A stretch of 64,000 bases of DNA from Clostridiales bacterium. Its GTDB lineage: Bacteria; Bacillota; Clostridia; Saccharofermentanales; Saccharofermentanaceae. The stretch spans positions 1-64,000 of the forward strand of contig JAFZQI010000028.1 of NCBI GenBank assembly GCA_017620475.1, given 5' to 3'. Below the pieces are notes generated by a model. That model had not been told where the DNA came from. It did not search any database and saw nothing but the letters and a program-made list of their open reading frames with translations. Of the stretch, positions 1 to 64,000 are shown in pieces (the stretch's first letter is position 1; each line of letters opens with the position of its first letter). The translations under genes were made by a program, and so were the position numbers.

Positions 1-3000
1 CTTCACATAGTATGTCGTTCCGTTCTTCACGGTGGTTACCGTAAAGGTCAGGGTGCCATTCTTCACTTCAGATTCGGTTACGTCGCCGCCTACCGTCTTC
101 TGCAGCTTGATGCTGCCTGTATCCGGCGCAGGCTTCTCATAGTTGTTTGTGATATCGACTGTATCGGTATTCCCCTTGGAGATTTCTTTATTTGTATTAC
201 TATACAGAATGCCATCCGCAGGAAGCGTATACCCAGAAGTCAGCCCTGTCGTATCTTCTGCTACCGTATATCCGGTTCCGGCAATAATGCCTTTAATCGT
301 CAGAGTTTCGCCGGCCTTGATCTTCAGGCTCACGGGAGTTCCTGCAGTAAAGGATACCGTATTCGAACTTCCATCAGAAGACTCCACTACATAATTTCCG
401 GAATAATCCAACGTTACAAGTACATCAAACTCTGTACCTGCGTTGTATTCAGTTGCATTCGTATCTCCAGTTACCGTCTTGGTAATTACCAGATCACCTT
501 TATTCAGGTAAGTATAGTCGTTCGTGATGGTTACCGCCGCCGATTGAGTCTGCGGATCAAGTCTTACCGCACCATCGGCCGGACTATAAGTGGTGTCAAG
601 AGAGTATGCGTTATTTGCTGCTACTCCCTCATCCTTCTCAACTACCTTGTATTCACCGGGGTGAGTAACCATGACTTTTGTCGAATGACCGGCCTTGACC
701 GAGAAATAGTACGGTTCAGCACCGGATTCAAGATTAACGAGATCTCCGTTTGCATCCACATACTTTACGGAACCGTTCGGTTCAACACGCTGGATGGAGA
801 AGTAGTATGTCCAGTTATCGTACATGTGATCACCGGTCTCAACCTTGCTGACCTCGATCCAGTTCTGCGCATATATATTCTTAATCTTACAGGTACCGCC
901 GGACTGCTTCAGGTCCACGATATTTCCGATCTTGTCGCCGATCTTATACTCAACAGACATTTCATATCCACTGATCTTTGCCGCTTCAAGATCCTCAACA
1001 ACCGTATACTTTCCTTCCGGAATCGGCTGTGTAACAAAATTGCCATCTCCGACTATCGTCACAGCTTTCTTGGTCGTGGTGAATTTTCCCGTTGCATCAT
1101 CGTAATATTCACCGTCTTCATTGAGAATATAGAACTTGAATCCATCCGGAAGTTTCTCACGGATACCCGGAACTCCCGAAACAGTTTTTTCGATGGTCAA
1201 ACGGCCATATTTAATTTCCTTATATACATTGGTAATCGTGTAGGATCCGGGATTGTACTTCTGTACAGATGTTCCGGAAATTCTACAATCGACAAACTGG
1301 AATGCTTCGGAACTCGAGCCTTCTGCTCCTGTTTCCGTAATTGTGTAGTCACCCAACGGAACATCATTTTGTGTCCATGTCCAATTGCGCGCCTGAAGCT
1401 GAGCGCCTGTCAGAGTAACCGGCTCAAATCCGGCAGGACCGCTGATCGTAATCGTCAAATTGGAAAGATCCAATCCCGAAATCTGATTTGCATCCAACGG
1501 ATTTTTATCCGGTCTTTCGAATACTTTGCTAACCGTAATACTTCCCTTGAGAGGAGTATATTCATTGACCATCTCAAGGTTTCTCTGTTCGCCGGCGGCA
1601 AGATTATCGATATGCGTGTTGTAGTTATACGCATCGTTATACTGAGAGGAATTTAATCCATTTGCCGTAACCAGCGCATACGAATTCATATCGATATCAC
1701 CGGAATCAAGGATCTCGAACAGACGATAGTTTGCGCCTACTTCAAGGCCATAGATGGTCACTTTTTCTCCGGCTTTTACAACCAGGTTCTTCGGAGACGT
1801 CTCAAGAGTTCCGTTATAATCCTGGATATATCCCTGTGTGGCTTCATAATCGCCAACCTTCCAAAGCTGGAACTTATATTCTTTACCTACAAATTCATCC
1901 GGAAGCGTATCAGCGGTATATACTGTATCACCGATCTTGATCTTCTTTTCCACGGTGATAGAGGCCTTACCGATCATACTCATTTCCTCGTAGGTATTGG
2001 TGACCGTAACATCAGCCTGACCCTTCTTCGGGAGAGTCACTTTTCCGTCAGAAGAAATATCCACCGGTCCGGAAGTATTTCCCTCAACCGTAGTATTGAC
2101 ACTGATTTTCGTATCTGTCAGGTTATAACCCAACAGATTGCCTTCGTTCTCGATTACGGTATACTCACCGGGGAGAAGATTGCTGATTTCAATTGCCGAA
2201 CCATCTGCCGGGACATCAAAGTAATGCTCTGTTGAATCAAGAAGACCTGTATCATTCTGCAGATACATCATACCCTTCTTTACGGCAACCTGGTATGTGC
2301 TCTTGCCGGAAGGAACCGCTCCATCAAGAGTTTTTCTCAATGTGATTTTTCCTTTTCCGGCGTCATACTTGTTGTAGAAAGCGCCAAGCGAGAATTCCGC
2401 ACCGGATGCAGGAACATTTGAATCGATTTCATCCGCAGCCTGTCCGTTCTTCTCCTCATAATACTTATAAGTATTAATGACATAATGGATGATACCATCC
2501 ACATTGGTGATGACCATCTCAATATCGATTTCACCGGAAGACAGTGATACATTCGAATCTGTCGGGGCAGGTGTATCATTTTCCTTAACTACGAAATATC
2601 TTCTCTGCGGGATATTCGGGTCAACTGTCGCCACATCAACCGTGATGTTCGGGAAAACGATCTTGCTGTACTGATCGTTTCTGCAGTCAAGATCCTTTAC
2701 TCCGCCCGGTTTTTCTGTCTTGAAATCCTTTTCGGTTTCAACAAAGCTGAACGAATACTGGTTTGCCTGAAGTTTTACATTGGTCAATTCACTGATCTGT
2801 GAAAAATCGTCAGTAAACGCTTTTCTGGCAGCAAAGTGAATCACGCTCTCATCAACCGTATTTCCCTTATCTTCTCTATCGTGATAAATGTAATGGAACT
2901 CACCACTGGAAACCGTTGTCGTACCTGCGGAAGCGATCCAGCCTGCACTGGATCCGACTACGTTACTCGGGATATCGTTAGGGATCAGGAACAAACCTGC

Positions 3001-4011
3001 GGTCATGTTGTACTTTACAGAAGAAGCATTTCTCACGTTCCAGATAATGCTTCTGGTCATGTATTCATCAACATGCTTATTGTGAAGAGAATCTTCACCG
3101 CTACATGTTGTAGTGGAGTCAAAGGAGTAATCGCTGTGCTCTTTTCCGTTTTCCGTATCGATCGTGAATGTCTCATCAACGATCTGCATTCTGTACTGGG
3201 AAAGAGTGATATCGCCACCACCGAGCATGTTGAACACAACATTCGTGGAGGGATGCTTTTTAATGAGAAGTCCGTCTGCAACACCGATAGCGGTCTCTAA
3301 ACGGGATCCCGCTTTGACATTGATGTAGATCGTTGCGTCACGGAAAGACGGATCGCTCAGATCGATCGTAGCGCCCTTATCGCCACGGGGTTCAGAGATC
3401 TCGTCGCCATCGAACGCAGGTTTAGCGGCCAGAATACCGGATTGTTTCTTCACCTTGTTGATCATGGAATCTACGTTGCTACGAAGAACATCCTCGTCAT
3501 ATGTTCGATAAAGAACGCTGGCCTTGCAAGCTGTATCGTAGCGGAAATTTGTATCCTCATTTGCCGCCATATCATAAGTCGTATCAATAACGAAATTCAT
3601 CGTGGAACTGGCATATGTGTTACCAAACCTTGCCACGGAGCCCGGTTCAAGAGAGGTAATGATAAACTGTGCGGTCGCGCTGCCGGCGAGGTCCACATCA
3701 CAGTTATTGTCCGCACCCGGATTGACGAATTTGTTCGTAGCGAATGTCGTCTCCATATGACCGGCCTGAATAAGCGTCTGACTCAAAATACCATAGTCAA
3801 CGCTTCTTCCGAGGATCGTACTGAAGTTCACCAAACTTGCCGAGTCATAATCAAGAAGATTACCATCCGCCGCGTACACCACAGGTACGCCTACCTCAAG
3901 TCCTTTATTGTTCTTCGACCTCCTTACGGCGATCGTTCCAACCACGAGCGAAGTGGCAAGAACCAGACTTGTGATTCCTACAAACTTTTTGTTTCTGAAC
4001 AGATTTTTCAT
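1..4011 (-). CDS. Giant Cna-B/SpaA-type surface adhesin (C-terminus beyond window)
   Basis: Reading runs unbroken from an ATG at 4011 to base 1 (1337 codons) and leaves the window without a stop. The start is set by AAGGGG about 8 bases upstream and by an N-terminal signal sequence (MKNLFRNKK, then a hydrophobic stretch of about 20 residues). Residues about 50-420 resemble the adhesive head of choice-of-anchor type surface proteins (GHMETTFA near the start; a GLFLIPN...GEFHYIY stretch near its end). From about residue 440 there are repeated beta-sandwich units with the pattern ITVEK...Y.FQ...G..VTI.GL..G..Y.V.E, typical of Cna-B/DUF5979 domains that often form Lys-Asn isopeptide bonds. At least eight such units are visible. 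Probable role: cell-surface adhesion or stalk. Whether it ends in LPXTG cannot be seen. It stands alone behind its own leader and is not co-transcribed with rpsT, which has its own terminator. Confidence 0.85.
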   Translation of the reverse strand, partial: MKNLFRNKKFVGITSLVLATSLVVGTIAVRRSKNNKGLEVGVPVVYAADGNLLDYDSASLVNFSTILGRSVDYGILSQTLIQAGHMETTFATNKFVNPGADNNCDVDLAGSATAQFIITSLEPGSVARFGNTYASSTMNFVIDTTYDMAANEDTNFRYDTACKASVLYRTYDEDVLRSNVDSMINKVKKQSGILAAKPAFDGDEISEPRGDKGATIDLSDPSFRDATIYINVKAGSRLETAIGVADGLLIKKHPSTNVVFNMLGGGDITLSQYRMQIVDETFTIDTENGKEHSDYSFDSTTTCSGEDSLHNKHVDEYMTRSIIWNVRNASSVKYNMTAGLFLIPNDIPSNVVGSSAGWIASAGTTTVSSGEFHYIYHDREDKGNTVDESVIHFAARKAFTDDFSQISELTNVKLQANQYSFSFVETEKDFKTEKPGGVKDLDCRNDQYSKIVFPNITVDVATVDPNIPQRRYFVVKENDTPAPTDSNVSLSSGEIDIEMVITNVDGIIHYVINTYKYYEEKNGQAADEIDSNVPASGAEFSLGAFYNKYDAGKGKITLRKTLDGAVPSGKSTYQVAVKKGMMYLQNDTGLLDSTEHYFDVPADGSAIEISNLLPGEYTVIENEGNLLGYNLTDTKISVNTTVEGNTSGPVDISSDGKVTLPKKGQADVTVTNTYEEMSMIGKASITVEKKIKIGDTVYTADTLPDEFVGKEYKFQLWKVGDYEATQGYIQDYNGTLETSPKNLVVKAGEKVTIYGLEVGANYRLFEILDSGDIDMNSYALVTANGLNSSQYNDAYNYNTHIDNLAAGEQRNLEMVNEYTPLKGSITVSKVFERPDKNPLDANQISGLDLSNLTITISGPAGFEPVTLTGAQLQARNWTWTQNDVPLGDYTITETGAEGSSSEAFQFVDCRISGTSVQKYNPGSYTITNVYKEIKYGRLTIEKTVSGVPGIREKLPDGFKFYILNEDGEYYDDATGKFTTTKKAVTIVGDGNFVTQPIPEGKYTVVEDLEAAKISGYEMSVEYKIGDKIGNIVDLKQSGGTCKIKNIYAQNWIEVSKVETGDHMYDNWTYYFSIQRVEPNGSVKYVDANGDLVNLESGAEPYYFSVKAGHSTKVMVTHPGEYKVVEKDEGVAANNAYSLDTTYSPADGAVRLDPQTQSAAVTITNDYTYLNKGDLVITKTVTGDTNATEYNAGTEFDVLVTLDYSGNYVVESSDGSSNTVSFTAGTPVSLKIKAGETLTIKGIIAGTGYTVAEDTTGLTSGYTLPADGILYSNTNKEISKGNTDTVDITNNYEKPAPDTGSIKLQKTVGGDVTESEVKNGTLTFTVTTVKNGTTYYVK

Positions 4012-4117
4012 AGAGATCCCCTTTTCGTGATTCTAAGATGTCATAGCATAGCTATTCCATGATGTCTGCGTTCTGTAGATAAAGTGCCATATGTGCGTAC
4101 ATGACTATACTATCCTT

Positions 4118-4145
4118 ATAATAGAGTATAGAGGGCAAAAAACAA
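4118..4145 (-). promoter_or_regulatory. Possible promoter of the surface adhesin
   Basis: On the minus strand TTGTTT (4145-4140), a 16-base spacer and TATTAT (4123-4118) give a plausible sigma-A promoter about 100 bases before the adhesin start. The 342-base stretch 4012-4353 otherwise holds an AT-rich leader and the rpsT terminator; I see no gene in it. Confidence 0.35.
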
Positions 4146-4293
4146 AAATCAAGCATTTATGACTGGAATTTTCTCAAAAACTCCATATTTTTAGGAAATG
4201 GTAATACTTTGTTAACATTTGAATCCATTTCGACATACAAAATCAGTTTCTTTATTTGGTTTATCAAAGAAATAATTACACTAAAACAAACGC

Positions 4294-4329
4294 AAAAAAA
4301 GATCCCGATTCTTTCGAACCGGGATCTTT
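4294..4329 (-). terminator. Intrinsic terminator of rpsT
   Basis: Read on the minus strand, AAAGATCCCG pairs with CGGGATCTT around a short loop and is followed by a run of T. It lies about 25 bases past the rpsT stop and separates it from the adhesin gene. Confidence 0.9.
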
Positions 4330-4353
4330 CTAATCAATCTTTTTGAAAAGAAC

Positions 4354-4617
4354 TTACGCCTTCGCAGCGTTAGCGGCCTTAGCCATTCTAGACTTCTTTC
4401 TGGCCGCTGCATTCTTGTGAATATATCCCTTAGCGGCAGCCTTATCGAGTGCAACCTGTGCGTCCTTAACGAGCGCTGCGGAATTATCATCAGATGCGGC
4501 GATAGAAGCCGTAGCCTTCTTGACAATGGTGCGCATCTCGCTCTTCTTCATCTTGTTGGCCAAAGTCTTCTTCTCTGCGACTTTTACGCGCTTACATGCG
4601 GACTTGATATTCGGCAT
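4354..4617 (-). CDS. rpsT: 30S ribosomal protein S20
   Basis: An 87-residue, lysine- and alanine-rich protein beginning MPNIKSACKRVKVAEKK, the normal start and length of bacterial S20, which binds 16S rRNA early in small-subunit assembly. The ATG at 4617 follows GGAGGTGAAGGAA; the in-frame ATG at 4632 is part of the ribosome site and is not the start. The alternating K/A helices and the C-terminal segment (HKNAAARKKSRMAKA) fit the family. It has its own promoter just past the methyltransferase gene and its own terminator, so it can be expressed apart from the upstream cluster. Confidence 0.97.
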   Translation of the reverse strand: MPNIKSACKRVKVAEKKTLANKMKKSEMRTIVKKATASIAASDDNSAALVKDAQVALDKAAAKGYIHKNAAARKKSRMAKAANAAKA

Positions 4618-4661
4618 TTCCTTCACCTCCATCAGTATTAATCTTAATCAGACACCGAGAT

Positions 4662-4690
4662 ATTGTACCATGCATATTTTAGTGGTGCAA
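4662..4690 (-). promoter_or_regulatory. Promoter of rpsT
   Basis: Minus strand TTGCAC (4690-4685), a 17-base spacer, TACAAT (4667-4662). Close to the sigma-A consensus, with a leader of about 40 bases before the S20 start. Confidence 0.75.
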
Positions 4691-4701
4691 GAGTTTTTTT
4701 G

Positions 4702-5439
4702 CTATTCGGTCAAAAAATCTCCTTTTGTCGCCTCATAAAGCCCGATACTGGTGGCAATAGGCAGGTTGAGGCTATCAATGTTATCCGTGTGATCGATCCG
4801 AACCGGCTGGCCGATCTGCGAAAAAAACGCAGGCAGGCCGGTTGCTTCATTTCCCATGATCAGCGAAAACGGCTTCTCGATCTTCGTCTCGTGTAGAAGG
4901 CGGCTTCCGTCCAGCATGAACGGATAGAAATGACGTTCTCCGGCGCCATCGCTTTCCTTATATTCTTCCCACGAATCGTAGTACTTGAAGCGGACACGGC
5001 TCAGCGCGCCCATCGATGCACGGATCACCTTCGGATCGAAAAAATCCACTCCCGGACGGATAATGGCGATATCTCTTACCCCAAATCCTGCGCACGAACG
5101 GATGATCGTGCCGGCATTCCCCGAATTACTCGGATTCACGAGCACAACATGTGATGCTCCCTTGTCCAGTTCACAGGAATACTTATTGATCATGGCGATC
5201 ACGAAGCAGTTCTCCTTCTGCGACAGGATCTGAAAGACCTTGTCATTTACCTCGCAGGGAATCCCCCGTTCATTACAGATCTTCAGGATCTTCTCTTTCG
5301 TTTCGGATTCGTAAAAAGCACTGTGCAGATATACTCGTGTGACATTTTGGGGCCGGATATTCAAATACTCCATACTGACTGTCGCGCCCAGGCAGTATGT
5401 CGTCATGTCTTCTTTTTTATATCTCTTCACTGTTGCCAC
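4702..5439 (-). CDS. TrmH/SpoU-family RNA 2'-O-methyltransferase
   Basis: A SPOUT-class, SAM-dependent RNA ribose methyltransferase. All three knot motifs are present in order: NPSNSGNAGTIIRS near the middle, IMGNEATGLP, and SLNLPIATSIGLYEA at the C-terminus. The N-terminal about 90 residues form the substrate-binding part typical of this family. Target rRNA or tRNA position cannot be told. Start is uncertain: GTG at 5439 (MATVKRYKKED) has a GGGG-type ribosome site 7 bases upstream; GTG 5430 and ATG 5406 are alternatives, and homologous proteins usually begin VKRYKK. It sits 39 bases after the DsrE-like gene and is the last gene of the cluster before the rpsT promoter. Confidence 0.87.
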   Translation of the reverse strand: MATVKRYKKEDMTTYCLGATVSMEYLNIRPQNVTRVYLHSAFYESETKEKILKICNERGIPCEVNDKVFQILSQKENCFVIAMINKYSCELDKGASHVVLVNPSNSGNAGTIIRSCAGFGVRDIAIIRPGVDFFDPKVIRASMGALSRVRFKYYDSWEEYKESDGAGERHFYPFMLDGSRLLHETKIEKPFSLIMGNEATGLPAFFSQIGQPVRIDHTDNIDSLNLPIATSIGLYEATKGDFLTE

Positions 5440-5478
5440 TATGTTTCCCCGCCCGGTTCTTTTCAAAAAGCAGATCGT

Positions 5479-5910
5479 TTAAAGCCGTACCACATTGTCC
5501 GCATTAAGAAGGCTTTGCAAAAGCACAGCCATATCCTCGCAGATGATCCTCGGATCCTCCGGAATCTTCCCAAGATAGAAAAGCGTTTCATTACACGCTT
5601 TCACCACAATTTCCCGGTCCAGGATATCTTTCCAGCATGAATAGCATTCGCTTTCGGGAAGGATGAGCTTGACCCCGTCATGAAGAAGAATGATCTCATC
5701 CGGCACCGTTTTGGCCGTTTTCAGGCTGGACAGTGCATGCCTCATCAGGTCACTGCCGTGTTCCAGCGATACCTCATCGCCCTTGTTGTCTCCGACGATC
5801 TCTCCTTCAATCAGCAGCACAACTCTTCTCGGACGGCCCTCTTTTGCAGTCAGCGCTATCTGCGGAACCGTTTCCGTCGGCACCTCGGTAAAAAACTCAT
5901 TCATTTCCAT
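5479..5910 (-). CDS. DsrE/YedF-like protein
   Basis: A 143-residue protein that fits the C-terminal DsrE fold of YedF-type proteins: a first strand RVVLLIEGEIVG, a helix LMRHALSSLKTAKTVP, the strand IILLHDGVKL, a segment with one Cys near VVKACNETL, and an ending NADNVVRL. In known families this fold carries sulfur or selenium transfer proteins; here the TusA-like N-terminal domain of YedF is absent, so a transfer role is only inferred. The gene begins inside the stop of the DUF6062 gene (TAATG overlap), so the two are translationally coupled. Confidence 0.6.
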   Translation of the reverse strand: MEMNEFFTEVPTETVPQIALTAKEGRPRRVVLLIEGEIVGDNKGDEVSLEHGSDLMRHALSSLKTAKTVPDEIILLHDGVKLILPESECYSCWKDILDREIVVKACNETLFYLGKIPEDPRIICEDMAVLLQSLLNADNVVRL

Positions 5911-6680
5911 TACTTATCGCTCTCCTTTGCCGAAGAAGGCGCATCCGCCGTCTGTCCCCCAAGCATGGAGATTGCGCGCGGAACGGCGTCTTTGCTGTTT
6001 CCCCACGGCTTATCCTTATTCCGGTAGTCAAACTTCAATGTGAACCATTCCACATCTTTGATCAATTCTTCAAGACCCTGGTTATGTGTCTTAGCCAGTG
6101 CGGCGACAAAGTCCGCCGCCTGGTTCTGGTTCAACTGATCTGCTGCCGCACGAAGGAGTTCTGCGACATGCGGAAGACAGTGGTATGTCTTGGTCGCGAA
6201 TGTCTCTCGAAAAGAACTGTCCTCAAAGTACAGCCACATGATGACCTCCATGTAACGGGCCATCGTCTTGTTGATCTTGTCACAGATGATGCAGGAGTCC
6301 AATCTCGCATCGATCTTATCCGCAAGCGTAGTCAGTCTCTTCTTGTAGTCCGCGTCCTTTCCTGAAAGCAGAGATCGTTTCGAAGGTGCCGCTTTTTCCC
6401 AAAGCGGATCCGTTTCTTTCTTGACGTCCTGAATATGCGTGTGAAGCATCAGGCCCATCCCGAGGCGGTTGATCTCTCTTGCGAACATCTTGTTGAGATG
6501 ATCTCCGCAGAATCCCGACTTATTTGTCAATTCACGGTTATCCGGCTCCATCAGGGACGGACCGAGATAGTAATCCAGGCTATCGCCTTCGACCTTCGCC
6601 TTAAGCGCACAGAGTGGACAGGCGCAGGACGAGGAATACGCATCGTTGACCGGTATGGTGTAGATCTTTTCAATCTTCAT
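5910..6680 (-). CDS. DUF6062 family protein
   Basis: A 256-residue soluble protein with paired cysteines: CACPLC near residue 20, a GFCGDH segment near residue 57 and CIICDK near residue 130, plus CLPH near 168. These look like metal- or redox-binding sites. The pattern matches proteins collected as DUF6062 in Clostridia; no reaction is established. The ATG at 6680 follows a GGAT-type ribosome site and the stop overlaps the DsrE-like start by one base. Co-occurrence with a DsrE-like protein suggests a thiol or metal role, but that is inference. Confidence 0.65.
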   Translation of the reverse strand: MKIEKIYTIPVNDAYSSSCACPLCALKAKVEGDSLDYYLGPSLMEPDNRELTNKSGFCGDHLNKMFAREINRLGMGLMLHTHIQDVKKETDPLWEKAAPSKRSLLSGKDADYKKRLTTLADKIDARLDSCIICDKINKTMARYMEVIMWLYFEDSSFRETFATKTYHCLPHVAELLRAAADQLNQNQAADFVAALAKTHNQGLEELIKDVEWFTLKFDYRNKDKPWGNSKDAVPRAISMLGGQTADAPSSAKESDK

Positions 6681-6701
6681 AGTTTATCCTTCCCGGCGGC
6701 A

Positions 6702-7751
6702 TCACGCGGGATCGTCGTGAATCAGGCGCTTGGCCCGAACGTCTACCGCCACCATATTGATCGAGGAATACTCCTCAATATACCGACCCAGGCGCTGCTG
6801 AGCATTGAGCAGCACTTCCTGGGCATTAAAGCCATAATAAAGCTCCAGATCGATACTCAGTACGACACCGTACACACGTTTTTCCGAAGAAAAACCGACC
6901 ACGTCGTGCACGCCGGGCACTTTCTTAAGCAGGATCTTAACCAGATCTAAAAGCGCGTCATCCGAAATCGAATAACTTCCCAAACTCGAGAAGGTCGGCC
7001 GTACGACCGTACGCTCCGTATCCGGTGCCACAGGCTGTACGCCGCGTTCTTTATCCCATCTTCTGCGAAGGCGGTTGAGCGGGTCGGAGAAATAGCCTGA
7101 AAACTCGTGCTTGATTTCCATGCTCGGCACCGGAATCGTGTGCATCCCCTCTCGAATACGGGTATTCTTTGCCTGGGTGATCTCCTCTTCCGAACTGACA
7201 TCCTCGATGCGGATCAGCATGGCCGGCTGATTGAGCCAAAGATTCGTACAGATCTTCTCAAGCATCGCATCCGACGTACCGAGGATCATCAAAGTCTGCG
7301 GAAGATTCTCGGCCAACGCACGCCGCATCGTAGAAGACCGGCTCGGATCCTCAAAGAGTGCCTGTCTGACCGATTCAAGCTTGGTCGGTGCTTTTTTCGC
7401 GGAGTTGCCGGCAACGATACGGCTGCCGTTGATTAAAAGTCCGTCATCGATGATGTACTTGATCGCATTCTGTTTTGCCACGCGGATCGCCCGGGTACTT
7501 TTGCCCGTGCCCGAAGGTCCTACAAAAGCAACGACTGCAATCGAGGAAAGAAGTTCCCTCATCGCATTTTCATCATTGATTGCGCTCTCGATCTGCCGTT
7601 CCGTACGAAGATGGGCTCGCGTATCCACATTCTTCTCTAAACGGCGAAGAGTGGCCCGAAGTTCAGGAATAAACACGCCCCTGCGGGAAGCACCCTGCCT
7701 CTCCTCCGGGTGTTCATTCTGTTCCTTGCCTTTTTGCTTCGGCAGATCCAC
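6702..7751 (-). CDS. P-loop ATPase fused to an Asp23/YloU-like domain
   Basis: A 349-residue protein. Residues about 78-86 form a Walker A loop (GPSGTGKST), followed by an AAA-like or kinase-like core with ILIRIEDV-type strands. The last about 80 residues (SISDDALLDLVKILLKKVPGVHDVVGF... to ...INMVAVDVRAKRL) match the Asp23/Gls24 (YloU-like) fold, including the VPGV and YGFNAQEVLLNAQQRL features. Asp23-like proteins are linked to envelope stress and cell-envelope homeostasis in Firmicutes; an ATPase attached to one suggests a regulated envelope or assembly factor. GTG start at 7751, with GAGG nine bases upstream. It lies between yebC and the DUF6062 gene with short gaps, so probably in the same operon. 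Confidence 0.7.
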   Translation of the reverse strand: MDLPKQKGKEQNEHPEERQGASRRGVFIPELRATLRRLEKNVDTRAHLRTERQIESAINDENAMRELLSSIAVVAFVGPSGTGKSTRAIRVAKQNAIKYIIDDGLLINGSRIVAGNSAKKAPTKLESVRQALFEDPSRSSTMRRALAENLPQTLMILGTSDAMLEKICTNLWLNQPAMLIRIEDVSSEEEITQAKNTRIREGMHTIPVPSMEIKHEFSGYFSDPLNRLRRRWDKERGVQPVAPDTERTVVRPTFSSLGSYSISDDALLDLVKILLKKVPGVHDVVGFSSEKRVYGVVLSIDLELYYGFNAQEVLLNAQQRLGRYIEEYSSINMVAVDVRAKRLIHDDPA

Positions 7752-7814
7752 TCTTTATTACCTCTTTATATAAAAGCACTTTTTATCGCAGCTTGCGTAC
7801 GAACCCAAGCCGGA

Positions 7815-8540
7815 TCAGTTGTCCCAGTTGTTGAAGACTTCCTGAACGTCATCGTTCTCGTCGAATTTCTCCAGCATGGTTTCGAGCTTGGTGGCAATTT
7901 CCTCGTCTTCCACCTTTGACCAGTTCAGCGGAACCGGACCCAGTGTGGAATCAACGAACGTGTATCCTTTGGCTTCCAGTGCATCCTTCACTTCGTAATA
8001 AGATGCCGGATCCGTCAGGATCTCATAGTATCCCTCTTCTGCACTGAAATCTTCAGCTCCGCAATCCAGAGCATCCATCATAACCTGTTCTTCATCATCG
8101 AACTCCTCGGAATCGATCATGATCGTACCCTTATCCTGGAACATGAAGGATACGCTTCCGGATACGCCCATGTTTCCATCGTACTTATCGAAAATATGAC
8201 GGATATCCGCCGCTGTACGGTTACGGTTATTTGTCAGGGCTCTGACCATAATGGCGATTCCGCCCGGGCCATAACCTTCGTATACGATTTCCTCGTACTC
8301 ATCGCCCTCACCGGCACCGGCAGCTTTCTTGATTGCGCGGTTGATGTTATCGTTCGGCATATTTGCCGCCTTGGCTTTAGCAATGACATCTTTAAGCTTC
8401 GAATTGTTTTCCGGATCCGGTCCGCCTGACTTGACTGCTACCATGATCTCCTTCGCAACTTTGGTAAATACCGCACCCTTAGCTGCATCAGAAGCTTCTT
8501 TCTTTCTCTTGATATTATTCCACTTGGAATGACCGGACAT
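7815..8540 (-). CDS. yebC: YebC/PmpR family protein
   Basis: A 241-residue protein beginning MSGHSKWNNIKRKKEASDAAKG, the hallmark of YebC. The three-domain layout and motifs (GPGGIAIMVRALTNNRNRTAADIRHIF; SVSFMF; final acidic helix) are intact. YebC proteins act in transcriptional control or in translation of proline-rich stretches, depending on the paralogue. The ATG at 8540 has GGAGG eight bases upstream; an upstream in-frame codon at 8561 would add residues not found in the family. It follows the prepilin peptidase gene by 115 bases on the same strand. Confidence 0.95.
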   Translation of the reverse strand: MSGHSKWNNIKRKKEASDAAKGAVFTKVAKEIMVAVKSGGPDPENNSKLKDVIAKAKAANMPNDNINRAIKKAAGAGEGDEYEEIVYEGYGPGGIAIMVRALTNNRNRTAADIRHIFDKYDGNMGVSGSVSFMFQDKGTIMIDSEEFDDEEQVMMDALDCGAEDFSAEEGYYEILTDPASYYEVKDALEAKGYTFVDSTLGPVPLNWSKVEDEEIATKLETMLEKFDENDDVQEVFNNWDN

Positions 8541-8655
8541 AAGGAAAACCTCCACCTTCAAAAATGTACATAGTATTATATCACTCAGTGCGATTTCTCG
8601 CCAACCGGTTTCACGGCTTCTATCGAATGAGTCTGACTTCTAACTTCACCGCTTT

Positions 8656-9483
8656 TCAGACTAGAACCGTATACGCCGCATATCCGAAATATCCTGCCGC
8701 CGCTCCCGCTGCAAGCGCGATCCCGAGATACTTTGTTTTCTTTCCGTTCCCAATAGCGATCCTGGCTATAAGATAAACAAGAGCCGCTACAATAGAGGGA
8801 ATGATGCCGATTGCCGCGCAAAGGACAACCGCAAAAAGATCCGATGTGCGATAGGTCTTTTGCTTATCGTCTTTGAAATAGCGGCTCATATCTTTCGGGC
8901 TGTTGGTAATGATGACCGCCAGAAGAACCGCTACGATTCCGATTGCTAAAGAAGCCGGTACACTGATAAGCCAGTCTTTGATTTTTCCCTGGGGAATACC
9001 TGCTGCGATCTGTACCAGAATGTCGATCCCCAGCGCCAAAGAAAGCACATACATGGAAGAACCGGTATCTTTCATGATCATCATCTCGACAATGACGATG
9101 TTGATCATGATAAACATGGCACACAATTCGATAAACGGAAAAATGGTTTTTGCCGGATCCGACGGATCCAGGAACATAGACAAATGAGTAGCCGCCATCA
9201 CCATATATGCTAAAGCTGTAAGACTCTCGATCTTGATGTATCTCGATGATATCGGCGTTTTGCAGTAGCGGCATTTCCCGCCGAGGAAGAGCCAGCTGAA
9301 GATCGGAACCAGATCCAGAGCACCCAGTTCATGAGAACATGTCATGCACATAGAATGTCCTTTGACGATCGTCCGATGCTCCGGAATACGGTAGATACAA
9401 ACGTTTGTAAAACTGCCGATGACCGCTCCGAACATACCGGCAAACACGATATAGAGTATTGCTAAAACAACATTGGGATCCAT
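8656..9483 (-). CDS. pilD: Type IV prepilin peptidase (A24 family)
   Basis: A 275-residue polytopic membrane protein. The N-terminus has GSFTNVCIYRIP and two CxxC pairs (CMTC, CRYC), the zinc-binding cytoplasmic loop of N-methylating prepilin peptidases. Six to eight membrane spans follow. The enzyme would cut and methylate the pilins encoded across the divergent gap. The aspartates of the A24 site are not canonical: the usual GxGD is replaced by RTSD (before LFAVVLCAAIG), and the first site reads VEMMIMKDTGS, so assignment of the first Asp is unclear. ATG at 9483 has GGAGG about 10 bases upstream; a TTG at 9501 overlaps that ribosome site and is rejected. Divergent from pilB. Confidence 0.88.
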   Translation of the reverse strand: MDPNVVLAILYIVFAGMFGAVIGSFTNVCIYRIPEHRTIVKGHSMCMTCSHELGALDLVPIFSWLFLGGKCRYCKTPISSRYIKIESLTALAYMVMAATHLSMFLDPSDPAKTIFPFIELCAMFIMINIVIVEMMIMKDTGSSMYVLSLALGIDILVQIAAGIPQGKIKDWLISVPASLAIGIVAVLLAVIITNSPKDMSRYFKDDKQKTYRTSDLFAVVLCAAIGIIPSIVAALVYLIARIAIGNGKKTKYLGIALAAGAAAGYFGYAAYTVLV

Positions 9484-9729
9484 ACTTTCACTTTCCTCCA
9501 ATCCACCTCATAACAATATTATAAACACACGTGAAATGCAAATCACCTCTTCTTTTTTATTGTTTTTCTATCAAACTTTTTTGTACATTTTTTACAAAAT
9601 GTTCAGATTTAGTTGCAAAATGGCAGTTTTCCATGTATATTTATTGAGAAAAAGACGATAGTTTTGTATCGTGTTTGTAAGGGAAAGGGTTACAGGATAA
9701 TAACAGTTTCGCTCGAAAAATGAGCGAAA

Positions 9730-9759
9730 TTGTAATTTTTTGTTTACACTAGATACTAT
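9730..9759 (+). promoter_or_regulatory. Promoter of the pilBTCMNO operon
   Basis: TTGTAA (9730-9735), an 18-base spacer and TACTAT (9754-9759), leaving a leader of about 100 bases before pilB. An inverted repeat with 8-bp arms (9707-9729) touches the -35 and could be an operator. Confidence 0.55.
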
Positions 9760-9804
9760 ACAAGCACTGCCATTTGGGTGTACATTACTATTATCGACAT
9801 AAGG

Positions 9805-9838
9805 CTGAGGAGGGAGTCTTTCCGTCCTCGCATTTTTA
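9805..9838 (+). promoter_or_regulatory. Terminator-like hairpin in the pilB leader
   Basis: GAGGA (9807-9811) pairs with TCCTC (9825-9829), with an inner GGA/TCC helix, followed by GCATTTTT. It lies between promoter and start codon, so it could act as an attenuator or control element of the pilus operon. Confidence 0.4.
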
Positions 9839-9869
9839 ACTAAAACGTGCATCAATTTGGGAGGGTATG

Positions 9870-11546
9870 ATGAAACGATTAGGAGATATTCTTATCGACA
9901 GCGGCTTCCTGTCACAGGCAGAACTACAGGAGGCTCTGGAGGCTCAGCGTGCTTCAACAACCAAGAAGCGTCTCGGCGAAATCATCGTAGAAAAAGGTCT
10001 GCTTACCGAACTCGATATTCTTCGGGCGATTTCCAGTCAGTACGAACTCCCTATTATTGATCTTCAGCAGGTTGATATCGATCAGGAGGCCACCAAGGTC
10101 GTAACCGAGCAGTATTGCGAAGAGAACCTGATCATCCCGGTAGCTTTCGATGAAGGAAAGCTGGTTGTGGCGATTTATGACCCGCTGAATATTCTTGTTA
10201 CAGATGACCTCCGTTTCCGTACGGGAAACGATATCGTTACCCTTCTTGCTCCTAAGCAGCAGATCCTCGCTGCCATTAAGATGAACTATGGTAGAGAGGT
10301 AGCTAAGAAGGCTGCTGACGATCTCGCTGCTGACCTCGATATCGAGGATATGAAGAAACTCGGCGACGAGATCACCGATGAAGTCAACAACGCACCTGTA
10401 GTTAAACTCGTTAACTCTATGATCGAGTTTGCTATCCGTGCAAATTCTTCAGATATTCACATCGAGCCGATGGAAGATCGTGTTCGAGTCCGTATCCGTA
10501 TCGATGGTGTTCTCCAGGAAATCATGAGCAACCCGGTTGCTGCGAAAGACGCCATCATCACCCGTATTAAGATCCTTTCCGGTATGAACATTGCTGAGAA
10601 ACGTATTCCTCAGGACGGTCGTGTTCAGACATTGATCAACGGAAAACCGGTTGACATGCGTGTATCTATTCTCCCTACGGTACACGGTGAGAAGACCGTT
10701 ATCCGTATCCTTGCTAAGAACGATGCCAACCTGAACCGTAAATACCTCGGTATCAGCGAACACAATAATGAGATGATCGACAGGATCGTCAAAGTACCTC
10801 AGGGCGTGTGCTTGATCTCCGGACCTACCGGTTCCGGTAAAACCACAACGCTCTATACTCTTCTTTCCGAAAAGAACAGTCCCGAAACCAACATCGTAAC
10901 CGTTGAGGACCCGGTAGAAATTCAGATTCCCGGACTTAACCAGGTACAGGTAAATGTTAAAGCCGGTATGACATTCGCAAGCGGCCTCCGTTCTATCCTC
11001 CGTCAGGACCCGGATATCATCCTCGTCGGTGAGATCCGTGACGGTGAGACGGCTGAGATCGCAATGCGTGCTGCTATTACCGGTCACTTGGTATTCAGTA
11101 CCATCCACACCAACGATGCTGTTTCTTCCATCAACCGTTTGATCGATATGGGTATCGAGCCCTTCATGGTTTCCACCGCGTTGATCGGTGTTGTTGCACA
11201 GCGTCTCGTTCGCCGTATCTGCACCAACTGCCGTGAGGAATATACACCGGGACCGGATGAGGTTGAACTTCTGCATCTTAAGCCGGGACAGAAACTGTAC
11301 CGTGGTGCCGGTTGTTCCGAGTGTAACGAGAAGGGTTATAAGGGTCGTATCGCGATCCACGAAGTCGTCATCATGACAAAGAAGATGAGAGCATTGCTCG
11401 AGCGTCGTGCCGGTGAAGACGAGATGCGCGCTCTGGCCGTCTCCGAAGGCACACTTATGCTAGCCGATTCTGCTGCGCAGTTAGTATTGGAGGGTATTAC
11501 TACTGTGGCAGAGATGAGTAAAGTAACATATTCCATTGACGGTTAA
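9870..11546 (+). CDS. pilB: Type IV pilus assembly ATPase PilB
   Basis: A 558-residue hexameric extension ATPase that powers pilin polymerisation at the inner face of the membrane. Residues about 1-150 form the MshEN-type N-domain (LGDILIDSGFLSQAELQEAL, then a second copy-like helix set). The core has Walker A GPTGSGKTT near residue 318, the Asp box (VEDPVEIQIPGLNQVQVN), Walker B region (LRQDPDIILVGEIRDGETAEIA), His box (TGHLVFSTIHTNDA) and a tetracysteine zinc site (CTNC... CSEC). Two ATGs are adjacent (9867 and 9870); GGGAGG ends at 9864, so the second gives the more usual spacing of 5. First gene of the operon; pilT follows after 12 bases. Confidence 0.97.
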   Translation: MKRLGDILIDSGFLSQAELQEALEAQRASTTKKRLGEIIVEKGLLTELDILRAISSQYELPIIDLQQVDIDQEATKVVTEQYCEENLIIPVAFDEGKLVVAIYDPLNILVTDDLRFRTGNDIVTLLAPKQQILAAIKMNYGREVAKKAADDLAADLDIEDMKKLGDEITDEVNNAPVVKLVNSMIEFAIRANSSDIHIEPMEDRVRVRIRIDGVLQEIMSNPVAAKDAIITRIKILSGMNIAEKRIPQDGRVQTLINGKPVDMRVSILPTVHGEKTVIRILAKNDANLNRKYLGISEHNNEMIDRIVKVPQGVCLISGPTGSGKTTTLYTLLSEKNSPETNIVTVEDPVEIQIPGLNQVQVNVKAGMTFASGLRSILRQDPDIILVGEIRDGETAEIAMRAAITGHLVFSTIHTNDAVSSINRLIDMGIEPFMVSTALIGVVAQRLVRRICTNCREEYTPGPDEVELLHLKPGQKLYRGAGCSECNEKGYKGRIAIHEVVIMTKKMRALLERRAGEDEMRALAVSEGTLMLADSAAQLVLEGITTVAEMSKVTYSIDG

Positions 11547-11558
11547 GGAGGAAAGAAA

Positions 11559-12680
11559 GTGGAAGAATTTACATTAAGTATGGATGCCATTCTCACAGAG
11601 GCTGTTCGCCGCCAGGCGTCCGATACGCACATCACGGTTGGTCTCCCGCCGATGATCCGCGTACACGGTGAACTCATGCCCTTGAATTCCAACATCTTGA
11701 CACAGAGCGATACCGAGTATCTGTGCAAATCCATGTTGGACAAGTCCAGACAGCAGTACCTCAACGAACGTGGTGAGATCGACTTCTCATACGTAGTTAA
11801 GGATTACAGCCGTTTCCGCTGCAACGTATTTAAGCAGCGCGGAAGCTATACGCTGGCTGCCCGTACTATCACCACGGAGATTCCGACTTGTGAGCGTCTT
11901 GGTCTTCCTGAACTGTTTAAAGATCTTGCACTCAAGCCGCGTGGATTGATCCTTGTTACCGGTCCTACGGGTTCCGGTAAGTCCACAACACTGGCCGCCA
12001 TGGTCGGTCACATCAACCAGAACCGCCGTTGCCATGTTCTCACACTGGAAGAGCCGATCGAGTATCTGCATCGCCATGGTGAGTCCATGATCAACCAGCG
12101 CGAAGTTCATGAGGATACCCTTTCCTTCGCCAATGCTCTCCGTGCTGCCCTCCGTGAAGATCCGGATGTTATCATGGTTGGTGAGATGCGTGACCTGGAT
12201 ACGATCAGTACCGCGATCACCGCATCAGAAACAGGTCACTTGGTTATGTCTACCCTTCACACCAGTGGCGCAGCTGACACCATCAACCGTGTAATCGACG
12301 TATTCCCTCCGCATCAGCAGGATCAGATCCGTGTTCAGCTTGGTACCGTTCTGGTAGCCGTTATTTCTCAGACACTTCTTCCTCGTGCAGATGGTTCCGG
12401 ACGTATTGCGGCATTCGAGATCCTCATCGCCAACGATGCTGTCCGTAACCTGATCCGTGAAGGAAAAACATATCAGATTGATAACACCATCGCGACGAAC
12501 CTGAAGATGGGAATGTGTTCTTTGGATTACTACCTCGCCGAGCTCACCAAGAAAGGGCTCATCACCCGTGAGACAGCAATCTCCAGATGCAAGGACCCGG
12601 ACGAGTATCGTCGTTACCTGGCAGCAGCCGGTACTGCAAACTCTGTTTCAAGCGGGCTGTTTAGTTCACTTGAATACTAA
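11559..12680 (+). CDS. pilT: Type IV pilus retraction ATPase PilT
   Basis: A 373-residue retraction motor. Visible motifs: ASDTHITVGLPPMIRVHG near the N-terminus, Walker A GPTGSGKST near residue 134, Asp box (LEEPIEYLH), Walker B (LREDPDVIMVGEMRDLDT), His box (GHLVMSTLHTSGA) and the C-terminal helix region with LITRETAISRCKDP. The normal PilT AIRNLIREGK segment appears as AVRNLIREGK. GTG start at 11559 with AGGAGG seven bases upstream. Presence of PilT means the pili can retract, as needed for twitching, DNA uptake or surface sensing. Confidence 0.96.
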   Translation: MEEFTLSMDAILTEAVRRQASDTHITVGLPPMIRVHGELMPLNSNILTQSDTEYLCKSMLDKSRQQYLNERGEIDFSYVVKDYSRFRCNVFKQRGSYTLAARTITTEIPTCERLGLPELFKDLALKPRGLILVTGPTGSGKSTTLAAMVGHINQNRRCHVLTLEEPIEYLHRHGESMINQREVHEDTLSFANALRAALREDPDVIMVGEMRDLDTISTAITASETGHLVMSTLHTSGAADTINRVIDVFPPHQQDQIRVQLGTVLVAVISQTLLPRADGSGRIAAFEILIANDAVRNLIREGKTYQIDNTIATNLKMGMCSLDYYLAELTKKGLITRETAISRCKDPDEYRRYLAAAGTANSVSSGLFSSLEY

Positions 12681-12711
12681 TAGATAGAAAAGAAAGAAGG
12701 AGGTTTGCTTC

Positions 12712-13920
12712 ATGCCAAATTTCAAATATGAAGTAGTCGATGCAGCTGGTCGTTCGAGCAAAGGCATTATTGAAGCGGCAACAATCGGTGACGCTTCAAA
12801 GATGTTGCGTGCGGATGGTCGTTACATCGCTTCACTCGAGCAGGATTCTGGTTCCAGTATTCTCTCGATGAACATTGGAAGCCCGAAGCTTAAGACGAAG
12901 GATCTGATGATCATCACCAGACAGCTCTCTTCCCTTCTGAGTGCCGGTATTACCGTTATCCGTTCTTTGGATATGTTGTATCAGCAGTTGGAAAGTAAGA
13001 AGGCTAAGGCGTGCATCGGCTCGGTTTACGAGTCCATCCAGGCAGGTAAAACTTTGTCCGAAGCGTTCCGCGATCAGGCCAAGGCTCTCCCGCCTATCAT
13101 GGTTTCCATGATCTCCGCCGGTGAAGAATCCGGACGTCTGGACGAGGTTATGAACCGTCTCGCGATGCACTTCGAAAAAGAGCAGAAAATGAAGAACAAA
13201 GTTGCAGCCGCCATGGTTTACCCGATCATCCTCGCAGTAGTTACCTTGGGTATTACGGTCGGACTTATGACATTGATCGTTCCTCGTTTTGCTCAGACCC
13301 TGAATGACCTCGGTGGTGAGCTCCCGGGTCTGACCAAAGCCGTTATGAGTTTCAGTAATAGCCTCGTAAATTACTGGTATGTGTACATCGCCGTTATTCT
13401 GGGTGTTGTAGTCGGCTTCCGACTCTTCGTTCATTCAGAGAAAGGATCAATGGCCTGGGCGAAGTTCACACTCAAAGTGCCTGTAGTTGGTAAAGCGAAC
13501 AAGGCAACCGCTGCCGCCCGCTTTACAAGAACGATGGCAACATTGCTCCGAAGCGGTATCAGCGTATTGGATTCCATGGAGATCACAAGTCATACACTTG
13601 GTAACAAGTGGCTTGAGTCCCAGCTTTTCGAATCAAGAAATGAGATCCGTAAGGGTTCTTCCGTTTCCCGTTCTATCCGCGGAATCAAAGAGTTCCCTCC
13701 TATGATCTACGCAATGACCGCCATTGGTGAAGAGTCCGGTTCTCTGGATAGTATCCTTGATAAGGCCGCTGACTTCTTCGAAGATGAGGCCGATGCTGCA
13801 ACCGCCAAGATGACAGCAGCTATGGAACCTCTCATGATCGTTGTCATGGCAGGTGTCGTACTTCTCATCGTTGGTGCATGCGGCTTGCCGATCCTGACAA
13901 TGACCAAGAGCATTATGTGA
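12712..13920 (+). CDS. pilC: Type IV pilus inner-membrane platform protein PilC
   Basis: A 402-residue T2SF/PilC protein: an N-terminal FKYEVVDAAGRSSKGIIEA segment, then two repeated cytoplasmic helical domains, each with the family signature (LLSAGITVIRSLDML...; LLRSGISVLDSMEIT...) and an (I)SAGEESGRLDEV / IGEESGSLDSIL motif, with membrane spans near residues 165-190, 215-240 and 375-398. It couples the PilB and PilT motors to pilin in the membrane. AAGGAGG lies eight bases before the ATG. Confidence 0.96.
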   Translation: MPNFKYEVVDAAGRSSKGIIEAATIGDASKMLRADGRYIASLEQDSGSSILSMNIGSPKLKTKDLMIITRQLSSLLSAGITVIRSLDMLYQQLESKKAKACIGSVYESIQAGKTLSEAFRDQAKALPPIMVSMISAGEESGRLDEVMNRLAMHFEKEQKMKNKVAAAMVYPIILAVVTLGITVGLMTLIVPRFAQTLNDLGGELPGLTKAVMSFSNSLVNYWYVYIAVILGVVVGFRLFVHSEKGSMAWAKFTLKVPVVGKANKATAAARFTRTMATLLRSGISVLDSMEITSHTLGNKWLESQLFESRNEIRKGSSVSRSIRGIKEFPPMIYAMTAIGEESGSLDSILDKAADFFEDEADAATAKMTAAMEPLMIVVMAGVVLLIVGACGLPILTMTKSIM

Positions 13921-13944
13921 CGATAACTCGAAAGGAGAAAAATT

Positions 13945-15063
13945 ATGGCTTTTGTAACTGGAAGCAGCAGAGAGATATCGATTGACGTCTCCAGCTCAAA
14001 CATGAAAATGGTACTCGGCGGCTACAACCGCAAGACGGGGGTAGTTTCGATCGAGAAATTCGGTCTGATCCCTCTCGAGTCCGACACGATCTCTGACGGC
14101 GTAGTTGCCGATCAGTTCGGCGTAGTAATGGCGCTGAAGAATGCTCTTGCTAAGAGTAACATTCAGGACAAGCGTGCAGTACTCACCGTTGAAGGAAGCT
14201 ACCTTCATACGAGAGACCTTGAACTCCCGGCAGTAAAGGGTGATCAGCTCCGTGATATGGTTCGCTATGAGATCCTCGGTCAGGGCACGAACAACCGTGA
14301 CATGATCGTAGAATACATTATTTATGATAAGGTTCTTGATGAAGAGACCAAGCAGCAGAAGTACAAAGTTCGTGCAACCGCTATTCCGAAGGATGTTGCG
14401 AATGACTTCCGTGAACTGATGAAGACAAGTTCCCTCGTTCCGGTAGCACTGGATGTTAACCCGAACGCGATCCGTAAGCTCTTTAAGGGTGGTACGATCA
14501 ACGGAACAACAAACATCAATTCCAATACCCTGCTTCTCATCGAACTGTCCTCGAAGACAACGAACATCACCGTTCTTGACAAGGGATTCCCGGTACTGAC
14601 CAGAAGACTTCAGTTCGGTCACTCTAACATCCGTCAGGTTGCCGAGACAGTTAAGAAAGTTCAGGGCAACTCCGCGAATAAGTCTTCCATCCTCACCCGC
14701 CGTCTTCAGGTGGTTAAGGGCGAAGGCATCTCCTCTGTGGATGTTGCTGATATCGATGTATGGCACGAGACAGTTAAGGATGAGCCTTCTCTGAACGGTG
14801 CAGTTTCTGCTTACTTCAAGAGCTTGACTGATGCCATCTCAAGAACAGCTCAGTTCTCGATTTCCAAGTATCATCTGGACGCCATCAGCACATGCTTCCT
14901 CTATGGATCCGGTGCAAGATACAGAAAGATGGACAAAGAGCTTGCCCGTCAGCTGGGTACACAGGTTGAGGTTCTGGGTTCTCTGAATACGGTTCAGGGT
15001 CCGAAGGACTTCATTCTTAGCGACTATGTGAATGCGTGCGGCGCACTCATTCGTGAAAACTGA
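13945..15063 (+). CDS. pilM: Type IV pilus assembly protein PilM (actin-like)
   Basis: A 372-residue actin-fold protein (PilM/FtsA-like) of the cytoplasmic pilus ring. It starts with SSREISIDVSSSNMKMVLGGY (phosphate-1 loop), has LLLIELSSKTTNITVLDKG (phosphate-2) and ends with an adenosine-type GSGARYRKMDKELARQLG segment followed by VNACGALIREN. In model systems PilM binds the N-terminus of PilN; here the next gene encodes the PilN-like protein. AAAGGAG precedes the ATG; 24 bases after pilC. Confidence 0.9.
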   Translation: MAFVTGSSREISIDVSSSNMKMVLGGYNRKTGVVSIEKFGLIPLESDTISDGVVADQFGVVMALKNALAKSNIQDKRAVLTVEGSYLHTRDLELPAVKGDQLRDMVRYEILGQGTNNRDMIVEYIIYDKVLDEETKQQKYKVRATAIPKDVANDFRELMKTSSLVPVALDVNPNAIRKLFKGGTINGTTNINSNTLLLIELSSKTTNITVLDKGFPVLTRRLQFGHSNIRQVAETVKKVQGNSANKSSILTRRLQVVKGEGISSVDVADIDVWHETVKDEPSLNGAVSAYFKSLTDAISRTAQFSISKYHLDAISTCFLYGSGARYRKMDKELARQLGTQVEVLGSLNTVQGPKDFILSDYVNACGALIREN

Positions 15064-15077
15064 AAGGAGGCGAGATT

Positions 15078-15989
15078 ATGAGTTTTGCAAAATCAAAAAA
15101 TGACTTTTCAAAAAAAGACATGAACTTCTTTTCAGAGTTCAGTTCTGCTGCATCTCAACAGATTTCGTCAGCATTCCCTATTTTCCTGATTGCGACAGTA
15201 GCGATCCTTGTGATTACACTCCTTGTTTGGATCATCTGCGGTATTCAGGTAATGAAGACACAGGACAAGATCAACGACCTGAAAGCTACCATGGCTTCTG
15301 CAGACTATCAGGCACGTCTTGCTGCTAAAGATCAGTCCCAGGCAGAGGTTGAAGAACTGAAGTCTTACTTCTACGTTCTTTCTTCCCTGGATGCTAAGGT
15401 TTCCGGAAAGAATACTTCCGCTGTTGAAACACTCACAACAGTCGTAAGCGTTCTTCCTGACGATACGATTTTGACATTCTACCAGGATACAGACGGAACA
15501 GTTGATATCCAGGGCCAGTGCCTCAATCGTGAATCCGCCTACAATTATCTCAACCTTCTGAAGGAGAAGGACATCTTCAGTTTCATCGAAGAAGAGATCA
15601 AGGCGATCGATCCTGTTGCGGATCTTCAGTACAAGAAAGAAACCCTTATGTTTGGTACGATGCAGTATAATTTCGCATTCACCTGCACCTTGAAGGGACA
15701 CTACACCTTATCCTGGGCTTCGTTCATTGACGGTACGGTTCCTACACCGCTTACCAACCTCCGCACTCAGACTTTCAGCGCCGGTTCTGATTTCAAACTT
15801 CCGGATATTGCCACATATTCTGAGAATGGCGTGAACTACACCCTGACTAACATTAAGGTTAACGGAACAGCCGTTTCACCGGAACAGCTGCAGGAAGCAA
15901 TTAACAATAATGCTTATGCCGGTAAGGTTTCTTCCACAATGAATATTGAATTTATGTACAAGGTTGCTGAAGAAGGAGGTGAGTCCTGA
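15078..15989 (+). CDS. pilN: PilN-like pilus alignment protein
   Basis: A 303-residue bitopic protein: about 32 cytoplasmic residues, one membrane span at about 33-57, a coiled-coil segment (IQVMKTQDKINDLKATMA...) and an extracytoplasmic fold with SVLPDDTILTFYQDTDGTVDIQGQCLNRESAYNYLNLL, the PilN-type ferredoxin-like core. It is about 100 residues longer than usual PilN, with an extra C-terminal beta-rich domain. Function by position between pilM and pilO. The stop overlaps the next start (TGATG). Confidence 0.78.
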   Translation: MSFAKSKNDFSKKDMNFFSEFSSAASQQISSAFPIFLIATVAILVITLLVWIICGIQVMKTQDKINDLKATMASADYQARLAAKDQSQAEVEELKSYFYVLSSLDAKVSGKNTSAVETLTTVVSVLPDDTILTFYQDTDGTVDIQGQCLNRESAYNYLNLLKEKDIFSFIEEEIKAIDPVADLQYKKETLMFGTMQYNFAFTCTLKGHYTLSWASFIDGTVPTPLTNLRTQTFSAGSDFKLPDIATYSENGVNYTLTNIKVNGTAVSPEQLQEAINNNAYAGKVSSTMNIEFMYKVAEEGGES

Positions 15990-17155
15990 TGAAAAACTCT
16001 GGCGGTAAAGATACACTGTTACTGTTTGTCGTTCTTCTTCTGGCTCTCGGTGCCGTATGCTACATCTTCATTATTAAGAAGAATGTAGACAAGCTGCACG
16101 AAGTAAAAAATGAACTTGCTGTTGTTGAACAGGAGAAGGCTAAGAATGATGCCATCATCCAACAAGCTCAGGAACTCGATGCTCAGCGTGAGAATCTGAA
16201 GAACCAGATTCAGACACTCGAGACGAAGCTTCCCCCGGAACTCTACACAAGTGCTATTCAGAGAAAACTCTATAAGCATTTCGAGGATGCCGGTATTCCC
16301 TTCATCGTTGAAGTTTCGAATACTGCCCTTTCCTACGACACCGTTACACTTCCGGGAGGTTCACCTAGCCCGAACCGTGTTAAGACATCCAGATATATCG
16401 TACAGGTTTCCGGTACTGATGGATGGCTTCTGACACATGACGAAGGAGACGATATTCCGTATACCGTATTCTATACACAGCTTAAGATTCCTTCCAGCCA
16501 GGCTAATGTCCCTGTAAATAAGGAAGCTCAGGAATATGGTCATGATAGTGCAAACGAATTCAGAAGTGAAACGTATGTTGGTTATGAGCAGTTTGTAACC
16601 GCTCTGAAGAAGATCCAGTCTGATGCTCCGGACTACGTTAAGATCGCTGACATTCAGATCGAAGATACGAAGCAGGGTTTCTGCTACTATACAGTTGGTG
16701 TAGATGTATATGCTTATGAATTGATCGATCGTATTTCCGCAGCACCTACAGATATGAACTACATGACATGGGTTGGCGCTCAGAACATTGCAACCGGCGG
16801 TCTGGTAGGTCTTCCGAACTACTTCGTGATCGATACACCGAACTACAAAGTTCCTACGTCTTCTCCTCTGTATGGACACTACATTTCCTTCACACAGTTT
16901 GACTTTGCTGTAACACGTCCGTTCGCAGCTTGGAATCACTGGGGTTATGAGTGGATCAATCTTGATGTTACTTTGTCTGAGATCGCTGATCTTGATCCTG
17001 AGCTCGCATCGCTCAAGTTTAAGTATTCGCTCGGTATGATGTCTTATGAAGATTACAACAAGGCTGTAGCGGATTATAACAAGACGATCCAGGACAATGG
17101 TGGTGTGGTTGATGCAAGTCTCCTTGAGCAGCCTCAGCAGACACCGGCTTCGTAA
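15989..17155 (+). CDS. pilO: PilO-like pilus alignment protein
   Basis: A 388-residue bitopic protein: a membrane span at about residues 8-27, a long coiled coil at about 30-80 (KNVDKLHEVKNELAVVEQEKAKN...), then an extracytoplasmic domain, with a proline-rich, flexible C-terminus. The layout is that of PilO, which pairs with PilN. It is nearly twice the usual PilO length, with an additional C-terminal half of unknown fold. Coupled to the PilN-like gene by a 1-base overlap and closed by a hairpin 34 bases downstream. Confidence 0.75.
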   Translation: MKNSGGKDTLLLFVVLLLALGAVCYIFIIKKNVDKLHEVKNELAVVEQEKAKNDAIIQQAQELDAQRENLKNQIQTLETKLPPELYTSAIQRKLYKHFEDAGIPFIVEVSNTALSYDTVTLPGGSPSPNRVKTSRYIVQVSGTDGWLLTHDEGDDIPYTVFYTQLKIPSSQANVPVNKEAQEYGHDSANEFRSETYVGYEQFVTALKKIQSDAPDYVKIADIQIEDTKQGFCYYTVGVDVYAYELIDRISAAPTDMNYMTWVGAQNIATGGLVGLPNYFVIDTPNYKVPTSSPLYGHYISFTQFDFAVTRPFAAWNHWGYEWINLDVTLSEIADLDPELASLKFKYSLGMMSYEDYNKAVADYNKTIQDNGGVVDASLLEQPQQTPAS

Positions 17156-17188
17156 TCTATATATAGATATATAAGAAGTTGAACGATA

Positions 17189-17214
17189 GAGGACCACACT
17201 TTCGTGTGGTCCTC
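17189..17214 (+). terminator. Hairpin terminator after pilO
   Basis: GAGGACCACAC pairs with GTGTGGTCCTC around a TTTC loop. The tail is only moderately T-rich (TTCACATTTC), so termination may be partial. Confidence 0.7.
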
Positions 17215-17230
17215 TTCACATTTCTTCACA
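17215..17230. promoter_or_regulatory. TTCACA-N4-TTCACA box, copy 1
   Basis: TTCACATTTCTTCACA. The identical 16-mer occurs at 22054-22069. It ends 24 bases before the -35 of the promoter at 17255. A direct repeat of 6-mers with a 10-base period is the usual target shape of OmpR-type response regulators. Confidence 0.4.
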
Positions 17231-17254
17231 ATTCACACTTCTCAATATTTATTA

Positions 17255-17284
17255 TTCACATCAGGCCGGGTCACATGATATAAT
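17255..17284 (+). promoter_or_regulatory. Promoter upstream of the small leader ORF
   Basis: TTCACA (17255-17260), an 18-base spacer, TATAAT (17279-17284). It would transcribe the 37-codon ORF at 17371 and could read into the pilin gene. Confidence 0.45.
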
Positions 17285-17370
17285 GAGCTCATCCTTATTG
17301 AATAACGCCTGATTTCAGCCATTTGGGCAATGAATCGATGTGATGGAAGTTATCAAAAAGGAGCTTGATC

Positions 17371-17484
17371 ATGACCGGATTCTCCCCCAAAAAAGATACG
17401 GATTCATGGTCTAAACAAATTTTTTCACAAAATTGTGAAGAAATTTCAAAATTGCTATTGCATTTTCAAAATCACCTGTTATAA
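17371..17484 (+). CDS. Possible 37-residue small protein or leader peptide
   Basis: ATG at 17371 has AAGGAG with a 7-base spacing and lies about 85 bases after a good promoter. The product begins MTGFSPKKDTDSWSKQ and ends in an amphipathic segment (EEISKLLLHFQNHLL). Its 3' end overlaps the pilin promoter at 17458-17485, so its translation or transcription could affect pilin expression. No similarity is recognised; it may be a chance ORF with a chance ribosome site. Confidence 0.35.
   Translation: MTGFSPKKDTDSWSKQIFSQNCEEISKLLLHFQNHLL
17424..17449. promoter_or_regulatory. Palindrome and TGTGAA box before the pilin promoter
   Basis: TTCACAA / TTGTGAA arms around AA (17424-17439). From 17434 the sequence TGTGAAGAAATTTCAA matches 14 of 16 bases of the reverse complement of the box at 17215 and 22054. 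It lies 18 bases (from the palindrome) before the -35. Confidence 0.4.
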
Positions 17485-17485
17485 T
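17458..17485 (+). promoter_or_regulatory. Promoter of the first pilin gene
   Basis: TTGCAT (17458-17463), a 16-base spacer and a perfect TATAAT (17480-17485), 40 bases before the ATG. Confidence 0.7.
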
Positions 17486-17525
17486 GTAATTACAAACTCA
17501 ATAAAACATTTAGGAGGAACTTATT

Positions 17526-17726
17526 ATGAAGAAGATTCAGAAGAACAGAAAAGGTTTCACACTCATCGAGATGGTACTCGTTATCGCTATCATCGTTATC
17601 CTGGCTGCAGTAGTAGTATTCTCTGTTAAGGATTATCTTGACAAGGCAAGAAGTGCTACATCTAAGCTGAACGAAGACAAGTCCATCGTTGAGTCCGTAA
17701 CAGCTGACATCGACGCTGCTCTGTAA
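17526..17726 (+). CDS. Short type IV pilin (66 residues), probable major subunit
   Basis: A class III leader NRKG then FTLIEMVLVIAIIVILAAVVVF, with Glu at mature position 5. Cleavage after Gly10 leaves only 56 residues: the hydrophobic N-terminal helix, a short amphipathic extension and no globular head or disulfide loop. This is unlike usual pilins of 120-180 residues but similar in size to the short PilA of Geobacter; Phe1, Phe22 and Tyr27 are the only aromatics. Own promoter and own strong terminator suggest high, separate expression, as for a major subunit (inference). AGGAGG lies seven bases before the ATG. Confidence 0.85.
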   Translation: MKKIQKNRKGFTLIEMVLVIAIIVILAAVVVFSVKDYLDKARSATSKLNEDKSIVESVTADIDAAL

Positions 17727-17776
17727 TGTAACTGGTTAACTAGCTACTTACTTACTGTTAGTGAAAGCAAACAATT

Positions 17777-17808
17777 AAAGAGGGGGGGCTGCAAGGTCCC
17801 CCCTTTTT
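17777..17808 (+). terminator. Terminator after the first pilin
   Basis: AGAGGGGGGG ... CCCCCCTTTTT: a GC-rich stem with a short loop and a T run, 50 bases after the pilin stop. Confidence 0.9.
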
Positions 17809-17831
17809 ACTATTTGTTAACAATTTAGGCT

Positions 17832-17859
17832 TTGCACATTGGTTAAGATGTGTTATAAT
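17832..17859 (+). promoter_or_regulatory. Promoter of the minor-pilin operon
   Basis: TTGCAC (17832-17837), a 16-base spacer, TATAAT (17854-17859); 26 bases before the next ATG. Confidence 0.7.
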
Positions 17860-17885
17860 GTATTAGGTTATACTTGGAGGAAATT

Positions 17886-18101
17886 ATGAACAAGATCTAT
17901 AAGTCACGGCGTGGCTTCACACTCATGGAGATCATGATTGTCATCGCCATTATAGTATTGTTGGCTGCGGTTGTTTTCATTTCCGTGCACGAGTTTATAA
18001 CCAAGGGTGACAGTGCATCCTCAGAGCTCAGTGTTGAGAGATCTTCTTTCCGTGCTAATAATGCTGAAAAAGATGATAAATTCGTCTCAGTGGGTTATTA
18101 A
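17886..18101 (+). CDS. Second short type IV pilin (71 residues)
   Basis: SRRG followed by FTLMEIMIVIAIIVLLAAVVFISV: a normal class III prepilin N-terminus with Glu5. The mature chain is about 61 residues with a charged tail (ERSSFRANNAEKDDKF) and, like its neighbour, has no room for a globular domain. The ATG at 17886 has GGAGG six bases upstream; an in-frame codon at 17874 lies before the ribosome site and is not used. First gene of an operon with two larger minor pilins. Confidence 0.82.
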   Translation: MNKIYKSRRGFTLMEIMIVIAIIVLLAAVVFISVHEFITKGDSASSELSVERSSFRANNAEKDDKFVSVGY

Positions 18102-18113
18102 GGAGGATGTTAA

Positions 18114-18698
18114 ATGTTTCGATGCAAGAAAGCGTCTAAGCGTGGTGGTTTCACGCTGTTGGAGACGTTGTTAGCTGTTGCAATACTCTTGATTGTATCC
18201 TTGATGGCATTTGAAGGCTTTATGACTACCCTGAACTATTCAGGTGATACTGCTCTTGCAGAAAGAGTCAGCAATGAGAATACCGGAGAATGTTATAAGG
18301 TTCTCGGAGCCAGAATAAGAACTGATGATGATGGTAATTCAATCTACTATCCTGTTACTGCTGGTATTAGAGTAGCTGATGCTGGAAGTAATTATACTAA
18401 TACATTCCAAGTCTATGCTCAGGAGGCTGCTGCAGGTAATTCTGTTTTCGCGGGTTCAAGCGCTGCCTCATATGATTCTTCAAATTTTACCAGTACTGCA
18501 GACAGGCATTGTTTTGTGTATGTTCCAAGATTATGTACCGAATGTGGAACAGCACTCGGATACTTCTACAATGAAGATACTCATGTTTTGTCGTGTAAGT
18601 GTATTAACAAGGATTGCACAAATTATGGTGTAGATATTCCATATAAAACTTGTAATGTTACGGACACTGAAACGGACACTGAAGAAGAGGGGGATTGA
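18114..18698 (+). CDS. Minor pilin with C-terminal zinc-ribbon-like cysteine cluster
   Basis: A 194-residue prepilin: SKRGG then FTLLETLLAVAILLIVSLMAF (PulG/PilV-like, Glu5 present). The outer domain is Ser/Ala/Tyr rich. Near residues 143-172 there is a compact cluster CTEC ... CKC ... C that looks like a zinc ribbon, unusual in an exported protein and here on the outside of the cell. The C-terminus is acidic (TETDTEEEGD). The stop overlaps the next start (TGATG). Role as tip or minor pilin is inferred. Confidence 0.78.
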   Translation: MFRCKKASKRGGFTLLETLLAVAILLIVSLMAFEGFMTTLNYSGDTALAERVSNENTGECYKVLGARIRTDDDGNSIYYPVTAGIRVADAGSNYTNTFQVYAQEAAAGNSVFAGSSAASYDSSNFTSTADRHCFVYVPRLCTECGTALGYFYNEDTHVLSCKCINKDCTNYGVDIPYKTCNVTDTETDTEEEGD

Positions 18699-19240
18699 TG
18701 TTTATGAAAGTATTAAATAAAAACAATCGTGCCCTGAAGAAAGGCTTTACCCTTATCGAGATGGTTCTTGCGCTTGCAATCATGGCAATCATGTGTACAT
18801 ATGTCGTTTCGACATTTAAAGTTGTCAATTATAGTCATCTCAAAGTAGTTACTGTAAATAATATGCATGACTATGCTTCCCTGAACCTGCAGGCAGCGCA
18901 GAATGTAATTCAGAACGCTAAGTCTATTTCAAAATCCAGTGGTAAAATCATTGGAATTGCTGGCGGAAATGATAACTATGTTTGCTATGGATCTACCTCT
19001 ACTAAGCTATTGCCTGGTTTGACTCAGTATCATACAGGATCCGGCAAAGCGAAATGGAGACTCGAGATGGAAGTAAAGACTGACAAAGCTTCAAAGACCG
19101 TTACAATTACTCTGAAGATGTATGATAACGCTATTCCAAGTTCGGATATTACTTACTCGGACGTTATGGTTGTCTACTGCCCTGGCGTTACAGATGATAA
19201 CTTTGAGGAGTTCACCAGCAACGCGATCTACGTTTCTTAA
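18698..19240 (+). CDS. Minor pilin/pseudopilin
   Basis: A 180-residue prepilin: KKG then FTLIEMVLALAIMAIMCTYVVSTF, with Glu5, followed by an extended helix and a beta-rich head (WRLEMEVKTDKASKTVTITLKMYD). The ATG at 18698 overlaps the preceding stop and has GAGGGG upstream; ATG 18704 is an alternative. It is the last gene before a strong terminator. Confidence 0.8.
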   Translation: MFMKVLNKNNRALKKGFTLIEMVLALAIMAIMCTYVVSTFKVVNYSHLKVVTVNNMHDYASLNLQAAQNVIQNAKSISKSSGKIIGIAGGNDNYVCYGSTSTKLLPGLTQYHTGSGKAKWRLEMEVKTDKASKTVTITLKMYDNAIPSSDITYSDVMVVYCPGVTDDNFEEFTSNAIYVS

Positions 19241-19262
19241 GATTTATTTGTTGTCAACAATC

Positions 19263-19296
19263 AAAAAAGGATACCTCATCTGAGGTATCCTTTTTT
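19263..19296 (+). terminator. Terminator after the minor-pilin operon
   Basis: AAAAAAGGATACCTCA pairs with TGAGGTATCCTTTTTT; near-perfect, works in either direction. Confidence 0.92.
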
Positions 19297-19865
19297 ATTC
19301 CCAAGATCATCTCCTTATTCCTTACCAGAGCTATTTTCTTTATGATAATTTAATAACCCATATGTCTTATATCGCCTCTGAATACAGTTCTAAGGTCTGT
19401 ATATAAACGATTATATCTCTGTATCGTTTATAACTATAAGCTGTTTAATATGCCGTCTAGGCCTTTCTGGAGCCATCTATTATCTCCGGCTCATTGTGAG
19501 ATCATTTTTGACGATATCATACGATTATACAGCCTTGTATTCTGACGATTGGTATAGTCTTTCTAAGCTGTTTTACATCATTTGGTATTATCTCCGATCC
19601 TGGCAATCAAATCCTCTCTTCTCTATTCTTCTTTGGTCTTATAATTTTCCCCTTCTTCTCTATACCACGTATCTTCAATTGGTTGAACCATATATCAATA
19701 TTGTTGTTTAACTAAAGAACTCATGATCGTATACAGTATTCCACAGCCTTTTATAGGTTTACTGCTGAAAGCGAATTTATGATATCTCTACGCTCTTTAT
19801 TGATCGTGTATATAGTTCTACTCAGCTCTTCCTTTTTCTCGCGTTTATATGGTCTTCTGGAAAGA

Positions 19866-19907
19866 AAAAGAGTGATCACATGATGTTATTGTGTGATCAC
19901 TCTTTTT
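19866..19907. terminator. Bidirectional hairpin terminator
   Basis: AAAAAGAGTGATCACA pairs with TGTGATCACTCTTTTT around a short loop, with A and T runs on both sides. No gene directly precedes it on the + strand, which hints at a transcript arising in 19300-19860. Confidence 0.8.
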
Positions 19908-19915
19908 CCCATAAT

Positions 19916-19941
19916 AAGGGGGGCTCTTTCGAGCCCCCTTA
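19916..19941 (-). terminator. Terminator of the PilX-like gene
   Basis: On the minus strand AAGGGGGCTC, loop GAAA, GAGCCCCCCTT, then TATTATG. It is 30 bases after the stop. Confidence 0.75.
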
Positions 19942-19970
19942 AAATGTGACTTAATACCTTGTTTAACGAA

Positions 19971-21935
19971 TTACTCGTAGTAATACTCGAAGGAACCTCT
20001 TCTATAGTTAGATGAAAGCGGTTTCAGGCTGCTTCCGCTACCCTCACCAGGTGCAGGACAAAAGTCCATCTTGATCGCGTTACCCTGTGCAGGCTGACCA
20101 GCATAGGTAGTTGCAATGTTAACAGCCTCTACTCGGCCATAGAACTTAGGAGCATCCAAGAATCGGATAGTGCTCTTTTCTGTTCCTCTACCTGCGAGGG
20201 AGATGTATGCATCAACCGTTGCTTGACCGGATGCATGGAAGTAGTTGCTTCCGAGTCCTACGATGTTGCATGCAGGCTCCTGAGAACCAGCTACAGCAGA
20301 ACCATCGGCATTACGGTCATCGCAAGAGATAATACCTGTCGTAGCTTGACCACCAACGTTCTGGCAAACATCGTAATCATCTCCAGGTCTAGCACGTACA
20401 TAGAACTGTACGCCAGGAGCCAAAACGATCGTCAGTTTGTAATCTGTAGCATTCGATACAACAATGGTATACGAAGCAAAGGTAACATCATCGGACATAT
20501 AAATGGATGCATCATCTGTAAGATTAACCTCTAGGCGTCCATTCTGATAGGTACCGTGCATCTCATATTGACCAGAGGCGTTCAGCGGCTTGATGCGACC
20601 TGTATAATCTTCCATTTTTAACGATGTATATCCGGTAGTTAAATCGGCATATGCAGCCTGATAGTCCGCAGCATCAGCTACTTGCGTTTCTGCTGCTTTT
20701 TCTAGCGCAGTTGTGTTATCATCATCTTCATCAATAAAGGCATCTGCAACAACTTTCATTCTGTTATAATCCGAACTTACAGCAGCATCTGTTGGACTCT
20801 TCGTTGTGAATGAACCACTTGCCGAACCACCATCGATAACAACATTATTACCACTACCGCTATAGGTTGCACCATCTGCAACAACGATCGTATCAACCGT
20901 CATGTTGCCGTTTGTTGCACTTCCAGAAGCTTTATACATATAAATGCCGTTAGCAGACATATTCATCCAACCGCCGGAACCGATAGAAACAACGTTTCCA
21001 CTGGTATCATAGAAGCATTTGCAATCGCCATCATTATTACCGATAAAATAGATATCACCTGTGGTCTGTAATCCATTACCCCAAGTAACGTTACCATTCC
21101 AGTCACCATAGGAATAATGAACCGAGTAATTGCCTGATACGGCCAAACCGGCATCAGGGCCATAGAAGATAACATCATTATAGTACTGTTGACCCTGACC
21201 ACCGATAAGCCGACCGGTAAAGATCGTTCTACAGTAGTAATTTGCACCACCACCGCCGGCAGCAAGATATGTTGTGCCGTGGAATACAGCGTATGCACTC
21301 GGGTCATTACATGAAAACTCAAATCTGGAGAATTCGTTCTCAGAACCATCCTGACCGCAAGTAACCATGTTGTTGCAGATCTTCGGCGGCTTTACCGGCT
21401 TCTTGTACATAAGGTGTACTCTCAAGCTTTCAGCTTTACTATCTTCACCGGTTACGTTGATAAGCGTATGGAAAGAAAGAACGATATCAGGCACATGGTC
21501 AGGATTCAACTCCTCTATCTGAGTCGTAGGAGCCGTAGTCACCGTAAAATATGTTCTACTTACAGAAGTAGAATCCTTCATCAAACCAGGCGCAATACTC
21601 AAGCCGCTATCTCCCCCTGAAAGATAGCTACCAATTCCGTAACTGCTTGCACCTGTAATCTCATACTCACCATTATCCACCATGGTCAAAAGCTCAGCGT
21701 CAGTAAGTTCCTGTGCATTGATCGCATCAAGGATCGCCTCAGCGGCACAACTCAATGTCAATCTCTCCTGGCTCTTCTCCATGTCAACATAGTAACGTGA
21801 ACGGCCGGCAAGAGTGACTGTTAAAGCAGATGAAATAAGGATAAGCGTAATAGCAAAAATCATCAGAACCATGATGAGCATACTTCCACGTCTGCTCTTG
21901 GCCTGAAGACGCTTACCTAATTGTAAGTACTTCAT
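19971..21935 (-). CDS. Large PilX-like pilus-associated protein
   Basis: A 654-residue exported protein whose N-terminus (KSRRGSMLIMVLMIFAITLILISSALTV... then SQERLTLSCAAEAILDAI) matches the PilX N-terminal segment of minor pilins, including a Gly before the hydrophobic helix. The remainder is long, rich in Gly, Ser, Asn, Tyr and Asp, with beta-strand repeats and about ten cysteines (for example TCGQDG, FSCNDP, GDCKCF, ISCDDR), suggesting a disulfide-braced beta-solenoid adhesive head. It is convergent with the pilin operon. ATG at 21935 has GGAGG eight bases upstream; a TTG 15 bases earlier overlaps the ribosome site. Tip adhesin or pilus initiation factor by inference. Confidence 0.75.
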   Translation of the reverse strand: MKYLQLGKRLQAKSRRGSMLIMVLMIFAITLILISSALTVTLAGRSRYYVDMEKSQERLTLSCAAEAILDAINAQELTDAELLTMVDNGEYEITGASSYGIGSYLSGGDSGLSIAPGLMKDSTSVSRTYFTVTTAPTTQIEELNPDHVPDIVLSFHTLINVTGEDSKAESLRVHLMYKKPVKPPKICNNMVTCGQDGSENEFSRFEFSCNDPSAYAVFHGTTYLAAGGGGANYYCRTIFTGRLIGGQGQQYYNDVIFYGPDAGLAVSGNYSVHYSYGDWNGNVTWGNGLQTTGDIYFIGNNDGDCKCFYDTSGNVVSIGSGGWMNMSANGIYMYKASGSATNGNMTVDTIVVADGATYSGSGNNVVIDGGSASGSFTTKSPTDAAVSSDYNRMKVVADAFIDEDDDNTTALEKAAETQVADAADYQAAYADLTTGYTSLKMEDYTGRIKPLNASGQYEMHGTYQNGRLEVNLTDDASIYMSDDVTFASYTIVVSNATDYKLTIVLAPGVQFYVRARPGDDYDVCQNVGGQATTGIISCDDRNADGSAVAGSQEPACNIVGLGSNYFHASGQATVDAYISLAGRGTEKSTIRFLDAPKFYGRVEAVNIATTYAGQPAQGNAIKMDFCPAPGEGSGSSLKPLSSNYRRGSFEYYYE

Positions 21936-22008
21936 CTTTTTTGCCTCCAATTTCTGTCTAATGTTTCAATTCGGTTAAGTTACATTTTTTTGGTTATACT
22001 TAATTATC

Positions 22009-22069
22009 ATTATATTTAGATAAATGCAAAAAGAAAGTGTTTCTATTGGAAAGTTCACATTTCTTCACA
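22009..22069 (-). promoter_or_regulatory. PilX-like gene control region with TTCACA box, copy 2
   Basis: A perfect TATAAT (minus, 22014-22009) has no good -35. The 16-mer TTCACATTTCTTCACA (22054-22069), identical to 17215-17230, lies 39 bases upstream of the -10, a position suited to an activator. It overlaps the stop of the exonuclease gene. Confidence 0.4.
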
Positions 22070-23077
22070 TTTTTCTTCGTTTTTGTTGGCAATTTCTGTT
22101 CTTTCTTTCACTCCGTCAAGTTTTTCCTGCCACTTTTCCCTGACATAGCGTGCCGCGTTCCCATTCACGAACCGGAGCTGTCCCGCTCCATAGAATTCCT
22201 GTTTGGGAGTTTTCTTCGCTCGTATCTTACCAGAGAGAAGATTATGTTGCAAACATTTCCATAAAGATAAATGTGTGTGTCCTGAAGAAAACCATTCTAT
22301 TTCCGGCTGAAGCTCCGTTGCACAGATCGGGCAAACCAGTTTTTCGGAGATCGTTGCCTTCAATGCTTCCTTCTCTGTAGGGAACGCTGCGCTCCTCCAT
22401 CTGTACTGCGTAGTGAGATTCGGATTAGAGATGTACGTCATCAGATCCGGGAATGAAGAATCACGATCCGGAGTTTTGGCCATAATGGCAAAATAGTCGA
22501 TAAGGGTTTCCTTGAGGATCCGCGCTTCGTACCATGCGTCTTTGTCCGCACTGTGAAAATCATCCGTCTGAGGAATACGGTAGAAGTCGACCGCGTAGGC
22601 AACACTTCTCTGTTGCGCCGTATTCTCCCCTACCCGTCCAAACAAAGGCTGGATATCCAGGAAACGCTCGTTGATTTCCGAGGATTGTCCGTGGATCTTC
22701 AGGTTTGCCTTGAGAATGGATATATCGGAATCTCCCCAGGCACAGAGCACATAGTTTTCTCCGCAGAATTCCATGAACAGCTGATATGCTTCCAGGAAAG
22801 GCAGACCGCTCTTTAAATCGCTGGTGCTTTTGTTGATGACCCGAGAAACCTGTCTGTTCATGATCTTATAGTATTCCGGACGGACAGTGATCGAGAAAGG
22901 ACGGGACAACGTGTAATCGTTCTCGGATCGCATAGTGACCTTGACGGCACCAATCTCAATGATTTCTCCGGGGAGGATCTTGGGATCGATGGGTGCAGGA
23001 ATATAGGGGATCGGCTGATTCCATTCCATATCGAACACTACGAATGTCATGGGGAACAGTTCCTGATTGGGACTCAT
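22055..23077 (-). CDS. DEDDh-family 3'-5' exonuclease
   Basis: A 340-residue protein with ExoI (FDMEWNQP ... EIIEIGAVKV), ExoII (LCAWGDSDISIL) and ExoIII (FHSADKDAWYEA) motifs of DEDDh exonucleases of the KapD/ERI-1 type, which trim RNA or single-stranded ends. Metal ligands Asp, Glu, Asp, His and Asp are all present. The last 100 residues hold CPIC ... C..H, a probable zinc motif, not typical of the core family. The start overlaps the stop of the upstream YfhO gene by four bases (ATGA), so it is in the same operon; no functional link to glycosylation is obvious. Confidence 0.82.
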   Translation of the reverse strand: MSPNQELFPMTFVVFDMEWNQPIPYIPAPIDPKILPGEIIEIGAVKVTMRSENDYTLSRPFSITVRPEYYKIMNRQVSRVINKSTSDLKSGLPFLEAYQLFMEFCGENYVLCAWGDSDISILKANLKIHGQSSEINERFLDIQPLFGRVGENTAQQRSVAYAVDFYRIPQTDDFHSADKDAWYEARILKETLIDYFAIMAKTPDRDSSFPDLMTYISNPNLTTQYRWRSAAFPTEKEALKATISEKLVCPICATELQPEIEWFSSGHTHLSLWKCLQHNLLSGKIRAKKTPKQEFYGAGQLRFVNGNAARYVREKWQEKLDGVKERTEIANKNEEKCEEM

Positions 23078-25809
23078 GCGTCAACCTCCTCTTTTCTCTT
23101 TGTGCGCCGCAGGATCTCGATACCGGCCGCAACTGCAACAGTAATGGCAAGTGAACTTATGGAGATCCATTTCCCCGGATCGTATCCCTGTGGAACAAAC
23201 CGTAATGTCACATCATGTTGTCCCGAAGGAACATGGATCGCTAAGAAAGACCCGTAAGCAGAAAATGTTTCCGTTTTCTGTCCGTCGATCTGCGCCGACC
23301 ATCCCGGATCGGAAGGAATATTCCAAGCCAGGTTCCCGGGATATGAAGAATCGATGGTTCCGCTCATCTCACCGGCGCTTATCGATGTCAGATTCCACGC
23401 ACCTTCTCTGATCGTCTCTTCGAAGCGTGTCATCAGATCCGTATCAAGAGCGGCAACATAAAGCTGCAGTTTTGAATCTCGAGGTGCATACAGCGTGAGT
23501 TTCACATTCACTCTCATTCCTTCCGTATCCTTCTCATCGATCTTAATCATCGTCGAGGAAGATTCACTCCGGCGATAAGGATTCGTCTGTCCGTTATCGT
23601 CAGAGAAGGATACTTCTACCGCCGCATCCTGCTCACACGTATAGTATATATAAATAGGAGTATTATTGGAAGAAAGGATTTCCTGTGACTGAAGAAGGAC
23701 TTCCATGCGTGCATCCTGTTCCATCGCCGACATATTTCCCTCATCATCCGTCTTCATGTTCTCAAACTCAATTACATCCATGTGAAGCGTCTTGAGAGGT
23801 TCCACTCTTGCAAACCGCAGCGCAAGAGCATTCTGGTTTTCAAACGGAGAGTCGGATGTGAGGATATCGTCGTACACATCTTCAAAAGAAAAGAAGAAAC
23901 TGTTGGTCTTTGTGTTTGGAATCTCCTTGATATCCTTTTTCCCGAACTCTTCCGAAACGAGAAGATCCGAGGACAAAAGAATATCCGTGACTTCGGTTCC
24001 TGTTCCGAGACGGATCTCCGAGTCTCCTTTAGCTGTATTTACACCCAAAGCACGGAGCATTTTGGGAAGGGATTTCGGAAGCAGATAACTATCAGCGGAG
24101 AATGTCGGATATCCGAAAAGAAGACCGTAGTTACTCTTTTTTTCATTCGGTGCAAGGATGCGGCCTCCCTTGGAAATACCGGAATCTCCCGTTTTCAGGA
24201 GCGTGACCATTTCCTTATCTTCACCCTGATAGAGAACTGCTGAATCAAGTGCATAGACCTTCTTCTTTTTCTGCGTCTCCTCCGTTTCCTTCCCGACTCC
24301 ATTTGGGGAGATTCGAAGGCTTTCCAGGGTATTCTTCTCTACTACGGGAGCTTTGAGTACGGCGTGGTAATATCTCTCCTTGATCGGACGATAGAAAGAA
24401 AGACCGCTTTCAAGAAGCATCACCACGGCAAGCGCAGAAAGTATCAGGTTACGGTGCTTTTCGCGAAAAGAACTGAAGCAGAAGACCATGGCGATATAGA
24501 AGATGAAAAAGGCGATGGCAACAAAGACGGCGAAGTCGGCGTAGTCCAGTGTCTTGGAAACTGCCGAGCGGATCAGCATAAAGGTGATGATGATTCCGCA
24601 GGTCCCCCAGACATGACTTCGGTCATCGAACCAGGATGGTTTCGCAAGGATCCGGCCGGCCATATATACGATCAGGAAAGTAATCAGAATCGAATGGGGG
24701 AATTGTCCGCTGACCGGGAAATGAAAGCCCTGGGCAACGAACTGGATGATCTTACTTGACATCGTAATATAAATGCAGACGATGGCGGAGAAGTGATAGA
24801 CCTTCTCTGAGAAACGGATCCGGGGAGAAAAGCCGTAAAGGAATACAAGGATGATCGGAAAGATTCCGCAGTAGATTGCAGGACTCTGGGTCTCATCTGC
24901 CGGGAAGACCAGAAGCGGATCGAAGCAGGCTCTTTCGAGAATATCCCAGGCCTTGAGATCCATGGTCAGGTCTTCCGGAACATGGAGCATCTGTCCTCCG
25001 TAGACCGTTTTGCCAAAAGCAAATGCGGAAGGAAGCCAGACGAATGCGGACATACCGATTCCGAGGAAAAGGAATATGAAGAAATCTCGGATCACCCGCA
25101 GGAGTTTGCGGGGCTTGGGGCCTTCGTGATAGGATTCCATGATCAGAAGCGGGAACATGAGCAGAACAAACATGAGCATGTACGATCCTGCTTTGGCGCA
25201 GGTGATTCCGGTCAGCGCCACGAGGATGGCGAACATCCAGGGAGCGGTGCCGCGGATCAGATAATACATCGAGAGTACAAGAAGCGGAAGGAGGATAACG
25301 GTATCCAGTATCCACGGTTCCTGCGAGTATGTCAGGACATAGCTGCATAAGCTATACGATACGGATAGCGCCACCGAAACCGGCGACACAACGTTTTCTT
25401 TCTTCCAAAGAAGTACAAACAAGGAAAGCGAGGCAAAGCACACTTTGATGGCAAAGATAAGCTGAGTAGCCTGAGCGATCTTCTCGGCCGGAAACAGAAG
25501 ATATAGAAGGACAAACGGGCTCATGGCGTAAGACGACACCCACGCCCAGAAGTTCACGCCGCCTCCGGCATTCCAGGTATAGAACAAGGTCTCGTGATTA
25601 ACGGCCTTTCTTCTCCATTCCGAAATGACGGGAATATACGTATCACGGAGAGTATCCGTAATCAGGCAGTCCTTACTGAAGGGATAGATCTTAAACTTAT
25701 ACGCCACCAGAAGCAGAAGAATCATGGGTAGAAAGAACGAAAGGAGCAGTCCCGCCTTCGTTCTCATCTCGGAAAAAGAGATGCGGCTGTCTTTGCGAAG
25801 TTCTCTCAT
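23074..25809 (-). CDS. YfhO family membrane protein (GT-C type), copy 1
   Basis: A 911-residue polytopic protein. The first about 480 residues hold 12 or so membrane spans with the YfhO/GT-C pattern: an early loop SCFITDTLRDTYIPV-like region and WNAGGGVNFWAWVSSYAMSPF, which carries the family's conserved substrate loop. The last about 400 residues form an extracytoplasmic beta-rich domain ending in a final span (ISISSLAITVAVAAGIEIL). YfhO proteins transfer sugars to wall polymers such as lipoteichoic acid from lipid carriers. Coupled by ATGA overlaps to both neighbours. Paralogue of the next gene. Confidence 0.85.
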   Translation of the reverse strand: MRELRKDSRISFSEMRTKAGLLLSFFLPMILLLLVAYKFKIYPFSKDCLITDTLRDTYIPVISEWRRKAVNHETLFYTWNAGGGVNFWAWVSSYAMSPFVLLYLLFPAEKIAQATQLIFAIKVCFASLSLFVLLWKKENVVSPVSVALSVSYSLCSYVLTYSQEPWILDTVILLPLLVLSMYYLIRGTAPWMFAILVALTGITCAKAGSYMLMFVLLMFPLLIMESYHEGPKPRKLLRVIRDFFIFLFLGIGMSAFVWLPSAFAFGKTVYGGQMLHVPEDLTMDLKAWDILERACFDPLLVFPADETQSPAIYCGIFPIILVFLYGFSPRIRFSEKVYHFSAIVCIYITMSSKIIQFVAQGFHFPVSGQFPHSILITFLIVYMAGRILAKPSWFDDRSHVWGTCGIIITFMLIRSAVSKTLDYADFAVFVAIAFFIFYIAMVFCFSSFREKHRNLILSALAVVMLLESGLSFYRPIKERYYHAVLKAPVVEKNTLESLRISPNGVGKETEETQKKKKVYALDSAVLYQGEDKEMVTLLKTGDSGISKGGRILAPNEKKSNYGLLFGYPTFSADSYLLPKSLPKMLRALGVNTAKGDSEIRLGTGTEVTDILLSSDLLVSEEFGKKDIKEIPNTKTNSFFFSFEDVYDDILTSDSPFENQNALALRFARVEPLKTLHMDVIEFENMKTDDEGNMSAMEQDARMEVLLQSQEILSSNNTPIYIYYTCEQDAAVEVSFSDDNGQTNPYRRSESSSTMIKIDEKDTEGMRVNVKLTLYAPRDSKLQLYVAALDTDLMTRFEETIREGAWNLTSISAGEMSGTIDSSYPGNLAWNIPSDPGWSAQIDGQKTETFSAYGSFLAIHVPSGQHDVTLRFVPQGYDPGKWISISSLAITVAVAAGIEILRRTKRKEEVDA

Positions 25810-28505
25810 GCATCCTCCGGTTCTTCGGCATCAAATGCATCCTCGTCCGATACGGCTTCCATTCTCTTTCGAAGTGCAAGAGATTCGCGGATCCTGCGGA
25901 TCACGGTAAGGAAGATCAGTGCCAAAACGGACGCAACCGAAATCAGCACACAGAGTTTGAACTTCGCAGGATAGTACTCGAGCGAAATATTGTGTGTTCC
26001 GGAGCTGAGTTTTAATCCCATAAATGCATCGTCGATCGGAAGGACTTCTGCAGACATTCCATCCACCATGGCCGTCCAGTTCTCATCATACGGGATCGTC
26101 AGAAAAAGGACTCCGTCATTTTGGGCTGTGACGATTCCTTCTACATGGGTGGAATCGTAAGAGACGACCTTCATCTGTTCATCGGAAAGTTTCTCCACCA
26201 TTTCACGGTACATCGGTTCCACGACTCGGGCACACTGGATCCAAAGATTGCCGCTCAGTCCGTCTTCGTTAAACGAGATCGTGACCGTCTTTTCACAGTT
26301 TTCATCCATATATCCGATGTCGAGGATCTGGTAGGAACGGCCGGAGTATGATGTTTCTTTCGTCTCTTCTGTCACCGTATCCTTATCGTTGATCTTCACA
26401 TGGGCACCCTTGTTGGCGACCACATACACATAAAGGTGTGTACCCGGCTCCACGTCCAAAGGCTTGATGACGACCTGTGCTTTCTTCTTATCCGTGAAGG
26501 TGTACTTGTAACCGGTGCGGGAATTTCCGCCACCTTCGCTCATTCCTTCGGCATCACTCAGTTCAAGTTCAACTTCGGTAAAAACATCTCCGCTGATTCC
26601 AAGGCTCTTGACAAAAGCACTGGTGGAGATAAACGGAACCGAGGTCTGATTCATGTGGTATTCCAGCACCGCCGGATCGACCATATAACCCAGAGCCAAG
26701 GCATCCGGATTGACGCACTTGCGAAGTGTCGTACCAGACTCGACTTCCTTAAAACAGAACGGGATCGGCGAGGTCTTATAGATATCGTACATGTTCCGTA
26801 CGCCGAAAAGCGTACCTGTCACCTCGGTCATACCGAAGTTTCGCATGCTGTTGATGCCGTTGTTATGGAAACCCAGATTCTTGATGAACTTAACAAAGCT
26901 CTCCCGGGCGGTCGAGGTGAAAATGGAGATTCCTTTCATGTTGTAGAGTGCCGGCTGATTACAGATATATGCCGGATAGATCTCCGAACGTTCAAAGCCG
27001 TATTCGCACTTCTCCTCGGACTCCTCCATCATCTGCTGGACTTCATCGTAGTGGGATGCGTAGAACTCCCATCCGGTAAAGCTCTCGTGTGCCGCCACAA
27101 GGCTTACTGTCGCAATCGTCGAGGTAGCAAGTTCGGCCGTTAAGATGGAGAACAGAAGGATCTGCTGGAACATGGCGCTTTTCTTCCCCTCGCCGATCAC
27201 CCGCATGGCCGCGGTGTACAGGATCAGGAAAAGGAACGAAAGCCCGAGAGCCAGATATCCTTCCTCCCCTTCTCCGATCTTCTCGTAAAGGATCAGATAA
27301 CCGATCATGCACATGCAGGGAACCATCAGTTCCCGCTTCGTAAAACTCTTGAGGTTTCTTAAGACCTTATAGCCCATGATGACCACAAGGAAAGAGATCA
27401 GGAAAGCCTGTCGGTAAGGGATCTGGTTCGGGAAGTGGAATCCGTGCCAGATATAAGTCATCATGCGGCTGCTCAGGCTTACATACATGATGGCCAGTCC
27501 CACGCCATAAGCGATCTTCTCACGCAGACGGATCTTCTTGCAAAGGAAGAAAAGCGGGATCAGCATCGCCACGAAGACGCCGCAGTATACATTGGCCATA
27601 CCATCGCGGATATTCGGATTCGGCGCGATCAGGAAACGGCTGATGAAGTCGAACATGTCGTTCATGACGGTAAACTCTTTCGGGAAGGTTCCGCCGGTAG
27701 CCGAAGACTTCTGAAGCGTGATATACGTTGATAAAGTCAGGAATGCAGAAAGGCCTCCGCCGATGAGAGAATACACCGCGAAACGCCAAACCGCCGACCA
27801 GAAGTTCTTAAGCGTGATCTTCTCCGTAATGGAGACATAGAGGATCGGCGCATAGAACACCAGGAACAGGCAGACAAAATAGCCGGAGTAGAAGTTGGAG
27901 ATCAGGCAGACGGCAAGGGAGATGCAGTAAAGAAGAGGCTTCTTGTCCCGGAACATCTTGATCAGGCCGAGAACGATCAGCGGCAGAAGCACCACCGCAT
28001 CATGCCACATGATATTCCAGAAATAGGAGATCGCCCATCCGCAAAGCGCATATGCCGACGAGAATGAAGTCAGGAACAGATCGCGTCTGCCCTTGTCCAG
28101 TTCTTTGAGAAGATACGACATGAAAAGGCCCGTGAGTCCGCAGCGGAGTATCGCCAGGAAAGCAATACAGTCGCCGACATATTTCGGCGGAAAAAAGATC
28201 GCCAGGATATTCAGCGGGCTGGCCGAATAGTTGGCAAAGACCGCCCAGTAATTGGTTCCGAGGCCGACATTCCAGGAGAAGAAAAGGCTCTGTCCGGAAA
28301 GGATCTTATTTCTGGTTTCCACGAGAAAAGGAGCGTACTGGTGATAGCAGTCGACCGTCAGGATCATGTTCTCGCCGGTAGCGAAAGGATGGACCTGCAA
28401 TATCGCAAAAATCACCATCATGATGAATGACGGGATGAAAAAGGCATATATGTGAAACTGGCGTTCCGATAACTTGCGCAGGAAGCGCTTGTTTGATGGT
28501 CGCAT
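25806..28505 (-). CDS. YfhO family membrane protein (GT-C type), copy 2
   Basis: An 899-residue paralogue of the preceding gene: first membrane span at about 18-37, the family loop FFSWNVGLGTNYWAVFANYSASPLNI, about 12 further spans to residue 480, a large external domain and a C-terminal span (LCVLISVASVLALIFL). The MLTVDCYHQYAPFL-type loop with its conserved Asp after the first span is present. First gene of a three-gene operon reading yfhO-yfhO-exonuclease. ATG at 28505 is preceded by GAGGAA. Likely role: glycosylation of a wall polymer. Confidence 0.87.
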   Translation of the reverse strand: MRPSNKRFLRKLSERQFHIYAFFIPSFIMMVIFAILQVHPFATGENMILTVDCYHQYAPFLVETRNKILSGQSLFFSWNVGLGTNYWAVFANYSASPLNILAIFFPPKYVGDCIAFLAILRCGLTGLFMSYLLKELDKGRRDLFLTSFSSAYALCGWAISYFWNIMWHDAVVLLPLIVLGLIKMFRDKKPLLYCISLAVCLISNFYSGYFVCLFLVFYAPILYVSITEKITLKNFWSAVWRFAVYSLIGGGLSAFLTLSTYITLQKSSATGGTFPKEFTVMNDMFDFISRFLIAPNPNIRDGMANVYCGVFVAMLIPLFFLCKKIRLREKIAYGVGLAIMYVSLSSRMMTYIWHGFHFPNQIPYRQAFLISFLVVIMGYKVLRNLKSFTKRELMVPCMCMIGYLILYEKIGEGEEGYLALGLSFLFLILYTAAMRVIGEGKKSAMFQQILLFSILTAELATSTIATVSLVAAHESFTGWEFYASHYDEVQQMMEESEEKCEYGFERSEIYPAYICNQPALYNMKGISIFTSTARESFVKFIKNLGFHNNGINSMRNFGMTEVTGTLFGVRNMYDIYKTSPIPFCFKEVESGTTLRKCVNPDALALGYMVDPAVLEYHMNQTSVPFISTSAFVKSLGISGDVFTEVELELSDAEGMSEGGGNSRTGYKYTFTDKKKAQVVIKPLDVEPGTHLYVYVVANKGAHVKINDKDTVTEETKETSYSGRSYQILDIGYMDENCEKTVTISFNEDGLSGNLWIQCARVVEPMYREMVEKLSDEQMKVVSYDSTHVEGIVTAQNDGVLFLTIPYDENWTAMVDGMSAEVLPIDDAFMGLKLSSGTHNISLEYYPAKFKLCVLISVASVLALIFLTVIRRIRESLALRKRMEAVSDEDAFDAEEPEDA

Positions 28506-28765
28506 GTTCGTTCCTCGTAATTACTTCCAAAGTTTCTTTTAATAGGATTATAAAAATCCGTACGCATAATTGTATCACATAGAGGAAGGTACGGCAAAAA
28601 TATCCTGACCCGGTGCTTTTCGAAACGAAAAGCGCAGAAAATTATCGGATCTACCGCTTTTCTAAGAGTTCTGTAACTTTACGGAAATAGTTTTTGCATA
28701 CCATTTATGTTAGAGTAGATGTTGAGTAGTTGTATAACTTCTATGCGAAAAGATGGATAGGATCT
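28506..28765. promoter_or_regulatory. Divergent intergenic region
   Basis: 260 bases between yfhO copy 2 and the parvulin-like gene. It holds an inverted pair of the common word: CGGTGCTTTTCG (28611-28622) and CGAAAAGCGCAG (28626-28637). A TTTTTGCAT ... TATGTT element near 28690-28713 may be the rightward promoter (weak). Confidence 0.35.
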
Positions 28766-30616
28766 ATGAAGAAAAATAAGCACAATAAAGACGACCGCTC
28801 TTCGGAGAATTTGATGCCGTCGAATGAAAATATTACCGATGCAAAAGCACTGTCTTCCGCAGCGGATCCGGACATGCCGGCGGAAGCTGTGCCAACCGGG
28901 GAGAATCTGTCTGAAACTCAGGCGGAACAGCCTTCCGATTGGCAAGGCTCTCCGGATGTGGCTGATGAGCCTTCGGCGGAATACGCAGAAGACATCGATG
29001 CGGTTTCGGACGCAGGTCTTGCTACGGCATCTGATGAAGATCTTTCTTCTTTACCTGAGCAGGAAGCATGGATCCCGGACGAACCGGCTCCTATGGAACT
29101 GGGCGCGCATGAAGTACATACTCTCATCAACGAAGAGGATCCGGATGCGCCGATCTTTACCGAGACTTCGACTAAGCCTTCTGATGCGACACTGAACTCG
29201 AAGGGAAAGAAAGTCACCTGGAAGCCGAAGATGTTCCTTATCGCCATGGGAATCATTGCGATACTCATTTTGATCTGGTCCGTCATCTCTCTGGGAAATC
29301 TCAACGAACGCATGACCAGTCCCCTCACCGTCGGGAACCGGGATGTTTCTAATGCGGAATTCAGTTTCATGTATCACTACGTGCTTCTGGAGAATGGCGT
29401 AGATATTTTCAAAGAGAACACGGAAAAGATGCTTCAGGCTCCGGGCGAAAACGGATTCCCCACCTATCGCGACTACTTCCTGGATATTACGGCCAAGGAG
29501 ATCCAGACGACCTATATGCTGTACGATGATGCGTTGGAACACGGGTATTCGATCACGGATGATCACAGAGAACGTGCACAGGCGTATGTGGATTGGCTGA
29601 AGACGAAAGCGGATGCGATCCACGTGGATCTGGATACCTACATCAAAGGCACTTTCGGACCTTACGTTACCAAGAGCCTGATCCTGCAGATCCTGCCGAA
29701 GGTATACTTCGCAGAAGACTATGCCGGTCACCAGAAACTGCAGGAGCTGAAGGCCACGCCGGAACAGGCGGAGGCAGCATATCAGGATTCCAGAAACTCC
29801 TACGATCTGGTTTCCTACCGTGTGCTTCGTATGACATTCGAGGCACGTGAAGAGAACTATGTCACGACAGCGAATATTCACGCACAGAAGATCGTTGATG
29901 AGATCGATCACGACCAGAGCAAGTTTGAATCCGTAGCTGCGAAATACTTCTCCGGAGAAGCCCAGCAGCGCCTGCTGGTTCCGGACTCTACGCTTCATAA
30001 GCGTGTCCGTTTCTCGGAGATCAACGAGAAAGACTGGAAAGCCTGGCTGTTCGACACTTCGCGCCAGCCCGGCGATTGTGAGATCTTCCATGACGAGTAC
30101 GGATTCCCGATCATCTTCTGTTTCGTGGAGCGTGTCCGTCAGGAAGAACCGCTGCGTAACGTGCGCTTCTTCTACATTAACCTCGAGGATCAGGAAACGG
30201 GACGTGCCGGTATCCCTGCCAGCGAGATCATTCCGCTTTCGCAGACGATCTTTGACAGCATCACGGATGAAGCCAGCATGATCACGCTGGAGACCACTTA
30301 TGCGGATGAACTCATGGACGGTTCAATGAGAACGCTTCAGCAGACAGCGATCTATCCCGGCAACAACCCGGAAGATGTGGATGAGTGGATCTTCGATCCG
30401 ACAAGACAGCGCGGCGATAAGATCATGTTCGAAAGAGATAATCAGATGCTGATCCTGTTCTACGTGGAAGCATCTCCGAATCCGGAATGGTATGACCGCG
30501 TAAACAGCTTTATCCGCATGGATAACTATCAGCAGTTTGTAAGCGGACATCTGAAAGACTACTCTTACACGTTCCACGAAGAGGGATTAAAGTACATTGA
30601 AGACATTCCGTCGTAA
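28766..30616 (+). CDS. Membrane-anchored SurA/PrsA-like foldase with parvulin-like repeats
   Basis: A 616-residue type II membrane protein. Residues 1-150 are cytoplasmic, acidic and low in complexity; a membrane span lies at about 154-174 (MFLIAMGIIAILILIWSVISLG). Outside follows a SurA-N-like helical domain and two tandem segments sharing the pattern W.FD..RQ.GD..IF...G..I.FF.E, which resemble parvulin PPIase domains. Probable role: chaperone for exported proteins. The unusual features are the long acidic cytoplasmic tail and a transmembrane anchor where PrsA has a lipid anchor. ATG 28766 follows AGGAT; an earlier TTG at 28730 has no ribosome site. Confidence 0.7.
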   Translation: MKKNKHNKDDRSSENLMPSNENITDAKALSSAADPDMPAEAVPTGENLSETQAEQPSDWQGSPDVADEPSAEYAEDIDAVSDAGLATASDEDLSSLPEQEAWIPDEPAPMELGAHEVHTLINEEDPDAPIFTETSTKPSDATLNSKGKKVTWKPKMFLIAMGIIAILILIWSVISLGNLNERMTSPLTVGNRDVSNAEFSFMYHYVLLENGVDIFKENTEKMLQAPGENGFPTYRDYFLDITAKEIQTTYMLYDDALEHGYSITDDHRERAQAYVDWLKTKADAIHVDLDTYIKGTFGPYVTKSLILQILPKVYFAEDYAGHQKLQELKATPEQAEAAYQDSRNSYDLVSYRVLRMTFEAREENYVTTANIHAQKIVDEIDHDQSKFESVAAKYFSGEAQQRLLVPDSTLHKRVRFSEINEKDWKAWLFDTSRQPGDCEIFHDEYGFPIIFCFVERVRQEEPLRNVRFFYINLEDQETGRAGIPASEIIPLSQTIFDSITDEASMITLETTYADELMDGSMRTLQQTAIYPGNNPEDVDEWIFDPTRQRGDKIMFERDNQMLILFYVEASPNPEWYDRVNSFIRMDNYQQFVSGHLKDYSYTFHEEGLKYIEDIPS

Positions 30617-30664
30617 CGGAAGTGCAGGTAACGATAACCGGTTTGACGAAACTAATGTCGGAAA

Positions 30665-30787
30665 TCAGCCCATGTGCATGATGATGGCGATCAGCACCAG
30701 TATGGACGAGAGCATCATGATAGACAGAATGAGGGCAAGAAGCCTTGCGCCTGTGCTATAGCGAGATTTTCCCCGATTGACTCTCAT
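30665..30787 (-). CDS. Small membrane protein, 40 residues
   Basis: ATG at 30787 has AAAGGAGG with 9-base spacing. The product starts MRVNRGKSRYSTGAR, then one hydrophobic span of about 22 residues (LLALILSIMMLSSILVLIAI) and a short tail. Positive-inside charge fits an N-in orientation. The strong ribosome site and textbook membrane topology support a real gene. It follows the decayed gene at 30843 and could be the last member of the GH5 operon. Function unknown. Confidence 0.65.
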   Translation of the reverse strand: MRVNRGKSRYSTGARLLALILSIMMLSSILVLIAIIMHMG

Positions 30788-30842
30788 ACGGTGAGTCCTC
30801 CTTTAACATGCTAGAGATAGTGTATCACGAAGGCGGTTTTTG

Positions 30843-31548
30843 TCAAACTTCTTTCCTGACCAGGATCGTTCCGTACTGACCTTCGTCTTGGATCTGCAGG
30901 CCGTATTGTGCGATATACCAGTCGCGGATATCTTCGTAGCCGGAGCCGACAAACACGGCATCCGGCACACGTTCCGGATTGCGGGAATAGAACAGTTCCA
31001 GTCTTCCGATCACGAAAGAATTGAGGTTTTCTTCCGAGTAATTATGTAGTCCCGACAGCCATTCGGACGGGGCGCACATGACCACGTCCCAATCCTCCAG
31101 GAATATCCTGGACGTCTTCTCTTCTTTCTTCACGAAAAGGCACACCGGCGCCAGAATATTGAGGGGGAACATCACATAGTTCAGCGGGTAATCATTGACC
31201 TTCGGAGTCAGCCCCATGACCGTGATCCCGATCATCAGGCCGAGCACCGGTACCGCCGATAGGAACAGCTACCACTCTCTCTTCTTCGTAAGCTCCGGAT
31301 GGAGATAGAAGATCACCCCCAGCACCGCGACCATCAGGATGACATACAGGGAAAACGGAGCAACATTCAGAACATTCCATACATACCGCACCAGGATCAT
31401 AACCGGATTATGCTGCGGATGCTCCGGGTCCTCCAGGATCTGGGGGATATTCTTTATGACGTCGGAAAAGGACGCCCGGGAGAAAAGATACGAACAATCC
31501 CGCCAAAAAGAATATATCGTACTTATCGGCAAGCTTTCTGTCTCTCAT
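30843..31548 (-). pseudogene. Decayed polytopic membrane protein gene
   Basis: A start at 31548 (MRDRKLADKYDIFFLAGLFV) sits 4 bases after the GH5 stop, but this frame closes quickly. The coherent continuation (SFSDVIKNIPQ ... ) lies in another frame from about 31480, so there is one frameshift. That frame is then broken by an in-frame TAG at 31269-31271 and continues with LFLSAVPVLGLMIGITVMGL to a stop at 30843. The conceptual protein has three or four membrane spans and an external C-terminal domain (VFVGSGYEDIRDWYIAQYG), like the end of a GT-C or similar envelope glycosyltransferase. Two independent lesions argue for decay. Confidence 0.6.
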
Positions 31549-31552
31549 GATC

Positions 31553-32581
31553 TTACAGATAACGCAGAAGTTCCTCGCGCACGGCATCCATACGGGAATC
31601 GGAAATGCCGAAGTCCATCTTCTTAAAGTTCCAGGCGGACCGGCCGATCCCGTACTTGGTGAACACCTGATTGATCATGGCATACCACTTGACGGTATCT
31701 TCCGGTGCAACACGATCGACCACACCATACTCACCGCAATACAGCGCCACGTCCCGTTCCTGTGCCACCTGCAAGGCTTCCGAGAAGATCTTCTCGAAAT
31801 ACTCTGCGCTGAGCGTAGCCTCCTCCGGGAAACCGCGGAAGCCGGTCGTCACCTGTGACAGATTCCGCACGCCCGCTTCCTCCATTTCCTTGTACGGCGC
31901 ATCGATACGGATCCGGAAAGACGTATCCATGGTCGGAATCCACGGCGCACCCTGATGGGTAAAGATCAGCGGCTCATAGCAATGGAAATTGTATATAATG
32001 TTCTGATCATACGGCATCGCCAGATCCTTGACCGAATCGACACTGTTGTTCCAATATCCTCCGACCAGGATCTTGATCGTCGGGGCGATCTTGCGGATCC
32101 GGCGGATACACTCGTAAGAAATCGAATTCCAAAGGTCACAATAGGACTGGTCGGTCACTTCGTTCAGCAGTTCGAAAGCCAGCCGGTCTTCATACTTCCC
32201 GAACCGCTCCGCGACCCGTTCCCAGAGCGCGTAGAAACGCTCCTGCAGTTTCTTGCTATCGAAGAATCCCTCTTCTCCGAACGCCGGATCGAAGGAATAC
32301 CCCATGGTCTTATGCAGGTCGAGTATCATGTTGAGGCCGTACTTGCCGCACCAGTCGATCGCATCCTGAATGTGAGCATAGCCGCTCTCGACCGGATTTC
32401 CGTCCTTATCCTCGATCAGTTCGTAATCAAAAGGAAGACGGACGTGATCCATGCCCCAGCCTTGAATCGTCTTGATGTCTTCTTCTACTACAAAAGAACT
32501 GTATGTTTCTTCCGTATCGTCGCACTGGGACAGCCACCCCCCGAGATTGACTCCTTTTTGGTACCCTTTCCAAGTCTTCAT
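31553..32581 (-). CDS. GH5-family glycoside hydrolase, intracellular
   Basis: A 342-residue TIM-barrel enzyme. KGVNLGGWLSQCD at the N-terminus, HVRLPFDYE, LLNEV with the acid/base Glu, NFHCYEP and CGEYGV with the nucleophile Glu follow the GH5 cellulase layout. There is no signal peptide, so it acts on imported oligosaccharides, probably beta-glucosides or related glycans. Subfamily not assigned. It starts 154 bases after the ABC permease gene, past the 29-bp repeats, and is followed at 4 bases by the decayed membrane gene. Confidence 0.88.
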   Translation of the reverse strand: MKTWKGYQKGVNLGGWLSQCDDTEETYSSFVVEEDIKTIQGWGMDHVRLPFDYELIEDKDGNPVESGYAHIQDAIDWCGKYGLNMILDLHKTMGYSFDPAFGEEGFFDSKKLQERFYALWERVAERFGKYEDRLAFELLNEVTDQSYCDLWNSISYECIRRIRKIAPTIKILVGGYWNNSVDSVKDLAMPYDQNIIYNFHCYEPLIFTHQGAPWIPTMDTSFRIRIDAPYKEMEEAGVRNLSQVTTGFRGFPEEATLSAEYFEKIFSEALQVAQERDVALYCGEYGVVDRVAPEDTVKWYAMINQVFTKYGIGRSAWNFKKMDFGISDSRMDAVREELLRYL

Positions 32582-32654
32582 GAACCGTCTTCTCCTCTTC
32601 TTTGTCTATACTACGCTCATTATATCAGACTTCGACGAACAGAAGAAATCATTC

Positions 32655-32741
32655 GAGGTCCTTTTCTCGCGAGGAGATCCATCCGGGTCCTTTTCGAGCG
32701 GAAGGATCCATCCGGGTCCTTTTCGCGAGGAGGGATCATTC
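32655..32741. repeat. 29-bp tandem repeat, three copies
   Basis: Units 32655-32683, 32684-32712 and 32713-32741 abut exactly. Each starts (c/g)(g/a)GGTCCTTTTC and ends GATC(C)AT(T)C with small differences. Partial similarity continues to the left (agaagaaatcattc). The last unit includes the stop codon of the ABC permease gene. Each unit carries GAAAAGGACC on the minus strand, a variant of the word that is frequent in this window. Confidence 0.85.
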
Positions 32742-35093
32742 AGAGATCAGTTCGTATGCAGAGACCCGCCGGATCGAGCCGGACATCACATAGGTCATCG
32801 AGAAGATCAGTATACCGATCACGGCAACCGTGATAAGGATCAGTACCGGGAAGATGAGAAAACTTACCTTTTCCACACCAAACCCGGAAAGGATCACTTC
32901 CAGAAGCGGATTGACCAGAACATAACCGGCGGCGGCACCGATCACTGATGCAGCCAGCGTGACCGGAAGAAGAGAGAGAGAAAGCTGCAGTTTCAGCTGT
33001 TTGCTGGTAAAGCCGACCGCTTTCTTGATGCCGAATTCTTTTTCCTTCTTGATGAAGATCGTCTTCAGAAGGATCTTGATGACCAGAAGAATGATCGCCA
33101 CATTCAGCGCCACCATAATCATGACGACCAGGGAGACGGCGGAGATCTCCGTGCCTCTGCCGCTGTGGACCTCATCGTACCAGTTGCCCGTGGCCGAACA
33201 CTTGCTGCCGAGAAGGGCTTTGATATCCGAAAGCGCACGGTCGACACTTCCGACACTCGGATCAGAGACCCGGAAGCGGATGATCTGGTAATTGGGATCC
33301 ACATGGAGACGCTTGACACCTTCTTCACTCATGAAAATCCTCTCCCCCATGTTATATACGGCCTGCTGGAACCCGGTGATGATGTACCGTGCGGATATGT
33401 TCCCGTTCTTGACTTCGATCTCATCTCCGATGGTGACACCCAGACGTTTTGCCAGCACCTTCCCGATCACGCATTCGTTGTCTTCCCGAAAAGCAGCTCC
33501 CTCATATACGCCGCAGTCCAGATATTCCGGTTTGTCAGTATAGAAAGTAAATGTCTCGTTGCCTTCGATGCTGATGTTGGTGAAGTTATAGCCGTATACC
33601 TGGCTGATGCCGTCAATTTGCGATACCTGCTCCATGATTTGATGGGTCTCTTCGGTATCCGTGTTCACGTTAAAGTATCCGTCCGGATTATCCCCGTTGA
33701 TCAGGTGCATGAACGAGGTCGGGTCGACTTTGCTGTTATAAAAGAGGACCCCCGAAAACATGATCATAAAGGCGACCACGCTCATCACTCCCAGAAGAAT
33801 GATATTCTGTCCCTGGCTCTGCAGCATACTCTTCAGAGCCAGTAGCAGATTCAGGCTGCCTTTTGTGTCTTTAAGCGGAAGATAGTTCTTCGCAAAGCTA
33901 TGTTCTTTCAGACCGAACCGCAGCGCCGTGGCCGGATGCAGATTCTTCAGTTTGATCGTAGACAGGAATACGACGGCGGTCATGGCCACGGCGATGCCGG
34001 AGAGGACAAGGATGGTCGTGCCCGGGCAGAAACGGAGCACCCACTGAACACCGGTGATCGTCTGAAAGACCTTGTCATCCAGAACAGGCATAGTGACGTA
34101 GGAGATGGCGCATCCGATCACCGCTCCAATCAGGCCGATGATCACATACTCGATGGCCATGGCGGCGCGGATCCCTCCGACGGTGTGCCCGACAGCGCGA
34201 AGCGCCCCGATATTCTTGATGTCCCGATCGATGTTGTTATTGATCGTAAAGACGATCATGATCAGGCATACCGCGAGGACGACGATCGCGAACGCCGTCA
34301 CCAGTCCGGAAAGAATATCCGCAACAGCAATATACCCTTCTTTGGCCAGGTCACGTTCATAGATGTAGTAGTCGATGCCTTCGGAAGCCATTGCATCCGT
34401 CGCCGCCTTCACGGTATCCTTCTGGGTGCACTCCGCTGCGCAGTACAGTTTCACCATCTTTTTATTCGCATTCATATTGGTGATCCGGAAGATCTCGTCG
34501 GCCCGATTCTGCAGATCGGCAAACGTGTCCGTGTCTACCATGACCTCCATCCAGCCGTAGGCGTTTCCGCCGATCAAGGCCTCAAAGATGCCGCCAACTG
34601 TAAGGTCTACGTCCCCCGTCACTTCGAAACGGATGCGGAACCGATCGCCTACATGAATATGATTCACTTTCGCGTAATACGAGTTGAGGTAGATCACGTG
34701 CTCTGTGACGGATGCATCCAGGTCGATCATCCGGTATGGTTCAGCGGCACCATATTCCCCGTATCGTGTGATCGTGACGCCATCCAGTTCGATGGCATCC
34801 GGGGAATCATTGATAAAGACCTCGGGAGATCCGGGAGAGATCATATCCTGAATGGAGAATTCGGAGATTTCTCTGACCCCGTCAAGGGCCCGGCGGATCT
34901 CTTCATCCGATCCGTTCACATACGCCAAAACCTCTGCCTCATGCGTCTTTTCGCATTTCTCGTCATAGATCGAACTGTACTGTCCGGTAAAAAGGCCGGT
35001 GTGAAGCAGAAGCGAAGACAGTATCAGGATCATGAGGAAAGCCAGAAGGACGTTCCTGTCTTTGCGGATATTTGCTTTGATTAACTTTACCAT
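32736..35093 (-). CDS. ABC transporter permease, FtsX/MacB type
   Basis: A 785-residue permease: an N-terminal span (residues about 15-35), a large external domain to about 260, three spans forming the first FtsX module (about 265-375), another span near 435, a second external domain and a final FtsX module with three spans (about 655-770). This two-module layout is that of exporters of antimicrobial peptides or lipoproteins. It overlaps the ATPase gene by 7 bases. A two-component system lies 1.4 kb upstream, but a direct link is not shown. The stop falls in a 29-bp repeat. Confidence 0.85.
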   Translation of the reverse strand: MVKLIKANIRKDRNVLLAFLMILILSSLLLHTGLFTGQYSSIYDEKCEKTHEAEVLAYVNGSDEEIRRALDGVREISEFSIQDMISPGSPEVFINDSPDAIELDGVTITRYGEYGAAEPYRMIDLDASVTEHVIYLNSYYAKVNHIHVGDRFRIRFEVTGDVDLTVGGIFEALIGGNAYGWMEVMVDTDTFADLQNRADEIFRITNMNANKKMVKLYCAAECTQKDTVKAATDAMASEGIDYYIYERDLAKEGYIAVADILSGLVTAFAIVVLAVCLIMIVFTINNNIDRDIKNIGALRAVGHTVGGIRAAMAIEYVIIGLIGAVIGCAISYVTMPVLDDKVFQTITGVQWVLRFCPGTTILVLSGIAVAMTAVVFLSTIKLKNLHPATALRFGLKEHSFAKNYLPLKDTKGSLNLLLALKSMLQSQGQNIILLGVMSVVAFMIMFSGVLFYNSKVDPTSFMHLINGDNPDGYFNVNTDTEETHQIMEQVSQIDGISQVYGYNFTNISIEGNETFTFYTDKPEYLDCGVYEGAAFREDNECVIGKVLAKRLGVTIGDEIEVKNGNISARYIITGFQQAVYNMGERIFMSEEGVKRLHVDPNYQIIRFRVSDPSVGSVDRALSDIKALLGSKCSATGNWYDEVHSGRGTEISAVSLVVMIMVALNVAIILLVIKILLKTIFIKKEKEFGIKKAVGFTSKQLKLQLSLSLLPVTLAASVIGAAAGYVLVNPLLEVILSGFGVEKVSFLIFPVLILITVAVIGILIFSMTYVMSGSIRRVSAYELISE

Positions 35094-35860
35094 CCCATTT
35101 CCTCCAGAAATCCCCGGATCATCTCATGTCTTTTCTTATCCCCGCTGACGTATTTTCCGGGATGGCATTCGCCCTTGATGCCGCCGTCCTCAAGATAAAG
35201 GATGCGGTTGGCACGGCGCGCAGACTTGATATCATGGGTGACCATGACGACGGACTGTCCCGCGTTATTGATATCGGTGAGAACATTGAGCACGGCCTCG
35301 ACGCCGGCGGAATTCAGCGCGCCAGTCGGTTCGTCGGCAAAAACCACATCCGGATCGTTGATGACTGCTCTGACGATAGCGGCACGCTGGGCTTCTCCTC
35401 CGCTGACCTGGGCCGGAAACTTATCCGTCATTTCTTCACTGATGCCGACCCGCTCGAAAAGGCCGGCCGCCTTCTTCCTCAGGTCTTTCTGCTTCTGTCC
35501 GGTGAGCATGCCCGTACTGATGGCATTATCCATAATGCTCATGCTGTCCACGAGGTGGATCTGCTGGAACACAAATCCGCAGTGTTTCCTTCGGAAGACA
35601 GCAAGCTGGTCATTGTTCATGTCGGTGATCTCTCTGCCCGAATAATCGATATGTCCCAAAGACGGCTTATCCATGCCGGAAAGAGCATAAAGGAGGGTAG
35701 ACTTTCCGGCTCCGCTGGATCCCATGATCACGGTAAAGTCGCCGTCATATATCTCGAGGTCGAGGTTCTTGATGATGTGGTACTGTTTTCCTGAAACGGA
35801 GAAGCTTTTACTCAGTTTGTCTGTCTTTATGATGGTTTTTCTGTCTTTCGTCTTTTCCAT
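35087..35860 (-). CDS. ABC transporter ATP-binding protein, MacB/LolD type
   Basis: A 257-residue ATPase: Walker A GSSGAGKSTLL, Q-loop FVFQQIHLVDSMSI, signature VSGGEAQRAAIVRA, Walker B VVFADEPTGALN, H-loop VMVTHDIKSARRA. The FADEPTGAL(N/D) form is typical of FtsX-linked exporters. ATG 35860 (MEKTKDRKTI) has GGGGG upstream; the in-frame ORF extends to 35992 but that part carries the leader hairpin and repeated word and does not look coding. First gene of the pair. Confidence 0.9.
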   Translation of the reverse strand: MEKTKDRKTIIKTDKLSKSFSVSGKQYHIIKNLDLEIYDGDFTVIMGSSGAGKSTLLYALSGMDKPSLGHIDYSGREITDMNNDQLAVFRRKHCGFVFQQIHLVDSMSIMDNAISTGMLTGQKQKDLRKKAAGLFERVGISEEMTDKFPAQVSGGEAQRAAIVRAVINDPDVVFADEPTGALNSAGVEAVLNVLTDINNAGQSVVMVTHDIKSARRANRILYLEDGGIKGECHPGKYVSGDKKRHEMIRGFLEEMGW

Positions 35861-36493
35861 GATTTTCCCCCGGTCAGCTGTCAGTTTGCCGATTGAACAT
35901 CGGCTGGTGCGGGTCCAGTGCTTTTCGAAAAGAATAGAACGAAAAGATGCCGCACAGTTTTTCTGTACGGCATCAGTATAGTTCAGAAGCATTCTTTAAA
36001 TCTTTGCGAGAGTTTTAATCGTTTTTTAACCATAACAAAGGGAAACGTGCGGATAGTCCCAATTGCATAAGCTAATTGATTCATTACGTAAAATTCCGCA
36101 ATTAGAGTCAAACGACCAAAAACAACATTGATTCTATAACAACAAATCGGACATTTGAATCAATTCAATAAAGTAATTCTATCGTTTTCTTCACAAACAA
36201 TAATCCAAGAATTCTCTTTTGTATAATTTGAATCAACGTAATGTATGCGAATTGATTCTTATTCATTCATTACAAAATACGATTCAATCATCAACCAGAT
36301 TATTGATTCAAAATACATAAATACGATCAATTCAAATCAATCCCAGCAGTGTGTTGAAGTGGCAAATTGAAAAAGTGATAAATAATCCAAATTTCGGATA
36401 TATCATATTGCTTTTCTTTCCTTTTCTGTCGTTCAATATATCCATACCCGGTTGAAAAGACATCCTCTTTCACGGCTTATCAGGAGGTGCAAC
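35861..36493. other. AT-rich region with TTGATTC repeats
   Basis: 633 bases between the ABC operon and the nuclease gene. 36060-36350 is AT-rich and carries TTGATTC or GAATCAA at 36076, 36128, 36157, 36230, 36252 and 36303, with variants near 36281 and 36326. CATTACGT and ACGTAATG occur beside two of them. A TATAAT is seen at 36222-36227. I see no gene. Base composition differs sharply from the flanks. Confidence 0.55.
35946..35974 (-). terminator. Hairpin in the ABC operon leader
   Basis: GATGCCG.ACAG pairs with CTGT.CGGCATC around TTTTT. On the minus strand it is followed by TCTTTTCG, so it may stop transcripts coming from the repeat field or act as an attenuator about 85 bases before the ATPase start. 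Confidence 0.5.
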
Positions 36494-37294
36494 ATGGACT
36501 TACTGCGACGAGAACTGCTTGCTCATAAAGAACGATTAGAAAGAGCGATTATGGAAGCCGAAAAAATCATGGAAGATGCACCTGTTGGTTCACTGAAAAT
36601 GTGTACCTGTGGAAAGCATACCCGCCACTACCTCATCACTGAAAAAGGAAACAGCACAGGAAAATACATATCAACAAAAGAAGTAGATTTGATTTCAAGA
36701 CATGCAAAAAAGTCGTATGCACAGAAGTTTCTCCGTGAGGCGAGGTGCGAATTGAAAGCGATTGAAATCCTTCTTCGATCCATGAATAATCATGATGCAG
36801 AAACCGTGTACACAAAATTGAATCCTACCAGGAAGAAACTGGTGACACCGATTCTACGTGATGAACAGGAGCGGATACGCTTCTGGAACGGTCTCTCCTA
36901 CAACATCTCGACAGACTTTCCTGAAGAGAAAGTATTTCAGACTCGGCGAGGCGAGATGGTTCGGTCGAAATCGGAACTCATGATTGCGGATATGTACTTC
37001 GAACTCGGGATTCCTTACAGATATGAATGTGAGGTCAAATTGAAAAACGGCATTGTAAAGTATCCGGATTTCACACTTTACCACGCGGCGCAAAGGACTG
37101 TGTATTATCACGAACACCTTGGCAAGCTTGACGACGAGAGATATCGGGAGCGAAACATGAAAAAGTTCCGGCTTTATGAGCAGAGTGGGATATTGGTCGG
37201 AAAAAATCTGCTGATTACTTGGGAGTCGGAGAAGTTCCCCTTCAACATACAGACTTTTCGAGGGCAGATAAAGGGGCTCTTCGGAATCAGGTAA
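36494..37294 (+). CDS. Putative PD-(D/E)XK-type nuclease
   Basis: A 266-residue protein of uncertain family. Residues about 1-100 are helical, with one CTCGKH motif. The C-terminal half reads RSKSELMIADMYFELGIPYRYE, then a G.VKYPDFTLY strand, then VYYHEHLGKLDDERY: an E...PDF...(E/H)xH arrangement that resembles restriction-fold nucleases. The usual ExK is EHL here, so activity is not certain. ATG 36494 has AGGAGG six bases upstream. It is alone on the + strand behind an AT-rich repeat field, which suggests horizontal gain. Its stop abuts the stop of the convergent kinase gene (TAATTA). Confidence 0.6.
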   Translation: MDLLRRELLAHKERLERAIMEAEKIMEDAPVGSLKMCTCGKHTRHYLITEKGNSTGKYISTKEVDLISRHAKKSYAQKFLREARCELKAIEILLRSMNNHDAETVYTKLNPTRKKLVTPILRDEQERIRFWNGLSYNISTDFPEEKVFQTRRGEMVRSKSELMIADMYFELGIPYRYECEVKLKNGIVKYPDFTLYHAAQRTVYYHEHLGKLDDERYRERNMKKFRLYEQSGILVGKNLLITWESEKFPFNIQTFRGQIKGLFGIR

Positions 37295-38593
37295 TTACAG
37301 GAGCAGCAACCGTAAGATTACGCGGAGGCCGCCGTCTCGGTTCAGGCATGTGATCTCGCCGCCCATTTTCTCCATGAGGTAGCGGGAAATATATAGGCCC
37401 AGGCCCGCGCCGTCTTTGCCCTCGGCATTGGTGCCGCGCTTGAATTTTCCGAAGATGGTCTTGATCTCCTCTTCCGGAACCCCGCCGCCGTGGTCACCGA
37501 TTTCAACCACAAGAAAACTCTTGCCGTCAACGCCTTTTTCGATTCGGCTATTGACCGTCATGTCGGTATTGGCGTACTTATAGGAATTGGCGAAGATGTT
37601 GCCGATGACCTGGTTAAGGCGGAGCGGATCGGCGCTGACAACGGCGTCGACGATGGAAACAGGGGCACCCTTCACCTTCTTCAGATAGTCCGCTTCCTCG
37701 ATAAATCGCGCGATGTCCTGTGAGGTCACTTCCCCGTCCTTCACTTCAAGATGTTCCAGTTCTTCGAGGGTCGCGTGGAAAAGGTTCGACACGAGGGTAT
37801 CGATCTGATCGGCCTTGGCATTGATGCTCCGAAGTGTCGTTTTTTCATCCTCCGACTTCGCCTCAAGTTCCATCACGTCCGTCATCGCCTTGATGGACGT
37901 CACCGGCGTCTTAATATCGTGAGACAGCTGCGCGACCAGTTCTTTTCGCGCTTTCACGGCCTCCGCCTCTCGGAGCTTACTGGCCCGAAGTTCGTCGCGC
38001 ATGATGTCGAATGCCTCGGTAAAAGCACCGAATACGTTGCCTTTGTCCATCTTTATGGGAACATCAAGATTGCCGGATGCGACCTTCGATGCGAAACCCT
38101 TCATCTCGTCAAAAGGATCCACGACCCGTTTCTTCAGATAGAAATAGAACCCCGCCGACGCGGCCAGCATAGCAAGGAGGAATCCGCCCACGATCACGGC
38201 GATCCTCTGATTTCTCTTCACCTGCTGTTCCTGATACGTGTTGTGCACAAGTATCTTGCCGACGATTTGCCCGTCCTCCGTCACCACATCGCGGATGACA
38301 TCGTAGTGTGTCGTTGCCGAAGAGACAGATGTGGAAATGCCTTCGCGCGTGTATACAAGAAGATTTCCGTCATTGTCGATGACCGCGTAGTCGAAGGGCT
38401 GGTCGCTCTCGACCCTGGTTTTCGACTTCGCGCTCACCTCATCCCAATTCCTGCCGAGAGAAAGAGAAAGGCGGTTGATCTCCGTCGGATACGACTCGAT
38501 CTGACGGGATTCCATCGTGCCGATATAGTAGCCGGCCAGGACGATCGTCACCAGAAAACACGCACAATAGATCAGGAACGAACGGATCTTCAC
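37295..38593 (-). CDS. Sensor histidine kinase
   Basis: A 432-residue kinase: membrane spans at about 4-24 and 133-153 around an external sensor of about 105 residues, HAMP (about 155-210), HisKA with LSHDIKTPVTSIKAM (His about 225), and HATPase with N box QVIGNIFANSYKYA, G1 IGDHGGGVPEEE and G2 GAGLGLYISRYLM. It is an EnvZ-like class kinase. Its ATG overlaps the regulator stop by four bases, so the pair is co-translated, regulator first. Confidence 0.93.
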   Translation of the reverse strand: MKIRSFLIYCACFLVTIVLAGYYIGTMESRQIESYPTEINRLSLSLGRNWDEVSAKSKTRVESDQPFDYAVIDNDGNLLVYTREGISTSVSSATTHYDVIRDVVTEDGQIVGKILVHNTYQEQQVKRNQRIAVIVGGFLLAMLAASAGFYFYLKKRVVDPFDEMKGFASKVASGNLDVPIKMDKGNVFGAFTEAFDIMRDELRASKLREAEAVKARKELVAQLSHDIKTPVTSIKAMTDVMELEAKSEDEKTTLRSINAKADQIDTLVSNLFHATLEELEHLEVKDGEVTSQDIARFIEEADYLKKVKGAPVSIVDAVVSADPLRLNQVIGNIFANSYKYANTDMTVNSRIEKGVDGKSFLVVEIGDHGGGVPEEEIKTIFGKFKRGTNAEGKDGAGLGLYISRYLMEKMGGEITCLNRDGGLRVILRLLLL

Positions 38594-39309
38594 GGCTGAT
38601 CCTCCAGGATGAATCCCGTGCCCCAGACGGTCTTGATGATTGCCGGGTTACTCGGATCTTTCTCGATCTTCTCGCGCAAATGGCGGATATGCACATTGAG
38701 CGTCACGTCACCCACGAACTCGGTTTCCCATATCTTCTCGAAAAACTCTTCCTTCTTAATGATGCGGTTTTTGTTCTTAAGCATATACACCAGAAGCCGG
38801 AACTCCATGGCCTTGAGCGGGATCTCTTTGCCGTCGCGGATCACCACGGCGCGGGAAAGATCGATCAACACATCGCCCAGCCGGACAAGATTTGTTTTTT
38901 CTTCCCCGGCAAAAGCACTGTCGCCGGGCGTGCCGTCAGATGTGGCCTCATAACGCTTCAGCACCGCTTTGACCTTGGCCAAGAGCACACTCAGAGAATA
39001 GGGTTTACAGATATAGTCATCCCCGCCGATTGACAGCGCCAGGAGCATGTCATCCTCCGCCTGCCTTGCACTGATAAAGAAGATCGGCACATTCATGGAT
39101 TTTCTGATCTCCTGGCAAAGCTCGAATCCCGAGTCCTCGCCAAGGTTGATATCCAGCAGCACGATTGAGCAGGTGTTTTCTTTGAAAAAATCGAGAGCCG
39201 ATTTTTTGTCGAGCACATACGTGGCCGGCACTCCCGACATATTGAAATACTTGGAAGTGTATTCGGAGAGCTCACGCTCGTCATCTACGATCAGAACACT
39301 ATACTGCAT
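38590..39309 (-). CDS. OmpR/PhoB-family response regulator
   Basis: A 239-residue regulator: receiver domain with DDE near residue 9, phosphorylation Asp in VLLDINLGED (about residue 54), switch SAR and K in YICKPYS; C-terminal winged helix (EIPLKAMEFRLLVYMLKN ... TLNVHIRHLREKIEKDPSNPAIIKTVWGTGFIL). The ATG at 39309 has GGAGG seven bases upstream; upstream in-frame codons read through the GNAT gene and are rejected. It overlaps the end of the GNAT gene by 11 bases. OmpR-type regulators bind direct repeats about 10 bases apart, as seen near the pilus promoters, but no connection is shown. Confidence 0.93.
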   Translation of the reverse strand: MQYSVLIVDDERELSEYTSKYFNMSGVPATYVLDKKSALDFFKENTCSIVLLDINLGEDSGFELCQEIRKSMNVPIFFISARQAEDDMLLALSIGGDDYICKPYSLSVLLAKVKAVLKRYEATSDGTPGDSAFAGEEKTNLVRLGDVLIDLSRAVVIRDGKEIPLKAMEFRLLVYMLKNKNRIIKKEEFFEKIWETEFVGDVTLNVHIRHLREKIEKDPSNPAIIKTVWGTGFILEDQP

Positions 39310-39766
39310 GGGCACCTCCATCGGCCGGCCGGACCATTTTGTAATGCGGGATCCCGTCGAGGATGAACTCATCGGAGACGATTTCAAAGCCCTGTTTTCC
39401 ATAATACCCGGCGGCATAGACCTGCGCCTCAAGATAGATCGGCACTTTGCCATACACTTCTTCCGTCACGCATACGCCCTCCGCAAGAAGCCGCCCGCCC
39501 AGTCCGGTTCCCCGGGTCTTCTTCGAAGTCAGGACTCTGCCGATCGCCGGATATTCCGGGTGCTCGACGCCGGGGGCAAGTACGCGAAGATATGCCTGCA
39601 CACCTTCTTCATCCGTAAACCACACATGGATCGCGTCCTTGTCCCGCCCGTCAAGTTCCGGCGCAAGGCACTCCTGTTCGACGACAAAAACATCCACACG
39701 AAGCTTCATGATGTCATAAAGCTCGTCCGGCGTCATCTCCTGAAGTTTCTTTATATGCAAGTCCAT
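39299..39766 (-). CDS. GNAT acetyltransferase, ElaA-like
   Basis: A 155-residue GNAT protein. LYDIMKLRVDVFVVEQECLAPELDGRD is the ElaA signature and IGRVLTSKKTRGTGLGGRLLAEGV the acetyl-CoA loop (R-G-T-G-L-G). Substrate unknown. ATG 39766 is preceded by AGGATCG; an ATG five codons earlier (39781) is possible. Its 3' end overlaps the response-regulator start, so the three genes GNAT-regulator-kinase form one operon. Confidence 0.88.
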   Translation of the reverse strand: MDLHIKKLQEMTPDELYDIMKLRVDVFVVEQECLAPELDGRDKDAIHVWFTDEEGVQAYLRVLAPGVEHPEYPAIGRVLTSKKTRGTGLGGRLLAEGVCVTEEVYGKVPIYLEAQVYAAGYYGKQGFEIVSDEFILDGIPHYKMVRPADGGAHAV

Positions 39767-39839
39767 CGATCCTATCCCCATCTCATCCCAGACACTTGCT
39801 GTCTTATTCTCTTTGTCCGCATCATATGTGCGAACAGAT

Positions 39840-42326
39840 TCATCCTTTCAACGACTCGTCGATCTCCTCGGCGAAGCGCACTGTCTCCATCGCATCACGG
39901 CAGTATTTGTCCGCACCTATGGCATCTGCGTATTCCTGCGTCAGCACCGCACCTCCGACACACACCTTCGCCCAGGGTGCCTGCTCGCGGAGGAGCTTGA
40001 TCGTCTCCTCCATTGCCGGTACCGTCGTGGTCATAAGTGCCGAAAGTCCGACGATCGGGGCATGCAGGCGCACGACCTCATCCACCACGGTCTGCTCAGG
40101 CACGTCTTTTCCCAGGTCACTGACCGCAAACCCGTAGTTCTCCAGGATCAGTTTCACGATATTCTTGCCGATATCATGGATATCCCCGTGCACAGTCGCG
40201 ATGACAAATGCGCAGCGGGCCGAGCCGCCCCCGTTTTCTTCCGGAGCCGCCGCCATAGCGATCTTCACCTCTTCAAAAGCACTTTTCGCCGCTTCCGCCG
40301 CCATAAGCAGCTGTGGCAGATATACTTTCTTCTTTTCAAAATCCGCGCCGACGATATTGAGCGCCGGGATGACTTCCGATTGGATGATCTCAAGGGGCTT
40401 CTTCTCCGAAAGCATCGCCTTCGTTAACGTACCGGTCTTCTCTTTAAGACCGCGGACAATGGCCGCCTGAAGTTCCGAAGCGGGACCGCCGGAAGCGCCA
40501 TCCGCAGCTCCTGCGCCCGAAGCACCGTTTGCACCGGATGCCCCGCCCGTACCGGTTCCACCACCAGCCGGACCTGCCGCCGGAGCCGCTGTCGGAGCCG
40601 GCAGATTCTGTGCGTACTCGATATAACTCATGCAGTTTTCGTCCATGTTATGTAATGCACGAAAAGCATGGTACACGTTCATCATTTCCTGTGAATAGGG
40701 GTTCATGATCGCCGCTGAAAGCCCGTCCTGCAGACAAAGGGCGAAGAATGTGGATGTGATGATGTTCCGGTTCGGAATTCCGAAGGATACATTGGAAATA
40801 CCCAGTGACGTATTGACTCCCAGACCGAAGCGGATCTTCTGTACTGCCTGCATCGTCGCCAGCGCCGCACGTGTATCCGCGGAAATCGTCATGGCCAGCG
40901 GGTCGAAGATCAGATCCTTCTTATCGATCCCGAATTCCGAAGCACGGCGGATGATCTTCTCGGCGATCGCCACACGCTCCTCTGCGGTATCGGGGATGCC
41001 TCCCTCGTCAAGGGTCAGCGCCACAACAAAACCGCCGTATTTCGCAACCAGCGGGAAGATCGCATTCATGACCTCTTCTTTTCCGTTTACGGAGTTGACC
41101 ATCGCCTTGCCGTTATACGCGCGAAGTCCTGCTTCCATAGCCACGGGATCCGTCGTATCCAGTTGCAGAGGCAGATCCGTCACCGCCTGCAGTTCTTTTA
41201 CCGCACGAAGAAGAAAAGCGGGCTCATCGATCTCGGGCAGGCCGACATTCACATCCAGAAGCTGGACGCCCGCATCCTGCTGTTTCAGGGCTTCACCAAG
41301 GATATAATCGATATCGTTCTCGCGGAGCGCCTGCTGGAAGCGCTTCTTGCCTGTCGGGTTGATCCGCTCACCGATGAGGATCGGACTTCCGCCGAACTCC
41401 ACCGCATGGGTATAGGAAGACACCAGCGACCGGTTCTTGGGGACGACCGGTACCGGCGTGATGCTCTTTGCTTTCTCCACCACAGCGGAGATATAGTCCG
41501 GCGTCGTACCGCAGCATCCGCCTGCGATCCGTACGCCCTTTTCCAGGAGCCGTCCGACCGACTCGGAAAACTCCGCCGGATATACGTCGTAAACGGTCTT
41601 GCCGTTTTCACTACGCGGCAGTCCCGCATTCGGTTTCAACAGAACAGGAACTGAAGCATATTCGAGATACTCCTCCACCACGCCGATCAGCTGATCCGGA
41701 CCGAGGGAACAGTTCGCACCGATGGCGTCTGCGTGCATGCCCTCGAGCATGGCCACCATCGCTGCCGGCGACGCACCGGTCATGAGCTTACCGTCGCTGC
41801 CGTAGGCATTGGAAACAAATACCGGAAGATCCGAATTCTCCTTAGCCGCCAGAAGTGCAGCCTTGGTATCGTAACTGTCGTTCATGGTCTCGATGAAGAT
41901 CAGATCCACGCCGGCAGAAACACCAAAGCGGATCGTCTTACTGTACATCGCGACCGCATCTTCAAACTCATAATCGCCGTAGGGTTTAAGAAGTCTTCCC
42001 AAAGGACCGATGTCCAAAGCCACGAACTTTTCCTGCGTTCCGGAGCTTCTTGCTGCCGCTTCGCGCGCATTTTTGACCGCTGCAGTGACCAGTTCCTCCA
42101 GCTCCGCATCATCAAACTTCAATCCGTTCGCGCCGAAAGTATTACTCAGAACGACATTGGAACCTGCGTCATAGTAGGATTTCTGGATTCGGATGATCTC
42201 CTCCGGGTGCGTGACATTCCAGCGTTCCGGAAGTTCGCCCGGCTGAAGTCCGGCTTCCTGCAAAAGCGTTCCCATTCCTCCATCGAGAAACAGAAAATGG
42301 TCTTTCATGTAGTCGAGAATATTCAT
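39840..42326 (-). CDS. metH: Cobalamin-dependent methionine synthase lacking the reactivation domain
   Basis: An 828-residue enzyme that moves methyl from methyl-THF to homocysteine. Order: homocysteine-binding barrel (FLDGGMGTLLQ; zinc Cys in GANCSLGPD and GGCCGTTPDYI), pterin-binding barrel (ILIGERINPTGKKRF ... DINVG-like LLDVNVGLPEIDE), B12 cap, then the B12 domain with GDIHDIGKN, whose His is the cobalt ligand. The C-terminal SAM-binding reactivation domain is missing; a separate gene at 44414-45139 supplies it. A 40-residue linker of Gly, Ala, Thr and Ser before the cap is unusual. ATG at 42326 (MNILDYMKDH) is chosen by homology; GGAG is 12 bases upstream. Confidence 0.93.
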   Translation of the reverse strand: MNILDYMKDHFLFLDGGMGTLLQEAGLQPGELPERWNVTHPEEIIRIQKSYYDAGSNVVLSNTFGANGLKFDDAELEELVTAAVKNAREAAARSSGTQEKFVALDIGPLGRLLKPYGDYEFEDAVAMYSKTIRFGVSAGVDLIFIETMNDSYDTKAALLAAKENSDLPVFVSNAYGSDGKLMTGASPAAMVAMLEGMHADAIGANCSLGPDQLIGVVEEYLEYASVPVLLKPNAGLPRSENGKTVYDVYPAEFSESVGRLLEKGVRIAGGCCGTTPDYISAVVEKAKSITPVPVVPKNRSLVSSYTHAVEFGGSPILIGERINPTGKKRFQQALRENDIDYILGEALKQQDAGVQLLDVNVGLPEIDEPAFLLRAVKELQAVTDLPLQLDTTDPVAMEAGLRAYNGKAMVNSVNGKEEVMNAIFPLVAKYGGFVVALTLDEGGIPDTAEERVAIAEKIIRRASEFGIDKKDLIFDPLAMTISADTRAALATMQAVQKIRFGLGVNTSLGISNVSFGIPNRNIITSTFFALCLQDGLSAAIMNPYSQEMMNVYHAFRALHNMDENCMSYIEYAQNLPAPTAAPAAGPAGGGTGTGGASGANGASGAGAADGASGGPASELQAAIVRGLKEKTGTLTKAMLSEKKPLEIIQSEVIPALNIVGADFEKKKVYLPQLLMAAEAAKSAFEEVKIAMAAAPEENGGGSARCAFVIATVHGDIHDIGKNIVKLILENYGFAVSDLGKDVPEQTVVDEVVRLHAPIVGLSALMTTTVPAMEETIKLLREQAPWAKVCVGGAVLTQEYADAIGADKYCRDAMETVRFAEEIDESLKG

Positions 42327-42462
42327 ATGTTCTAGCGCTCCTGCGGCATAAGTCTTTTCGCAAATTGTACCATATTTCACCGGCCACGGCTATTCACCGG
42401 AAGCCGGGACCGTCTCCTGTTTTTCTGCATTTTCCCCTATAGTAACCGATTCAAAAAGGTTC

Positions 42463-42468
42463 TATAAT
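42463..42468 (+). promoter_or_regulatory. -10 element before the orphan lipoprotein gene
   Basis: TATAAT with a weak -35 (TAGTAA, 17 bases upstream), about 80 bases before the ATG at 42547. The 220-base gap 42327-42546 separates it from the divergent metH. Confidence 0.4.
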
Positions 42469-42546
42469 TCAATGTGGGGATGGAAAAAGAGAAGGATGAT
42501 CCTTCTTTTCGGAAAGCACTTCGTGCGATGTGAAAGAGAGGTCTGT

Positions 42547-44376
42547 ATGAAAAAGTTTGTAGCGGCCTTCCTGGCCATGTCCTTGTTGATCAGCTGCGCG
42601 GCATGTTCCGGCAGTTCCGAAACCACAAAGAAGAAAAAGAAAGCAAAAAAGAGCAAGACGGAAAAGACGGAAACCACGCCTGACGAGACCGAGCCTTCCG
42701 AACCCGAACCCACGGAGACAGGCACCACACCGTTCTCATCCGAGCCAACGGAGACAGACACTTCGCCTTCCTCCTCCGATCCCACGTCGACCAACCAGAC
42801 CTCACCGGTAACATCCGCGACAGAAATGACTCTTTTCATCGCGCTTCCCGGAACCGAAATCAATGCCGATAATGACATTCTCACTCTCATCGCAGAGGAG
42901 ACCGGTGTCTATCTTCACGAAATGTATAATAACGGCACATCCACAAGTGATGCCATCAGTAAAATGAAGAACTCAGGCAATTACGCCGATTATTTCTACG
43001 GCTGGAGCCTGGATCTTGATACGCTTCTTTATGAAGATCTTCTTCTCCCGCTGGACGACTATCTCGACGATCCCGCTTTCAGCAACATCCGGAATCTTTA
43101 CACGGATGCGCAATGGGAGATGCTGCGACAGGCCGACGGCCATATTTACTGGATCCCTTCGGAGTACCCGATCATTTGGGGAGAAGACAGGACGAAAAAC
43201 AATACCGAGCTCAAAGCCTTCTGGATCCAGGCCCGTGTACTGGAGTGGGCCGGGTATCCGAAAATCGAGACACTGGATCAGTATTTCGAGCTTTTGGAAA
43301 GTTATTATGCAGAGCATAAAACCGAATCGGACGGCACCCCCATCATCCCCTACACGATGAATACAGAAGGCTGGCGCGACTATGCTCTGGAAGAGGCCCC
43401 CCAGATGCTTGACGGCTATGCCAACAACGGATCTGTCATCGTGGATGCAGAAAACTATGACGAGCCGACGATCATTGACTACAACACATCGCCCACGGCA
43501 AAGAAATATTTCCAAACTCTGAATACTTACTACCACAAGGGCATCGTCGATCCGAACTTCGACACGCAGTCCTACGACGATTACCTAAGCAAGCTTTCAT
43601 CCGGAACCGTCCTGGGCATGTACGACGCACAATGGGATTTCCAATATGTCATACAGTATTCTGACATCACTTCCAATTATGTGCCGCTTCCTCTGACGAT
43701 CGAGCCCGGTATGGAAAACCACTATTACCGGAGCGCACCATTAGTTTCTACAAGTGATGGGATCTGTATCTGTTCTGAATGCAAGGATGTGGATCTTGCT
43801 TTATATTTCCTCAACCGCTGTCTGGACCAGGACATCCACGATCTCCGCTTCTGGGGCGTGGAGGACCAGGATTTTTATGTGGACGACAGCGGCCTTTTCT
43901 GCCGTACTCCCGAAATGATAGACAAATGGGACAACGCCGCGTATCTGGCTTCCCATGTATGCCGTTTCCCGTATCTGCCCTCTTACTCCGGCACTTCCCG
44001 GGACGGGATCAATGCTATGCGCCCCGAGGAACAGACCTCCATCTTCTTTGCAACTCTCCCTGAGGATCTTGTCCGCTGCTTCAATGCATACGGCTACGAA
44101 TCCTATTGTGATTTTATGCACTCTTCCCAGTCCGAATGGGAGCCCTGGTTCCCCATGTACACGTATTCCAACATGATGGGGACAGGCACGCGGGGCGGAG
44201 TGGCATTCCTGGATATAAAAACACTCAAGCACACAGCGCTTCCCGCTCTGGTGAAGTCCGATGATTTTGAAAAAGATTGGGATCAATACATGGAGGATTA
44301 TGCGGCCTGCCATCCGGAGGATTTCCTTGCCGAGATGGAGGAAGAACTGCAGCTTCGTATCGAATTAGCCGGGTGA
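42547..44376 (+). CDS. ABC-type extracellular solute-binding lipoprotein (orphan)
   Basis: A 609-residue lipoprotein: signal peptide MKKFVAAFLAMSLLISCAAC with a lipobox ending in Cys, then a Lys/Thr/Glu/Pro/Ser-rich linker of about 70 residues, then a family 1 solute-binding fold (LFIALPGTEINADNDILTLIAEETG ... ; PGTEIN and WGEDRT segments; C-terminal lobe). Such proteins usually bind oligosaccharides. No permease or ATPase gene is adjacent, so its transporter must be elsewhere. It lies on the + strand between metH and its activator. ATG 42547 has GAGAGG upstream. Confidence 0.8.
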   Translation: MKKFVAAFLAMSLLISCAACSGSSETTKKKKKAKKSKTEKTETTPDETEPSEPEPTETGTTPFSSEPTETDTSPSSSDPTSTNQTSPVTSATEMTLFIALPGTEINADNDILTLIAEETGVYLHEMYNNGTSTSDAISKMKNSGNYADYFYGWSLDLDTLLYEDLLLPLDDYLDDPAFSNIRNLYTDAQWEMLRQADGHIYWIPSEYPIIWGEDRTKNNTELKAFWIQARVLEWAGYPKIETLDQYFELLESYYAEHKTESDGTPIIPYTMNTEGWRDYALEEAPQMLDGYANNGSVIVDAENYDEPTIIDYNTSPTAKKYFQTLNTYYHKGIVDPNFDTQSYDDYLSKLSSGTVLGMYDAQWDFQYVIQYSDITSNYVPLPLTIEPGMENHYYRSAPLVSTSDGICICSECKDVDLALYFLNRCLDQDIHDLRFWGVEDQDFYVDDSGLFCRTPEMIDKWDNAAYLASHVCRFPYLPSYSGTSRDGINAMRPEEQTSIFFATLPEDLVRCFNAYGYESYCDFMHSSQSEWEPWFPMYTYSNMMGTGTRGGVAFLDIKTLKHTALPALVKSDDFEKDWDQYMEDYAACHPEDFLAEMEEELQLRIELAG

Positions 44377-44413
44377 TCCTGTCCCCTCGCCCGAAACGGA
44401 CAAAAAAGACTGT

Positions 44414-45139
44414 CTACGCTTCTTTGTCGATTCCGATGATCGCCGTGACGCTCTTGCTCGGCGCCATCAGACAGGAATCGGAAAGCGTGATTCCGAGCCG
44501 TCTTTCTGCGTCTAAAAGCGGAAGGAACTCTCTTTGTACCTCGATGGGAAGATCACCGTATCCTGGTGAATATCTCCGTCTGGTCGCGGGATCCACTTGG
44601 TCCGATGCCGCGGATCTCATGCCGGCCGCCGCTTTTTCCACTTCCGCATTAAAGCAGTCGCACAGGGATTCGACTCTTTCGGCGCCAAGCCCCTGAAGCA
44701 GAAGTCCCAGCCGCGGGTCAGCCTTCTCATATCTTCGGATCAATCGGTCAATACCGGAGCCAATCGTCGCCGCGAAAAGCACTGTTTTCTCGCATCCTTC
44801 CAGATTACGGCGGAGGTTTTCCGACTTTTGGTCAAAGGGAAAGACCGGGTATCCTTCCTCATCCCACGATAACGGTACAACAAGAAATCCCACTCGGAAA
44901 GAAAGCACATCCGAAACAAGAGACAGTGCTTTTGCCATAGAAGTGGACAAAACCGGATCCTTCTTCGCTTCTTCCTGGCTGTAGACCGGAATGCAGGAAT
45001 ATCGGAGCCACTCCGTTTCATTGACGGGCGGCGCCTCATAGTCGAGATACTGGGGAATCGTTTTCGTTCCTAAGCGGTCCGAAGCTTCCAGCGCCTCCAC
45101 GATCCGATGAAGATGATCCAGTTCTTTTTCCGAAGGCAT
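44414..45139 (-). CDS. Methionine synthase reactivation protein (MetH activation domain, standalone)
   Basis: A 241-residue protein matching the vitamin-B12-dependent methionine synthase activation domain: LEGCEKTVLFAATIGSGID, DPRLGLLLQGLGAERVE, and the SAM-binding signature RYSPGYGDLPIEVQREFLPLLDAERRLGITLSDS followed by LMAPSKSVTAIIG. It would reductively methylate oxidised cob(II)alamin on the truncated MetH encoded at 39840. Starts 18 bases after the metF stop, so the two are one operon. ATG at 45139. Confidence 0.88.
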   Translation of the reverse strand: MPSEKELDHLHRIVEALEASDRLGTKTIPQYLDYEAPPVNETEWLRYSCIPVYSQEEAKKDPVLSTSMAKALSLVSDVLSFRVGFLVVPLSWDEEGYPVFPFDQKSENLRRNLEGCEKTVLFAATIGSGIDRLIRRYEKADPRLGLLLQGLGAERVESLCDCFNAEVEKAAAGMRSAASDQVDPATRRRYSPGYGDLPIEVQREFLPLLDAERRLGITLSDSCLMAPSKSVTAIIGIDKEA

Positions 45140-45157
45140 ATCCGGGTCTCCGCAGGA

Positions 45158-46051
45158 TCAATTCACGCCATAGTCTTTCCATAGGATGTTGGAAAGGTTA
45201 TGCATGATGGCTTCGGCCACATCGGGCTTATTCATGGAATAGACGTGCACATTGGTCACGCCGTTGGCATAAAGGTCAATGATCTGATCCGTGGCATAGG
45301 CGATGCCGGCCTGTTTCATGGAGTCCGGATCCGTTCCGAAATAATCCACGATGGCCTTGAAACGCTGGGGCATGAAGGACCCGCTGAGCTTAATGGCCTT
45401 CTCTACCTGGATCGCATTAGTGATCGGCATGATGCCCGGGATCACCGGCACCGTGATACCGGCCTCACGGATCTTGTAGAGGAAGTTATAGAAAAGATTG
45501 TTATCGAAGACCATCTGGCTGACGAGGAAATCCGCGCCGGCGTCGACCTTCTCCTTTAAATACTTGATGTCTTCTCTCTGATTACTGCTCTCGGGATGAA
45601 CCTCCGGATAGCATGCGCCGCCAATACAAAAATCGTAGCCACTCTCCTTGATCTCACGGATCAGTTCCACCGCATGACGGTAGTCCCATTTGCTTCTATC
45701 GGTGTTCTCCAGCTCCGGAGTCAGATCGCCCCGAAGAGCCATGATGTTCTCGATCCCCATGCTGTGGATCTCTTCGATCTTACTATGGATCATGTCCTTC
45801 GAACTGGACACGCAGGTCAGGTGTGCCATTGTCGGTACGCCGTGCTTCTTTTCGATCGTCTGTGCGATATCAAGCGTAAAGCGGGATGTTCCGCCACCCG
45901 CACCGTAGGTCACGCTCATGAAGGCGGGCTTGCTCTCCGCAATCTTCTCTGTCGTCTCCTTCACACTCTCAAAGGACGTCTCCTTCTTCGGCGGAAACAC
46001 CTCAAACGACAGCGACATGTTCTTCTTGTTCAGGATATCTATAATCTTCAT
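45158..46051 (-). CDS. metF: 5,10-methylenetetrahydrofolate reductase
   Basis: A 297-residue flavoprotein making methyl-THF for MetH. Motifs: MSLSFEVFPPKKE at the N-terminus with the catalytic Glu, FMSVTYGAGGG, MAHLTC, IMALRGD, FCIGGACYPEVHPE and DFLVSQMVFDN. The ATG at 46051 has GAGGAG eight bases upstream; the ORF extends further upstream without coding character. A -10 TATAAT lies at 46106-46101 on the minus strand. I found no SAM riboswitch or T-box in the 180-base leader. In anaerobes it could also serve one-carbon metabolism. Confidence 0.95.
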   Translation of the reverse strand: MKIIDILNKKNMSLSFEVFPPKKETSFESVKETTEKIAESKPAFMSVTYGAGGGTSRFTLDIAQTIEKKHGVPTMAHLTCVSSSKDMIHSKIEEIHSMGIENIMALRGDLTPELENTDRSKWDYRHAVELIREIKESGYDFCIGGACYPEVHPESSNQREDIKYLKEKVDAGADFLVSQMVFDNNLFYNFLYKIREAGITVPVIPGIMPITNAIQVEKAIKLSGSFMPQRFKAIVDYFGTDPDSMKQAGIAYATDQIIDLYANGVTNVHVYSMNKPDVAEAIMHNLSNILWKDYGVN

Positions 46052-46152
46052 GAACGAAACTCCTCTTCCTTTCGGCGCATAATCACGGAAACATGTGCAC
46101 ATTATAACATACAGAAAGTCTCCCTTCGATTTCCAAGCCGAAACGGAGAGAG

Positions 46153-46234
46153 AAAAAAGTGCGGAAACATTCCGAGCCACAAGTTTTGCCGAAGGCAACT
46201 GTCCGAAGTGGTGAGGATGCTTTCCGCACTTTTT
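46153..46234 (-). terminator. Complex terminator after the ABC-F gene
   Basis: Outer arms AAAAAGTGCGGAAA and TTTCCGCACTTTTTT (minus strand) enclose inner helices CCAC/GTGG and TTGCC/GGCAA with a TTC loop. About 82 bases, beginning at the stop codon itself. It is larger than a simple terminator and symmetric, so it may work in both directions. Confidence 0.8.
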
Positions 46235-47762
46235 ACATCTCTACGGTTTTTGTCGCCATTTTCTCCCGGAAGCGTACATCATGCTCGACGATAAGCATGG
46301 TCGGCTGATACTCGCTGATCAGTTTTTCGAGCTGCATCCGTGAAAACACATCCACATAATTCAAGGGTTCATCCCAGATATAAAGATGTGCCGGTGTCAG
46401 GATACTCGTGGCGATCAGGACCTTTTTCTTCTGTCCCTCTGAAAACTCCTCGATCTTCTTGTCGAACTGCACCTGCTCTAAGTCCAGCTGCCGCAGTACC
46501 GATAGAAAAAGACTGTAATCCAGACCGTGTTCGAATGCATGCATCCTCAGATCCCCATGAAGGTGCGACGTGTCCTGGTTGATATACGAAATGACAAGGT
46601 TGCTCGCCACTTCAAGTTTACCGCTGATTGTGAAGGACTCTGTCCCGACATCCTTCGTGCCCGCTTGACGAAGGATCGCCTTGATGAGGCTTGATTTTCC
46701 GCAGCCATTACTGCCCTGCAGGAATACCCTGTCCCCTTTCATGATCTCAAACGATAGTCCCGAGAACACCGGTGCAGCGCCATCCTCGTAGCACAGCGAC
46801 ATCTCACGCGCCTCCACGAGTCTGTCCTTATAGTGTTCCATCGGTGAGAGCTTGAGGTCGCGGATCTGTTCCACATCCTGAAGAAGGCCCTCTTTCTCCG
46901 CGATATTCTTCTCCATTCTCTGCTCATAGACCTTGACGCGGGCTTCCATTTTCTTCGTCTTTGCACCGATGTACCCGCGGGTATTTTTGCTGCGGTCATG
47001 CTCTTTGATGGGGTCGTACCCGATCTTCGTATTCTCACTTTTGGTTGCCCATCGCTGGCTTTCCATCATAGCGCCGCGAAGCCGTCCGATCTCGCGCAGA
47101 TGTTTTTCATTCTCCGCCTGCGCGAATGCATCTGCCCGTGTCTTATTCTCCCACCAGGAACTGAAATTCCCCGCCTGCACCTCGATCGTCGAACGGTTCA
47201 GGACCAGCACATGATCCACACAGGCATCCAGAAGGTCACGGTCGTGAGACACCAGAATAAAACCCTTCTTCCCGGCCAGATACCGTTTGACGATCTCCCG
47301 TGCCTCCTGATCCAGATGATTGGTCGGTTCATCGATCAGAAGGAAATCATTCTCCCCGGAGAAAAGCACTGCCAGCATGACCTTCGTCCGTTCCCCGAAG
47401 CTCAGCGTGCGAATCGGCCGATAAAGCAATTCCATATCCACCGCAAGTTCCGAGAGCTCGCACATGACGCGCCAGCTCTCCACACCCGGCTTCCACTGTT
47501 CCATCAGTTCATCCGCCGTTTTGGAAAGATCCGAAGGTTCCATCGCATACGGGAAATAGTCGCAAGCCCAATCCAGGCTGATGCTTCCGCTATATTCATA
47601 TTTACCCAGGAGGAGATTGAGAAAGGTCGTCTTCCCTTTGCCGTTTCGTCCGATAAAACCCAGTTTCCACGATGTGTCGATCGTAAACGAAACATCTTCG
47701 AAGATATTATCGAAACTGCTTTCATATGCAAAAGTAAGATGATTTACTTTGATTTGTGCCAT
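46233..47762 (-). CDS. ABC-F ribosomal protection protein, Lsa-like
   Basis: A 509-residue soluble protein with two ABC domains and no membrane spans. First domain: GRNGKGKTT, LSFGERTKVML, LLIDEPTNHLD; linker arm rich in charged helices; second domain: GSNGCGKSS, FSEGQKKKVLIA, YIWDEPLNYVD, MLIVEHD. The start (MAQIKVNHLTFAYESSFDNIF) and the IWDEPLNY(V/L)DVF segment closely resemble Lsa-type proteins that displace lincosamides, streptogramins A and pleuromutilins from ribosomes. Resistance is predicted, not shown; it may be a housekeeping ABC-F. ATG 47762 has AGAGG six bases upstream. Monocistronic. Confidence 0.83.
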   Translation of the reverse strand: MAQIKVNHLTFAYESSFDNIFEDVSFTIDTSWKLGFIGRNGKGKTTFLNLLLGKYEYSGSISLDWACDYFPYAMEPSDLSKTADELMEQWKPGVESWRVMCELSELAVDMELLYRPIRTLSFGERTKVMLAVLFSGENDFLLIDEPTNHLDQEAREIVKRYLAGKKGFILVSHDRDLLDACVDHVLVLNRSTIEVQAGNFSSWWENKTRADAFAQAENEKHLREIGRLRGAMMESQRWATKSENTKIGYDPIKEHDRSKNTRGYIGAKTKKMEARVKVYEQRMEKNIAEKEGLLQDVEQIRDLKLSPMEHYKDRLVEAREMSLCYEDGAAPVFSGLSFEIMKGDRVFLQGSNGCGKSSLIKAILRQAGTKDVGTESFTISGKLEVASNLVISYINQDTSHLHGDLRMHAFEHGLDYSLFLSVLRQLDLEQVQFDKKIEEFSEGQKKKVLIATSILTPAHLYIWDEPLNYVDVFSRMQLEKLISEYQPTMLIVEHDVRFREKMATKTVEM

Positions 47763-48211
47763 AGTCTGCCTCTTTCTGCCTGCAAACAAAAAGCCCGTTC
47801 CTGCCCACGCAAAAACAGACCCGCAAATCTACCCATCTCACATTTTTCCGAAGCGTGCTTAAAAACCGCCCGGAAATACGGGTGACACTCATGCGATGAT
47901 CTGTCGAAAGCGTACACAAGAAGACCCTCTGCAGGTCTTATCTTTAAATCGTGTATTCCTTCAACGATCATCACTTTCTCATCGGTCTACCCCGTCGCGC
48001 ATTTCGCACTCTTTCTTTAGAATCAGCAGGATACCCGCCGAAGCCGTACCCATGTGTTTATAGTACCACGGCACCGGAAGAAACGGCAAGGCTCTTTCCT
48101 TATACCTCTCGTCTAATTCGAAAAGAACTGCCCCCGGAGGCTCGGATCTTCACGTTTTCGGAAGAACACCTCAAGGGGCAGTTTCATTTCAAAGATTTGA
48201 TCGTACCGCTC

Positions 48212-49483
48212 TTACACCGAAGGATCTGCGTCATCTTCAGGAGCCGCAGGTATTTCCGGAACCACAGGAGCGATCGGGAGATCCTGGACTTCCGGTGCAG
48301 CAGGAACTTCAGGAACAGACGGTGCAACAGGTGCCACCGGAAGATCCGGTACTTCAGGGGCAACTGGTGTTGCCGCAGCAGGCGCATCTGTCGGAAGCGG
48401 AGCAAACGGTGCCATTACCGGTGCCGTGGACTGCGGGATCACATCCGGAACGATCGGCACGCCCGGCTCTTCTTCCAGCGCTTCCAGTTCTTCCAAAGAA
48501 TCGACCGAAGCCGCTTCAGAAGGCTTGGACCAGATCGGAGCAGAAGAATTCAGAAGATCTTCCGGAGACTCAAATCCTGCATCCGGTACCTGACCGACCT
48601 GCGGAAGTCCCGTGCTCTGGTTCGCATTGAAAGCCGGAGCCGCCGGTTCTGCCGGTTTGAAAGCCTGTCCGGCCGAAGTTGCCGGTTCAGAAGGAGTTGC
48701 CGGCGTAGATGCAAAGGTCGAAGCATATGCCGGAGCCGGAGTTTCCTTCTTTTTCTTGTTCATGATCAGGATAGCGGCAACGATACCTGCAGCAATGACA
48801 ACACCGCCGATGATCAAACCGATGATCCACATCGGGAATCCGCCGCCAGTCAGCTTAAACTCGCAATGGATCGGTTCTTTCATTTTAAACAGGTCCCATT
48901 CCAGTGTTTTTCCGTCAACCTTGGTCGCGTTATTGTCTTTCGCCTTTGCCGGGAGCTGCAGAACAAAGGTCATGTATCCGCCGTAAGAACGGATCGAAGC
49001 GGCCTCCAGGCCCTGCTCTTCCGTCTCTTCCGTATTGCTGCTTGCGTCCCAGTCAAGGATATAAAGATCGCCGTCTTTTTCCAAAGTGAAATCTTCGTAG
49101 CCAAGTTCAAGTGCCTGCAGTTCTTCAGCGAGATCCTCCAGAGCGATCCCCTCTTTCGAAGCAGAGAAGCCGACGTACTTATGCTTGTCATTCTCTTCCC
49201 CCGTGTACTTCCCAACGTCCCATCCTGCGGCCTCAACAAACTCTATCTTCTCATTGAGTTCCTCGTTCTCGTCATCGTTATTGACTACGACATCTCCGTC
49301 TCCTTCGCTATCGCTCATCAGTTCAGACGAATCGATCGTTGCGTAAACGATAAAGATATCCACCGTACCATCCTTGTGCACGGAAGCCGTCGTCTTATAA
49401 CGGATACAGCCAGTGAAACAAAGAATAATAGCAAATACCATCGCGATGGCCAGAAGTCTCCTCAGCTTGCTCATCTTATTCAT
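48212..49483 (-). CDS. LppM-like lipoprotein with membrane span and Pro/Ala tail
   Basis: A 423-residue protein: signal peptide with lipobox ILCFTGC (Cys26), an external LppM/DUF3153-like domain (CIRYKTTASVHKDGTVDIFIVYATIDSS ...) to about residue 225, one membrane span (PMWIIGLIIGGVVIAAGIVAAILIM), KKKK, and then a 160-residue cytoplasmic tail of Pro, Ala, Val and Glu with repeats of VAPxVPEVPxAPEV. If the lipid anchor and the span are both real, the protein is tethered twice. Function unknown. GGAGG lies five bases before the ATG. Confidence 0.7.
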   Translation of the reverse strand: MNKMSKLRRLLAIAMVFAIILCFTGCIRYKTTASVHKDGTVDIFIVYATIDSSELMSDSEGDGDVVVNNDDENEELNEKIEFVEAAGWDVGKYTGEENDKHKYVGFSASKEGIALEDLAEELQALELGYEDFTLEKDGDLYILDWDASSNTEETEEQGLEAASIRSYGGYMTFVLQLPAKAKDNNATKVDGKTLEWDLFKMKEPIHCEFKLTGGGFPMWIIGLIIGGVVIAAGIVAAILIMNKKKKETPAPAYASTFASTPATPSEPATSAGQAFKPAEPAAPAFNANQSTGLPQVGQVPDAGFESPEDLLNSSAPIWSKPSEAASVDSLEELEALEEEPGVPIVPDVIPQSTAPVMAPFAPLPTDAPAAATPVAPEVPDLPVAPVAPSVPEVPAAPEVQDLPIAPVVPEIPAAPEDDADPSV

Positions 49484-49662
49484 TTTTTCCTCCCAAACCG
49501 CTCGAAGCGTTTTTCAAAATAAATTTATAACACGATTTTATCGAACTCCTGCTGAAAACACAACAACCGCTAAGACGTGACTTTAATAGCAAAGCATGTC
49601 CCATCGTGACCTCCCGGAGCCATTCTCATTTTCGCCGGACTTCTTTCCGGAAATCCCTCAGG

Positions 49663-51831
49663 TTACTCGGCGCCGACGGTAAACTTTACGGAGATCAAGT
49701 CCTCTTCTCTACTGCTGTGACCTGCGTAAAGAATGAATTCTCCCGGTTCAAGCACGGTCTTACAATCCGCATTGACGATCTTGAAATCTTCCGGATCGAT
49801 CCGGAACTCCAGTTCTTGCGATTGTCCCGGCAGAAGCGTAACCTGCGCAAATGCAATGAGTTTTCTCACTGGCGTCAGCACGCTGGACACACAGTCCTTA
49901 AGGTACACCTGCACGGTCTCCGTACCTTCCTGATCACCCGCATTTTTCACCGTGACGGAAAGCTTTCCATTCTCATAGGATAAGCCTTCATATACAAAAG
50001 CACTGTACCCGATTCCTTCACCGAAAGAGAATAATGGTGTCTCCGGATAATCCACATATTTGTTGCCGTGCCATCCGGGGAGCTGGTTGTAATACACCGG
50101 AAGCTGGCCCACATGTCTCGGGAAAGAAATCGGAAGGCGTCCGCTCGGATTAAGCTTGCCGAAGATCACCTCGGCTAACGCCTGACCACCGAACATACCG
50201 CCGTTAAATCCGCACAGTACCGCGTCCGCCTTCTCGGCCGTATCCCCCATGCACAAAGGTTTGGAGGCAATCAGAACCGTACAGATCGGCTTTCCGGTGC
50301 TTTTCAATTTGGAGAATAATGCATACTGGCAACCCGAAAGATCCAGGTTCGCCCGGTCATGGAACTCGCCGTACTGGTCAATCACATCGCCCACCGCATA
50401 GATGATCGCATCCGCATCCGATACCGCCTTAAGCGCTTCCTCCATATCGGCATCGTCCTGATCGGACGGCAGCACGGAACAGCCCTTCGCATAGACCGCC
50501 TCGATACCCATCTGCGCACAAAGATCGCGTACGCCTTCCCAAAGTGTCACGTAAGGACGGATGGGCTCACGGGTCGGATCCGGAAGCGGATGCGAAAAGT
50601 ATGTCCAGTCACCGTACTGCGCACGGATATCATCTGCATTGCTTCCGATCACGGCTACTTTTCTGACCGTGGTACCCTTCGCGTTTGACCCAGCCGTAGA
50701 AGCAGCAGACTGAAGCGGAAGCATACCGTTATTGCGAAGCATCGTGGCGCTTTTTCTGGCGGCATCCAGTGCCGCATCCAGGTGCTCTTTCTTTCCGAAA
50801 CAATCGGGCTCGCCTTTCTTTTCAGGCTTCTCGAAAAGCTCCATCTCGTACTTGATGGTGAGGATATGAAGCACGCACTCATCCACCACCGAGATGTCCA
50901 CTTTACCGGAAGAAAGGGCCGAAAGCATCCCGTCATAGAAGCCCTTGGTCATCATGATCATGTCATTTCCGGCTTCGGCCGCCTTGATCGATGCGTCCTC
51001 CATATCCGCGCAGACATGCTGAAGTGTCACAAGGCTCTCGGCGTTGTTCCAATCGGTGATCACGAATCCGTCAAAATTCAGTTCATCACGGAGGATATCG
51101 TGCAGATATTTACGGCTTACGGTAAGCGGTGTTCCATCAATGCAGCCGTAAGCGGTCATGAAGGTTGCACAGCCCACATCCGCTGCACGTTTAAAGGGCG
51201 GCAGGAAAAGTTCTCTTACCTTTCTTTCCGCTACCTCCGTATCGTAAGCGTCACGGGCACCCGTTGCCTCGCCGTATCCCAGATAGTGCTTCGCGCATGC
51301 CAGGATATGCTCGTCATCCGAAAGGTCATCGCCCTGATATCCTTCAATAATGGCCGCCGCCATTTCACCCGTCAGATACGGGTCTTCACCGAAGGTCTCA
51401 TTGATCCGGCCCCACCTTGTATCTCTTCCTAAACAAAGCACCGGCGAGAAGGTCCAGTGCAGTCCGTCCGTGGCTACCTCCCGGGCCGTCACCTCGCCCA
51501 TTTTTCTTGCCACCTCCGGATTCCAGCTGCAGGCGCATCCCAGCTGCGTCGGGAAGATTGTCGCGTGGTTGTTCAGACCGTGTCCGTGGATCGCATCGAT
51601 ACCGAAGATCACCGGGATCCCCAGACGGGTCTGCATCGCCGCCTGCTGGAGTTCTCTTGCGTCATCTCCCAGCACGTGGAGGAAGGAGCCGGCACCCAGT
51701 TTGGCCCACTTCAGTGCTTCCTCCCGTCCGCCGTCCGTGTAGGTGACCTGCAGCATCTGCGCCACCTTTTCTTCCGTCGTCATTTTCGCGAGAAGTTCTC
51801 TCGCCTTTTCCTTTGCCAATGCTCTCTTCAT
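49663..51831 (-). CDS. GH3 beta-glucosidase-type glycoside hydrolase
   Basis: A 722-residue enzyme: GH3 N-domain (VIFGIDAIHGHG; FSPVLCLGRDTRWGRINETFGEDPYL; LACAKHYLGYGEATG; nucleophile Asp in GFVITDWNNAESL), GH3 C-domain (VAVIGSNADD) and an FnIII-like C-terminal domain (SVTVKNAGDQEGTETVQVYL). No signal peptide, so it cleaves imported beta-glucosides in the cytoplasm, a natural partner of the GH5 and GH36 enzymes. ATG 51831 has AGGAGG seven bases upstream. Three 16-base repeats lie just before its ribosome site. Confidence 0.93.
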   Translation of the reverse strand: MKRALAKEKARELLAKMTTEEKVAQMLQVTYTDGGREEALKWAKLGAGSFLHVLGDDARELQQAAMQTRLGIPVIFGIDAIHGHGLNNHATIFPTQLGCACSWNPEVARKMGEVTAREVATDGLHWTFSPVLCLGRDTRWGRINETFGEDPYLTGEMAAAIIEGYQGDDLSDDEHILACAKHYLGYGEATGARDAYDTEVAERKVRELFLPPFKRAADVGCATFMTAYGCIDGTPLTVSRKYLHDILRDELNFDGFVITDWNNAESLVTLQHVCADMEDASIKAAEAGNDMIMMTKGFYDGMLSALSSGKVDISVVDECVLHILTIKYEMELFEKPEKKGEPDCFGKKEHLDAALDAARKSATMLRNNGMLPLQSAASTAGSNAKGTTVRKVAVIGSNADDIRAQYGDWTYFSHPLPDPTREPIRPYVTLWEGVRDLCAQMGIEAVYAKGCSVLPSDQDDADMEEALKAVSDADAIIYAVGDVIDQYGEFHDRANLDLSGCQYALFSKLKSTGKPICTVLIASKPLCMGDTAEKADAVLCGFNGGMFGGQALAEVIFGKLNPSGRLPISFPRHVGQLPVYYNQLPGWHGNKYVDYPETPLFSFGEGIGYSAFVYEGLSYENGKLSVTVKNAGDQEGTETVQVYLKDCVSSVLTPVRKLIAFAQVTLLPGQSQELEFRIDPEDFKIVNADCKTVLEPGEFILYAGHSSREEDLISVKFTVGAE

Positions 51832-51849
51832 GGGTCGACCTCCTCTTTT

Positions 51850-51900
51850 CATTGTTGTGGAATTCTTCTTCAATTGTGGGGTTCTTCAATTATGGAATTC
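51850..51900. repeat. 16-bp repeats before the GH3 gene
   Basis: TTCAATTGTGGGGTTC and TTCAATTATGGAATTC are adjacent, with a partial copy (TTGTGGAATTCTTC) on the left. They end about 20 bases upstream of the GH3 start on the minus strand. They could be an operator or a slipped repeat. Confidence 0.45.
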
Positions 51901-51954
51901 TTTTCCAGGTTCAGTTATGGATTAAAATCAGAACTCCGGTTCAGCCGGGAATAC

Positions 51955-52614
51955 TCATGTCCTTAGGGAATTCAGTGCCACCGGAAACCCGAAATAGGTA
52001 TCCGGGCAGGGTTCATCTTTTAGGGTAAAATGCCACCACTCGCAATCGATCGGCAGGAAGCCGTTTTTCGTCATCAGTTCGCGGAGGAGCATGCGGTTAC
52101 TATACTGTTCTTCCGTAATTCCGCGATAGTCCGGGTGGGACTTCTCACTAAAGAAATCAAAGGGACTTCCCATGTCCAGTTCTTTGCCCGTAGACATATC
52201 CAGAAGTGTCAGATCAACGGTACTGCCGCGGCTGTGGCTCGAACGGCTGGCGATATACCCTTCTTTAAAAAGGTCCTGTTTCTCGAGGTCCGGATAGAAG
52301 AACGGCTTCATCCGCTGATCGAGATCCTCGATTCCCCAAAGGACAAAATGCTTGACCGCATTTACGGGGCGGTATGCATCAAATATCTTCAGACGGTACC
52401 CCTGAACATTGGCCAGATTGCTGATCGTCTTTAGGGCCCTGGCCGCCTCTCGGGAAATAATGGCGCACGGTTCCTCATACCCGTCGATCCGGTCGCCGAC
52501 GAAGTTGTAGGTCGAGAAATAACGGATCTCCTGCACGATCCCCGGCACATAGTCGGACAGCAGGACAAAACCCGATGAATCCATCGATACCTGTTGCGGA
52601 AGATCATTTATCAT
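51955..52614 (-). CDS. D-alanyl-D-alanine dipeptidase, VanX/DdpX-like
   Basis: A 219-residue M15D zinc peptidase. SRSSHSRGSTVDLTL gives zinc ligands His127 and Asp134; CEWWHF gives catalytic Glu192 and ligand His195; the Arg of DAYRP is present. No signal peptide, so a cytoplasmic enzyme that splits D-Ala-D-Ala. No vanH or vanA-type genes are adjacent, which argues for peptidoglycan recycling over vancomycin resistance. It lies 123 bases before the GH3 gene on the same strand. Confidence 0.88.
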   Translation of the reverse strand: MINDLPQQVSMDSSGFVLLSDYVPGIVQEIRYFSTYNFVGDRIDGYEEPCAIISREAARALKTISNLANVQGYRLKIFDAYRPVNAVKHFVLWGIEDLDQRMKPFFYPDLEKQDLFKEGYIASRSSHSRGSTVDLTLLDMSTGKELDMGSPFDFFSEKSHPDYRGITEEQYSNRMLLRELMTKNGFLPIDCEWWHFTLKDEPCPDTYFGFPVALNSLRT

Positions 52615-52651
52615 TTCGCGTTCCCCCTGCGCTTAGTATTTACTCACCGCA

Positions 52652-54754
52652 TCACTTTCCGGCCTTGGCGTTACTCCAGCCGCCGTAGTATACAACGCCG
52701 TCGACGCGCTTGTAGGCACGGACTTTGTAGTAGTCACCCTTCTTTCCGTTCGGGTCGGTATAGGTCAGCGTGCCGCCAAGGGCACTTGCCACATAGTCGT
52801 ATTTTCCGGTACTCGTGTTGTACTTATACACGTTATACCGGTCGGCGCCGCTGGCCTTGGTCCAGGTTAAGGTCACGCCCTTGCCGGATTTGAATGTTGC
52901 ACTCTCCATCGTCGGCGTCGCCAGGGCAACGGCAACAGCAGAAGCATATTTACTATACGAGGTCTCCCCGTTCGCAGTCTTTTTGGCGCGGATCATGTAG
53001 TAATAGCGAGTACCCGCCTTAAGGCCCGTATCGGACGTGGAAGTACCGGTCGTTGCTTTGACATAGGTGTAAGGACCGGAAGCAGAGGTCGACCGGTAGA
53101 TCTCATAGGATCCGGCACCACTTACGGCCGTCCATGAAAGTTTCATGGTCACACCGCTCTTCGGTTCGGCGGTAAGTTTCGTATCCTGAAGAACAGTGAC
53201 CTTCTTTGCGTCCGACCAGGAGCCGTGGGTAGTCGTCCCGCCGGACTTCGTGTACGGGCGGACCTTGTAATAATACGTCTTTCCGCCTTGCGCCGTCTTA
53301 TCAACGTACTTGTAAGAGCCGTTTGTCACACTGGCCAGATACGTGTAGGTACCATTTTTGCTGTCCGACCGGTAGACATTGAAGTTACTGAAAAACGGCA
53401 CCGTTCCCCACTTGATCTGCACACCGTTATCCGTGGGTTCCGCTTTCGTGATCGAGGCCTTTGGAATGGTCAGTTCATAGGGTCTTGTCGCATAGTCGGT
53501 TTCATTATCTCCATTGGTGGTTGCCGCGTATACATATACGTGGTAATCTTTCCCCCATTGGGTATAGTCGAAATCTGAAGGCAGTGTGAAATACTGAATC
53601 ATGGTTTCGTCATCGAAACCGAAGTCGGAATCCTCGAGCAGGTAGAAGATTTGGGCTCCATCTTCCGTGTATGGCTTGTCCGTAATGAATATACCGAATT
53701 TCACATAACAGTAGACTTTCTCTTGATCATACCGGAACGGCACAGTCAGCTGGTTTCCTTGAACGTTCCAGCCGGGGAGCATATCGCAGAAGGTCTTGAT
53801 CCCGTCATCGATCACGGTCAGTTTGTATTCCGTGCCCAATCCGCCGTAATAGCCTTCCACCGCCGTCGAGAAAAGAACTTCGGACTGGAGGATGTTCATC
53901 GCCGGAGATACACCGGGATAATTCTTGCTGTTGACCAGCATGCCGTATTGATTACCGAGTTCTCCAACAGCGCCCACATTGTATTCGCTATCCTTCCTGG
54001 CTGTCCTCAGCCACCAGAAGTAATCGATGTTGCTATCACAGGCAGGATAATCTTTTTCGCGGTTCACGACCGTCTGCATCGCCGTATACGGTTGGCCGTC
54101 GGGAGTGGTCTTGGTTACCCATCCATAGTTCACGGAATAACCGTAGTCCGGGTTGGCCACATCTTCCGCATCGAGGAGAAATACTTTCTCTCCCGTAAGT
54201 CCGACAGTCTTTCCATAGTTTTTCTCATTGTCCGATCCCGCTGGGTATGCTTTTCCTCCTTCAAGATAGCTGGAGGCGATCGCTTTTTTCTCCGGTTCGG
54301 AAAAACCGTTTTCTCTATTAAGGAATTTCTCCCCGTTCAGGCCGTTCTTCACATCGCTGAATTCCCACTGGTTTACGGCGGAAGCTCCCGTGTTCGCCCG
54401 ATAATCGGCATCGAAAAGATCGTAATACAGTACGGTGTCGCAGTCCAGGAACATAGTCTCGCTTCCGAATCTTGTGGTATTGGGATCCAGAACGCGGTAT
54501 CTGATCGGTTCCCCGTCATATGCACCGAACCACACAAAGCTTCCCTGCCAGGGATCATCTTTACTTACAGGGGGCGCCGGTTTTGCGATCCCCGTTGTCC
54601 CCAGCCGGGTGTTATCTACGTCCCGGCTGGAACTGCCTCCGGCCAGGACCTCCCCGTTTCCCCGAATCAGGGGCAGAAGGGTCATGCTCAGAATACCCGC
54701 AAGAACAGCGGATCCGGCTCGTTTCACAGTTCTTTCAACACGCTCTCTATTCAT
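52652..54754 (-). CDS. Secreted protein with DUF6273 and fibronectin type III domains
   Basis: A 700-residue exported protein: signal peptide (KRAGSAVLAGILSMTLLPLI), a DUF6273-type domain at about 65-310 (FVWFGAYDGEPIRYRVLD ... NQWEFSDVKNGLNGEKFLN ...), a bridging beta domain, then three or four FnIII-like repeats at about 440-700 with the pattern Y.VYRS.S..GTYTYLASV......DT....G..YYYKVRAY. No catalytic motif, lipobox or sortase motif is visible. Probably a carbohydrate- or surface-binding secreted factor. ATG at 54754 with GGCGGG upstream. Confidence 0.8.
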   Translation of the reverse strand: MNRERVERTVKRAGSAVLAGILSMTLLPLIRGNGEVLAGGSSSRDVDNTRLGTTGIAKPAPPVSKDDPWQGSFVWFGAYDGEPIRYRVLDPNTTRFGSETMFLDCDTVLYYDLFDADYRANTGASAVNQWEFSDVKNGLNGEKFLNRENGFSEPEKKAIASSYLEGGKAYPAGSDNEKNYGKTVGLTGEKVFLLDAEDVANPDYGYSVNYGWVTKTTPDGQPYTAMQTVVNREKDYPACDSNIDYFWWLRTARKDSEYNVGAVGELGNQYGMLVNSKNYPGVSPAMNILQSEVLFSTAVEGYYGGLGTEYKLTVIDDGIKTFCDMLPGWNVQGNQLTVPFRYDQEKVYCYVKFGIFITDKPYTEDGAQIFYLLEDSDFGFDDETMIQYFTLPSDFDYTQWGKDYHVYVYAATTNGDNETDYATRPYELTIPKASITKAEPTDNGVQIKWGTVPFFSNFNVYRSDSKNGTYTYLASVTNGSYKYVDKTAQGGKTYYYKVRPYTKSGGTTTHGSWSDAKKVTVLQDTKLTAEPKSGVTMKLSWTAVSGAGSYEIYRSTSASGPYTYVKATTGTSTSDTGLKAGTRYYYMIRAKKTANGETSYSKYASAVAVALATPTMESATFKSGKGVTLTWTKASGADRYNVYKYNTSTGKYDYVASALGGTLTYTDPNGKKGDYYKVRAYKRVDGVVYYGGWSNAKAGK

Positions 54755-54793
54755 AATGCCCGCCTTGGAAAAATACCGGCCGATTTCGAAAAA

Positions 54794-55606
54794 TCACAAT
54801 ACTTTGGCCAGAAATGCCTGAAGTCTTTCATTCTTCGGGCTGTCGAAAATCTCTTTCGGTGTGCCTTCCTCAACGATCTTTCCTTCGTCCATGAAGATCA
54901 CTCTCGTTCCTACCTCTTTGGCAAAACCCATCTCGTGGGTAACGACCGCCATGGTCATACCGGACTTGGCCAGATCCTTCATAACATCGAGGACCTCTCC
55001 GACCATCTCCGGGTCAAGCGCTGATGTCGGCTCATCGAAAAGCAGCACATCCGGAGACATGCAAAGTGCACGGACGATGGCGATACGCTGTTTCTGTCCG
55101 CCGGAAAGCTGGCTCGGATAGGCCTCGGCACGATCCTCCAGGGCTACCTTCTTCAGAAGCTCCCTGGCTTTCGCCTCGGCATCGGGCTTACTCATCTTCA
55201 GAAGTTTTCGCGGCGCCAGCGTCATATTATCGAGGATCGTCAGGTGCGGGAAAAGATTGAAGTGCTGGAATACCATGCCCATCTTCATGCGGAGTTTATT
55301 GATGTCTGTCTCGGGCGCCGTGATGTCGGTTCCCTCGAAGGTAATGGTGCCGTCTGTGGGGCGTTCCAGAAGATTGAGGGACCTAAGGAACGTGGACTTA
55401 CCGGATCCGGAAGGCCCGATGATGACCAGTACCTCACCCTTACGGATATCGGTGGTGATGCCGTCAAGAGCATGGATGTCGCCTTTGTAGTGTTTCTTAA
55501 GGTCTTTGACTGAGATAAGGACTTCGCCCGTGGCACCGGAAGAGACTTCTTCACCGGACAGCGAAACCTCCTGATTCAGTTCTTTTGCAGCAGTATTATC
55601 GCTCAC
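54794..55606 (-). CDS. glnQ: Polar amino-acid ABC transporter ATPase
   Basis: A 270-residue GlnQ/HisP-type ATPase: Walker [13 protein letters not shown]-loop [12 protein letters not shown], signature [15 protein letters not shown], Walker [18 protein letters not shown]-loop [12 protein letters not shown]. An N-terminal extension of about 28 residues precedes the ABC core. Start is GTG at 55606 with GGAGG ten bases upstream; it overlaps the permease stop by 11 bases, so the two are coupled. Confidence 0.94.
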
Positions 55607-56363
55607 TGTTTCTCAGCCTCCTTTCCAGAATGGATACCAGTTTACTGAAGAAGATAACGATGACCAGATAGATGCCGGCCACCGCAAGAAGCGGCATGAA
55701 GGCTACGAAGGTGCGGCTGCGGATCACGTCGCCGCCACGGGTAAGGTCCATGATGCCGACATAACCGGAAACGGAGGTCTCCTTGATGAGCACGATGAAC
55801 TCGTTGGCCAGAGCCGGAAGGACATTCTTAAATGCCTGCGGGATGATGATGTAGATCATGGTCTGGATGTAGTTGAATCCCAGGGAACGGCCGGCTTCGA
55901 ACTGACCGTTGTCGATACTCATGATGCCGGAGCGGATGATCTCAGCCACGTAGGCGCCGGAGTTGATACCGAATGCCAGCACCGCCACCAGAAGTGAATT
56001 GGTGGAAGAGGCGAAAATAATGTAGTAGGTGATCATGAGCTGAACGACTACCGGGGTGCCGCGGATGACCGTCAGATAGAGTTTCACGATTGCGTTTAAG
56101 AACTTCAGGATGAATTTGCCGAATCCAGGGCGCATGTCCGCGACCGTCTTATCGTGTGTGCTTCGGATGATCGCGGCGATCACGCCGAGCGCGATACCCA
56201 GAAGGACGGCGAAGAAAGTGATCTTCAAGGTCATCCACAAGCCCTTGACCAGATACATATAGCGGTCTTCCGCGATGAAGTTGATGTAGAATTCGTCTTT
56301 GAGTTTTGCGATCCAGGCCGGCATAGCCAGGCTCGCTTTATATGCGGTTACACTGTTTATCAT
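55596..56363 (-). CDS. Polar amino-acid ABC transporter permease
   Basis: A 255-residue HisM/GlnP-type permease with five or so membrane spans, the EAA-like loop ([35 protein letters not shown]) and [18 protein letters not shown] 56363 has GGAGG 11 bases upstream; an earlier ATG at 56381 lacks a ribosome site. Together with the ATPase and the binding protein it forms an importer, likely for a polar amino acid such as glutamine, cystine or arginine. Confidence 0.92.
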
Positions 56364-56463
56364 AGTGGTTCTACCCTCCATGAACCATATTCTTCCAGAT
56401 ACTTCATTTTAATCGAGGATCGCCCCGAATGCAAACTTCCGGTGCTTCCCGAAAGGAAAAGAA

Positions 56464-56495
56464 AGAGCTGTCCCGTTTCTTCCGGGACAGCTCTT
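56464..56495 (-). terminator. Terminator between binding protein and permease genes
   Basis: AAGAGCTGTCCCG pairs perfectly with CGGGACAGCTCTT around a 7-base loop, followed on the minus strand by TCTTTCTTTTCC. It allows the binding protein to be made in excess over permease and ATPase. Confidence 0.88.
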
Positions 56496-56573
56496 CTTCG
56501 ATTGCTTTTTCATGCCGGAAAGGTACTCTGGCGCTTTATCCGCGCCAGGCCGTGCCGGTTACGGAACCCTCGA

Positions 56574-57344
56574 TCAGCCGTTGCTCGGGATGTACTTCTC
56601 GATGATGGCCGCGATCGTACCGTCATCGGTCAGTTCCTTGAGCGCCTTGTTGATCGCATCCAGAAGCTCGGTGTTGTTCTTGTTGATGCACATAGCATAG
56701 TCTTCAACTGCGTAGGAAGTCTCCAGGATCTTCAGGCCTTCGTTGGCAGCGACGAAAGACTTCGCCGGCTCGTTGTCGATAACGACTGCGTCAACCTTAC
56801 CTGTGGACAGAGCCAGAACTGCGTCATTGCCCTTGGAGAAACGAACTACACGATCTTCTCCGACATCATCGGTCAGGTAGATATCACCTGTTGTGCCCTG
56901 CTGTACGCCTACCTTGTAGTCGCCGTCGAGAAGCATATCAACATCGGTGATTTCGGAATCCTCAGCAACGATAACGGCCTGGATACCTGTTGCATAGGTG
57001 CTGGAGAAATTAACTGCCAGCTTACGCTCGTCAGTTACGGTCATACCGGCCATACCGATATCGTACTTGTTGCTCTGTACACCTGCGATGATGGAATCGA
57101 ACTCTACATCCTGGATCACCAGTTCGAGATCGAGTTTCTTCGCGATTGCCTCGGCGATCTCCGCATCGATACCTACGATCTTGTTGTTGTCGTAGTACTC
57201 ATACGGCGGGAAATACGCATTGGTCGCCATTGTGAGCTTGCCCTTCTGAACGGTCATATCCTTCTTCTTTGCGCAGCTTGCCATCGCAAGGCCCATGCAA
57301 AGGATCAGACCGACGGAAACGATCTTGGAAAAAATCTTCTTCAT
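56574..57344 (-). CDS. Amino-acid ABC transporter substrate-binding lipoprotein
   Basis: A 256-residue family 3 binding protein: signal MKKIFSKIVSVGLILCMGLAMASC with a lipobox (Cys about 24), then LTMATNAYFPPYEYYDNNKIVGIDAEIAEAIAKKL, DSIIAGVQSNKYDIGMAGMTVTDERK and a C-terminal lobe with AVEDYAMCINKNN. The ATG at 57344 has GGAGG six bases upstream; in-frame codons farther up (to 57497) lack coding character. First gene of the transporter, followed by a terminator. Confidence 0.93.
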   Translation of the reverse strand: MKKIFSKIVSVGLILCMGLAMASCAKKKDMTVQKGKLTMATNAYFPPYEYYDNNKIVGIDAEIAEAIAKKLDLELVIQDVEFDSIIAGVQSNKYDIGMAGMTVTDERKLAVNFSSTYATGIQAVIVAEDSEITDVDMLLDGDYKVGVQQGTTGDIYLTDDVGEDRVVRFSKGNDAVLALSTGKVDAVVIDNEPAKSFVAANEGLKILETSYAVEDYAMCINKNNTELLDAINKALKELTDDGTIAAIIEKYIPSNG

Positions 57345-57605
57345 AATTACCCTCCTCAAAGTGGCTTCGGAAGGGTTGTCAGTTACGCCGCCGCAGCATA
57401 CCTCCTCCTGCGGCCGCAAGACGCACCCCCATCGCCGTCTTTTAGTTACGCTATTAGTATATAACCTCTTGCAAGTATTGTCATTCCGATTTCCCACGAA
57501 AAACTCTACGCGAAAAGCACTGTGCGTTGGACATTTCGGACAAAAAGACGGCGCTTACCGCAGATTCACGCACCACAGCAGGTTGTTTTTCTCTTTTCCG
57601 GCTCG

Positions 57606-58442
57606 TTAGCAATTGCCCGTATACACGTACTTGAGGTCTTCGTGGGCCAGTTCTGCCAGCTCGTAGATCCGGTCCACATCCGTGGCTTTGCGGTCCTGCA
57701 TATGAAAGCGCGGGAAGAATCTGGAAATGTGAAGCGGAATGTCCGCGTCCAACGTCCTGATCCAGGCGGTCAGTTCCCGCATCTCTTCAGGCGAGTCATT
57801 CATCCCGGGTACAATGAGCGTGGTCAGTTCCACATGGCAGTACTTCGCCGCTTCCCGAATAAAGGCCTTGACCATCTCGAAATCTCCCCCGAGGACATCT
57901 TTGTAGGTATCTTTCGAGAAGCACTTGAGATCTACATTCATGGCGTCAATGAAAGGAAGGATCTCCGAGAGCACAGCAAGTTCCGCCGTCCCGTTTGTAA
58001 CCATGACGTTCTTTAGTCCGGCTTTCTGAACGAGTTTTGCGGTGTCGCGGACAAACTCATAACCGATGAGCGGTTCATTATAAGTAAACGCCACCCCGAT
58101 ATTCCCTTTCGCTTTGAGCCGGACGGCCGCATCCGCCAATTCCTCGGGCGTGATTTCCTGAGCGGTCTCGGCAAACCCGATCGCTTCTTCGCCCCAGGAG
58201 ATCTCGCTGTTCTGACAGAAAGGGCACCTGAGGTTACAGCCGTAGCTTCCGACGGAAAGGATCATCGATCCCGGGAAGAAACGGTTCAGCGGTTTCTTCT
58301 CGATCGGGTCGAGCGCAAGCGAGGTCACCCGGCCGTAGTTATCCGCCACGATCTTTCCGCCGCGGCAGATCCGGGCACCGCAGAATCCTCTTGCGCCCTC
58401 CCTGATCTCACAGTGCCGGAAACATACTTCACACCTTGCCAT
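57606..58442 (-). CDS. amrS: AmmeMemoRadiSam system radical SAM enzyme
   Basis: A 278-residue radical SAM protein with the CxxxCxxC cluster site GCNLRCPFC (Cys69, 73, 76), an extra cysteine-rich N-terminus (CEVCFRHCEI, GFCGARIC), GVAFTYNEP and DLKCFSKDTY. It belongs to the AmrS family, always found with AMMECR1- and MEMO1-like proteins; its product is not settled. It follows the fused AmrB/AmrA gene by 94 bases in the same direction. Confidence 0.92.
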   Translation of the reverse strand: MARCEVCFRHCEIREGARGFCGARICRGGKIVADNYGRVTSLALDPIEKKPLNRFFPGSMILSVGSYGCNLRCPFCQNSEISWGEEAIGFAETAQEITPEELADAAVRLKAKGNIGVAFTYNEPLIGYEFVRDTAKLVQKAGLKNVMVTNGTAELAVLSEILPFIDAMNVDLKCFSKDTYKDVLGGDFEMVKAFIREAAKYCHVELTTLIVPGMNDSPEEMRELTAWIRTLDADIPLHISRFFPRFHMQDRKATDVDRIYELAELAHEDLKYVYTGNC

Positions 58443-58536
58443 GAATGCCTCTTTTTCGTCTTCCTATCCCCGCACGGTATGGTTTTTCGCCGACCGAGCG
58501 GGGCCTTCATCTTCGCCGGATACCCGGTCTTTTCAT

Positions 58537-60018
58537 CTATCTGTGCCGGATCACTTCAAATCTCTGAAGCTCATATTTCTCGTGCGGCTGGATGCCGCCT
58601 TTACTCATCGCGATGGCCACCTGGTCGTCAACATCGTCGACACCGTCAATATCCGGAAGCAGAAGGCCTCTTCTTCCGTCCTTCGTGCTGACGATCACGC
58701 CATAGTGCTTCACATCCAGCTGGTCCCTGGATTCGATGATCTCCGGTTCCATCAGAACATCCACATTGATCTCCAGCCACTGAAGTTCGTCCTCGCGGAT
58801 CGGATCAAAACGCGGATCCCGTGTGCTCGCGCTGATGGCATTGTTTACTATCTCTTTGGCAAGATTCTTCGCCGTTGGTCCGATGGTACCGATGCAGCCT
58901 CGCAGTTTCCCCTGTTTATGGATCGATACGAAAGCGCCTGCACGCGTTGTAAGAAGTTCTTCAGGGATCTCAGAATCACCGGGATTTCTCAGCACATCCA
59001 GATTCTCCGGCACGCGCACTTTCTCGCCCGTCCGGATGTATTTTTCGATCGTCATCCTTGCCAGCCGCACATACGCATCTGATGCTTCGATCTGCGCCCT
59101 AAGTTCCTTCTCTTTCGACTCCAGATGAAGTTTTAGAAATTGGCGGGAAGGATCTGACACAGTGCTTTTCGCGCCGAGCGAAGAAGACGGATCCATTGCA
59201 TTTGCGTCTTCATTCGCGCCCTCCGGATAGAAGGTGCATATTCCGTAACCGACGCCGGTCACATCCTGATGGCTCAAGGTTTTTGCCCGGACCCGCCGGC
59301 CGTCCCAGGCGCCCGCCATGATGACGAAGGAGCGGTGTCCGCACTCCGCCGCGCGATCGCAGAACACCTCGTCGAAATCCAGGAGTTCTCCGAAGGCGGC
59401 GCGCCCCATGACATCCATGATCTTTGCATCGTATTCCGGGCCTTCTTTGGCAAATCCATACGGACCGTAGTCCTGCAGTTTGTGTGATAGGTCGCCGCTG
59501 GCCACGATCACGGCGCGCCGCCCTGTCTGCTCTACTGCCCGGGAGATGAATATGCCCAGCCGGTAATGGTCCACAAGAGGAAGTCCGGAAAGTCCGATAC
59601 GCACGAGCTTAAAGTCTTTATATTCTTTCTCGATGAAGTAAAGCGGCACCATCGTCCCGTGATCCAGTTCGGGTTCACGGTCACCCATCGTTCCAGCAGG
59701 AAAGCCTTCGTCGTAGGCGATTCCGGAGATCGCGTCGACCAGATCCTCGTCATAGGCTTCGGTAAACTTCACTTCCGGTGCACGGAAATATCCAAAAGAG
59801 CCAAGTGCTTTTCGACCGGGAGAAATATGAAAATAATCGGAATACATGGTCGCATGCGGGGAGGTCACAATGACCGTTTCGGGCTGAAGTGCCGCAATCT
59901 CACGTGCCACCTGCTCATAGGCGGAAGTCGTCTCCATGACCTGCTTCTCGCTTCCGCGTCCCACGGCAGGAACGATCATGGGCGGATGGGGAACCATAAA
60001 AGATGCAAGGATCGGCAT
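58537..60018 (-). CDS. AmmeMemoRadiSam fusion: LigB/MEMO-like domain plus AMMECR1 domain
   Basis: A 493-residue fusion. Residues 1-275 are a class III extradiol dioxygenase/MEMO-like fold (FMVPHPPMIVPAVGRG; VIVTSPHATMYSDYF; LDHGTMVPLYF; VASGDLSHKL), with His residues where MEMO1 and LigB have theirs. Residues about 305-490 are AMMECR1 (DAYVRLARMTIEKYIRTG; TTRAGAFVSIHKQGKLRGCIGTI; EINVDVL; LLLPDIDGV). In many genomes these are two proteins; together with AmrS they form a three-part system in two genes. Exact biochemical role unknown. Confidence 0.9.
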   Translation of the reverse strand: MPILASFMVPHPPMIVPAVGRGSEKQVMETTSAYEQVAREIAALQPETVIVTSPHATMYSDYFHISPGRKALGSFGYFRAPEVKFTEAYDEDLVDAISGIAYDEGFPAGTMGDREPELDHGTMVPLYFIEKEYKDFKLVRIGLSGLPLVDHYRLGIFISRAVEQTGRRAVIVASGDLSHKLQDYGPYGFAKEGPEYDAKIMDVMGRAAFGELLDFDEVFCDRAAECGHRSFVIMAGAWDGRRVRAKTLSHQDVTGVGYGICTFYPEGANEDANAMDPSSSLGAKSTVSDPSRQFLKLHLESKEKELRAQIEASDAYVRLARMTIEKYIRTGEKVRVPENLDVLRNPGDSEIPEELLTTRAGAFVSIHKQGKLRGCIGTIGPTAKNLAKEIVNNAISASTRDPRFDPIREDELQWLEINVDVLMEPEIIESRDQLDVKHYGVIVSTKDGRRGLLLPDIDGVDDVDDQVAIAMSKGGIQPHEKYELQRFEVIRHR

Positions 60019-60070
60019 GGCGATTACCTCCTGTGAAAAACAAGTGATTCATGAGTCGGCGTTCATCATG

Positions 60071-61714
60071 TCAGAGCACCGTCTCGTCCTCCTCTTTGCG
60101 CAGCGGGCCGGCGCGTTTCCTGTCGCGGAGCGCTCCCATCTGCATATCGTAGAAGACCGTTTTTTCCTGGCCTTTGAATTCGTAATGGATTTCAACAAGC
60201 ATGTCTTCACGTTTATACGACAGCACTTTGGCGTCGAAGAAAAGATCCAGTGCCTGATTGAGCACGGCATGCTTCTTGGAATCGTATTTGGACAGGTCAT
60301 CGGGCGTCATCAGGAGCGACCCGAAAAGCGCATTGATCGTTGTCAGCGCCGATCTCTGGTAGAAGGGCATCAGCAGCTTTTCACTTCTGAGCATGAAGAC
60401 GTCCGGGTCGTTGAGGAACATGCGCTTGTTCAAAGGACTGCGGAAGATCGTATTCATCAGGGTGACCTTGGTGGAGATGCGCTCAGGGTGCGTCAGCCGC
60501 CTGTGCGGTGCGTCATCGAAGATCAGGGATACGTCCGGACCTACCCGGCAGAAGTCGAAGCGCCCGCATGCATTGGCAAGGGTGGCTCCGCATCCCAGGA
60601 TCGTCTTTTTGCCGAGAGTTTCGCGAAGAAGCGAGTAGGCGAATTCCGATGTCTCGCAACGTGTCTTTCCTTTGAGACGCTTGAGGTTGGCCGCGTAAAG
60701 GAAGTCAAGTTTGAAGAAGTCGAACTGCATCTCGGCATAGTGCGTCAGGACTTTCCTGATGTACTCGACAACTTCGGGATGATTCAGATCGAGTGCGTAG
60801 CAGCCGCTCCAGTTGCCTCCGGCGTAGATATTCTCGCCCTTTTTGTCCTTGGCGATCCAGTCCGGATGTTTACTGACCAGTTTGGATTCTTCTTCCGCAA
60901 CAAAAGGTGCGATCCAGATTCCGGCCAGCATGGGTTTGTTGTGGATATCCTGAACGATGGGCTCGAGGCCTCGCGGGAATTTGCCACGGTCCACATCCAG
61001 CCAGTCTCCGACGAAACATTCGTATCCATCATCGATCTGGAAGACCTGGAATCTCGAGTCCGCCCATAGGATAGCCTTCTCGATCTTCTCTTCGTTAATG
61101 TCCTGATAGTGGTTGTACCAGGTCGTATACCCTGCCAGTTTTTGTCTGGATACCGGTTCAAAAGCACTGAAGTATTTCTCTCCGTCTTCGGCGATGTCGA
61201 AGTCGAAGAGGGTAAAAGATTCGCCCTCTTTCAGTTCCCGGCCTTCGCAATCGGAGACCAAGCGGATCCGTTCTGCGTTGGGTTCGAACCGGATCATCAG
61301 GTATGCGTTCTTGAAATTATGGCTCCCGATGAAGATCGGGTTCTTGCCCGTGATATAGGAAAAATCGAAGCCCTGATAAACGCCCGCCGGCATGTCCCAG
61401 AATGCCTGGGAGCCGTAGGCGCGGTAATGGAATTTGTCATTTAGGAGCTTCGGTCTTTTTGCCAGGTTCGTCAGATATTCGCCTGCCATGAATTCTCTTG
61501 TTTCCGTCCACGACTGATAGCCGTTGGTCATAAACATGTCGGTGAGATTGAACTTCCAAGGCATGAGGATCTCCGCATTACGGAGTTCCATATCCACGCG
61601 CGCAGTGACCACGGTCTTTCTGGTTCCACCACGCATCTCATCTTCAATTCGGATGCAATCGTTGGAACAATCCGTCCGGAATTCTTTTCCATCCACCCGA
61701 TAGGTAATCTCCAT
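60071..61714 (-). CDS. GH36-type alpha-galactosidase
   Basis: A 547-residue enzyme. FQVFQIDDGYE ... VGDW, FFKLDFLYA (nucleophile Asp) and CRVGPDVSLIF (acid/base Asp) are the GH36 motifs; the N-terminal beta-sandwich domain contains NGYQSWTETREF. At 547 residues it is shorter than most GH36 enzymes (700 or more). No signal peptide: cytoplasmic cleavage of alpha-galactosides. ATG at 61714 has AGAGGG seven bases upstream; 38 bases after the phosphoribosyltransferase gene. Confidence 0.88.
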   Translation of the reverse strand: MEITYRVDGKEFRTDCSNDCIRIEDEMRGGTRKTVVTARVDMELRNAEILMPWKFNLTDMFMTNGYQSWTETREFMAGEYLTNLAKRPKLLNDKFHYRAYGSQAFWDMPAGVYQGFDFSYITGKNPIFIGSHNFKNAYLMIRFEPNAERIRLVSDCEGRELKEGESFTLFDFDIAEDGEKYFSAFEPVSRQKLAGYTTWYNHYQDINEEKIEKAILWADSRFQVFQIDDGYECFVGDWLDVDRGKFPRGLEPIVQDIHNKPMLAGIWIAPFVAEEESKLVSKHPDWIAKDKKGENIYAGGNWSGCYALDLNHPEVVEYIRKVLTHYAEMQFDFFKLDFLYAANLKRLKGKTRCETSEFAYSLLRETLGKKTILGCGATLANACGRFDFCRVGPDVSLIFDDAPHRRLTHPERISTKVTLMNTIFRSPLNKRMFLNDPDVFMLRSEKLLMPFYQRSALTTINALFGSLLMTPDDLSKYDSKKHAVLNQALDLFFDAKVLSYKREDMLVEIHYEFKGQEKTVFYDMQMGALRDRKRAGPLRKEEDETVL

Positions 61715-61752
61715 ACGCGTCCCTCTAACAAAGCTCTGCCGGCTTCTGTTCC

Positions 61753-62316
61753 TTACTCGCCGATCGGCTCGCCCTTTCCGTTGAAAAGCGGGATCGTGCC
61801 CAGGAACTTAATGTCATCTCTCTTTGCCGCATCTCCTTCTGCAAGGACGCAGACACGGCCCGTTACGGTTCCGCCGCAGATCCGGATCATCTCTTCCATT
61901 GCGCGGAGAGAGCCGCCGGTCGAAATCACATCATCCACGATAAGGATACGCTTGCCATTGATCATGTCAGCATCGTCACGACCAAGGTAAAGCTTCTGTG
62001 CTCCTTTTGTCGTGATCGACTTATCTTCCACGGAAATCGGATCCGGCATGTAATTCTTCGGTCCTTTGCGCGCAACAAAATACTTCTCCGCGCCGCTCTG
62101 ACGTGCCATCTCATGCGCCAGCGGGATACCCTTGGCCTCCGCCGTGAAGATGTAGTCGTAATCCTCGCGCGGTACAAGTTTCAGAAGTTCCGTCGCACAG
62201 GCTGCGGAGATCTCCGCGTCGCCGAAGCAGATAAAAGCCGCAATATAAAGATCGTCTGCGATTTTACATAGAGGCAGGTTTCTTGTCAGCCCCGCAATTT
62301 CCATGGTGTATTTCAT
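61753..62316 (-). CDS. Purine phosphoribosyltransferase family protein (Apt/Xpt-like)
   Basis: A 187-residue PRTase: the PRPP loop RILIVDDVISTGGSLRAM, a flexible loop with FVARKGPKNYMP, and YIFTAEAKGIPLAHEMA. The layout is that of adenine or xanthine phosphoribosyltransferases, but the substrate cannot be fixed. ATG at 62316 has GGAGA ten bases upstream; a TTG two codons earlier (62322) is an alternative. Probably heads an operon with the GH36 and Amme genes. Confidence 0.85.
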   Translation of the reverse strand: MKYTMEIAGLTRNLPLCKIADDLYIAAFICFGDAEISAACATELLKLVPREDYDYIFTAEAKGIPLAHEMARQSGAEKYFVARKGPKNYMPDPISVEDKSITTKGAQKLYLGRDDADMINGKRILIVDDVISTGGSLRAMEEMIRICGGTVTGRVCVLAEGDAAKRDDIKFLGTIPLFNGKGEPIGE

Positions 62317-62430
62317 CTTCAAAATCTCTCCTTTGAAAGCATTTCGGCCGGGTCATCACCCCGACAATAACATTCTATCACGGAAAAAGCCCAAAAAGAA
62401 CTGCCGCTCTTTGAAAAGAACTGACCTTCC
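62317..62430. other. Gap with two copies of the common word
   Basis: AAAAGAACTG at 62394-62403 and 62414-62423, between the esterase stop and the PRTase start. Confidence 0.5.
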
Positions 62431-63999
62431 TTACTTTGTAAACTTCGAGATGAATTTCCACGCTTCTTCGCAGCTGTGGTGGCGGCATTCGTGGATCTGG
62501 TTGCTCACGCTCGCCAAAGCCGTTCTGCAGACACCGTCCTCACTGTCGTAGTAGTGAATGGTCAGATCAGCATCACGGGAGTCATCGTGCGCCACTTCTA
62601 CGCGGTCGCCCGGAACACCCCAGATCGGATCCGCCCAGGAATCCTTGTCCTCGAACTTCACGTCCGAGAAATCAGCCTTCAAACGATTGACCTCCGCCAG
62701 GTACTTCACGCGTTCGAGCGAAGAATCCGCATGGAACGGAAGTTCCGGCAGATGCGACTTTTCGCCGCCCGAATAGAACACCGGAACCGGCACCGTCTTA
62801 TTGATGTTCTCTTTGCATGGCTTGCCGAAGAAAGTCGTGTATACCGGGAAGAGCGCGCTGCAGGGCATCATGCCGGCAAACACTTCCGGGAACTCCTGAT
62901 AAAGATCCCAGGTCTTACCGGACCCCATCGAAAAGCCCGTTGCATAGATGCGCTTCTCGTCAATGGCGTAGCGCTCCTTCAGTGCATCGATCACCTGCAC
63001 GATCTCCGCCGCCGGCACGAACTGATGATTCTCCACCGAGACAAAAAGGAATCCGTACTTGTGGCAGATCTCCCACCATCCGGCGACATAAGTCAGGTAC
63101 ATCGATGTGTCTCCGCCGCCATGACAGCCGAACACCAGCGGCACCGGTCCGTTGTCAAAGATACCGTTATTGTAGTAAGCAAAATACCCCACCTTGTGCT
63201 CCGGTGTTTTTTCGGGAAGGAAAGTATTATCCTCAGAGGTCTTCACCACAACGGATCCGACATCCTCGGTCATCCCCAGCGCCGCAAAATCCGGCTCGAG
63301 CTCAATCTTCCCGCACCACATCTTGAATTTCCATACGAATGCATCGAAATCTTTCTCATACTCGGCAGCATCTTTGACGAGCAGGTTTTCGCATTCGGCA
63401 AAAGCACTGTTCACTTCCGCGCTGTTCCCCACACTCAGGATCGCGATGTCTTTACGAGCTACATCCGGAACGACGCTCAGGCCTTCCATGGAGCACATCG
63501 CCGGAGTGATCTCACCCGGGCCCCAGAGGTACTCGCCCTGGATGGTCGAAAGCAGATTCTTCGCCACGTAATCGGCAGAAGCTCCGAAACTGTAGATGTC
63601 TGTGCGGAAGATCGCCCCGCGCGCGAAGAATCCCTCGAATTTCTGTGTGAAGAAGTTGAAATTCTCGACGATGCCGTCCTTGTATGTAGGGATCATTTTG
63701 ATCTCTTTAATCACTGCCTGATAAAAGCTCACATCCGCACCGGCCCAGCCGCCTTCGGCCTTCGGGTAAACAAAGATCACACTTCCGTCGACGCGCGCCG
63801 CAATCGATGCGAGCCCGCTGTCTTTAGCAAAAGCGATCTCTGCCTCGCGTTCCATTTTCTCTTCCTCGAACACCAGCAGCAGCGGCGCGCGGAATGAATA
63901 ATTGTTGGTCTGCCCGTCCAGGTCATTCTCGGGCACAAAAACCTTCATGTAAAAAACGGAAAACTCGTTCTCCCAATACTTACCGCCGTTCACATCCAT
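62431..63999 (-). CDS. Alpha/beta-hydrolase esterase, PHB-depolymerase-like (5' end at window edge)
   Basis: At least 522 codons. The C-terminal about 260 residues form an alpha/beta hydrolase: VPLVFGCHGGGDTSMYL (oxyanion loop), RIYATGFSMGSGKTW with the nucleophile Ser in GFSMG, a late Asp region and a terminal His (IHECRHHSCEEAW). The N-terminal half is a second beta-rich domain of unknown type. No signal peptide is visible. ATG at 63999 is the last possible in-window start, but the gene may begin beyond base 64000. Similar to esterases acting on acetylated or feruloylated glycans; substrate unknown. Confidence 0.75.
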   Translation of the reverse strand: MDVNGGKYWENEFSVFYMKVFVPENDLDGQTNNYSFRAPLLLVFEEEKMEREAEIAFAKDSGLASIAARVDGSVIFVYPKAEGGWAGADVSFYQAVIKEIKMIPTYKDGIVENFNFFTQKFEGFFARGAIFRTDIYSFGASADYVAKNLLSTIQGEYLWGPGEITPAMCSMEGLSVVPDVARKDIAILSVGNSAEVNSAFAECENLLVKDAAEYEKDFDAFVWKFKMWCGKIELEPDFAALGMTEDVGSVVVKTSEDNTFLPEKTPEHKVGYFAYYNNGIFDNGPVPLVFGCHGGGDTSMYLTYVAGWWEICHKYGFLFVSVENHQFVPAAEIVQVIDALKERYAIDEKRIYATGFSMGSGKTWDLYQEFPEVFAGMMPCSALFPVYTTFFGKPCKENINKTVPVPVFYSGGEKSHLPELPFHADSSLERVKYLAEVNRLKADFSDVKFEDKDSWADPIWGVPGDRVEVAHDDSRDADLTIHYYDSEDGVCRTALASVSNQIHECRHHSCEEAWKFISKFTK

Positions 64000-64000
64000 A

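Follow-up and report, generated by a model that had tools for sequence, protein, structure and literature searches.

A family of rumen and gut Clostridia appears to build type IV pili from headless, single-helix pilins

Results

Gene content of the pilus locus

The window, that is the whole 64-kb stretch of DNA analysed here, belongs to a genome of 2.68 Mb in 50 contigs which is 82% complete. It carries a pilus locus with the following genes and signals (window coordinates, strand).

8656..9501, reverse strand: PilD prepilin peptidase (A24_N_bact, 5.9e-31)
9867..11546, forward strand: PilB extension ATPase (T2SSE and MshEN domains)
11559..12680, forward strand: PilT retraction ATPase (TIGR01420, 473.8 bits, above the cut-off of 319.1)
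12712..13920, forward strand: PilC platform protein (two T2SSF stretches)
13945..15063, forward strand: PilM (PilM_2, 5.2e-17)
15078..15989, forward strand: PilN (PilN, 2.2e-5)
15989..17155, forward strand: PilO-position protein of 388 aa (assigned by position and conserved synteny)
17458..17485, forward strand: putative promoter of A (TTGCAT, 16 nt, TGtTATAAT; an equivalent box in 24/24 loci)
17512..17517, forward strand: ribosome-binding site of A, AGGAGG (sequence and locus comparison)
17526..17726, forward strand: pilin A, stub prepilin of 66 aa that matures to 56 aa, proposed to be the major pilin of the shaft (N_methyl, genus and family conservation, AlphaFold helix)
17776..17809, forward strand: intrinsic terminator between A and B (15 pairs, -24.5 kcal/mol)
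17831..17859, forward strand: putative promoter of B-C-D (TTGCAC/TATAAT; scan and locus comparison)
17886..18101, forward strand: pilin B, stub prepilin of 71 aa, mature 61 aa, C-terminal Gly-Tyr, at the head of the minor-pilin unit (ATG start; N_methyl)
18114..18698, forward strand: pilin C, larger minor pilin of 194 aa with a Cys-rich cluster (N_methyl scan, synteny)
18704..19240, forward strand: pilin D, another of the larger minor pilins, 178 aa if translated from 18704 (N_methyl scan, synteny)
19971..21950, reverse strand: K, tip-type pilin of 659 aa without Glu5, predicted beta-solenoid (alignment, structure model, fold search)

The gene set is that of a type IVa (T4a) system, the genes for PilB, PilT, PilC, PilM, PilN and PilD lying alongside pilins with the class III prepilin site G/FTLxE. 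The best model for PilB was TIGR02538, whose score of 585.7 bits is below the cut-off of 675.65, and control by c-di-GMP is possible since PilB carries an MshEN domain. None of the sequence family models searched scored above its cut-off for the PilO-position protein or for K. The order PilD, PilB, PilT, PilC, PilM, PilN, PilO-like, A, B, C, D, K, with PilD and the large K in opposite orientation to pilB-T-C-M-N-O-A-B-C-D, is kept in most loci of the genus, and pilin scan and synteny showed that the A-B-C-D order is kept through the family. Across the genus loci, PilB is 95-97%, PilT 96-99% and PilM 92-98% identical, whereas PilN, PilO and the pilins diverge much more. Near-complete relatives in the genus have a pilin repertoire similar to that of the window genome.

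Two adjoining very large multi-membrane proteins of 911 and 899 aa, YfhO-like by eye, are encoded at 23074-28505 on the reverse strand, and the first of them stays beside the pilus locus in the genus loci. Besides the operon PilT, the genome encodes an orphan PilT-like ATPase of 361 aa (L129:8216-9301, reverse strand, on its contig C32).

Pilins A and B are conserved stubs

The open reading frames, coordinates and prepilin sites (MKKIQKNRKG/FTLIEM... for A, MNKIYKSRRG/FTLMEI... for B, the slash marking the site) agreed with the initial annotation, which had described both as stub pilins with mature chains of 56 and 61 residues and had placed the aromatic residues of A at mature positions 1, 22 and 27 only. 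With the Pfam N_methyl model A scored 36 bits and B 33.4 bits, for a cut-off of 21.2. A-type stubs were found in 22/22 listed genomes of the genus and in the majority of those of the family (Saccharofermentans-like Clostridia), with a mature length of 53-65 aa and a mode of 56 (19 of 37 distinct sequences). Mature B is exactly 61 aa long in 30/38 sequences and ends in Gly-Phe or Gly-Tyr in 25/38. Because stubs recur at similar lengths through the genus and the family, the frameshift or assembly error hiding a longer C-terminus that had been envisaged for A and B is excluded. The relatives in public records are mostly rumen/gut Clostridia (Saccharofermentans sp., 'Mageeibacillus' MAGs, Candidatus Scatonaster, isolates KHP2 and YRB3002), and our literature search found no paper on pili of these Saccharofermentans relatives. 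The 5' part of the A gene (17526-17640 in the window, and its orthologues) is nearly fixed between species even synonymously (pS 0.04 in the leader and 0.24 in the head), compared with pS 0.49 and pN 0.34 in the tail.

We then considered the proposal that A and B each have their own promoter and that A has a dedicated terminator. A generic scan gave 10 promoter-like sites versus 9.6 in shuffled sequences, which alone proves nothing, and related loci were therefore compared instead. Of these, 24/24 have a TATAAT/TATACT-type box and a GGAGG-type site upstream of A, a strong hairpin with a T-rich run separating A from B, and a TATAAT-type box before B, so that both parts of the proposal held although the generic scan was non-significant. 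Given this terminator and the boxes before both genes, A would be monocistronic and B-C-D a separate unit; B is thus not free-standing but the first gene of a minor-pilin unit. Codon adaptation was highest for A among the four pilins (0.71, the others 0.56-0.60), a weak indication based on three reference genes, two ribosomal protein genes that were sought as reference being absent from the 82%-complete genome.

Minor pilin C (18114-18698) has a zinc-ribbon-like cysteine cluster, CTECGTALGYFYNEDTHVLSCKCINKDC, which is odd in an extracellular pilin. In some species a further stub pilin is encoded directly after D (L041:11878-12087, L042:11864-12070, L047:9677-9877).

Pilin A is predicted to be a single helix

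AlphaFold, run on A with 47 sequences, gave one unbroken helix over residues 13-65 with a mean pLDDT of 87 and no other element; this is a monomer model and says nothing about the fibre. By its length and its single helix, A is devoid of the C-terminal globular beta-sheet domain of canonical T4a major pilins, for which a survey of 1,955 sequences gave a mean mature length of 141 +/- 25 aa and a conserved Pro22 (PMC11046646). Pro22 was found in 0/37 A sequences (F, M, I or L instead) and Gly14 likewise in 0/37 (V or L instead). According to Anger et al., every bacterial type IV filament has a melted stretch in alpha-1 (PMC10628169), a claim that A, having neither residue, challenges.

The A tail bears a conserved, heptad-like stripe formed by Tyr27, Ala31 and Ala34, then positions 38, 41, 45, 48 and 52. 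Tail conservation is periodic (3.46 residues, matched by 0/5000 shuffles), and so is tail hydrophobicity (p 0.007).

The initial annotation considered that comparable cases are few, and outside the family nearly all best pilin matches in a Clostridia-wide sample indeed have open frames of at least 104 aa. In other families of the order the pilins have about 114-186 mature residues, some with a similar leader and without Pro22 (L135, L138); since these headed pilins also miss Pro22, its loss may have preceded that of the head. One independent clostridial stub was found (L153:5601-5831, 64 aa mature) between pilT and pilD in a pilB-pilT-stub-pilD-pilC operon. Like A it is headless and belongs to a T4a operon, but it occurs in another family, has Pro22 and is single-copy at its locus. 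A short match in G304 was rejected as a stub, being cut by a contig end.

The tails of A and of a third stub, A2, match genome by genome

A third stub pilin of the window genome, A2, is encoded on C26 (from base 36271-36274; P0003), unlinked to A and between unrelated genes. A conserved upstream box and RBS of its own, together with a hairpin-like repeat downstream in most genomes, make it unlike a silent cassette. Many A2 upstream regions (L155-L175) share TATAATTGTGNCATAAATRTGAAYG...TGTGAATAACC, operator-like repeats.

Judged by their heads, the A and A2 sequences of the 22 genus genomes fall into two groups: Ala occupies position 18 in 22/22 A and in 0 A2 sequences, and the head trees split by locus, with 1-2 label changes for a shuffled mean of about 15, so the duplication is old. 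A recent duplication of A into A2 is ruled out by these trees and by the codon identities given below. Over tail positions 30-54, the identity between A and A2 in these genomes is 0.749 within a genome versus 0.501 between genomes (0/20,000 permutations); it is 0.701 versus 0.457 for 11 dissimilar representatives, and 0.642 versus 0.483 in the sister genus (p 0.001). When the tail proteins are placed in a tree, the locus labels are spread no differently from chance (15 changes, shuffled 15.0), and 12/22 A/A2 pairs lie within clades of at most 4 leaves. Shared ancestry fails to explain this matching, because an old duplication predicts equal A-to-A2 distances whatever the genome. Of the tail differences in A between close species, 250/656 (38%) are mirrored in A2 compared with 5.5% for shuffled partners (mean 36 and maximum 119 over 2000 trials), these counts coming from overlapping species pairs and hence being non-independent. 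The pair His41-Asn42, near-invariant in the aligned set, is absent from both A and A2 of the window genome.

This pattern suggests that the A and A2 tails co-evolve and is the strongest new evidence of the analysis; A and A2 probably co-assemble and, most simply, both touch in one fibre. Pilin copies in other bacteria are known to undergo gene conversion, and an explanation that we regard as rather unlikely here is that short tracts of A sometimes overwrite A2, selection keeping the result. Some mirrored changes do have identical codons in both genes (GAT CAG ATC GAT in G015), and old conversion followed by synonymous saturation could yield part of the matching, as codon identity among A2 orthologues of different species is itself near background (0.40). 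However, codon identity shows no synonymous excess at matched residues (0.450 versus a background of 0.432, p 0.17) or at mirrored ones (0.44), the heads of the two loci have not been homogenised, and the Gly33/Ser difference that both genes show between G003 and G018 involves serine codons of distinct sets (A, GGC/TCC; A2, GGT/AGT). Selection for matching tails is favoured by the missing synonymous excess and by these differing serine codons. Mirrored changes in two unlinked pilins offer a handle on subunit contacts in a fibre that requires sequences only, and could constrain filament models.

K resembles a tip pilin

In the alignment K has a pilin-like helix at its start and no Glu5. Its model (mean pLDDT 74) contains many beta-solenoid-like strands, and the best PDB match by Foldseek was Thermus ComZ (E 4e-5). 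With VIA-align, ComZ (6qvi) gave Z 13.7 over 345 residues with an rmsd of 15.0, its two-domain arrangement being loosely superposed, a tapirin domain (4wa0) gave Z 12.7 over 262 residues with an rmsd of 5.5, and ice-binding solenoids Z about 13; with this tie, the fold alone gives no function. Identification of K as a tapirin by sequence was rejected, the NCBIfam tapirin model scoring 17.7 bits for a cut-off of 600, so that the similarity is one of fold only. The absent Glu5, the pilin helix and the large inserted domain are those of a GspK/ComZ-type tip pilin, and a tip location in the pilus has been argued for ComZ (PMC6561018). The predicted beta-solenoid of K is shared with Thermus ComZ and the Caldicellulosiruptor tapirins, a fold type common to a DNA receptor and a plant-fibre adhesin. 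ComEC is also encoded by the window genome, so a pilus bearing K could serve either DNA uptake or adhesion.

Discussion

The stub pilins described here are real, conserved and structurally unusual, and their pilus would be a variant of the T4a type. In our preferred reading, to which we give a probability of roughly 0.6, A serves as major pilin in the shaft of a headless, retractile T4a pilus, with A2 co-assembled and a tip composed of B, C, D and K. PilD would cleave prepilin A after Gly10, the 56-residue helices would be polymerised by PilB and PilC, and the fibre would be retracted by PilT. The hydrophobic first half of A may pack in the fibre core, while the heptad-like face of the tail would pack helix on helix and take over the role of the heads, much as in Tad pili. 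Having neither Gly14 nor Pro22, the helix should remain unmelted in the fibre. B would act in the tip as a headless adaptor and K, a GspK/ComZ-like beta-solenoid pilin without Glu5, as receptor or adhesin. A2 would be a second shaft subunit, and its proposed co-assembly with A would account for the co-evolution of the tails. The prepilin motif, the machinery genes, the conservation, the single helix of the monomer model and A's own promoter and terminator are shown by the data; the fibre itself is deduced entirely from sequence and models. More tentatively, and with somewhat less than even confidence, we propose that the shaft consists of bare unmelted helices of A and A2, products of unlinked genes whose tails co-evolve residue by residue, has no head protein and breaks the melted-helix architecture claimed to be universal. 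Some points count against the fibre model. Geobacter PilA-N, which among headless T4a pilins of known filament structure is the nearest to A, pairs with a separate head; Anger et al. regard the melted stretch as universal; and Actinobacterial pilins of ~100 aa also have no Pro22, but have Gly14, so that stubs are not alone in having lost Pro22. These pili would be a natural test of which parts a type IV pilin requires, since head, Gly14/Pro22 melting and partner all appear dispensable while both motors are kept.

The initial annotation compared the stubs with the short PilA of Geobacter, which needs a partner. In that split T4a geopilin PilA-N goes with a separate head protein, PilA-C (PMC11046646, PMC10191384), and truncated Geobacter pilins are accompanied by the head protein GSU1497 (PMC5174107). 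Correspondingly, A could be only the stick, with an unrelated secreted protein encoded elsewhere as head. The likeness to Geobacter stood: both systems have T4a machinery and a headless pilin of ~60 aa, and the closest solved sequences to A are Geobacter PilA-N (9egp, E 1e-11; 7tgg; 2m7g). The need for a partner did not find its counterpart at the locus, where A is followed by the terminator and then by B in the 24 loci examined, with no extra gene in between by pilin scan and synteny and no globular partner gene beside A or directly downstream. Orphan A2 is flanked by unrelated genes in the window genome, and the A tail has a conserved packing stripe of its own. A also differs from PilA-N in its absent Gly14 and Pro22, its low aromatic content, its occurrence in monoderm Clostridia and its company of two further stubs. 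We therefore hold a split pilin to be unlikely.

We consider it quite improbable that another pilin makes the shaft and that the stubs have a minor or accessory role. Candidates would be C and D or an orphan pilin of some 243 aa in a 251-aa open frame (L006:1501-2232, C44:85257 in the window genome), which has a Pro/Thr linker and a C-terminal domain. The 251-aa type is kept across the genus, complete genomes of the sister genus hold 10-11 N_methyl proteins, and in genera g3 and g4 some genomes show no A match but have the 251-aa type or a different long pilin. A, however, is placed and regulated as a major pilin would be, C and D come directly after B in a minor-pilin position, and the 251-aa protein, with its low-complexity linker, is encoded apart from the machinery. 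The different major pilin elsewhere that the initial annotation allowed for was not found among the N_methyl proteins of the window genome, the others being A2, C, D and the 251-aa orphan.

Conductive e-pili (nanowires), for which the shortness of a Geobacter PilA-like pilin and any hint in the aromatic pattern might speak, can be dismissed as very improbable. The published criteria for e-pilins are at least 9.8% aromatics, no gap above 22 and aromatics at 1, 24, 27, 50/51 and 32/57 (PMC7399161), whereas A has 5.4%, none at 24, 32, 50/51 or 57 and a 29-residue aromatic-free end; 36/37 A sequences fail even a partial test that asks for the 9.8% share, the gap limit of 22 and an aromatic residue at 24, and no Cytochrome_C7 match was found in the 82%-complete genome.

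Among other known systems, Streptococcus sanguinis has a monoderm T4a pilus with the related PilE1 and PilE2 in one fibre (PMC10628169), comparable to what is proposed for A and A2; its pilins, however, have heads and PilE1 has Pro22, and the genes of A and A2 are unlinked. In Tad/Flp pili (T4c), e.g. of Caulobacter, the mature pilin is, like A, a helix without a beta-sheet head, of 45 aa and amphipathic (PMC11067988), which shows that such a fibre can exist. In contrast to these, A goes with PilB, PilT, PilC and PilM-N rather than with TadA, TadB, TadC and a Flp-type pilin, and has the N-terminus of a T4a pilin, preceded by a short leader. A Tad-like mini-cluster lies on another contig of the window genome (L130:7661-11816, about 25660-29815 on C3) and encodes a TadA-type ATPase, a 555-aa T2SSF protein, a 399-aa protein and a 60-aa Flp1-like pilin, which is a second, unrelated kind of headless pilin in this genome.
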